A DNA stretch of 33,631 bases. Origin: Candidatus Zhuqueibacterota bacterium. Its GTDB lineage: Bacteria; Zhuqueibacterota; Zhuqueibacteria; Oceanimicrobiales; Oceanimicrobiaceae. This document shows, in pieces, positions 1 to 33,631 of the stretch; within the stretch, counting starts at the first letter, position 1; the number at the start of each line of letters is the position of its first letter. The stretch lies in assembly GCA_029262005.1 (NCBI GenBank), contig JAJDAG010000194.1:1-33631 (forward strand). The letters run 5' to 3'. The position numbers and the translations under genes were made by a program. The notes beneath the pieces are model-generated. The model did no database searches. It saw nothing but the letters and a program-made list of their open reading frames with translations, and was not told where the DNA came from.

Positions 1-525
1 AAAAATTACAGAAAGTGGTGCATTTGCAGACAGACATTTTTTTATTTCGTCAAATCTATATTTTAGTGTCTCGGTAACAATCCCATCAAGTCCGATTTTT
101 TCAAGTGAAATTTCACTAAACTCTTTTTTTAAAAACTCATCTTCTTTTGCTCCACTTGAGCTATCATCAAATTTAATTTTATCAGCTTTTGAAAATGATA
201 TTTCAGCTTCATTCCTAATAATTTTCCATTTATCAAATGCAAGAAATTGATTGAAATCTTTGATGAAATTATCTAATTCAGTGAATCGACCAATGAAATT
301 TACAGGTTCGAATAATTTCTTGATACATTTATCTAATTCTGGTGTACCATTAATCATTGCAAGCTTTTCATCTGTGTACATCCACCTTGATGGAAATCCT
401 TGACCATATGAATCATTAAATCCCAAATCATTAAAGAAGCTAACCAATTTTGGCCCTGAACGATATTCAGTTTCTTCGTTAATTAACAATCTTAATTTTT
501 CTAGTGATTTGTCCTGAAGAATCAT
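1..525 (-). CDS. Abortive-infection-family protein, N-terminal part (cut by window edge)
   Basis: The reading frame starts at ATG 525, behind a GAAGGA ribosome site, and stays open for 175 codons to the window edge, so the C-terminus is missing. The N-terminus (TEYRSGPKLVSFFNDLGF, then SYGQGFPSRWMYT and NGTPELDKCIKKLF) resembles proteins annotated as abortive infection family, which usually carry an Abi_C domain further on; that part is not visible here. The family is associated with phage defence, but the biochemical activity is not established. It lies directly behind an attC site, in the same direction as the next two genes, so it is read as the first gene of the second integron cassette. 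Family assignment is from memory of the sequence pattern. Confidence 0.72.
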   Translation of the reverse strand, partial: MILQDKSLEKLRLLINEETEYRSGPKLVSFFNDLGFNDSYGQGFPSRWMYTDEKLAMINGTPELDKCIKKLFEPVNFIGRFTELDNFIKDFNQFLAFDKWKIIRNEAEISFSKADKIKFDDSSSGAKEDEFLKKEFSEISLEKIGLDGIVTETLKYRFDEIKKCLSANAPLSVIF

Positions 526-578
526 TTAGTCCTTCTCTGTCTGAGTTTTAAATCTCAATAATCGAATTAGTACCAACC

Positions 579-706
579 ACATAACACGGGCGTCACTTGC
601 GCGAAAGGAAAAAGCACGGAACACCCTGAAAACACAGGACTTGAAAAGTGCATAAAACTCTAAAATCACGCATCAGCTTTCGCGTCAAGTGAACGCAAAG
701 TTAGAG
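579..706 (-). other. attC recombination site of the first integron cassette
   Basis: Read on the minus strand the order is R'' CTCTAAC, a short spacer, L'' GCGTTCACTTGACGCGAAAG, a loop of about 70 bases, L' CTTTCGCGCAAGTGACG, spacer CCCGT, and R' GTTATGT. L'' and L' pair fully except for two single extra bases, both in L''. Two extrahelical bases on one arm between unpaired spacers is the known structural mark of attC sites, and 128 bp is within their size range. The site begins 7 bases after the stop codon of the nuclease-like gene. R' departs by one base from GTTRRRY. Confidence 0.9.
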
Positions 707-712
707 CCAGAC

Positions 713-1645
713 TTACCCACCGACCTTTTGATAGGCCATTTCTATAAATTGTTTGGCAGTTTCAAAATCTTCTTCCGACTTAACAGTCATTTCAAAGTTA
801 CCTGTACCGAAATGTCCGATATCAGTTACATCTCTTGAAATCGGCGGTTGGCTTTCTATTTCCTTTGGATTTAGCTTAAGGTACAGCAGGACTTTTTGTC
901 GATGTACTTCCATGCACATAATATTTTGTGAAATCTTGTAGGCCACATAGAGCTTCTTCGGAGTTTCTTCTATTTGAGGATCAAGCCCTAAAGTGAACTC
1001 CTGAATCAGCTGTACAATTTCTCTTATCTTCTCTGACTTACCTTTTATGTGCTGCTCAAACGTATAAATCCCTGTTGCTCGAGTCATCGCCGCTTTCTTG
1101 CCTGCGGAGACCATAACAGGATTCTTGTCTGAGCCATCAGAGCTGACAGGTGAGTATCCCTTTTGAAAAATCTGTTCCAAATAAAGCGTTGAGTTCTTGA
1201 ACAGCCGGTACTTCCAAAGTTCGATATTGATTCCCATTAATTGGACTGCGTGCAAGTCATATCTTTTGTAATTTGGTGCAATACAGATTACTCTAATATC
1301 TGACCAGTCTATCTCGACATTATTTCCTAACTTCTTCTGGACGGCAATTTCAAAGTCTCCACGGTGGTCGTGTAGCCAAGAAAGGTAAAATAAGCTCTGG
1401 TTGATTAGCTCTGAAGATTCAACCTTTTTATATTCGATAATCACTGGGTTATTGTCTTCGGAAATCGCCAGCGAATCAATCCTGCCCGCGTGTTGTTGGC
1501 CAGTAGCAAATTCCGAAGCGACAAACCGACAATTAAACACTGGTTGCAGGTTTTTCTCGATTAGGCTCTGCAGAACTTTCTCAGTGGTAAAATCGGTTTG
1601 CTCAATGGGATTGAGTTGTCCGTTTGTTATCTCAAATATGGGCAC
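713..1645 (-). CDS. PD-(D/E)XK nuclease-like protein (DUF5655/COG3586 type)
   Basis: A 310-aa protein. Residues 55-73 hold GRIDSLAI followed by PVIIEYKK, giving D57, E71 and K73 in the D-x13-E-x-K spacing of PD-(D/E)XK nucleases. The family is often annotated as DUF5655 or, probably wrongly, as a predicted transport protein. The start is GTG 1645, behind GAAAGG; no better ATG precedes the conserved N-terminus. It follows the DUF3800 gene after 19 bp, so the two are probably co-transcribed, and it is followed at once by an attC. Because no attC lies between them, both genes sit in one cassette. DNA or RNA cleavage in a defence role is inferred; the substrate is unknown. Confidence 0.78.
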   Translation of the reverse strand: MPIFEITNGQLNPIEQTDFTTEKVLQSLIEKNLQPVFNCRFVASEFATGQQHAGRIDSLAISEDNNPVIIEYKKVESSELINQSLFYLSWLHDHRGDFEIAVQKKLGNNVEIDWSDIRVICIAPNYKRYDLHAVQLMGINIELWKYRLFKNSTLYLEQIFQKGYSPVSSDGSDKNPVMVSAGKKAAMTRATGIYTFEQHIKGKSEKIREIVQLIQEFTLGLDPQIEETPKKLYVAYKISQNIMCMEVHRQKVLLYLKLNPKEIESQPPISRDVTDIGHFGTGNFEMTVKSEEDFETAKQFIEMAYQKVGG

Positions 1646-1664
1646 GACTATGTTTTACCTTTCA

Positions 1665-2543
1665 CTATGTTCCGTCGTTCTTAGTAGCTTTCACAGGAGC
1701 CTTATCGTAAGGATGCTGTGGTTCATACGGCCAGAAGTTAATTGGGTTTTTGGGATTTGGAGTATACAGTCTTTTGCGTGATTTAAGACTAACTCCCAAA
1801 TGATTCATTTTGCAATAGTCAATAAGTTCTTTTAAGATTTCAAATCTACACAACTCTTTGTTTGAGAAGCTATCTACTTTGTTGTCGGTCAAGAGCTGAA
1901 GTTGCTTACTTGTGGTATTGTGCCACTGACAGTATTTCGAATATTGATTAATCGAGAATACACTGATTCCAGCAAAAAGGTCGGCAACTTGACAACAAGG
2001 GTAAGCATGTGAGTCGATCTGCTTAAAGGTTTTTATGTAATAATTATTCTCGGAAAATGTCCCACCAAATAATGGTGATGCAAACAACTCCTTCCATTGG
2101 CCGACGTTTTGCAAACAGTCATTGATTGTATCCCAATCAATCTCCAAGCGTTTGTCAGGTCGAACGTGCCAAGTTGAGCCTTTCTCTCGTTTGGTCATCA
2201 AAGATTTTAAAAGGTGGAAAAACATTCTTCCAAAATTGTCCGTATCATCACGTCTCTGTACACTATGTCGTGAGTCGTGAGTGTCCCAAATTATGACATC
2301 AAGACGTAGATTCGTTGACTGAACTTGCGGCAACAAATAGCCAAGGATTTTTTTTGAACACAATTTGTGTTTTGCATTCTTTAGCTTATTCCACTTTAAT
2401 TCTTTTACACTGGAGTCTTTGAGAATATCCGAGAGATTACTATTCAACTCTTCGTAATATTTTCTATTGAATGATAAGGCTCCAATACTCCGATACCTTT
2501 CGGCGCTAATGTAGCTTTCATCGGAAAATACGACATATTCCAT
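1665..2543 (-). CDS. DUF3800 family protein
   Basis: A 292-aa protein starting at ATG 2543 with AAAGGA upstream. The N-terminal FSDES (D8, E9) and the later QVADLFAGI with its Asp are the conserved acidic positions of DUF3800, a family thought to have an RNase H-like fold and often found in defence islands and on mobile elements. It is the first gene after attI, where an integron promoter would express it best. Its partner in the cassette is the nuclease-like gene 19 bp downstream. The C-terminus is rich in Pro and Lys. The family call is fairly sure; the function is not known. Confidence 0.75.
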   Translation of the reverse strand: MEYVVFSDESYISAERYRSIGALSFNRKYYEELNSNLSDILKDSSVKELKWNKLKNAKHKLCSKKILGYLLPQVQSTNLRLDVIIWDTHDSRHSVQRRDDTDNFGRMFFHLLKSLMTKREKGSTWHVRPDKRLEIDWDTINDCLQNVGQWKELFASPLFGGTFSENNYYIKTFKQIDSHAYPCCQVADLFAGISVFSINQYSKYCQWHNTTSKQLQLLTDNKVDSFSNKELCRFEILKELIDYCKMNHLGVSLKSRKRLYTPNPKNPINFWPYEPQHPYDKAPVKATKNDGT

Positions 2544-2562
2544 TTTACCAGTCCTTTGGTAG

Positions 2563-2569
2563 CTCTAAC
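2563..2569 (-). other. attI core / attI-cassette junction
   Basis: On the minus strand this reads GTTAGAG, a GTTRRRY-like core, 20 bases before the first cassette gene and on the integrase side of it. It is the exact complement of the R'' box (CTCTAAC) at the far end of the cassette. This is expected if crossover occurred between G and TT and the excised circle rebuilt a matching R' box. The full attI should extend towards intI (about 2570-2660). The junction is supported by sequence logic; no experiment is visible. Confidence 0.8.
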
Positions 2570-2580
2570 TTGTGGATCAG

Positions 2581-2680
2581 TGGAAAATTTTCCATGCGAT
2601 CAATTCATATGGATGGAAAATTTTCCACCTATCGCATGGCATATATGTTAAAAGTGGAAAAAATGCTTGACTTTTTCCAC
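2581..2680. promoter_or_regulatory. Three operator-like GTGGAAAA palindromes in the attI/intI region
   Basis: The 14-base perfect palindrome TGGAAAATTTTCCA occurs at 2581-2594 and 2614-2627. A third related dyad, GTGGAAAAA and TTTTTCCAC, spans 2654-2680 and covers the likely intI -35 box. An outer inverted repeat (CCATGCGAT at 2592-2600, ATCGCATGG at 2631-2639) joins the first two. They could bind a repressor of intI or be accessory integrase sites in attI. No E. coli-type LexA box is seen. Confidence 0.6.
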
Positions 2681-2695
2681 CTATTATTTTATTAG
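2667..2695 (+). promoter_or_regulatory. intI: Probable intI promoter
   Basis: TTGACT at 2667-2672 and TATTAG at 2690-2695 are spaced by 17 bp and lie 45-70 bp before the integrase start. The -35 box lies inside the right half of a GTGGAAAAA/TTTTTCCAC dyad, so a protein bound there would block transcription. Confidence 0.5.
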
Positions 2696-2708
2696 GATAA
2701 GGTGTTAC

Positions 2709-2762
2709 ATGGAAACAAAACAAGATAATTGTTACGAATATGAAAAACAAGCAAAAGTTTAG
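2709..2762 (+). CDS. 17-aa leader peptide overlapping the intI start
   Basis: ATG 2709 has a strong ribosome site (AGGATAAGG) while the intI ATG at 2740 has none. The short frame reads [17 protein letters not shown] and stops at 2760-2762, 20 bases inside intI in another frame. Translation of intI may therefore depend on ribosomes ending or reinitiating from this frame. This is an inference from ribosome-site strength only. Confidence 0.35.
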
Positions 2763-3750
2763 ACCCAATCCTGAGGCGCGGCTGCTGGATCAAGTCAGGG
2801 AGGTGCTGCGTTACCACCATTATGCCTATCGCACGGAACAGACATACTGCGAGTGGATCGTCCGCTATGTCAAATTCCACAAAGCCAGGAAACATCCGCG
2901 TGACATGGGCAAGCCTGAAATTGAGGCATTCCTGAGTCATCTGGCGACACACAGCAACGTGGCGGCTTCAACCCGGCGTCAGGCCATGCACGCATTGCTG
3001 TTTCTCTACCAGAAGGTACTGGATATACCCATAAGCGATGAAATATCTCCAATAAAGGCCCGGCGAAACAAACGTCCGCCCATCGTTTTGACTCAGGCCG
3101 AGGTACAGGCTGTTTTGGCACAGATGAGTGGCATCCACGCTCTGATGGCCCGCATTTTATATGGTGGCGGTCTGCGTCTCATGGAATGCATTCGCCTGCG
3201 CACGCAGGACATCGACTTTCACAGGAACAAAATTTATGTGCGCGATGGTAAGGGCGGCAAGGATAGGGTGGCTCTGCTTCCGCTCAGTCTGCACGAGCCA
3301 TTGCGGTCGCACCTCGGCAAGGTCAGGCAACTGCATGAACAGGATCTCGCGGGCGGTTACGCCGAAGCCTACCTGCCGCACGCGCTCTCCAGAAAATATT
3401 CATCGGCCGCAAGAGAGTTCGGTTGGCAGTACTTATTTCCTGCTAAAAAGGTGAGCGAGGACCCGCGCTCAGGCGTGATTCGCCGGCATCACGTGCTCGA
3501 GTCGGGCTTACAGAAAGCGGTGAAGACGGCTGTCCGTCGTGCAGACATTGAAAAACACGTTGGCTGCCATACTCTGCGTCACAGCTTTGCGACGCATTTG
3601 CTCGAAAAGGGCATCAACATCAGGGTGGTGCAAGAGTTGATGGGCCACGCGGATGTCAAGACTACGGAGATTTATACACATGTGATGCAAAAGAATCTTG
3701 ACGAAGTCAGAAGCCCGTTGGACATAATCCTGGATAAGGACTTAACATGA
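2740..3750 (+). CDS. intI: Integron integrase (tyrosine recombinase)
   Basis: A 336-aa protein, nearly the length of IntI1 (337). It has the N-terminal core-binding domain (about 14-95) and the catalytic domain (about 112-325). The tyrosine-recombinase residues are R146, K171, H277, R280, H303 and nucleophile Y312. The stretch at 221-262, including FGWQYLFPA and [11 protein letters not shown], is the extra segment that separates integron integrases from XerC/D. The protein would recombine attC hairpins with attI. It is divergent from the cassettes on its left, the usual integron layout. ATG 2740 fits the IntI N-terminus but has a poor ribosome site. All key residues are present, so the enzyme should be active. 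Confidence 0.97.
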
Positions 3751-3759
3751 CCTTACTGG

Positions 3760-3784
3760 ATTCCCGCCGAAGTCATGCGGGAAT
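3760..3784 (+). terminator. Hairpin just after intI
   Basis: ATTCCCGC at 3760-3767 and GCGGGAAT at 3777-3784 form an 8-bp stem with a 9-base loop ten bases after the intI stop. No T-run follows, so it may be a dispersed palindromic repeat rather than a true terminator. Confidence 0.35.
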
Positions 3785-3828
3785 GACACCGTGGCTTAGG
3801 GACGGTCCGACACCAAACACTATAACCA

Positions 3829-3969
3829 GTCATTTCGAACCCGGCGTTTTTTAGCGGGTGTGAGAAATCTGCCGAAGAATAAGGGTTTCTTTTTACCCAA
3901 AACGTCATTACAAAACCCGAAAATCGCGCTGCCACAGATTTTTCGCCTAATAAACAGGCTAGAAATGAC
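3829..3969. repeat. Imperfect inverted-repeat element in gene-free DNA
   Basis: GTCATTTC at 3829-3836 and GAAATGAC at 3962-3969 bound about 140 bp that contain further short dyads (ACCCG/CGGGT). It resembles small dispersed repeats seen between genes. The stretch from 3785 to 4254 shows no convincing gene; a motif near 4081-4103 (CGTGAGGTTCGTGCCTTTCG) looks like another common intergenic repeat. Confidence 0.35.
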
Positions 3970-4254
3970 AAAATGGAGAGGGAATGCTCAAAACAGCCGG
4001 TGTAAGCACATCCGGTAAAGTACAATTAAGCCACAAACTATAAAATGCAGCTTGATTGACACCATTGTTTTGCCTTTTTTCGTGAGGTTCGTGCCTTTCG
4101 TGGTTAAAGAACCGCATCCGTCCAGCCCAACTGCCCGCAAACTGCGGTTGAATAAACTTCAAGCCGATAAGGATAATCAATATTAGCGCCTACACCAGAA
4201 GATTTTCATCAAAGACAGGTAGCCGATGTAGAAAGTCACGGGCTGTTTGCACAA

Positions 4255-4733
4255 ATACCTTTGATAATTGCTTGCGGTCAAGCGTCCTTTGGTTAAAGTT
4301 ATTAGCCGTTCGTCACGGATATGTGAGAGCTCTAAAAAGTCCTTCGATGTTTGCTTACGGTCAAGCGTGCGTTGGTTAAAGTTATTTGCCGTTCGTCACG
4401 GATATGCGAGAGCTGTAAAAAGTCCTTCGATGTTTGCTTACGGTCAAGCGTGCGTTGGTTAAAGTTATTTACCGTTCGTCACGGATATGTGAGAGCTGTA
4501 AAAAGTCCTTCGATGTTTGCTTGCGGTCAAGCGTGCGTTGGTTAAAGTTATTTGCCGTTCGTCACGGATATCTGAGAGCTGTAAAAAGTCCTTCGATGTT
4601 TGCTTGCGGTCAAGCGTGCGTTGGTTAAAGTTATTAGCCGTTCGTCACGGATATGTGAGAGCTGTAAAAAGTCCTTCGATGTTTGCTTGCGGTCAAGCGT
4701 CCCTTCATCAAAGTTAGTAGCCATTCGTCATGA
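4255..4733. repeat. 83-bp tandem repeat array
   Basis: GCTTRCGGTCAAGCG recurs at 4270, 4353, 4436, 4519, 4602 and 4685, an exact 83-bp period. There are five full units, a partial sixth to about 4733, and the tail of an earlier unit from about 4255. Units differ at only a few bases, mostly near the ends of the array. Each holds two or three small dyads: GCTTG/CAAGC, CCGT/ACGG and TCAC/GTGA. As 83 is not a multiple of 3, the overlapping open frames shift from unit to unit and are unlikely to be genes. There are no variable spacers, so it is not CRISPR. Confidence 0.9.
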
Positions 4734-5113
4734 TCCCTCAAATCATGATGCCGCCACCGGGTATTATGCAGACCAGCAAGCCCCACTTGATGGCCAGGCC
4801 ATCGAACGGATGCCACCCGTCTACCGGGATGCATCGCCTATGGCCGCGAGCAAGTTCGCAACCAAACCGGCGAGCGCATTGATGCTGGTTGCGGCTGGTT
4901 CGTGCCGCCAGGAGACGGCCAAATCCAGCGTCATTCCTGTGCCCGCACCGTTCAGATCGATTAAAACCGGAAGGCGATTTATAAATTATTCATACAATTG
5001 ACAAACTTTTACTTGATTTTAACGCAAAAACACATTATCAAAAGTATATGTTATAATTACCCGCTATTAATTAATTTATGTATTCACTGTACAGAAACAA
5101 AAGGAGATGTTTT
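4734..5113 (+). promoter_or_regulatory. Gene-free stretch with probable promoter of the oxidase
   Basis: No gene is supported in 4734-5000. TATAAT at 5052-5057 lies in AT-rich DNA 57 bp before the oxidase start and is a plausible -10 box. No clear -35 stands 17 bp upstream; TTGATT (5013-5018) and TTGACA (4998-5003) are offset. AGGAG precedes ATG 5114. Confidence 0.35.
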
Positions 5114-7111
5114 ATGAATATTGGAAGTTACCGTTATTTTCACGGCATAGTCATGGTTGTTCTAGGGACACTGCTATGTAGTCCTTTGACCGCGGGAGAA
5201 GTTGCTGTTAAGCGAACACCCGTGCAACCACTGGTTGCAAATGACATCAATCCAAGCCCCACAACTGTTGAAGTTATTTTAACCGCAACAGAGCACGGCT
5301 ATGACTTCGGTTCCGGCCAGGAGACAATGGTCTACACTTACAATGGCAGCATTCCCGGCCCGACCATCGTAGCCAACCTTGGCGACACTTTGATTGTGCA
5401 CTTCACCAACAATCTGCCGGAAGCAACAACAATCCATTGGCACGGTTCCGAACTGCCTGCAGCAATGGATGGCAGCCATATTGCGCAAAACCCAATTCCA
5501 CCCGGTGGCACATTTCGCTATGAGTTTAAGCTCCTGCGGGCCACACTCTCATGGTTTCATCCCCATATTCGTACTCACGTTCAAGTAGAGAAAGGCCTTT
5601 ACGGCATGCTGCTGGTGCACGACCCTGACCAGAATGCAAGTCTCGGCCTGCCTGAAAATGAACATGTGCTGGTATTAGACGATATTCTTCTGGATGACGC
5701 AGCGCAAGTAGCCGAAGCTTTTCCGGCTGACCCACTTGAAAACACCCTGACTCAGGTAAATGGCAGGGAAGGAAACAGTTTGCTGGTCAATGGTAAGACT
5801 GCCTTTGCAGACACCATTGCCAACGGCGTTCCCCACAGGCTGAGGATCGCCAATGTAGCAAATGCCCGGTTTATGCGTGTATCCATTCGTGGCCATCGTA
5901 TGTGGCGTATTGGTGGAGATGGTGGCTTGCTTGAAACCCCTATCGAAATCCAGCCCGTCGAACAGGTCGCAGACCCGGAGAACCCGGACAATATGATCTC
6001 GGATCCGGATATCACCAAAGGCCTGTTGCTGTCACCGGCAGAACGCGCTGATATTGTTTTCACGCCAATGGTTAACGATTCTATCGTGATTGAATGGCAT
6101 GACATTGCGCGTGGACGACATTCGGCGTCCTACGACTCAACCGGCGCCATCGCTCTCGGGCACGATCATCACGACGGCCACCATCCACCACAAACGCTGG
6201 CTGTATTGTATTTGGATGGAACCTCAGATTCAGAATACATCCCACCCACTTCTTTGCGCAGCATTAACAAAATCAGTGCCGATGGCGCAGCCAAAATACC
6301 GGTTATGTTTGGTCACTCATTGCCGGACTCTGCAGGCAACGTGACATTTTTTGCGCAAATGAAAGATGGAAAACCACTTCCCATGGATAAAGTAACTCCC
6401 GAGGACGCACCCAAAGTGAATATCGGTGATGTAAGAATTTGGGAAGTAAACAACATGACCGGCGGCATGCACAATTTTCACTCACACGGATTTCATTTTC
6501 AACTCATCGAAACCGAGTATTTGGACATGGATAATCCGGCAAGCAATCGTGTGGTTCCGGCAGAATACCTTGAAGACAAAGACACGATTCTACTTTTTGC
6601 CAGACCTGGCGCCAAAGGACGCAGCCGCACCATCACCCGCCTGGCTGTCTGGTTTGATGATGCCGGCCGTGAAGCTCAAATCGTGGCAGAGGGTAAGGAG
6701 CCAACGGCGTCCAGTTCAGGCGGCTGGTTGTTTCACTGCCATATTCTTGAACATGCCGCAAGAGGCATGATGAGTTTTCTGCAAGTAATAGACAACGAAA
6801 CATTTGTTGAGGGAGGGTTGGCCTCGGTGCCCGAGACTTATTACCTTCAACAAAATTATCCAAATCCATTCAATCCCGAGACCAAAATCCGCTTCGAATT
6901 GCCTCAAGGTAACCGTGTGTTAGTTAAGGTATATAATATACTTGGCGCGGAAGTAGGCACATTGCTTGACGAGCAATTAGACGCAGGCATTCATGAAGTG
7001 AGCTGGGATGGCAAAGATACCAACGGCATTGCCATGGCTTCAGGGCTTTATTTTTACCAGCTACGTGTCGGCGAAGTATCGCAAGTTCGAAAAATGAGCC
7101 TTGTCCGCTAG
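5114..7111 (+). CDS. Secreted multicopper oxidase with C-terminal sorting domain
   Basis: A 665-aa protein. ATG 5114 is preferred to an upstream in-frame ATG (5078) because AGGAG lies just before it and a signal peptide follows (IVMVVLGTLLCSPLTAG). The copper ligands of laccase-type oxidases are all present: HWH (108-110), HPH (149-151), HNFHSH (453-458) and HCHILEHAARGM (541-552), the last with the axial Met of the type 1 site. Oxidation of a phenol or metal ion with reduction of O2 to water is the family reaction; the substrate is unknown. A His-rich loop (HDHHDGHH, about 350-357) may bind extra copper. Residues 573-665 form a T9SS-like sorting domain (YPNPFNPETKIRFELP, ending KMSLVR), so it is probably exported to the cell surface. 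Confidence 0.93.
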   Translation: MNIGSYRYFHGIVMVVLGTLLCSPLTAGEVAVKRTPVQPLVANDINPSPTTVEVILTATEHGYDFGSGQETMVYTYNGSIPGPTIVANLGDTLIVHFTNNLPEATTIHWHGSELPAAMDGSHIAQNPIPPGGTFRYEFKLLRATLSWFHPHIRTHVQVEKGLYGMLLVHDPDQNASLGLPENEHVLVLDDILLDDAAQVAEAFPADPLENTLTQVNGREGNSLLVNGKTAFADTIANGVPHRLRIANVANARFMRVSIRGHRMWRIGGDGGLLETPIEIQPVEQVADPENPDNMISDPDITKGLLLSPAERADIVFTPMVNDSIVIEWHDIARGRHSASYDSTGAIALGHDHHDGHHPPQTLAVLYLDGTSDSEYIPPTSLRSINKISADGAAKIPVMFGHSLPDSAGNVTFFAQMKDGKPLPMDKVTPEDAPKVNIGDVRIWEVNNMTGGMHNFHSHGFHFQLIETEYLDMDNPASNRVVPAEYLEDKDTILLFARPGAKGRSRTITRLAVWFDDAGREAQIVAEGKEPTASSSGGWLFHCHILEHAARGMMSFLQVIDNETFVEGGLASVPETYYLQQNYPNPFNPETKIRFELPQGNRVLVKVYNILGAEVGTLLDEQLDAGIHEVSWDGKDTNGIAMASGLYFYQLRVGEVSQVRKMSLVR

Positions 7112-7150
7112 GGCTTTCCGAATAATCAACAACTTGGCCTTGATGTTCTG

Positions 7151-7179
7151 CAAAGGCGGCGTGTCTATTTGCCGCCGCC
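7151..7179 (+). terminator. GC-rich hairpin after the oxidase gene
   Basis: GGCGGC (7155-7160) and GCCGCC (7171-7176) can pair around a ten-base loop, 40 bases after the oxidase stop. No T-run follows. It may separate the oxidase from the PqqD-like gene, whose transcription could use TTGACA at 7216-7221 as a -35. Confidence 0.3.
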
Positions 7180-7280
7180 CTTGCAGGACGACCGGCCTTG
7201 CAAGGCGACATTTTTGTTGACAATGAGCGCAATGCAGGTGGCTCTTTAGGGATATGTTTTTTCTTGGGTGGTCAGATGTT

Positions 7281-7571
7281 ATGCAAAACAAGATAAACGA
7301 TTCCACATTTCTGGTCAAAAAGCCCGGATTCACCACAACAGTTCTGCCGAATGGCAACTGGGTATTCTTTGACGAGGAAAACAACAAAGTGGTGGTAATG
7401 AGTGCAACCGCAGGCATTTTCTGGGAATTATGTTCCGGCGTGCCGGATCTTGGGGAACTCACAAAACAGATTGCCGCGCTTTATCCAGACGTCAAGGCCA
7501 CAACAATCCGCAAAGATGTGCAGAACATAATACCGCAGCTCTTCCAAAATGACTTGTTGACAATGAAATAA
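7281..7571 (+). CDS. PqqD-like protein (stand-alone RiPP recognition element type)
   Basis: About 96 aa from ATG 7281; an in-frame ATG at 7254 would add nine residues but has a badly placed ribosome site. The pattern TVLPNGNWVFFDEENNKVVV, then SATAGIFWELCSG and YPDVKATTIRKDVQ, is typical of the PqqD family. In PQQ, lasso-peptide and radical-SAM peptide pathways these small winged-helix proteins bind the leader of a precursor peptide and present it to enzymes. It stands first in a tight set followed by a short peptide, an HPr-kinase-like protein and a nucleotidyltransferase. The fold call is firm; a role in peptide modification is inferred from the neighbours. Confidence 0.85.
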   Translation: MQNKINDSTFLVKKPGFTTTVLPNGNWVFFDEENNKVVVMSATAGIFWELCSGVPDLGELTKQIAALYPDVKATTIRKDVQNIIPQLFQNDLLTMK

Positions 7572-7611
7572 GTATTTCGTACTGTGCCATTGACCTTAAA
7601 AGGAGGAAGTT

Positions 7612-7866
7612 ATGTCGAAAAGCGAAAGCGTGAACAAAAACAACGCCAGTGAACATAGTTCCAGACGCGAGTTTATTCAACGAACGCTCAAGATGACTAC
7701 CGGCGCCTATGTCAGCATGAACATCCTTGAGCAATTTGCCGGCCCTGAAATGGGAAAAGGTGGTATGCCACTATACGCTGCCAGTGGGCGCGTCATCCAT
7801 GGCACTGGCGACGATGGCCATGCGCGGGATCATGATTTGAAAGACCGGCCCCAACGTGACCATTAG
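7612..7866 (+). CDS. 84-aa Tat-motif, His/Asp-rich peptide; candidate modified-peptide precursor
   Basis: ATG 7612 has an ideal ribosome site (AGGAGG), so it is almost surely translated. The N-terminus is hydrophilic and Ser/Asn-rich, then comes SRREFIQ (residues 17-23), a good twin-arginine motif, and a weakly hydrophobic stretch (TTGAYVSMNILEQFA). The C-terminal 22 residues carry five His and six Asp (GDDGHARDHD, then QRDH), a possible metal-binding or modified tail. It lies between a PqqD-like protein and a kinase-like protein, as RiPP precursors often do, but no known core motif is recognised. It ends in TAG at 7864; the same frame then stays open into the kinase. It could instead be a truncated N-terminus of a larger protein. 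Confidence 0.7.
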   Translation: MSKSESVNKNNASEHSSRREFIQRTLKMTTGAYVSMNILEQFAGPEMGKGGMPLYAASGRVIHGTGDDGHARDHDLKDRPQRDH

Positions 7867-7977
7867 ATACAGAAAACCCATGGCAACCTGTGGAACCAAG
7901 TACTCGCGAACACCACACAGGCCGTCAATGGTGAAGAAAAGCCACTGTCTCTAGTTTCTGTTTTACCGTCTCCGCTC

Positions 7978-8892
7978 TTGTTCTCCGAAGAAATAGTTGG
8001 TTTATATTGTGTTGACAGCGTCAATTTTGGCGTTTGCTGGCGTGGTGACAATAAGACCCAGGGCGAATATATTAAACAGTGGTTCGACCACGTTTTCCGA
8101 CACATTGCCGTTGCGTCTTCCCAAGTTGCTCAACTTGAGTCGCGCCTGGGCGCTTTAAAATTTTCAGCAGAACCTGCCTTAAGTTGGTCGGTAGCAGGTG
8201 GCACAGTTATGCTTGAAACTGCAAATGCGCTCCCGATTTTTTGTCTGGTCACAACCGATCTCACTGATGACACGCTTCTCGCAAACACCCTGCAAGATAC
8301 GGAAATCACGATAACCAACTATATGACTTCGCAGATGAAAAGCAGGCTCTGGATTCATGGTGCATGCCTCTGTAAAGACAATCGTCTTGTCATGCTGGTT
8401 GCGCCGTCCGGTTTTGGTAAAACGACTCTCAGTCTTGCCCTCCTCAACCACGGCTTCACACTTCTGACCGATGACATTATTATCATTAACTGTGAAGACG
8501 AGGTGGTCCTGCCCTACCCAAGATGCCCGAAAATAAGAAAAAACGCGGTTCGATTGCTTGCGACTGTTGGTGTAAACCTTGAAGAGATAGCAGAATTGAT
8601 CAGGCAATTCGTAATTCTGCCATCACGACTTGTTCAGTGTGAACCCATGAAGATACCGAAGACAAAATTAACGACTTTCTTTTTATGCCAAAATAATGCG
8701 CACAACAGGACAGGCTCGGAACCAGTGGCATACTCAAACGCTATCATCGAGCTTGCAAAACTGTCAAACCTGCTTTACCAGGAACCTGCCCTGGAGACCT
8801 TCGACAGGCTTTTTTCGCAATCTGAATTTTACCGACTCACGATTAGGGATCTAGGTGAAAATATTCACCAAATCATTGGCATTGCCGATTAA
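7978..8892 (+). CDS. HPr-kinase-like protein (lasso-peptide-kinase type), start uncertain
   Basis: A 304-aa protein if read from TTG 7978. APSGFGKTT (142-150) is the Walker A loop and LLTDD (about 161-165) the following acidic motif of HprK/PckA-type kinases. Relatives next to PqqD-like genes phosphorylate serines of lasso peptides such as paeninodin; others work in exosortase loci. The frame is open for 37 codons back to the TAG that ends the upstream peptide, with no ATG, GTG or TTG before 7978, and 7978 has no ribosome site. The true start, or a lost one, is therefore unclear. The nucleotidyltransferase gene follows 14 bp after the stop, indicating an operon. Confidence 0.8.
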   Translation: MFSEEIVGLYCVDSVNFGVCWRGDNKTQGEYIKQWFDHVFRHIAVASSQVAQLESRLGALKFSAEPALSWSVAGGTVMLETANALPIFCLVTTDLTDDTLLANTLQDTEITITNYMTSQMKSRLWIHGACLCKDNRLVMLVAPSGFGKTTLSLALLNHGFTLLTDDIIIINCEDEVVLPYPRCPKIRKNAVRLLATVGVNLEEIAELIRQFVILPSRLVQCEPMKIPKTKLTTFFLCQNNAHNRTGSEPVAYSNAIIELAKLSNLLYQEPALETFDRLFSQSEFYRLTIRDLGENIHQIIGIAD

Positions 8893-8906
8893 TATTGCTG
8901 CAGATC

Positions 8907-10130
8907 ATGATACTTGATTCTTGTCTGTCTCCGGAACAACAACTTCTTATCTTATGTGCACGCACAACGCCTTCCGCACTCATTATTGAGCAAATACAAG
9001 CACGCGCGCAAGGCAAAGTCGATTGGCACTATTTTACAGAGCTGGCGCTTCAGCACGGCGTCATGCCTTTGACCTATTGGAACTTGAAGCTCTATTGCCG
9101 GGAACAAATTCCGGCGAACAGCTACGCCCGGTTATCACGTTTTTACTATATGAACTGCTACCACAATTTGATGCTGGCGCAGGAGCTTGTTTCACTCATG
9201 CAGTCTCTTAAAGAAACGGGCATCCCGGCCTTGCCGTTTAAGGGGCCTACATTGGCTTTGTCCGTTTACGGGGACCTGTCCTTTCGTCAAATTAACGACC
9301 TGGACATCATTGTGCCCCAACAAGATATTCTCAGAGCCAGAGATTTGCTGCTCTCCTCAGGTTATAACACCAAGTTTGTCATCGAAAAAGCACATGAAAA
9401 GCTGTTTATTAATGCCAATCACGCTTATAACTTTATACGGCGGGATAATCATCTTATTTGTGAAGTTCATTGGCGAGTCGTGCCGCGCTATTTCAGTTTT
9501 CCCTTAAAAGCGGAGACTTTGTTACAGCAGGCCACAACTGTTACTATGGATGGTGTCACTGTCGCGGCGCCGTCTCCTGAACACTTATTGCTCATTTTGT
9601 GCGGCCACGCCGCTAAGCATTGCTGGGACCGTCTGTCTCTAGTCTGCGATATTGCCGAGTTGGTTCGAGCCTATCCTATCCTGGACTGGAACTCTGTGCA
9701 CAGGCAAGCTTCAGCCTGGGGGCTCACTCGCATACTTTTCCTTGGGCTCATGGTTGCACAAGACGTTTTTGGGGTGCCTCTACCTGATGAGATGTTGGAG
9801 GCGCAATCTCAGGACAGAGCCGTGCATGGCCTTGTTAACCGTGCACGTAACCGACTCTTTGCACGCAATGCCAAACGTATCACCGAATTCAGCCGTATGT
9901 CCTACCATCTGCGCAGCAGGGAGCGGTCGGTTGATCGCTTGCGATACTTATTCCATTTTTGCTGTACACCCAATCTGGAAGATTTGCGCTTCATTCACTT
10001 GCCGGGCCGGCTTTCCTTTCTCTACAAATTGGTTCGGCCGGTGAGACTTTTTGCATTGGAACCAATCATGAAACTACTTCCAAATCGCTTGAAACAGGCA
10101 ATTAAAAATTTTGGGCATTGGCTGGAATGA
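8907..10130 (+). CDS. Nucleotidyltransferase family protein (NTP_transf_5 type)
   Basis: About 407 aa. ATG 8907 is chosen; a TTG four codons earlier is possible. KGPTLALSVYGDLSFRQIND followed by LDIIV carries the fold's metal ligands D131 and D133. This family sits beside HPr-kinase-like proteins in exosortase-linked loci and in lasso-peptide loci, where members have been linked to sugar addition on the peptide. The remaining length is mostly helical with no signal peptide, so it is cytoplasmic. It ends the PqqD/peptide/kinase set; a strong hairpin follows. The family assignment is firm, the acceptor unknown. Confidence 0.85.
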   Translation: MILDSCLSPEQQLLILCARTTPSALIIEQIQARAQGKVDWHYFTELALQHGVMPLTYWNLKLYCREQIPANSYARLSRFYYMNCYHNLMLAQELVSLMQSLKETGIPALPFKGPTLALSVYGDLSFRQINDLDIIVPQQDILRARDLLLSSGYNTKFVIEKAHEKLFINANHAYNFIRRDNHLICEVHWRVVPRYFSFPLKAETLLQQATTVTMDGVTVAAPSPEHLLLILCGHAAKHCWDRLSLVCDIAELVRAYPILDWNSVHRQASAWGLTRILFLGLMVAQDVFGVPLPDEMLEAQSQDRAVHGLVNRARNRLFARNAKRITEFSRMSYHLRSRERSVDRLRYLFHFCCTPNLEDLRFIHLPGRLSFLYKLVRPVRLFALEPIMKLLPNRLKQAIKNFGHWLE

Positions 10131-10223
10131 AGCGCCACCCAGAGATTCCCGGCAGACAAACATGCACAGAGTCGGAACAAGAATCTGTTATTTACGAATC
10201 ATGGCGTCCTTCTTGGGATGGTC

Positions 10224-10267
10224 GATGGTGCCACCTCGATCGCCAGTATCGATGAGGCGGCACCATC
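10224..10267. terminator. Strong hairpin between convergent genes
   Basis: GATGGTGCCACCTC at 10224-10237 and GAGGCGGCACCATC at 10254-10267 form a 14-bp stem with one mismatch and a 16-base loop. It stands between the convergent nucleotidyltransferase gene and the secreted-protein gene and could terminate both. No long T-run is present. Confidence 0.6.
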
Positions 10268-10281
10268 CAGTTATACTAATC

Positions 10282-12831
10282 TTACCGCAACAAACTCATC
10301 TTCCGTACTTCCACAAAATTTCCAGCCCTTAGCTCGTAAAGGTACATACCGCTGGAAACCTGGTTGCCTTTGCTGTCCTTACTGTCCCAACGTACGCCGT
10401 GGTAACCAGCTTCGTAAGACTGGTCAACCAAAGTGCGCACTTCCTGACCGAGCGTGTTGAAAATTCGCAAGACAACATGGCTGGCTTGCGGCAGGGCGAA
10501 GCGAATCTCGGTATCAGGATTGAACGGATTCGGGTTGTTCTGGTAAAGCGTAAATTCCTCCGGCAGCAACTCCGACTCTGTTTCATCACCAAGCCAGATA
10601 GCCTTAGGCAAACCCTGGCCACGCAGATTCCGACCGTAGAAATCTCGCACAAAAGTTTGTGTGGTGAGAAGATCTGCAAGAACAGGGTCATTGGGATCAG
10701 GTCGGAATGGATAATTAGGGTCGACAGTAAGTAGTGTGGAACCATCCGGCGCATGGGCAAACAGCAACGCGCCCGATACCACAACACTTTGTCCCGGAGC
10801 AAGGTCGAAAGGACCGGTAGTGAGCAGAGTGCGGACGTCCGCAATAATATCGGTTTCAAATTGATTCGTACCCGCTAGGAAATCGTACTGCACAGCATCT
10901 TCATTCGGATCGGGATTGGCCGGTCCACCATTGATAAAGGTGACGCGATTAGCGACTCCTATGTTACCTGGGGTCTCGAGAAAATCGAACCCTACGATAC
11001 CGGGTTGTTTAGTGAAATTGACTTCTGAGAAATCAGAGTCCCAGGTAATCATCATATCGTTGACAAAGCTCGCCTGGTCATCCCCGGCCGATGGAAGATT
11101 GCCGACGTCCGCGTCACACCAGAAGCCAAAATAGGTGTCCTCAATGTCCTCACTTGAAATATTGGCAACCTCCCAGATGAAAATCAGAGCATTCTGTAGT
11201 TCCGAATCGTTAAAAGCAAGGCTGCGCTGGCGAATCTCGATGCCAAGCGGTGTAGGTACATCTCGCATAGGCGTACCAGTCACATCATTGTATTCAACAA
11301 CCAGATTCTGCGCACCGGCAACAATGCTGGCCTTCCCGGAAGGGCTACTGAATTCAGGTGGCCAGTTTTTCTTTTCTTTTGGCAGTTTGCTGTTGAACAC
11401 CCGAAACAGCTCACCGGTTGTACCCATTTCACTCGGTGCGAATTCGGTATTGTGGCTTGCTTCGGCGACGGTGGCTGTGCCATTGACCAGACCGCCAACC
11501 CAAACCCCGGCTGTATAAATGTATTGGTCGCAGGTTTTCTTCGGAAAGAAGGCAAATGCGACTTCACCAGCCCCATAAGCGAGACGGCCGTCTTCAGCAA
11601 CCATAAGTTTTACCTGGTTGCGATCATGAATGCCCGGTGCATTTGACTCACATGCTGTTCCTCGTGGAACCATGCGGACTGCATCGTAACCCTCGAAATA
11701 GACGCCCTCGAAGGTCTCTCCGTCAAGGCGGGCTTGGTAATCGCTGCACTGGAGTCCGGTATCGCCAAAACGAAAGTGCGCAACCATATCGGTATCGCCA
11801 TCGGAGTCAACATCCTGAAGATGCCCGGTGCCATGAGCCTCAACCGCTTTTGCCGGCCCAAACATCAATGTAGAAGGATCAACCTGCGTGGCATCGAATT
11901 CGTTGGTGGTCAGAAGGGCAACAGGAATGACGCCCTTGAGGTTTTCACAGTTGATCGAATTGGGATCGCTGCCCGGCTTGATGTCGATCGTAATCATCTG
12001 GCCAACAGTCAGCCTGAAGCTGGTGCCGGTCTCCGGCATTGCATTTACGAGTCCGTCGCCAGCTCCAGGTGCACTTTCGTATTGATGCTGATTCCAATTC
12101 ATCAGAACCACTCTTGCAATGTGCTGTTCCCCCTCGTAGTTGTAGGAGCCGTTCATGGCATTTTGCACAAACTGCTCATAGCCAGCCTGGCCGGGCGTGC
12201 GATCGTCCGGTAAAATAAAATAGAGCCAGTCGGAATAAGGATCGTTTCCAGCTCCTGAAGCCTCGTGATCCAGCTTGAAATCAAATATGTCGTTATCATT
12301 CTCATCGTAGAACCACGGAAACATGCGTATATCGTCTGTGGGATCGTTTGCTGTCTTTCCAAGATACCAGAGCTCAAACGGCACGTCCACCAGGTGTGTG
12401 AACTCCACAAAGCCTAAAAAGGCTTTACCGCCCGATTCCGTGAATCGAATCTCATAGGCATTGGCGAGGATCACATTGTTAAGTGTCCCATTTCGGGTCC
12501 AGCGCCCTACGGCATTCGCGTGGTCTGTGATGTTGTTCGGCCCAGCTACCACAAAATACCAGCCACCACCAGCCTGCATGCCGTTGGCCAATCCGAGAAC
12601 CGTTTGCGTACCCTGACTCACATCCCGATACCAGTCCGCTGAGTAGGCTCCGTGGTTACTTGGTGGTGTGGTGATGTCAAAACCCACAACATCTGTGATG
12701 GGCCCATTCCCATTGGAGATCATCTCAAATGATTTAAAAACGATAGGTGATTGTGAGTAGGAAGTTACTGTAAGGCCCAATGAAAAAAGAAAAATCAGGC
12801 CTGGAGCTAAGAATAATGAACGTTTTCCCAT
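10282..12831 (-). CDS. Large secreted protein with T9SS-type sorting domain
   Basis: About 849 aa. ATG 12831 is chosen because GGAGG lies just upstream and a signal peptide follows (LFLAPGLIFLFSLGLTVTSY). A middle module opening IDIKPGSDPNSIN and continuing GVIPVALLTTNEFDA and DVDSDGDTD is a repeat-like domain common in secreted proteins of environmental bacteria; its Asp-rich part may bind calcium. The C-terminus (NPNPFNPDTEIRFALPQ, then SGMYLYELRAGNF, ending KMSLLR) is the sorting module also seen on the multicopper oxidase. No enzyme motif is recognised; a surface or extracellular structural role is possible. Confidence 0.85.
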   Translation of the reverse strand: MGKRSLFLAPGLIFLFSLGLTVTSYSQSPIVFKSFEMISNGNGPITDVVGFDITTPPSNHGAYSADWYRDVSQGTQTVLGLANGMQAGGGWYFVVAGPNNITDHANAVGRWTRNGTLNNVILANAYEIRFTESGGKAFLGFVEFTHLVDVPFELWYLGKTANDPTDDIRMFPWFYDENDNDIFDFKLDHEASGAGNDPYSDWLYFILPDDRTPGQAGYEQFVQNAMNGSYNYEGEQHIARVVLMNWNQHQYESAPGAGDGLVNAMPETGTSFRLTVGQMITIDIKPGSDPNSINCENLKGVIPVALLTTNEFDATQVDPSTLMFGPAKAVEAHGTGHLQDVDSDGDTDMVAHFRFGDTGLQCSDYQARLDGETFEGVYFEGYDAVRMVPRGTACESNAPGIHDRNQVKLMVAEDGRLAYGAGEVAFAFFPKKTCDQYIYTAGVWVGGLVNGTATVAEASHNTEFAPSEMGTTGELFRVFNSKLPKEKKNWPPEFSSPSGKASIVAGAQNLVVEYNDVTGTPMRDVPTPLGIEIRQRSLAFNDSELQNALIFIWEVANISSEDIEDTYFGFWCDADVGNLPSAGDDQASFVNDMMITWDSDFSEVNFTKQPGIVGFDFLETPGNIGVANRVTFINGGPANPDPNEDAVQYDFLAGTNQFETDIIADVRTLLTTGPFDLAPGQSVVVSGALLFAHAPDGSTLLTVDPNYPFRPDPNDPVLADLLTTQTFVRDFYGRNLRGQGLPKAIWLGDETESELLPEEFTLYQNNPNPFNPDTEIRFALPQASHVVLRIFNTLGQEVRTLVDQSYEAGYHGVRWDSKDSKGNQVSSGMYLYELRAGNFVEVRKMSLLR

Positions 12832-13464
12832 GGTAAAATCCTCCAAGGTTTAGCATCGAGAAAAACAAAGCTGAGGCCTGTTTGGCCCAGCAAAATCATC
12901 ATTATTAAGTATTGGCTTGGTCACCAGGTGAGTCTTTTCACAAGACCCTGTTTTTGGTACGCCATAACCGTGCCAGCTAAACTGAGGTCGAGAATGAACG
13001 TCTTTATATGATTTTTTCCCAGGATCGATAAAAAGGGAGAATAGATTCGCAGATATGGAACGGAAGAAGCGCTTGGGAGACGCACGTAAACAAAAATGTG
13101 CTGTGGTTTTATTTTGGACCTTGGGTAGATTCACCTGCGGTGGATTCTAATGACTATTTATTATCCGCAAGCCTTGCAGGCTGGCGGCGCACGCCACCAT
13201 TTTTTACTCCCATCCGCCAAAACTATGTTCATGGAGAAGCTCCACTCTTCAAAATAATACCCAATACCCTATCGCTATTGAAAAACAAAAAAGCCGTAAG
13301 AACAAGGAAAGTCCACGTTTGTGGAAATATGCGGGTTGTGCGGTTCTCATGCTATGCATTGGGTGGACCCCTGCGTGAGGTAAACCAGCAATCTTCATTT
13401 ACGGAAAGTGCAAGTATTTACTCGTAACGAAGAAGTAACTCCTTTACGATATTGGAAAACAACC
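12832..13464. other. Gene-free stretch
   Basis: About 630 bp without a convincing gene on either strand. It must hold the promoter of the minus-strand secreted protein (right of 12831) and of the plus-strand membrane protein (left of 13465). No riboswitch, tRNA or clear promoter boxes were recognised. Confidence 0.5.
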
Positions 13465-13857
13465 ATGGGTTCACAACAACTTTTGATTCTATTTTTTGTA
13501 ACTCTCACAGCCGCTATTGCCCTTGTTGTTGGAATTTTTCTCTTTGAATCTTCCGACAAACAAGCTAACAGAGATGCAATTATGTCGGAATTGAGCCAAC
13601 TCATTTTCTCGGCACGGGCATATTATAAAAAATCCACCATGCTTGGAGGAGGCGGCGGAAATTACCGCACCTTTAAGATGCCGGACGCCTTCAGAAATAG
13701 CACCACGTGCACGATTGAGCGTATAAAAAAGAATCATGCAAAGTCTCATATTCACTTTTTGGCAACGGGCAATGCCAAAGGTGTGGACGGCGTCAATTCC
13801 ATAAGCATTGAAGTGGCGGCTTATGCCAGCGGCATCAAGTTTTTTCAGCTCAATTAA
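13465..13857 (+). CDS. Small membrane-anchored, pilin-like protein
   Basis: About 130 aa from ATG 13465; a GTG at 13408 would add 19 residues. Residues 5-26 form one transmembrane helix (LLILFFVTLTAAIALVVGIF), followed by ANRDAIMSELSQLIFSARAYY, as in the start of type IV pilins and pseudopilins after their helix. A Gly-rich turn (GGGGGNYRTF) and a globular C-terminus follow. The classic GF.LIE prepilin cleavage motif is absent, so it may be only pilin-like. It stands alone between opposite-strand genes. Function unknown. Confidence 0.6.
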   Translation: MGSQQLLILFFVTLTAAIALVVGIFLFESSDKQANRDAIMSELSQLIFSARAYYKKSTMLGGGGGNYRTFKMPDAFRNSTTCTIERIKKNHAKSHIHFLATGNAKGVDGVNSISIEVAAYASGIKFFQLN

Positions 13858-14024
13858 GAGTGCACATTGAACATTTAAACCTTTTCTAAATAGAGCCCAT
13901 CAGGTCGTTTTATCCGACATGCCTCTCTTTCGTTCAGTTTAATAAGTTGTTACGTGCAAAAATACGGATTCAACGGTCATGGTGCGACCCGCCGGGCAGC
14001 GACTTCCGGGTGCTGAAGTCAGAC

Positions 14025-14618
14025 TTAACGCTGCAACGTCTTGCTCAGCCAACTTATGATACTACTCTCAACCTCTGGCGCATCTTTGAAAATTACCACC
14101 CCATGCGCCTCTGACTTATCGATAATTTTAAGCTGACGCGGTTCATCCGTTTGCTCGTAAAGTTCTTTTGCCCAGTCTGCCCGGGCTCCGTTTGACTCCA
14201 GAGATGAAACAAAGAAGATGGATTTCATGGCCAGATCTTCGCGATTTTTGACGCCGGCCAGATTGTACACTGCACTTGTTTTACCGGAAATCGCCACCGC
14301 AGTCTTGATCCCGTAATCTTGTATACCAGAAGCGACGCACGCGAGGTTTGCCCCGATCGACGCACCGACAATCGCGATTCGTTTTTTATCCACGAAGTCG
14401 AGAGACCTCAACTTTCTAAGCACTGCCTGCAAATCAAGGGGCGCCTGGCCGGGATCGTTGAACAGGCGATAGATGCGTTTGACGCTATCTGACTTGCCAT
14501 GACCGCGTACGTCATATGCGAGAGTTACATAGTTCCGTTCAAGCAGTTTCCGGCTAAAGCTGTTCCATTCACTCCGGTCCGAGCCTCCCTGATGAATCAG
14601 GATCACCGTCGGTAGCAT
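14025..14618 (-). CDS. Alpha/beta hydrolase core (second half of a split secreted hydrolase)
   Basis: A 197-aa protein starting at ATG 14618. It has the oxyanion region (VILIHQGG), the sequence YDVRGHGKSD, the nucleophile elbow GASIGA with S87, and a late His (SEAHG), as in alpha/beta hydrolases of the dienelactone-hydrolase or esterase kind. It lacks the first strands and any signal peptide. These appear in the 51-codon frame directly upstream, whose stop TAA overlaps this ATG (TAATG). One added base would join the two into a normal secreted hydrolase, so this is either a frameshifted gene or a translationally coupled pair. Confidence 0.8.
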   Translation of the reverse strand: MLPTVILIHQGGSDRSEWNSFSRKLLERNYVTLAYDVRGHGKSDSVKRIYRLFNDPGQAPLDLQAVLRKLRSLDFVDKKRIAIVGASIGANLACVASGIQDYGIKTAVAISGKTSAVYNLAGVKNREDLAMKSIFFVSSLESNGARADWAKELYEQTDEPRQLKIIDKSEAHGVVIFKDAPEVESSIISWLSKTLQR

Positions 14619-14773
14619 TAAACCGGCTTGGTCAAAGTAGCGCTGATTTTCACCCCATCAACGGTTTTTATAACAAGCTCAGATTTTTTTACTCCGAAAG
14701 AAAGAAGCTGACTGTTAAGCACTGACAGGAGGAATGCAAGGCAGTAGTGGATTATTTGATTGCTGTTTTTCAT
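14618..14773 (-). CDS. Signal peptide and N-terminal strands of the split hydrolase
   Basis: 51 codons from ATG 14773, behind GAGGA. It encodes a signal peptide (IIHYCLAFLLSVLNSQLLSF) and then KSELVIKTVDGVKISATLTK, the typical first two strands of secreted alpha/beta hydrolases. The TAA (14620-14618) overlaps the ATG of the hydrolase core by one base. The match in content across the break argues for a single ancestral gene. Confidence 0.65.
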   Translation of the reverse strand: MKNSNQIIHYCLAFLLSVLNSQLLSFGVKKSELVIKTVDGVKISATLTKPV

Positions 14774-14861
14774 TTTATCCTCGGTTTAAAGTGTATGCTT
14801 TCTTTTACTGGCAAAACCCCATGTCCCGGGGCACTATAAATTCTCTATAATAATTCCTTGA

Positions 14862-15278
14862 TTATTTCTTCAGATGACAATTGAACATCCATTTTATATC
14901 GAATTTATCCGTAAACATTCCGAAACGTGATCCCCAAAACGTGTCTTGCAATGGCATGGTTACCCTGCCGCCGGCTGACAGCTTGTTGAAAACGGCACCC
15001 ATTTCATCCATATCGTCCATATTGATGGAGAGGGTGATGTTACTGCCTGCCTGAACCTCTCCCATGCTGTCTGAGGCCATAATAATGCCGTCATCAACGC
15101 GTAATGTCATGTGCATGACCTTACCCAAAAGATGCTCGGGAATTTTCTTCCCACCCATTTCTTCGGGGCCGTCTTTGAAGTAATTGACGGACTCAAATTT
15201 GCCGCCCAAACATTCCTTATAAAAATTGAGGGCTTCTTCGCAGTTTCCATTGAACATCAGGTAGGGGTTTAATTTCAT
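14862..15278 (-). CDS. PhnB-like VOC-superfamily protein
   Basis: About 138 aa from ATG 15278, with AAGGAG five bases upstream. MKLNPYLMFNGNCEEALNFY, then GKVMHMTLRVDD, IIMASDS and DTFWGSRFGMFTDKF are the hallmarks of the PhnB / 3-demethylubiquinone methyltransferase-like group of the glyoxalase fold. Such proteins are common single genes of unclear substrate. Length is normal for the family and the frame intact. The ribosome site overlaps the end of a broken frame upstream (15288-15515). Confidence 0.88.
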   Translation of the reverse strand: MKLNPYLMFNGNCEEALNFYKECLGGKFESVNYFKDGPEEMGGKKIPEHLLGKVMHMTLRVDDGIIMASDSMGEVQAGSNITLSINMDDMDEMGAVFNKLSAGGRVTMPLQDTFWGSRFGMFTDKFDIKWMFNCHLKK

Positions 15279-15287
15279 GTTCACTCC

Positions 15288-15515
15288 TTAAGTAAAATGT
15301 GCATTTGGCCATTCGCTTTTGACCCTTGGCTCCCAAACTTTCTGTTTTCTCAATTCTGATGGCAAGTCCATGTGAAGTTTCTGAATTTTCCAGGCTACAA
15401 ACCAGTGTGGTGCCGGAATGTAACCCTGAGTCTGCCACATATTGGGGTTGTACAGAAACCTGTCTGAATTAACGAAATCTTTGATAATCTTTGCAACCTT
15501 TTTCCTGAGACGCCA
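15288..15515 (-). pseudogene. Remnant open frame of an unrecognised protein
   Basis: 75 codons without a good start, ending at TAA 15290-15288. The sequence (KVAKIIKDFVNSDRFLYNPN, then YIPAPHWFVAWKIQKLHMD and VKSEWPNAHF) has the aromatic and charged make-up of a real C-terminus, and its codon use is like its neighbours. A short ATG frame (MASQEKGCKDYQRFR) just upstream in another frame suggests a frameshift. The family was not recognised. The stop overlaps the ribosome site of the PhnB-like gene, so the two were probably one operon. Confidence 0.4.
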
Positions 15516-15851
15516 TTATGTCATTAGATGAAAAAATAAAACCTGATGTCAAAAGTTCTACCGACTGTTGACAAGAAGGACAGCGTTACGCTCACCGACG
15601 GACGACTTCTTGTTGCCACGAAAAATCTGATCCCACAGCATTTGGGAAGCGGCTTGATCGCTATCACACTCAGAAGTTCCTTTACACGTTGCATCGAATC
15701 GCACAATGTACACGTTTCGTACGAACTGACCTCGCACTTATTCAATGAAACTAAAGGTTGTATTGTGATGTATTTTTGCATTTATTCAGAATTCTGTCGG
15801 TAGCAGAACAATCAACTGCTTTTAGACTCATTTTTGGGAGAATAGCCAGAT
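15516..15851. other. Gene-free stretch before the UPF0316 gene
   Basis: Overlapping open frames of about 85 codons exist on both strands (15524-15803), but neither has a convincing ribosome site or a recognisable sequence. TTTTTGGGAGAATAGCCAG just before 15852 supplies a ribosome site (GGGAG) for the next gene. Confidence 0.4.
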
Positions 15852-16382
15852 ATGGTTGAGATGATTATTAGCGGCTTGGCAATCCTCTTATTGCGAATCG
15901 GACAGGACACTTTGTTTCTTGCCAAAGTTGACGCATTCAATCGCAACAACAACTATTATACAATGGGGATTAATTTTATTGAAGCGATTTACGGCATCAC
16001 AGTCATTAAGATTATACTTGATCTGATGCAGCAGGATCTGACGTATTTAGTGCTATTCGGAGTTGGCTCGATGCTTGGTGGTTGGTTAAGTGTAACGTTA
16101 AAGCGTAAACTCGATAACAAACTTCAGGGCCAGAGGAAATATTTCGCCAGAATTTCACTCGAAAATGACATTGATCGTACCGAACTCATAGAAACTCTGA
16201 AGCAACACAACTTTCAATTTACTGTTGATATTAAAGAGTACATCAATGGTCGTATGAAGACAATTATCCAGGGTTCTCTGGATAACCGACAAAGAATGTA
16301 TGAACTCAAGGATATTTTGAGAGGCCGATCCGGTAAACATGTTACTATAATCCGGGCGGATGATGTCTATTTCTTACGTTAG
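15852..16382 (+). CDS. UPF0316 membrane protein (DUF5698 + DUF2179)
   Basis: 176 aa, the usual length for UPF0316 proteins. Residues 1-80 hold about three membrane helices (including FIEAIYGITVIKIILDLM and YLVLFGVGSMLGGWLSV). The C-terminal half (about 90-176) is a soluble DUF2179-like domain (ELIETLKQHNFQFTVD, then RGRSGKHVTII). The biochemical role of this family is unknown. GGGAG lies before ATG 15852. It converges on the NrfD operon. Confidence 0.8.
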   Translation: MVEMIISGLAILLLRIGQDTLFLAKVDAFNRNNNYYTMGINFIEAIYGITVIKIILDLMQQDLTYLVLFGVGSMLGGWLSVTLKRKLDNKLQGQRKYFARISLENDIDRTELIETLKQHNFQFTVDIKEYINGRMKTIIQGSLDNRQRMYELKDILRGRSGKHVTIIRADDVYFLR

Positions 16383-16536
16383 CAGGAATTGTATTTCCAA
16401 AAACAGACAAATCATCTGTGATAGCGCAAGGTTGAGAATTGAATGATCGTCGTGAACACAATTGCGGCCACTATGGTGGCTTGTGAATCCACCCTGACAG
16501 ACCCAATCAATATCAAGGATGTTCTCCTCTCTCAGC

Positions 16537-18111
16537 TCAGTCTTCTGCCTGGTGACAACTCTCGCAATCGTCTTCAATGCCAAAGGCTTGTTCGCCATTG
16601 TGACATTTCCCGCACGAGTGCACCTCATGCATGGTTCCAGCAGGTATACTTGACGATTCACCCGTTGCAATAATAGCGTAGCCCCCGGCATGGCAGGCTG
16701 TACAATCCGGTCTCTCCTGTATAAGAACGTGGTTTTCATGACTGAAGGTCACCGGCCCGGGACTATCTTCTCCTGCAGGAAACACGATGTTCTTCGGGAG
16801 TTGCAGCTCCTGTTCAAGCGGGTCGACGGAACGGGCAGCATAAAGCGCTGGGGGTTTATTTTGGCCGTTATTGTTGACATGGTTTGCAGCCATTCCGTAA
16901 GCAATGATGCCTGTGAGAAGAACTGCCCAAAATGCAAGAACCACATTACCTGAAAAAGCCGGAGAGTAGGTTTTTGCATTCGGCACACCTTTGCCTGGTT
17001 CAAACTTTTCAAGGCCAAACACAGGGAAGTGTTTTGCCGCGTATACAAAAATCACAAAACCTAACACCACAATAGCAACTGTGACCGCAATCTCTGTCCA
17101 TTTGGGAAAATAGGTCTCGGAATTCAGCATGCCGGTAATGCTGACATTCAGTCTGCTCACCACAAATCCGACAATCACGAGAAGTGCGCTGAAAAACAAA
17201 CCTTCCTCTCTTTCTCGAACCCGGGCGCTGAACAGCAGCACCATTGGCAAAACAACCCCGAGACCAATTTCTCCCCAGAACAGGACCATTTCCCGGCTCA
17301 TGGTAAATGCCAGGGTAAGATTTCCACGGCCGGCGAGATCTTGAAATTTCAGCACCAGGTATACGGCCAGCACCACCACAATGACACGGGCCAAGCTGAC
17401 AAGCACCTCGGGCTCCAGCTTCTTGTTAAAAGCGCGTTGGCTGAGAAAAGACTCGAAAATGACCATGGCGAGTCCCGCGGCAATTGCCGAAATGAAGAAA
17501 AACACAGGCAAGAGAGGAGAGTACCAAAGGCCGTGCAATTTATCCGGGACCAAAACGTAGAGCGTTCCCAAAGAAGATTGATGTAAGGTGGACAGCAGCA
17601 CGCCGAGAATAACCAGAGGAATAAAAAGTGACCGGACCAATCGCAGTGTTTTTTTCAGCTTGAACTTTTCCAGAACAATCGGACTAAACTCAAGTGCCAG
17701 GACAATCGTGTAAAGCGTTACGCACCAGGCCACTTCGAACATCACAGAGTGTGGATTCCACATAATCAGCGGATGCCAGATGCGGTGAGGTCGGCCTAAA
17801 TCAAACAACAGCGCCACAATGACCAGCGAATAGCCCAGGAAGGCTGTCAGAATGACGGGGCGGCTTATAACCTTAAATTTTTCAAGATTAAAAATATGAA
17901 CGGTGGCGGCGATCACAAACCCGCCTGCGGCCAGACCAACGCCAACCAGCACATCAAAGCCAATCCAAATACCCCACGGGAATTCATCTGTGAGGTTGGT
18001 CGCACCCCCCAGGCCTTGCGTAAACCGCACGAACGTCGCATAGATGCCGAGTACAAAGGCAATGCCGGCCACTACTTTCCAGAAACTCAACTTCGTATTT
18101 TGCAGATTCAT
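16537..18111 (-). CDS. NrfD/PsrC-family membrane subunit fused to a triheme cytochrome c domain
   Basis: About 524 aa from ATG 18111; a GTG three codons earlier is possible. The first ~400 residues hold nine or ten membrane helices of the NrfD/PsrC/HybB family (for example DEFPWGIWIGFDVLVGVGLA near the N-terminus), which exchange electrons with quinones. The last ~115 residues are a periplasmic domain with three heme c sites, CTACH, CGKCH and CESCH, preceded by TFSHENH, as in small cytochromes c3/c7. The stand-alone family is about 400 aa, so the fusion is a true extension. It is last in the operon, 46 bp after the ferredoxin gene, its likely partner. Electron flow between quinone pool and periplasmic heme is inferred. 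Confidence 0.9.
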   Translation of the reverse strand: MNLQNTKLSFWKVVAGIAFVLGIYATFVRFTQGLGGATNLTDEFPWGIWIGFDVLVGVGLAAGGFVIAATVHIFNLEKFKVISRPVILTAFLGYSLVIVALLFDLGRPHRIWHPLIMWNPHSVMFEVAWCVTLYTIVLALEFSPIVLEKFKLKKTLRLVRSLFIPLVILGVLLSTLHQSSLGTLYVLVPDKLHGLWYSPLLPVFFFISAIAAGLAMVIFESFLSQRAFNKKLEPEVLVSLARVIVVVLAVYLVLKFQDLAGRGNLTLAFTMSREMVLFWGEIGLGVVLPMVLLFSARVREREEGLFFSALLVIVGFVVSRLNVSITGMLNSETYFPKWTEIAVTVAIVVLGFVIFVYAAKHFPVFGLEKFEPGKGVPNAKTYSPAFSGNVVLAFWAVLLTGIIAYGMAANHVNNNGQNKPPALYAARSVDPLEQELQLPKNIVFPAGEDSPGPVTFSHENHVLIQERPDCTACHAGGYAIIATGESSSIPAGTMHEVHSCGKCHNGEQAFGIEDDCESCHQAED

Positions 18112-18156
18112 GGCATTCACTTACTTTATTATGTTTACCAAAATCAGGCAGCCGCC

Positions 18157-18945
18157 TCAAATGGCCTCCTCTTCATGCCGGGACGCACCAAAAGCCTCGT
18201 CCTCGCTCAATTCGCCATTGCGTACCTTTTCAAGGGTGATACGGCGGTTTATAATCCACCAGATACCGAACATTAGAACGCCGCCCACACCGACTACATT
18301 GGGTATCTTGCGGAGGATTTCCCACGTTAATTTCGGGTAAGCCCCGTTCTTACTGGCTGTCTTGAAACCCAGCTCGGAAAATGGAACGTCTGACAGATAG
18401 AGTACTGAGGTGCCACCGGCTTCCTGAACACCGTAGATATGATCGACGTAACCTCCGGGATTGTCCGCTATTCTCTGCCGGGCGATTGCAATCAGCTTTT
18501 CCCGGTTCCCGAAAATGGTTGCCTGCGCCGGACAAACTTCTGTGCAGGCAGGCTGCTCGCCCCTGGCGATTCGCTTATCATAACACATGATGCATTTTTG
18601 CACCCGCGGCTGCACGGAGTCCCACTCATACTTGGGTATCTCAAAAGGGCAAGCCATAATGCAGTAGCGGCAGCCGATACAGCGATCCTCCTGGTAAATG
18701 ACCGGGCCGGTCTCAGTCTTTTCCAGAGCTGCGACCGGGCAGGCCGAAACACAAGTTGGCTCAAGGCAGTGCATGCACTGACGTCGTATACTTACGCCGC
18801 GCCGCTGCTCAACAAAAGTCCATGTGTTGGCGGCCAACTTTTTAGCGCCATCATCTGCAGGCAAGCCGTTTATCTCCTTACAAGCCCACGCGCATGCCTG
18901 ACAGCCGACGCACTTCGTTAAGTCCGTTAATATTCCGAAACTCAT
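18157..18945 (-). CDS. Four-cluster [4Fe-4S] ferredoxin subunit with C-terminal membrane anchor
   Basis: 262 aa, AGGAGC before the start. Cys motifs CVGCQACAWAC (12-22), CMHCLEPTCVSACP, CIGCRYCIMACP and CIMCYDKR followed by CTEVCP supply four cubane clusters, as in HybA, DmsB, PsrB and HmcB. There is no Tat signal at the N-terminus, unlike HybA. One membrane helix near the C-terminus (NVVGVGGVLMFGIWWII) anchors it, with a short acidic tail. It is the electron-transfer partner of the NrfD protein encoded next. No catalytic molybdenum or hydrogenase subunit is in the window. Confidence 0.92.
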   Translation of the reverse strand: MSFGILTDLTKCVGCQACAWACKEINGLPADDGAKKLAANTWTFVEQRRGVSIRRQCMHCLEPTCVSACPVAALEKTETGPVIYQEDRCIGCRYCIMACPFEIPKYEWDSVQPRVQKCIMCYDKRIARGEQPACTEVCPAQATIFGNREKLIAIARQRIADNPGGYVDHIYGVQEAGGTSVLYLSDVPFSELGFKTASKNGAYPKLTWEILRKIPNVVGVGGVLMFGIWWIINRRITLEKVRNGELSEDEAFGASRHEEEAI

Positions 18946-18995
18946 GACATGCTCCTACTTAGCGTGAATAGGGCAATAGCCCACCGCACAAATCA

Positions 18996-20144
18996 TCAGG
19001 CGTGCAAAAAAGATTTGGAAAAAGCCTCCCAGTATTTCACCTCTTCCGATACCGGCTCGCCCTGACCGTTTCCTTCTTCCCTCTCTGCACTTTTCAGCCC
19101 TTCTACCATCTCGTTGAATCTGTCATATTCTTCCCGGTACCAGGAAACCGCATCCGCGCCAACTTTCAAATGCTGCAAGTCGCGCGTCAGATTGGTCGCC
19201 TCAATGCAACAGATCCAGCCGATTTCATAGGGCTTGATCTTCAAGATGTCGATGGTGCCGGTCAACTCATAGTTTACGGCAGTAACCCGCCCGCTTACAG
19301 GTGACGGGAAAGTCAAAGTCTGCCCGTTACCTTTTATGGAAAACAGACTCTCACCGCGGTTTACTTTGCTGTCTTTCCTGGGCAGAATAATTTCGCTGAT
19401 CTCGCCAACTAGTTTCTGGGTAAAATCGTCCAGTCCGATTCTGACGACGCCGGTCATTTCCACGCTTAGCCACTCGTGTTCCGGCGATATGAAAAGACCT
19501 GCCGGAACATTGAAGACATGCGTCGACTCCTCAGCAGTGGCAGTTGGAGTCACCAGATGAATCTTCGGGCGGATTTGTCGTTCAATCCGATCCTGCCGCC
19601 GAATTAACGATTTGTCGATAAAAGTGACAAGCTCGTCGGCAGTAAATGGTTTTTGAACATAATCGAGCGCACCATATTTCATCGCATCCACAGCAGACTC
19701 GATTGTGGCGTAACCCGTAATCATGATAACGTCAATATCAGGCCGCAGATGTTTAACCGCCTTGGTCACATCCAGTCCATCCATCCCGGGCATTTTGAGA
19801 TCGGTAAACACAAAGTCATAGTCCAGTTTTTTCACCAGACCGAGCGCTTCCTTCCCGGTTTCCACGGTGTCCACAGAGTAGCCGGCTAAAACAAGAATTT
19901 TACGAAAGGTATCAAGTATGATGGCCTCATCATCGACGGCTAGAATTCTGGCATTGGGCGCGTTTACCTCCACTCGCTTCAGGCTTTTGGCCTCATCCGT
20001 GTATTCCAGCTTCAGGCCAATATCAAGCGCTTCCTCTCTCTGTAATCTAACGCCTCTTTCGTGCCATCTCCGCGTAGCATAGCGGACCAGAACATCCGCC
20101 GTGATGAATGCAACAAACATAAACACAACCATTAATGCTACCAT
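18996..20144 (-). CDS. Membrane-anchored response regulator with GcvH-like domain
   Basis: 382 aa, GGAGG before the start. Order: membrane helix (about 2-20), linker, receiver domain (about 66-182; phospho-acceptor D115 in FTDLKMPG, acidic pair D71/D72, conserved KPF), then a domain like glycine-cleavage H protein (about 215-315; PEHEWLSVEMTGVVRIGLDD, then PSPVSGRVTAVN). In GcvH the lipoyl Lys lies eight residues before the Pro of PVSG; here K271 is eleven before, so lipoylation is doubtful. There is no DNA-binding or AAA domain, so it does not look like a transcription factor. It probably acts by contact with the electron-transfer subunits. Confidence 0.87.
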   Translation of the reverse strand: MVALMVVFMFVAFITADVLVRYATRRWHERGVRLQREEALDIGLKLEYTDEAKSLKRVEVNAPNARILAVDDEAIILDTFRKILVLAGYSVDTVETGKEALGLVKKLDYDFVFTDLKMPGMDGLDVTKAVKHLRPDIDVIMITGYATIESAVDAMKYGALDYVQKPFTADELVTFIDKSLIRRQDRIERQIRPKIHLVTPTATAEESTHVFNVPAGLFISPEHEWLSVEMTGVVRIGLDDFTQKLVGEISEIILPRKDSKVNRGESLFSIKGNGQTLTFPSPVSGRVTAVNYELTGTIDILKIKPYEIGWICCIEATNLTRDLQHLKVGADAVSWYREEYDRFNEMVEGLKSAEREEGNGQGEPVSEEVKYWEAFSKSFLHA

Positions 20145-20188
20145 GGTGTACCTCCGACTATTTTAGTAATGCCAAGAGCAAATGGCTA

Positions 20189-20965
20189 TCAGCACCTTGC
20201 GAAACCTGTGAGATGCTGCAATTCACTTTTAAGCTGAGTGGGCGCCATTCGCACGAGCCAGCCCCGATTAAATGGATCAATATCAAGAAGCTTCATGTTC
20301 CCCGGTAATTGAGAATTGATTTCAAGAACGCTGCCTGTCAAGGGCGCTCGAACAATATGTATTTCACCCTCCCGGTTAATAATTTTTGCGCAAGCGTTAC
20401 CCTGCAAAATCGTGGTTCCCGATTCGGGCAATTCGATCCGGAGGGTTTTCCCCATAAAGTGTGGAAAAGTAACGCCCAGCGTTACCACCGCGAGACCGGA
20501 GGGCTGAACGCGGACTTGCACATGCTTACCCAGCCCATAGTATTCAATGTTGTTATCAGTTGCTTCAAAGTGGCTTTCACTGGTTTTTCCTGCCGCCTGG
20601 AATCGTAACGCTCTTTGAACTGAGCCAAGCAATTCACCCGTTTCGAATGGCTTGGCGACAAAATCAAACACGCCGGTTTTGAAACATGTGATGGCGCTCT
20701 CGAGTGTTGCATAACCCGTCACAACTACGATTGGCAGTTCAGGCCTTAACCGGCGTAACTCGGTAACCAAATCGAATCCAGAGTGGTCAGGCAGCATGAG
20801 GTCGGCCAGGACCAAGTTGAAACCCTGACTGTCCGCCTTACTTAAACCTTCCGCAACAGTCCCTGCGTGGTCAACACTCAGGCCGGCCGGAACAAGCGTC
20901 CTTTGGGCAGATAGAACCACGATGGGCTCATCATCAACGATGAGGATGTCATGTTTAGGAGCCAA
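20189..20965 (-). CDS. Response regulator with degenerate GcvH-like domain
   Basis: 258 aa. The start is TTG 20965 with AAGGA upstream; it overlaps the end of the sensor kinase gene by 11 bp, so the pair is translationally coupled. Receiver domain 5-120 has D11/D12, phospho-acceptor D55 (LADLMLPD), TGYATLES and KPF. The second half resembles the H-protein-like domain of the next gene (GLAVVTLGVTFPHFMGKTL, then APLTGSVLEIN) but lacks any lysine at the lipoyl position. There is no output domain for DNA binding. It is likely the first receiver for the kinase, with the membrane-anchored paralogue second. Confidence 0.88.
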   Translation of the reverse strand: MAPKHDILIVDDEPIVVLSAQRTLVPAGLSVDHAGTVAEGLSKADSQGFNLVLADLMLPDHSGFDLVTELRRLRPELPIVVVTGYATLESAITCFKTGVFDFVAKPFETGELLGSVQRALRFQAAGKTSESHFEATDNNIEYYGLGKHVQVRVQPSGLAVVTLGVTFPHFMGKTLRIELPESGTTILQGNACAKIINREGEIHIVRAPLTGSVLEINSQLPGNMKLLDIDPFNRGWLVRMAPTQLKSELQHLTGFARC

Positions 20966-22502
20966 CTCTTTCGTCCTTCATAAGGTCACTTAAACTATTG
21001 TTTCCGGCAGCAGCCGTGACAGGGAGCGATATGAGAAAATTCGTCCCTTTCCCCACCTCACTCTTCACATCTATTTTCCCCCCGTGCTCTTCTATCACCC
21101 CCCAGACAACAGCCAAACCAAGCCCGGTTCCCTTCTGCCCTTTGGTGCTGAAAAATGGATCAAATATCTTGTCGAAATGCTTTTTATCGATTCCAGAACC
21201 CGTGTCTGACACACTTATCCTGACAGCCGGCTGACCGTCTCCGCCTTCGTTTTTGGTTTCGATGATAATCTGACCTGCTGTTTTGCCGATAGCATCTATC
21301 GCGTTCACCAGCAAGTTTGTGAAAACCTGCTGCATGCTGCCGGAGTCTACATAAACCGCCGGCAAATCAGGACTCAGCTTCTTCACCACATCAATGCCTT
21401 TGATGGCAAACTGGTTCTGAAGAATCGCCAGGGTGTTTAAGATCACTTCGTTGATCTGCAGGTTGTGCTTCTTCTGAGGCGCCTGTCTGGAAAAATCAAG
21501 CAGCCCTTTCACAATGTCGCGACACCGCTTGGTTTCGCGCACGATAACCTCCAGGTCCTCTTTTGATTCCCCGTCACCCTCGAGCCTTTTCAAGAGGAAA
21601 CTGCTGTAGGCCAGGACACCGGTAAGTGGATTGTTTATCTCATGCGCAACGCCGGCTGCCAGGCGTCCCAACGAAGCCAGCTTCTCGGAGTGATAAAGTT
21701 GGCGCTGCGCATCGGCCAACCTCGCGGTCATTTTGTTGAATGAATCGCCCAGGTAAGCCAACTCGCCGTCTTTGATTTTACCGATCTTGTAATCCAGTCT
21801 GCCTATTGCAACCATGTTTATGCCCTGAACCAGTTGACTCACAGGTTTGCCGACCAGACTTTGCACCAGCCACCAAATCAGCAGACTGGTTGCAGCGATG
21901 GCACTGATGGTAAGGAGCACCATTTTAAATTCATTCGCCGCAATTTGATTTTCCACTTCCGCCAAACTCATGGTGACATCAAGGACGCCAAGCACTTTTT
22001 TATCTTTGGCATGGGCATGACAATCGGCCTGCCAGCAACCTGCTTCATTGTAAATTGGGTTTATGATGCCAAGGCTCTTGCTGCCGTTTCCCGACGGCTC
22101 AAAAACGCGGGTGCGTTCGGTAATTGTGAGTTTTTCGAGCACCTCGTCGGCGCGATGACAGGCATAACACGATTCGGCTTCTTTATCCAGAAGCTGGCCA
22201 ATCTCGCCTTTGTCGGATGAATAAATTATTTTGCCTTCTTTGTTGAATATGCGGACCTTCTCAATGCCCTTCTGCTCGCCGATGCTGTCGATAATTCGAT
22301 GCACACCTTCGCGTTGATTCAGTAGCATATCGTATTTTGTGCTGCCCTTGATAGTTTCGCTCAACCGGTCGGCATTGTACTCCACCTGGTTTATCAGAGC
22401 CTGATGCTGGGATGTGATAATTATGTAGGAGAAAATGGCTATGGTGGCCACAGTTACGCTGGAAACCGCCAGCATAAGTTTCAAACCGATGTTCTTTCGC
22501 AT
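20955..22502 (-). CDS. Sensor histidine kinase with periplasmic heme c motifs
   Basis: About 515 aa from ATG 22502 with AAGGGTGG upstream; a TTG six codons earlier is possible. Two membrane helices (about 10-30 and 194-216) enclose a periplasmic domain with CYACH (112-116) and CWQADCH (156-162), CxxCH and Cx4CH heme-binding patterns. HAMP (217-265), HisKA with H287 (AAGVAHEINNPLTG) and a HATPase domain (DTGSGIDKKHFDKIFDPFF, then GTGLGLAVV) follow. It would sense redox state or a gas ligand in the periplasm and phosphorylate the two response regulators encoded downstream. Heme attachment needs the cytochrome c maturation system, expected in a cell with the triheme protein of this operon. Confidence 0.92.
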   Translation of the reverse strand: MRKNIGLKLMLAVSSVTVATIAIFSYIIITSQHQALINQVEYNADRLSETIKGSTKYDMLLNQREGVHRIIDSIGEQKGIEKVRIFNKEGKIIYSSDKGEIGQLLDKEAESCYACHRADEVLEKLTITERTRVFEPSGNGSKSLGIINPIYNEAGCWQADCHAHAKDKKVLGVLDVTMSLAEVENQIAANEFKMVLLTISAIAATSLLIWWLVQSLVGKPVSQLVQGINMVAIGRLDYKIGKIKDGELAYLGDSFNKMTARLADAQRQLYHSEKLASLGRLAAGVAHEINNPLTGVLAYSSFLLKRLEGDGESKEDLEVIVRETKRCRDIVKGLLDFSRQAPQKKHNLQINEVILNTLAILQNQFAIKGIDVVKKLSPDLPAVYVDSGSMQQVFTNLLVNAIDAIGKTAGQIIIETKNEGGDGQPAVRISVSDTGSGIDKKHFDKIFDPFFSTKGQKGTGLGLAVVWGVIEEHGGKIDVKSEVGKGTNFLISLPVTAAAGNNSLSDLMKDERVGS

Positions 22503-22851
22503 TCTAACCACCCTTAACAAAACAAGTCACAACCGAACAGACAAACTTCGTACCAAACAGCCCAGCATTTTCTGAGGATCGATTTAGCCTAAACCATTGT
22601 TTATTAAAACGAGAAATTATCCGTTGGTTGCCTGGAGGGCAAGAAATATCTTATTCCTAAGAATCTTTATTTGTAGAGAGTTATTTTTTGGAAAATTTGG
22701 GCTGAACCAAAGCATACCAGATTAACACTTAACCGCCGGGGAGAATCATCAATGGTGCGGCAATGCCACGGGCCAAGCCACGTGGCACACCGCCTCCTAT
22801 TCATTTCTTGTCAGAGGCACCCGCCGATGGAGGTGGGAGAGGCATGTATGA
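22503..22851. other. Upstream region of the kinase operon, no gene seen
   Basis: Contains the likely promoter of the minus-strand operon; no clear boxes could be assigned. The part 22770-22851 may be the decayed upstream portion of the transposase that follows, since GGGRGM-like codons occur near 22829-22846 in another frame. Confidence 0.35.
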
Positions 22852-23049
22852 GTCCGACTATTTCTCCCTACATTAGTTGCCACTCAACACAACCCTGTAA
22901 TTAAAAAGTACTATCGAAACATGGTTGACAAGCAGGGCAAATGCAAGCGGGTTGTACTCAGCGCAGCTACCAGAAAAATACTCTGTATTATCAACTCCAT
23001 AATAAAAGACCATCACTATTGGCAGCCCAAATGCCCGGAAACGGCTTGA
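22852..23049 (+). pseudogene. 3' remnant of an IS110-family transposase
   Basis: 65 codons ending in TGA 23047-23049, with an in-frame stop just before 22852. The sequence VRLFLPTLVATQHNPVIKKY, then RKILCIINSIIKDHHYW, matches the C-terminal pattern of IS110-type transposases (VR.ALYM.ALVA.R.NPV, KM.A.VA.MRKLL.ILNAM). The catalytic DEDD and Ser parts are missing, so it is dead. Recognition is from the motif, not a search. Confidence 0.6.
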
Positions 23050-23151
23050 TTTTCAAGACAGTCGCTACGGGAATAGCGCACAAAATTGAAATGACTTGCA
23101 TTCACTCAAATCCCGGAGGCTACAGCAAATTCTCAGATGAACCGATTTTGT

Positions 23152-23700
23152 TTATTTGAGCGGATTAGCTTTTTGCACAGCTGTTATAGTATCCAGCAAT
23201 TTAGGATTTTCCACGAACATTCTATACTGCATCATCCTTAAAACAGTCACAAAATCTTTCCACTCCGACATGAAGGACTCCGGGCCTGTTATTATTTCTT
23301 TCGCCTCTTCAATGCTGCAATTGATATATTCTGAAAAACTTTTTGAGACCAATTCTTGTTCCAAGGATTCAATAATTTTCTTGAACTCGTTTTCATCAAG
23401 CCAAACACCCCGGCAGGAGGGACAATAGTCAACTTCTACGGCAGTGGCTCCGTAGTCAATCGTCTGGTTCTGAGTTTTACAGACCGGACAGTTGATACCG
23501 GAGGTCTTTGCTTTGAATCTGTCTTCATGTTTCCAGATTTCAAAATCCATCCAATTAAGATCAGAATCTGTTATGTCTTTAGCCTGCCGCAACTCGTCCT
23601 TGTCAAACCAAACACCATTACACTGTTCACATTCATCGACTTCTACAGGTCCAATAACTTTTGGCGTAAGTTGAATTTTACATCTTGGGCAAGATTTCAT
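23152..23700 (-). CDS. Double zinc-ribbon (TFIIB-type zf) protein
   Basis: 182 aa with AAGGAGG before the start. Two zf-TFIIB modules are visible: CPRC with CEQC then GVWFDKDEL (4-37), and CPVC with CPSC then GVWLDENEF (about 71-107). The third part (110-182) is helical and hydrophilic. Such proteins bind zinc; their targets are unknown. It is a single gene and the frame is intact. Confidence 0.82.
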   Translation of the reverse strand: MKSCPRCKIQLTPKVIGPVEVDECEQCNGVWFDKDELRQAKDITDSDLNWMDFEIWKHEDRFKAKTSGINCPVCKTQNQTIDYGATAVEVDYCPSCRGVWLDENEFKKIIESLEQELVSKSFSEYINCSIEEAKEIITGPESFMSEWKDFVTVLRMMQYRMFVENPKLLDTITAVQKANPLK

Positions 23701-23772
23701 CCTTTATCCTCCTTGTGATATGATTTTGTTGTTTTGTTTAATCCATTAAATCTGACGATTGAGTTCCCCTGC

Positions 23773-24048
23773 TACGCTCGCAGGAGATTTACACACCCTT
23801 GCCATTTTACCATGAAATCCCCTGCGAAACCAATGAATAAGGAATTTCATTCCATGCAACAATTGTATGGGTGGTGAAATAAATGCCATTGTCATCACCT
23901 ATTCTGTATCGGCCCCTATTTTCGATTTCAACATCTGCTACTCATCATTGTTCAGGCTTCATTTTCGGGACACAGTCCCTGACTTATGGGTGCGTCGGCG
24001 CTGACCGGGTGAGCAGTGCCAGTTGGTTACACCCCCCCGCCGAGCGTA
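23773..24048. repeat. MITE-like element family B, copy 1
   Basis: Begins TACGCTCGCAGGAGATTTAC and ends, on the other strand, with TACGCTCGGCGGGGG, forming imperfect terminal inverted repeats of about 22 bp. Inside are CCAATGAATAAGGAATTTC and GTCCCTGACTTATGGGTGCG, both shared with the copy at 26170-26466. No reading frame of size, so it would be a non-autonomous element. Confidence 0.65.
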
Positions 24049-24070
24049 ACGATTCACCAATGCGAAGCAG

Positions 24071-24550
24071 CTATTCCCGGGGAACTGAGCGCCTGGCCAG
24101 AAGTCGAAACTGCCGGAAATGGTGGTGAAAGTGCACACCGTGCGCACGGCTCCAGGAGCCAGGTGTAAGCGGCCCCAGAATCGTATGAATCGCCTGGCAC
24201 TCAGGCATTTCCTCGAGCCTCTTTACGAAGCGGTCGAGAGCCGAAATGAGCAGTTCCCTCTCAACTGCAAAGACCTCGTCGGCCGGCGGTAGCCAGTATG
24301 CCGGCAATCGAGTCCTCGAAGGCGGCCATACTGTGAAAACATGGAAGAACAACAGCCAGATAATCTTCCGGAGAATCGGGATACTGCGGTCGGAGACTTC
24401 GACCTCGCCCAACGATATCTCCAGCGCCCGTCGCAGATGACGCATCATGGTTTTGGCGTCCAACCGGCCCCACCTGGGCTTCGACTCCGGCGTCAACAGG
24501 CTGATACGGTTTTTGAAATAGGCAAGATGCTCCGAAGTCAGTGTCCTCAT
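24071..24550 (-). CDS. DUF1569 family protein
   Basis: 159 aa. PRWGRLDAKTMMRHLRRALE near the N-terminus and LGPLTPGSWSRAHGVHFHHH with FRQF near the C-terminus fit DUF1569, a DinB-like four-helix family with a His-based metal site. The start ATG overlaps the stop of a 47-codon frame upstream (ATGA), which suggests translational coupling. The reading frame overlaps none of the flanking repeats. Function unknown. Confidence 0.7.
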   Translation of the reverse strand: MRTLTSEHLAYFKNRISLLTPESKPRWGRLDAKTMMRHLRRALEISLGEVEVSDRSIPILRKIIWLLFFHVFTVWPPSRTRLPAYWLPPADEVFAVERELLISALDRFVKRLEEMPECQAIHTILGPLTPGSWSRAHGVHFHHHFRQFRLLARRSVPRE

Positions 24551-24690
24551 AGTAAGCTCTCAGCTTTGATGCCGTACTGCCATGCAGGCGACGAACAAAG
24601 TGGCCGGAGCCAATACCCGATTGTCTTCGAAACAGAACCAGGTACTGCCGTGGCAATGGCGAAAAAGGTTATTCCTGTCTTGAGACGCAT
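24547..24690 (-). CDS. 47-aa small protein upstream of DUF1569
   Basis: ATG 24690 follows a good ribosome site (AAGGAGA). MRLKTGITFFAIATAVPGSV looks like a short membrane or signal segment; the rest (IGYWLRPLCSSPAWQYG) is not recognised. Its TGA overlaps the DUF1569 start by ATGA. It could be a small coupled protein or the N-terminal part of a frameshifted membrane protein. Confidence 0.4.
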   Translation of the reverse strand: MRLKTGITFFAIATAVPGSVSKTIGYWLRPLCSSPAWQYGIKAESLL

Positions 24691-24722
24691 ATCGTTCGCT
24701 TTCTCCTTTGGCTGCATATCAC

Positions 24723-24820
24723 TACGCTCGCAGGGGATTTATTCCCGCTTGCCACTTTAGCATGAAATCCCCTGCGCTCTGCCCTGAGCGCTGTCGAAGC
24801 GCAACCAATGAATATGGGAA
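24723..24820. repeat. MITE-like element family B, truncated copy
   Basis: TACGCTCGCAGGGGATTTAT, then CCCGCTTGCCACTTTAGCAT and CCAATGAATA match the left part of the complete family B copies. The rest of the element is missing. CCCTGAGCGCTGTCGAAGCG inside looks like a separate small dispersed repeat. Confidence 0.6.
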
Positions 24821-24951
24821 GGCAGAAGAGGGCCGCATATTTCAACTACTTTTTAACATAATGTCTACGCAACTAACCTCCTCTATTAGTTGCTTGATCC
24901 CAGAACTGTACGGCCTGACCCTCTTTACCGGTATCAGGTCTTTGCGAATCT

Positions 24952-25149
24952 TCTGCTCGCCCTGGGTTTCCACCCGGGGCGTTCAATAAATTCGGGCTTC
25001 TGCCCCCATCAGTCCTGAAAAAGTGTCTCCTTGAATATTTTTGCACCGTTTTCTTCATCGCTTAACCATGTCCAGGCGCACTGCTACACTCAACTTCGTG
25101 GGGCGGAAGCCCTTTCTAATTGCGCCCTGGGAGGAATCGCAGGGCGAGC
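24952..25149. repeat. MITE-like element family A, copy 1 (internally shortened)
   Basis: Starts TCTGCTCGCCCTGGG and ends CGCAGGGCGAGC. The two ends are inverted repeats of about 50 bp, each able to fold into its own small hairpin and each including GGGCTTCTGCCCC or its near complement. It shares CATCAGTCCTGAAAAAGTG and GAATATTTTTGCACCGTTTT with the other copies but lacks about 40 bp of the centre. Confidence 0.8.
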
Positions 25150-25177
25150 GAAACTAGAACGTTAGTTAGGAACCGCA

Positions 25178-26146
25178 TTATGTTCTTCTTAGATAAAAGG
25201 CTGCTTGATCTCCTTTTCCCTCTTCGTTAAGTCGTCTGGCTTTTTCGGTGAATTTCAATATATCCTGCTCGTTAAATATCGAATCGTCTATATTGGTTTT
25301 GAATGACCGAGGATGAAATAGAGGAATATCTTCCACATATTGTTCACTGCCAAGGAACTGAAACTCTGTCGAATCATATACAATGTTTTCAATAACGAAA
25401 TTTGTTCTTTTTGCTAAATGTTCAATACTTTCTACTGAGTGTAAAAATAGATGACGAGGAGCATCCAACTGCACCCAATTGGTTGTATATTTTTGCCAGG
25501 CATAAGAAGATACTATCGGAATTCTAATAAGGAGATAGCTGTGGGGTCTTAATATCTCATGCAAAGACTCCAATACATCGGTCGGATTTGACATATGTTC
25601 GAAAGAATGATTCAAGATTATGAAATCAAATTGTTGGTTTAAATCCCAAACCTCTTTTTTTAGAACCCTTACTCCGCATGGATATGAAATATCTTCTTCG
25701 ATATATGGGTCGATGCCTGTTAAGCTGTCAAAACCAGCACTGTTTAATGATAAGAGCATTTGGCCTTTGCCGCAACCGACATCTAAAATGTCATCACTTA
25801 CTTTGAGACCTACTTCGCGAGGCCATTGTGGAAGATGTCGATCTCCATAATATTTGAAGATGAGTTTTCCAACGACTGTCTTTTCTCCAAGAAAATATCT
25901 TAACCTGAGTTGCTTTAGGTAGCGTTTGAACAGAGAGGGTGTCGATATCATTGAATCAGAGAATGAGTAGTAATTTTCAGGATAATATTTTTCTATATTG
26001 GGGGGCATTTGTTTTATTTGAAGGCAACCACAATGGCAGCATTCAAAATATTCAAATTCATCCCCGAAACCAAACATCATCTCACGAACAGTGTATCTTC
26101 TATGAGAAGAAACACTGTCACAAATACTGCACTTTAATTGAGCCAT
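25178..26146 (-). CDS. Class I SAM-dependent methyltransferase with N-terminal zinc-finger-like motif
   Basis: 322 aa. The N-terminus has CSIC and CCHCGC (6-43), a zinc-ribbon-like pair common before sugar methyltransferases. DILDVGCGKGQMLLSL is the SAM-binding motif I and LNHSFEHMSNPTDVLESLHE with ILRPHSYLLIRIP the methyltransferase core. Relatives act in cell-surface glycan synthesis, but no such genes are near. It stands alone between a family A and a family B repeat element; CTAAC (minus strand) lies 11 bases past its stop, as in attC R'' boxes, so it may once have been a cassette. Confidence 0.85.
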   Translation of the reverse strand: MAQLKCSICDSVSSHRRYTVREMMFGFGDEFEYFECCHCGCLQIKQMPPNIEKYYPENYYSFSDSMISTPSLFKRYLKQLRLRYFLGEKTVVGKLIFKYYGDRHLPQWPREVGLKVSDDILDVGCGKGQMLLSLNSAGFDSLTGIDPYIEEDISYPCGVRVLKKEVWDLNQQFDFIILNHSFEHMSNPTDVLESLHEILRPHSYLLIRIPIVSSYAWQKYTTNWVQLDAPRHLFLHSVESIEHLAKRTNFVIENIVYDSTEFQFLGSEQYVEDIPLFHPRSFKTNIDDSIFNEQDILKFTEKARRLNEEGKGDQAAFYLRRT

Positions 26147-26169
26147 CTTTTTGTCAACCCTTTACAAAT

Positions 26170-26466
26170 TACGCTCGTTGGGGACTCACTATGTCAAACG
26201 CTCGTGGAGGATTTACACCCGCTTGCCACTTTAGCATGAAAGCCCCTGCGCAACCAATGAATAAGGAATTTCATTCCATGCAACGATTATATGTATGGTG
26301 AAATAAATACCACTTTCATTAACAACAACGTCCCATATCCTTGTCGTCTGCTATTCAGTCTTAGCCCGCTCTTTATTTGGGGGGACAGAGTCCCTGTTTT
26401 ATTGGTGCGTCGGGGATTAGGTTTTGGGGCTCTTTAGTGAGTCGTGTAAATCCCCGACGAGCGTAC
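26170..26466. repeat. MITE-like element family B, copy 2
   Basis: Left end TACGCTCGTTGGGG (with a second ACGCTCGTGGAGGATTTAC at 26198) and right end GTGTAAATCCCCGACGAGCG, which are inverted repeats of each other. The interior has GGAATTTCATTCC, TGGTGAAATAAATACCA and GACAGAGTCCCTG as in the other copies. No gene inside. Confidence 0.7.
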
Positions 26467-26494
26467 AAACTGACTTACCGCAGGGTTCGTCTAG

Positions 26495-26539
26495 GCTAAG
26501 CTGGCGCTAACAGCGCGCGGCTTGAGCCGCTTGTTATGT
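26495..26539 (-). other. attC-like remnant at the end of the DinB gene
   Basis: On the minus strand ACATAAC (an R''-like box, containing the DinB stop codon) is followed by AAGC, then GGCTCAAGC and later GCTTAGCC, which pair with one extra base on the first arm. This is half of an attC pattern. No R' box follows at the expected distance, so it would be inactive. GCTATGT just upstream of the gene (27084-27090) is one base off the R' expected for this cassette. Confidence 0.4.
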
Positions 26540-27064
26540 TGCTGGGGTTTCATTTATAACGTTCAGGTTCATATTGGCGCAATACTTCATATCAATTGCT
26601 CGTTTAGATTTAACGAAATAAGTAATTTGACCTGTATGGTAAGCAAAATGTTGCGTTACGTTGAGAATGTGTTCCACGCCGGTATGTGTAAAGCCCTGGA
26701 TGCAGGTCGCTTTTGTGAAATCGTCTTTCTTGAGATTTTCAAGAACGGCCCTTGTACCAGAGATCGTTTCATTTAGTTTGGTTCTTAAGTCTTCAGTTGG
26801 CAAGGGGCCTTTTTCATTGAATTCTTCATCTCTAACCCGGACATCTTTGACTTCCCCGATACCGCTAATGATGTACTGCCGGACATTGCCGCACAAGTGT
26901 AAGATTAGATTTCCCACACTTACAGTTTGATCGTTTGGACGGAACCAGATTTCATCTTCCGTGAGCTCATCAAGGCATTTGTGGATTCGAGAAGGTGATT
27001 CGTCGCAGAGCCGTTTAAGCGTCTCTTTGATAAAACCTTCTTCAATGGTATTTGGATGACTCAT
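26534..27064 (-). CDS. DinB-like protein (DUF1572 type)
   Basis: 176 aa with AAAGGAAAC before ATG 27064. SVGNLILHLCGNVRQYIISG and NVTQHFAYHTGQITYF supply the His residues of the metal site in the DinB/YfiT four-helix fold. Members act in thiol transfer or stress responses, but most are uncharacterised. The stop codon lies inside an attC-like R'' box, so it looks like a former integron cassette. The length is normal for the family. Confidence 0.85.
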   Translation of the reverse strand: MSHPNTIEEGFIKETLKRLCDESPSRIHKCLDELTEDEIWFRPNDQTVSVGNLILHLCGNVRQYIISGIGEVKDVRVRDEEFNEKGPLPTEDLRTKLNETISGTRAVLENLKKDDFTKATCIQGFTHTGVEHILNVTQHFAYHTGQITYFVKSKRAIDMKYCANMNLNVINETPAT

Positions 27065-27133
27065 TTTTACGTTTCCTTTAGCAACATAGCAAGATGCTCA
27101 CCTGCGGCAGGGGGCCGAGCAGTGAACGATTTT

Positions 27134-27371
27134 TCTGCTCGCCCTGGGTTTCCACCCGGGGCGTCCAATAAATTCGGGCTTCTGCCCCCATCAGTCCTGA
27201 AAAAGTGTCTCCTTGAATATTTTTGCACCGTTTTCTTCATCGTTTAACCATGTCAGAGCGCTGCTATACTTCCAATGTTCTCGTTTCAGCACCAGTCCTT
27301 ATTGGTTTTCCAACTCAACTTGGGGCAGAAGCCCTTTCTAATTGTGCTCTGGGAAGAATCCCAGGGCGAGG
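27134..27371. repeat. MITE-like element family A, copy 2
   Basis: 238 bp from TCTGCTCGCCCTGGG to CCCAGGGCGAG. The terminal inverted repeats are about 50 bp. The centre shares CATCAGTCCTGAAAAAGTG, CCATGTCAGAGCGCTGCTAT and CTTATTGGTTTTCCAACTC with copy 3. It does not encode a transposase. Confidence 0.85.
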
Positions 27372-27770
27372 GCCGAGCGAGTTCATTTAAATGAAAATTT
27401 GGGTTCGAGAAGATGACCCAACCTACAAACTGATACTTCATTGCCATTTCCAGCCTGGTTCAAACGACAATTTTCTTTTTTTCATCTGAAATATGAACTC
27501 TCAGATTAAGAGATGTGGTTAAGTGGGAACGCTCATTATCAAGATAAATCAACATTCTAACAAAGTCAAATAAAAATCAGTCCGGCTTGCCGGCTAATGC
27601 AGCTGTTTTCTTCTGCAAACGGACGAGTGGCCCGATCCAGCCATCGTGTGCCACCCATTTATGTTATTTCACGTCACGGGCACCCGGCGCCTTCACCCTG
27701 AGCCAAGTCGAAAGGTGAAGTAAATCACATTTTCCCATAAGTCTCCATGTGGGCGAACACATAAAATCAG
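27372..27770. other. Gene-free stretch with a short dispersed repeat
   Basis: No gene seen. 27580-27621 (GTCCGGCTTGCCGGC, then AATGCAGCTG and TTCTTCTGCAAACG) recurs with few changes at 32359-32399. CCCTGAGCCAAGTCGAAAGG at about 27699-27718 is another common intergenic repeat motif. Confidence 0.45.
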
Positions 27771-28640
27771 TTATTCAATTTCCAATATGGCGTTTTCGCG
27801 CAAAAAGGGATTGTTCAGATAACCTGAGCCAAAGGACTCCAGATTTTCACCCATGCTTTGCAGCAACTCCAACGAGGCTTGCGGGTTTTGCGTGAGGAGG
27901 AAGGGAATGACCTGATATTTGCCGGTTGCCAACCCGATTTCTGCGGGAAGAAACATCGTATACCGGATAGTGGGTGTCGTGTTGACGATAATGGTCTCGG
28001 GCCGCTCAATCGTCACCCAATTGCCGTCCTGATCTTTAAACAGGGTGCGTGAGGTCAGAACTTCACCGGAATTCAGGTTTCTGAAAAGGACGCCGCCGAT
28101 TTTACCACGATCCGGTTGAGTTAGCGGCAGGGTTACGGAAACCTGCGCCTCGGCGGCTTGCAGTGTAACCTCAACTTGTACAGAATCGGTGTAATCAGAC
28201 GTCACCACCTCGGGGATAACTTCTGTATATATATTGAAATTTTGTTTTAAAGTAATCGATTTTTTCATTTTGCCGTTCTCATCGAAATCACCTTTTGTGA
28301 AGTTAAAACGACCATTTTGAATGAAAACCTCAGCTGTGGCGACTTCGTAGTTGGTGGCGTAAAAATAAAGGGTAAAAAAGCCGATAATGCCTGCCGAATT
28401 GGTTGTCTGCGGCAATGTTAGGGAAAATTGGCCTTTTTCATTTGTGCGAGTATGGAGGCCTATTGTTTCCAGCCATACGTAAACATTTTGCAGGTTCACC
28501 GCCTCGGCCACGTTTATTTGGCCTTGAATACCATTGACAATGTTGCTACTACCGATGGGACTGCCGGTGCATCGCGTGAATACAATTATCAGTAAAAAAC
28601 TGTGAAGTAGCAGAAGTATTGCTTGAATTGTTCGAGTCAT
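27771..28640 (-). CDS. Exported carboxypeptidase-regulatory-like domain protein, probable lipoprotein
   Basis: 289 aa, GGGAG before ATG 28640. The N-terminus is a hydrophobic signal (AILLLLHSFLLIIVFTRC) with Cys24 as a possible though imperfect lipobox. Residues about 36-95 (VNGIQGQINVAE, then VYVWLETIGLHTRTNEKGQF) resemble the carboxypeptidase regulatory-like beta-sandwich found in many surface proteins. The remainder is beta-rich with no catalytic motif. It probably sits in the cell envelope; the role is unknown. It stands alone. Confidence 0.65.
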   Translation of the reverse strand: MTRTIQAILLLLHSFLLIIVFTRCTGSPIGSSNIVNGIQGQINVAEAVNLQNVYVWLETIGLHTRTNEKGQFSLTLPQTTNSAGIIGFFTLYFYATNYEVATAEVFIQNGRFNFTKGDFDENGKMKKSITLKQNFNIYTEVIPEVVTSDYTDSVQVEVTLQAAEAQVSVTLPLTQPDRGKIGGVLFRNLNSGEVLTSRTLFKDQDGNWVTIERPETIIVNTTPTIRYTMFLPAEIGLATGKYQVIPFLLTQNPQASLELLQSMGENLESFGSGYLNNPFLRENAILEIE

Positions 28641-29420
28641 GGTTTGTTGGCTCCCTGTATTTTGTTCATGGTCATTAATAAAATAGCTGGCAGAGCAGTG
28701 ATATGCTTTTAATCGGTTACGACAAAGTGCCCACCGTGCCCTTTAAAGGGCAGGCACAAATATTCCGTGTCATCAGCTACGTAGAGTGGTGTCCAGCACC
28801 ACCATTTTCTCAAATATCGATATTAAAACCCGATCATGACCAAACGTAGAACAGTTTATTGAATGGTGTTCGACGCCACCCTTCATGGCTATTCATTATT
28901 AGCTCCCGCTTTATTTAACGACAGTTATTGGTAAGTCCGGGATTACGCGAATAACCGAGCCTGGCGCAGCAAATCGTCAACGAGCGCGGAACAGGCTTTA
29001 CCGGCTGACATCCAGCGCGCAGTCGAGGCAATTGCCTTATTCTGGCACACCGGCGTTGCGACTGAATATGGCACTTGACGAAGTCATCGCCGGGAACATA
29101 GGTTTTCTCCTGATCTGGATAGCACCCAAAAATTACAATCCTTCCATTGGTAGTCAAGCAAAAACTGACTAAATGCTACAAAAACCAACTGCATAAGTCC
29201 GAAGTAAAGACATTATTAAGAAACCTCATAATACCGGCGCGTGATTAGCGACATTTATTTTTCCCTGTTGGCGATTTGCTCTCCTCAGCCGCAATTGCTG
29301 TAATCGTTGCAAACTTGGCCTGGTAACCATCTTGATTTGACATATTTTACCGCATGTAATTTGTGTGGATTATACTACATAGACAACTTCAGTTGCCGCT
29401 TTCCACTCAAAAAATGCCTT
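28641..29420. other. Gene-free stretch with small hairpins
   Basis: No intact gene. GTGGTGTCCAGCACCAC (about 28780) and GGTGTTCGACGCC (about 28865) are short hairpins. A minus-strand frame at 28915-29157 is Arg/Cys-rich without a recognisable family and may be a decayed gene. Confidence 0.4.
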
Positions 29421-29658
29421 TCTGCTCGCCCGGGGTTTCTACCCGGGGCGTCCAATCAATTCGGGCTTCTGCCCCCATCAGTCCTGAAAAAGTGTCTCCT
29501 TGAATATTTTTGCATCGTTTTCTTCATCGTTTAACCATATCAGAGCGCTGCTATACTTCCAATGTTCTCGTTTCAGAACCAGACCGTATTGGTTTTCCAA
29601 CTCAACTTGGGGCAAAAGCCCTTTCTAATTGCGCCCTGGGAAGAATCCCCGGGCGAGC
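29421..29658. repeat. MITE-like element family A, copy 3
   Basis: 238 bp from TCTGCTCGCCCGGGG to CCCCGGGCGAGC, the same length as copy 2 and almost identical in the centre. On the minus strand the element starts 16 bases after ACATAAC (29675-29681), an attC R''-like box downstream of the barrel-protein gene. Confidence 0.85.
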
Positions 29659-29724
29659 CGAAGTGCAAAATTTTGTTATGTCTCGCTCGATCTCGAAGAT
29701 TTGGACTCGTGTTTGGTGATTAAA

Positions 29725-30387
29725 TCACTCCCTGTGATAACCTAATTGCAATTGATAAAATCCCCGATTGAGCTTGCCGGCGTCGATACCAAGCTTCAGC
29801 GGCGGTAGCAGATCTCCGCCATCCATCGTGCCAAGGTCAACGAAATGAACCTTAAATGAAAACGTCAGCCCACCACTTTTGGCACGCTGCGTTGCCGCAA
29901 TATTCCAGGTTCCACCAAAGAACCCACCGAAGCCGTTTTTTTTCCATATGTCTGTGCCACCTAAAAGTGGTGCATCACGCGCAATTTCTGCGAAATCGAC
30001 CTTATAAAAGCCGAACCCGGCGTCCACGGACAGATTGCGGTTTTCGCTTGGGCGCCACTTGACTGATGGCAACAGATAACCGCCTCCCGCGATAATATTG
30101 TTTTTATTTGGGAACAGAGCCAAATCAAAACCCAGTAGAAAATCCCCATTGCCGGTCTGCTTCAACGGCCAATGCACTGCGAACGCTACGTTAAAATGTA
30201 CCTTATCGAGCTTACCGCGAACGATTGATTGTAAGTCCTCAACATCCGGCCAGCTGCAGAGACCGACGCTTACTTCAAAACGAAAATTCCGTGCGCCAGG
30301 ATTAGCTGTTGCGAGCGTGTAGGCATCAAGACAGTAAACTGCAACGACAAGCAATGCGGACATCGAGAATTTAAGGGATTTGCGCAT
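29725..30387 (-). CDS. Putative outer-membrane beta-barrel protein
   Basis: About 220 aa from ATG 30387 with AAGGAGC upstream; a TTG nine codons earlier is less likely. A signal peptide (SLKFSMSALLVVAVYCLDAY) is followed by alternating polar and hydrophobic strands rich in Gly and aromatics (GDFLLGFDLALFP, FGGFFGGTWNIAA, FSFKVHFVDLG) and a last strand FYQLQLGYHRE, the layout of small barrels. No family name was recognised. It lies just downstream of GTTAGGC, a good attC R' box, so it may be cassette-borne. Confidence 0.6.
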   Translation of the reverse strand: MRKSLKFSMSALLVVAVYCLDAYTLATANPGARNFRFEVSVGLCSWPDVEDLQSIVRGKLDKVHFNVAFAVHWPLKQTGNGDFLLGFDLALFPNKNNIIAGGGYLLPSVKWRPSENRNLSVDAGFGFYKVDFAEIARDAPLLGGTDIWKKNGFGGFFGGTWNIAATQRAKSGGLTFSFKVHFVDLGTMDGGDLLPPLKLGIDAGKLNRGFYQLQLGYHRE

Positions 30388-30458
30388 GGCAACAAGCTCC
30401 TTCAAAACTTGCAAATAACGGGCTGCTCATCTCTCTACACACGGCATCAGCAATCTCC

Positions 30459-30504
30459 GCCTAACGGTTGAGGTGACGGCGTTTTTTGCCGTGGCCGTAC
30501 ACCT
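30459..30504 (-). other. Partial attC site (R', L' and L'' present)
   Basis: On the minus strand: AGGTGTACGGC, a loop, GCCGTCACCT, five-base spacer CAACC, then GTTAGGC, which fits GTTRRRY exactly. The arms pair with one extra base in the first arm, as expected for L''/L'. No R'' box (RYYYAAC) lies at the right distance upstream, so the site is incomplete. Confidence 0.5.
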
Positions 30505-30617
30505 TCTATTTTTTACTGAACTTAATATCTCTTTAGCAAAGGGGTGCTTTATGCGCATTTGCGAATTTCTGCTCACAGGATAATTCTCGCAAGCATTTTC
30601 TGGATGAACCTTCTTTT

Positions 30618-31046
30618 TCACACAACGTTCTTCTTGAATTTCCGGAACAAGAAGATGAAATTAACCACAATAGCTATCAAGGAAAAGCTCGACAACGTAA
30701 GAAAATACAGGTCGTCTACGCTACCACTGAAACCAGAGAAAATCCAGGTAGATAAACTATAGACGATTATGAAATATAAGAAGATTGATTGTCGCACGTG
30801 ATCGTAAATAGTAGAACTCTGTAGCTTTTCGAGGCCTTGCATTAGACGACTAGCAAGCCAAAAGAGGGGTATGCCGGCAATGACAATAATGCCGCTTGTG
30901 AGAAAAATGTAGGGCACTTCAAACACACGAATATAATCCGGCAATAAGCCAAAAATTCGGACCATGAGTTCAATAGAGCCCATAGCGATGGTTAGCAAAG
31001 GAATAAGAAAAGCTACGTGGATGATAGGCGTGATAATTTTTTTCAT
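30618..31046 (-). CDS. Small four-helix membrane protein
   Basis: 142 aa with about four membrane helices (near 5-27, 41-65, 86-107 and 112-133). No charged catalytic motif and no family recognised. The start has only a weak ribosome site, common in integron cassettes. It lies between a complete attC on its 5' side (31083-31214) and a partial attC on its 3' side (30459-30504), the position of a gene cassette. Cassette-borne small membrane proteins are frequent and mostly of unknown function. Confidence 0.65.
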   Translation of the reverse strand: MKKIITPIIHVAFLIPLLTIAMGSIELMVRIFGLLPDYIRVFEVPYIFLTSGIIVIAGIPLFWLASRLMQGLEKLQSSTIYDHVRQSIFLYFIIVYSLSTWIFSGFSGSVDDLYFLTLSSFSLIAIVVNFIFLFRKFKKNVV

Positions 31047-31082
31047 TGTTCAAAATCTATTTCTATTCTCTACTTTAGACTG

Positions 31083-31214
31083 GCATAACACTCCGCTTCA
31101 CGCGCGGCGGGATTTCAACGCACTTAGCACGCAGAAAAGAAAAGACTTTGAAAAATGCACAAGAGTATCCCAGATCGCCGATGCCCGCCGTCGCCGTGAA
31201 AGCGCTAGTTAGGT
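31083..31214 (-). other. attC recombination site far from the integrase
   Basis: Minus-strand order: R'' ACCTAAC (exact RYYYAAC), L'' CGCTTTCACGGCGACGGCGG, loop, L' CCGCCGCGCGTGAAGCG, spacer, R' GTTATGC. The arms pair with three single extra bases, all in L''. The size (132 bp), orientation and even part of the loop (GACTTTGAAAAATGCAC against GACTTGAAAAGTGCAT) match the attC at 579-706. It lies 27 kb from intI on the other side. Confidence 0.88.
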
Positions 31215-31364
31215 GCCAATCATCATGATTTTTGATTTTAGCGACCGCCATCTTCGTTGTTTTGCCTCATTGCCATTTGCTCAGAGCTAATAATAAGGTT
31301 GCCGGGCATATCTATGTCATACATACGGCAAAATGGCAATGGATAGACTCGACCCGGCGAATCC

Positions 31365-31859
31365 TTATGGAGAAATAGCTGAACTGCGCATTGGTTGCGG
31401 AACGCTACTGTTCCAAACATCAACCTGCAGCTTCCAGGCACCATCGGCCTGTTTTTTCCAGATGCGGACATTTTTGCTTGGTCCTGACTCCACGGGCTCT
31501 TGTCCTCCTAATTGATATTTGAAAATGGATGTATTGACCTCATAAGCAATACTGCCACTGCCGTTCAGCACAACTTGCTCCTCCACCAACTCAATACCGG
31601 TATAAGCACGCCTGTTCCAGAATTCACTCACAGCTTGCTTACCCACAACCACCTCTTCGTTGGCGGGCAAAATAATCGCATCTTCAGCGTACCGTACAAG
31701 AATTTCGTCAGTCCTTGCGCTGTTCACAGCGGCCCTGAACTCTGTGATTACATCACCGACCGCTACCAGATCAACCTTCTCTTCTTGAGAGCCGGTGCAG
31801 CCCCAGAGAAAAAAAGAAAAACCCAGCACGAACAAAATACATAACCTTTTAGGTTTCAT
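31365..31859 (-). CDS. SnoaL/DUF4440-like lipoprotein
   Basis: 164 aa with AGGAG before ATG 31859. The signal peptide ends in LWGC, a good lipobox with Cys21. The mature part (VITEFRAAVNSARTDEILVR, then DAIILPANEEVVVGKQAVSE, and RIWKKQADGAWKLQVDVWN) is a typical NTF2-like cone fold of the SnoaL/DUF4440 group, anchored in a membrane. The attC at 31083-31214 follows after about 150 bp, so it is probably the gene of that cassette. A possible cassette start, GCCTAAC, lies at 32007-32013. Confidence 0.8.
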   Translation of the reverse strand: MKPKRLCILFVLGFSFFLWGCTGSQEEKVDLVAVGDVITEFRAAVNSARTDEILVRYAEDAIILPANEEVVVGKQAVSEFWNRRAYTGIELVEEQVVLNGSGSIAYEVNTSIFKYQLGGQEPVESGPSKNVRIWKKQADGAWKLQVDVWNSSVPQPMRSSAISP

Positions 31860-32620
31860 GACAATCTCCTGTTTTTCGGTTTTCTAATATTGGGACCATT
31901 AAAAAAAAACAATAACCAAGTCCTTTCGAAAAAAAATACCTAAATGATAAAATCCCTCCCCGTGAAAAAAGTAAACACCCAAAAACTAGAATAATTTCTT
32001 CGATTGGCCTAACCTAAGTTTATTGGACCTAATAAATCCAGGAAACTGGACATCAAATGTCCAATAAACAAATTGACTACTTTTGTTTAACCGTTTGTAA
32101 AAAATAGCTATATCTTCTTTTTCCTGCTTAGTGGAGCTGTGTTTATTGGTCGTATTGACCGTCCAATAAACTCAATCCCCCAGCATGGAAGTCACGTGAA
32201 CACCTGGAGTCGGAAATGTTGGGGAATGAGGTGTGTTCAGCCTCAATATAAAACAACGCATTAACAATGTCAAAAGAAAAAAGGCTGAGGCAATAGGCGG
32301 GCTGCCTGGTATACCAAACAAAAGACCAGGTCGCAAGGCAGCGTCTTTCAGATAAACCGTCCAGCTTGCGGCAAATGCAGCTGCTTTCTTCTGCAAACGC
32401 GGAATTGCAAACCGCCAATCGCGCGCATAAAAGCAAATAAAAGCCAAGAAAGGTGAGTGACAAGCCCAAAAAGGTGAGTAACAAGCCAAAAGACCTGGCT
32501 CTCAGCCTGTTCTCAGGCAGGAAGAGTCACTTTTTTCTCAAGATTATCGGGAAATGGCTGGTAATAAAAGGAACTTACGTAAGTAAATTAAATGGACTCA
32601 AAATTTAGGAGTAATTTGTT
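31860..32620. other. AT-rich gene-free stretch with inverted repeats
   Basis: About 760 bp with no supported gene. It holds the two GTTTATTGG inverted pairs described separately, a second copy of a dispersed repeat at 32359-32399, and a doubled AAAGGTGAGTRACAAGCC near 32450-32487. TTAGGAG near 32607-32613 is the ribosome site of the next gene. Confidence 0.5.
32018..32171. repeat. Two successive GTTTATTGGAC inverted pairs
   Basis: GTTTATTGGAC (32018-32028) faces GTCCAATAAAC (32059-32069), and GTTTATTGG (32141-32149) faces GTCCAATAAAC (32161-32171). Four copies of one 9-11 base motif in alternating orientation suggest protein-binding sites or ends of a small element. GCCTAACCTAA stands just before the first. 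Confidence 0.6.
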
Positions 32621-33349
32621 ATGATAAGAGCATTTCTTTTAGCCGTCATGGAAAGAATAATAACAAGATTGAATCAGATGCTCCACGGCGCAGAGGTTAC
32701 GGGTATTGCCCTGCCCGAGGAAGTGGCCACGGCAATTGCCAATCTGCGTCAGGCAGTGGAAACCAATATATCCGATTATGCCACGGCCAAACGGCAATAT
32801 AAGGTGTGGGGGGCGTCCCTGAAAAAGATGCAAAGCACGTCGGTTCCGTTTTTGCGGCGGACGCGCGATTTTATCGGTGGAAGTTTATCCAAAGCCGACC
32901 GCAGGGCCTTGCGTGAGCAGTATGGTTTGTCAACGATTTATAGCTTTGGCCAGGTACGGCTGTTGGAGATTTTGTCCAATGTCATCGTCGAGTCCGAAGC
33001 GCAAACCGACCCGGCCCTGAAATTGCCGGCTGATATGCTCACCAGTGCGCAAACCCAGGCTCAGGCCTTGCAGGAGGCGCTGGATGGCAAGCGTCATGCT
33101 TATGCCGAACAAATTAATCTGCGTAAGATTCGTGTGGAGCTTGTGTTGCAATATCGCAGTGTGCGCGACCAGGTTTATGCGCATCTCATGCAGGCCATGC
33201 CCGATGGCACCCGCGATGCGCGTCTCGCAGATTTTGGCTTTCGGCCTTCTGATTTACGCCGCCGGCACGAAGCATCGGAAGAGGTGACTGTTGTTTCTGA
33301 AACAGCAGTTGAAGAGGCCGTGGTTAAGGAAACCGTGGCAAGTTCTTAG
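32621..33349 (+). CDS. Helical protein of unknown function
   Basis: 242 aa from ATG 32621 with AGGAG nine bases before it. The sequence is rich in Ala, Gln, Leu, Arg and Glu and largely helical. Possible coiled segments lie at about 40-65 and 145-195 (TSAQTQAQALQEALDGKRHA). A conserved-looking core is QAMPDGTRDARLADFGFRPS, and the last 20 residues are a Val/Glu tail. There is no signal peptide or membrane helix. No family was recognised. It is the only plus-strand gene in this accessory part and is followed by element remnants of families A and B. Confidence 0.7.
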   Translation: MIRAFLLAVMERIITRLNQMLHGAEVTGIALPEEVATAIANLRQAVETNISDYATAKRQYKVWGASLKKMQSTSVPFLRRTRDFIGGSLSKADRRALREQYGLSTIYSFGQVRLLEILSNVIVESEAQTDPALKLPADMLTSAQTQAQALQEALDGKRHAYAEQINLRKIRVELVLQYRSVRDQVYAHLMQAMPDGTRDARLADFGFRPSDLRRRHEASEEVTVVSETAVEEAVVKETVASS

Positions 33350-33395
33350 TTCGGCTTGTTGGCTTTAAAAAGGCAAACCCAACCTGCAAACCTGA

Positions 33396-33443
33396 GGCAG
33401 AAGCCCTTTCGAATTGCGCCCTGGGAGGAATCCCGGGGCGAGC
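33396..33443. repeat. Solo right end of MITE-like family A
   Basis: GGCAGAAGCCCTTTCGAATT, then GCGCCCTGGGAGGAATCCCG and GGGCGAGC match the right terminal repeat of the complete copies. The rest of the element is absent, so it is a relic or a solo end. Confidence 0.65.
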
Positions 33444-33489
33444 GGGCGTACCGCCATCCCAGTTATCGTAGCCGGTTGGCTCGATATTA

Positions 33490-33631
33490 AACGCTCGTGG
33501 GGGATTTGTCACCTCTGTGCATATCCAAATAAATAATCCCCCACGGATAAATGAACAGGGAATTTTATTCCCCGGAACACTACAGCCATGGTAAAATAAA
33601 TACCGTTTTCATCAACTACTTTATAACGTCC
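33490..33631. repeat. MITE-like family B, copy running off the window
   Basis: AACGCTCGTGGGGGATTTGT, then GGGAATTTTATTCC and TGGTAAAATAAATACC match the left part of the family B copies. The right end lies beyond the window. Confidence 0.6.

Follow-up and report, generated by a model that had tools for sequence, protein, structure and literature searches.

A set of four genes in the 33,631-nucleotide stretch of DNA analysed here (the window) would, by analogy with studied systems, form a cyclase-free peptide-modification cassette resembling the tailoring module of the linear polyphosphorylated peptides (LPP) and of paeninodin, with a linear product exported via Tat. We put the probability of this reading at a little under 60%. 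The cassette looks like a real variant, so far little studied, of a peptide family that was described only recently, since similar tag-plus-kit gene sets recur in distant bacteria, and the main doubt is whether it is functional or the remnant of a lasso-peptide cluster. The four genes named in a first-pass annotation of this DNA (PqqD, a peptide, an HprK-like kinase and a nucleotidyltransferase) were all found where it had placed them. They lie on the + strand in the order PqqD–peptide–kinase–NTP5, with the following features:

7281..7571, + strand: PqqD-family RRE (RiPP recognition element), 96 aa, from ATG 7281; an ORF start is possible at 7254
7600..7606, + strand: Shine-Dalgarno sequence AAGGAGG, 5 nt upstream of the peptide ATG
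7612..7866, + strand: candidate substrate peptide, 84 aa, with an RR-type (Tat-like) N-terminus and a His/Asp-rich tail
7660..7677, + strand: twin-arginine motif S-R-R-E-F-I, residues 17–22, as read from the sequence
7735..7752, + strand: F-A-G-P-E-M, residues 42–47, likewise as read
7777..7788, + strand: A-A-S58-G, a predicted junction of signal-peptidase-like type that includes Ser58, the proposed acceptor
7978..8892, + strand: HprK-like kinase, 304 aa from TTG, with a TIGR04352 match and the HKDD set
8895..10130, + strand: NTP_transf_5 (PF14907) nucleotidyltransferase-like protein (NTP5), 411 aa, 202 bits against PF14907

The cassette is flanked by the genes for a multicopper oxidase (5078–7111) and an opposite-strand protein (10282–12846), both with type IX-like sorting tails.

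Each of the three enzymes has its full length, intact catalytic residues and gene-like codon usage. The window PqqD scored 46 bits against PF05402 (cut-off 23.4) and gave weak matches to TIGR03859 and to lasso PqqD models. There was no match at E ≤ 1 to TIGR04353 (cut-off 35 bits), which is the PqqD model of the system named HPr-rel-A in NCBIfam. The kinase model of the same system, TIGR04352 (HprK-related kinase A), matched the window kinase with E = 4e-14 and 52.2 bits, far under the 200-bit equivalog cut-off; non-annotated relatives from the Tat-type loci described below scored 53–130. The kinase is divergent, falling under the cut-off of PF07475 (25 bits against 33.3) and matching solved HPr kinases weakly (3tqf, E = 5e-4), and it retains the His-Lys-Asp-Asp (HKDD) set of lasso kinases in the motifs IHGAC, PSGFGKTT and LLTDD. 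The kinase profile used for the comparisons was hand-picked, an earlier iterative profile having drawn in ABC ATPases. An AlphaFold2 model of the kinase made without an alignment was set aside (pLDDT 32.5). In the nucleotidyltransferase, the KGP and DLDI motifs are conserved with its relatives.

The first possible start of the kinase is TTG 7978, where there is neither an ATG nor a ribosome site. Its frame stays open upstream of this first TTG for 37 codons, back to the TAG of the peptide (7864–7866), and peptide and kinase therefore lie in one reading frame. With a single TAG between the two, either read-through or the loss of an earlier fusion can be envisaged. We saw no need for stop-codon read-through joining peptide and kinase, since a start near TTG 7978 agrees with the length of the kinase N-terminus as compared with those of its relatives.

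A cyclase, a leader peptidase and a transporter had been described as absent from the window, and none was found there in the ORF list or by Pfam scans. A search of the entire genome (5.77 Mb, 98.7% complete) gave no match to the lasso leader peptidase B2 (PF13471). In three related genomes (G017, G030 and G036), the same PF13471 search did find B2, immediately next to PqqD, in genuine lasso clusters whose precursors have YxxPxLxxxGxxxxxT leaders; this strict lasso leader motif is absent from the window peptide. The window cassette is not a lasso cluster. The genome does hold five Asn_synthase proteins, every one on other contigs, and the window peptide has lasso-like spacing (see below), both of which would suit a genuine lasso precursor that is matured in trans, with the cyclase encoded elsewhere in the genome. 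We consider this highly improbable, as the PF13471 leader peptidase is missing from a nearly complete genome, the other two PqqD matches are on contigs without Asn_synthase, and the peptide does not have the C-terminal Ser of PadeK-type substrates.

The lasso clusters of the three related genomes (L077, L078 and L079 in G017, G036 and G030, respectively) comprise PqqD, B2, AsnB, a kinase, a PRMT-like methyltransferase, an ABC transporter and NTP5, and adjoin Wzc-like polysaccharide genes.

The nearest studied system to the window cassette is LPP, as encoded by the Paenibacillus lpp cluster. LPP clusters, described in 2026, have an RRE, an HprK-like kinase and an NTP transferase with no cyclase, and additionally hold an SpI-like leader peptidase and an MsbA-like exporter (PMC13381572). 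The LPP RRE binds YxxP in the leader, the kinase places several phosphates on Ser3, right after the leader junction, and the family was described as restricted to Bacillota (PMC13381572). The window likewise has a discrete RRE, an HprK-like kinase, an NTP transferase and no macrolactam cyclase, but neither an SpI-like peptidase nor an MsbA-like transporter is among its ORFs. LPP differ further in having YxxPxV leaders with no reported RR motif and in being located in capsule loci. The LPP leader motif YxxPxVLxHQxIxFETxxS is absent from the window peptide, which has just FxxPxM at residues 42–47.

With the paeninodin and pseudomycoidin systems (PadeK/PsmK, PsmN), the window shares an HprK-like kinase with the HKDD set, a PF14907-type nucleotidyltransferase and a PqqD-type B1, but it has no B2, cyclase or C-terminal acceptor Ser. 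For pseudomycoidin, the phosphate is introduced by PsmK and decorated with hexoses by PsmN (PMC9266682). Clusters that combine radical-SAM, PqqD and HprK, SynChlorMet (ScmC/ScmD) among them, occur commonly in the class to which the window belongs (L076, L080, L081 and L083–L085) and also bring PqqD, an HprK-like kinase and NTP5 together. However, these clusters have radical-SAM enzymes and, in most cases, S26 peptidase-like proteins and YxxP-type precursors, all of which are missing from the window. In two of them (L081 in G060 and L084 in G023), the kinases are of SynChlorMet type (ScmC, 238 and 193 bits) and are accompanied by radical-SAM genes, next to polysaccharide-export-like genes.

The HPr-rel-A system, consisting in NCBIfam of TIGR04352 and TIGR04353 and represented for example on plasmids of Sphingomonas parapaucimobilis and Vibrio alfacsensis, was not mentioned in the literature searched. 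Its likeness to the window lies in a PqqD and/or HprK-related kinase, an adjacent NTP5, an RR-type protein next door and no cyclase, where the adjacency of NTP5 and the RR-type protein and the lack of a cyclase are features found here and not NCBI's definition. The window differs in its kinase score (52 bits against the cut-off of 200), in a PqqD with no TIGR04353 match and in an NTP5 of lasso type; the RR-type neighbours are also longer in HPr-rel-A, at 161 and 270 aa. The cyclase-free RRE/HprK/NTP logic is already known from LPP, and HPr-rel-A is already an NCBI-named system with the same enzymes; the possible new class of modified peptide suggested in the first-pass annotation is thus not wholly new.

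The candidate peptide has the strong ribosome site that had been ascribed to it, AAGGAGG placed 5 nt before the ATG, and its His/Asp-rich tail is also real. For codon usage it scores near the median of sure genes, a level reached by none of 820 out-of-frame controls. Homologs of the peptide were found neither among the 388 genomes (335 genera) nor among the 72,556 plasmids searched. Matches at E values of 0.004–0.05 included L097–L100 and L181 (G325); L097–L100 were inspected and rejected as ordinary Tat signals or chance stretches.

An RR-type motif of the peptide's kind was seen in 0.26% of shuffles, and TatC is present in the genome (233 bits). The h-region is weak, with a best 12-residue hydropathy of 0.89 compared to 1.4–2.4 in the Tat-type relatives, the weakest of the set, and the Tat models of Pfam and NCBIfam gave no match to the peptide. 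Against a profile of Tat-type leaders the peptide scored 8.4 bits, which exceeds all 5000 shuffles yet equals the level of ordinary Tat signals (SufI 12.6 bits, TorA 8.9 bits). Because this profile fails to separate the window peptide from generic Tat signals, homology to the Tat-type leader peptides is not claimed.

Three further patterns were noted downstream of the RR motif. F-A-G-P-E-M (FxxPxM) bears a resemblance, and only that, to [Y/W]xxPx[hydrophobic], the motif by which lasso and LPP leaders bind the RRE (as defined in PMC13381572). Tat-type peptides of Alphaproteobacteria have AIAKSG or AASG at the position matching A-A-S58-G, and the window peptide agrees with them in having first the RR motif, then a hydrophobic stretch and then A[AK]SG; an RR motif with A[AKSE]SG downstream of it, a pattern picked after the relatives had been viewed, occurred in 1e-5 of shuffles. 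Finally, residues 42–67 (FAGPEMGKGGMPLYAASGRVIHGTGD) follow the leader-and-ring spacing of lasso precursors, YxxPxLxxxGxxxxxTxG plus Asp9, with Y, L and T replaced (F, M and A), a spacing seen in 9e-5 of shuffles. When 9,684 distinct small ORFs were screened, a tighter form of this pattern matched five: the window peptide, apparently three YxxP-type precursors and one unrelated ORF.

To compare neighbourhoods, contexts were gathered from genomes and plasmids with PqqD, kinase and NTP5 as bait, the bait sets being picked by enzyme similarity and not by peptide. In a search of genome contigs, the kinase and NTP5 used as bait gave no matches. Loci were defined by a kinase near a PqqD or an NTP5 and were split by the presence of radical-SAM, AsnB or B2 genes within 6 kb; each was then scored for a small protein with an RR/KR motif and a hydrophobic stretch adjoining the cassette. 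Where radical-SAM, AsnB and B2 genes were absent, such a protein was present in 18 of 29 loci, the window included. Where they were present, 3 of 44 loci passed the filter, and none of these three resembles a real gene of that type (Fisher p = 4e-7, or p = 5e-5 once near copies and the window were taken out). A nineteenth RR/KR locus among the 29, from Rhizobium tropici, was added later by the leader profile. The plasmid portion of the loci is rich in Rhizobiaceae; in the genome collection alone, with the window left out, an RR/KR protein was found in 3 of 12 loci.

Three genomes outside the window's phylum carry an RR/KR protein (G082, G128 and G294; loci L184, L187 and L189), with that of G082 reading MDKSKREFLKKLVKTCAYSVPVILTYRIGDLWAQEGGHGHKH... 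in part. Further carriers are Leisingera, Parasedimentitalea, Methylobacterium, Novosphingobium, Sinorhizobium, Ensifer and Rhizobium, and also Vibrio and Sphingomonas, in which the kinase or PqqD is annotated by NCBI as HPr-rel-A. In most alphaproteobacterial copies that have no separate PqqD gene, the N-terminus of the kinase is PqqD-like (profile match 97.8%), and RRE, kinase, NTP5 and RR peptide therefore travel together. The peptide of the relatives is usually outside the RRE–kinase pair; that of the window lies between PqqD and kinase.

The idea that a conserved small peptide would be found beside kinase–PqqD loci is thus borne out for the arrangement with an RR/KR protein, which recurs, but not for the window peptide, whose own sequence is not conserved. 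The same recurrence favours the related proposal that kinase and nucleotidyltransferase act on a linear, Tat-exported product, while the lack of conservation of the peptide and a leader that scores at the ordinary Tat level count against it. The apparent novelty is that an RR-type peptide partner recurs across phyla and that the window holds a mosaic member of this arrangement.

The view of the cassette as a mosaic comes from the enzyme trees. The kinase of the window clusters (97/94) with those from Tat-type loci and from two unassigned loci, although its placement with lasso kinases was not rejected (p-AU 0.13). The window NTP5 is sister to its nearest counterpart, the NTP5 of a lasso cluster from another phylum (L149, 42% identity), and its grouping with NTP5 of Tat-type loci was marginally rejected (p-AU 0.0375). 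As the NTP5 sides with lasso-type proteins while the kinase groups with Tat-type loci, these sequence relationships suggest that the cassette is probably a mosaic of a lasso-type nucleotidyltransferase and an HPr-rel-A-like kinase. The lasso cyclase gene of L149 (G178), at 4754–6647, is apparently split into two frames in the assembly.

The kinship with L149 also bears on the main rival explanation, in which B2 and the cyclase were lost between PqqD and the kinase and the leftover tailoring genes make no product. The order in L149 is PqqD–B2–AsnB–kinase–NTP5, compared to PqqD–peptide–kinase–NTP5 in the window, and such a loss would agree with the lack of PF13471 in the genome, the poor kinase start and the lasso spacing kept with three key residues replaced. 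We nevertheless regard a remnant as unlikely, given that the three enzymes have kept their full length, catalytic residues and gene-like codon use, that the peptide has an excellent ribosome site, that the kinase groups with non-lasso kinases and that the strict lasso motif is missing.

An active cassette could instead work on another substrate, either a peptide or a surface component encoded elsewhere. NTP5 genes frequently sit in polysaccharide loci, so a different acceptor is possible, and the window peptide is not conserved. This explanation seems to us quite improbable, because the operon itself encodes the peptide, with PqqD on one side and the kinase on the other and in the kinase frame, and because RR-type peptides recur at such loci.

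If, as we favour, the four genes form a cyclase-free cassette with a Tat-exported product, then PqqD, as the RRE, would bind and present the N-terminal leader of the peptide. The HprK-like kinase would phosphorylate, possibly several times, a serine beside the leader junction, for which Ser58 in AAS58G is the most likely candidate. The PF14907 protein may then add a group to the phosphate, either a hexose or a nucleotidyl group by analogy with PsmN. The RR-type N-terminus is predicted to route the finished linear peptide through Tat, after which signal peptidase would cut off the leader. Export and cleavage of this kind would replace the dedicated peptidase and pump of LPP, neither of which would be needed since the leader would double as the Tat signal.

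A broader proposal, which we advance tentatively and with rather less than even confidence, is that phosphate-modified linear peptides include a widespread branch, as yet undescribed, that is found in Alphaproteobacteria, Vibrio and several other phyla and is defined by RR-type (Tat) leaders which also serve the RRE for recognition. In this branch, a Ser just after the signal-peptidase site would be phosphorylated and capped before Tat export, and the window would be a mosaic member. The small RR-type proteins linked to HPr-rel-A would supply that system with a candidate substrate, acceptor serine and export route, and the link joins the HPr-rel-A genes to the LPP/lasso tailoring enzymes. A tractable copy in Sinorhizobium meliloti Ak57 pSymB (LZK74_19180–19190) makes a direct test of the idea possible. 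In the pSymB locus (L282), a 102-aa RR-type Gly/Ser-rich protein (6863–7174) is located beside a serine kinase and a nucleotidyltransferase.

Several other features of the window were observed. A tyrosine recombinase gene (2740–3750; PF13495 + PF00589, integron-integrase-like) has DUF3800 and DUF5655 genes beside it on the opposite strand. Between this integrase gene and the multicopper oxidase is a non-coding tandem array (4268–4730) with an 83-bp unit, 5.6 copies and 94% matches. Dispersed 55-nt repeats, one kind present three times and another four times, occur at 23772–26250 and 25095–33443. These repeats lie between single genes, some with self-complementary ends (CGCAGG...CCTGCG), and are cassette-array- or MITE-like.
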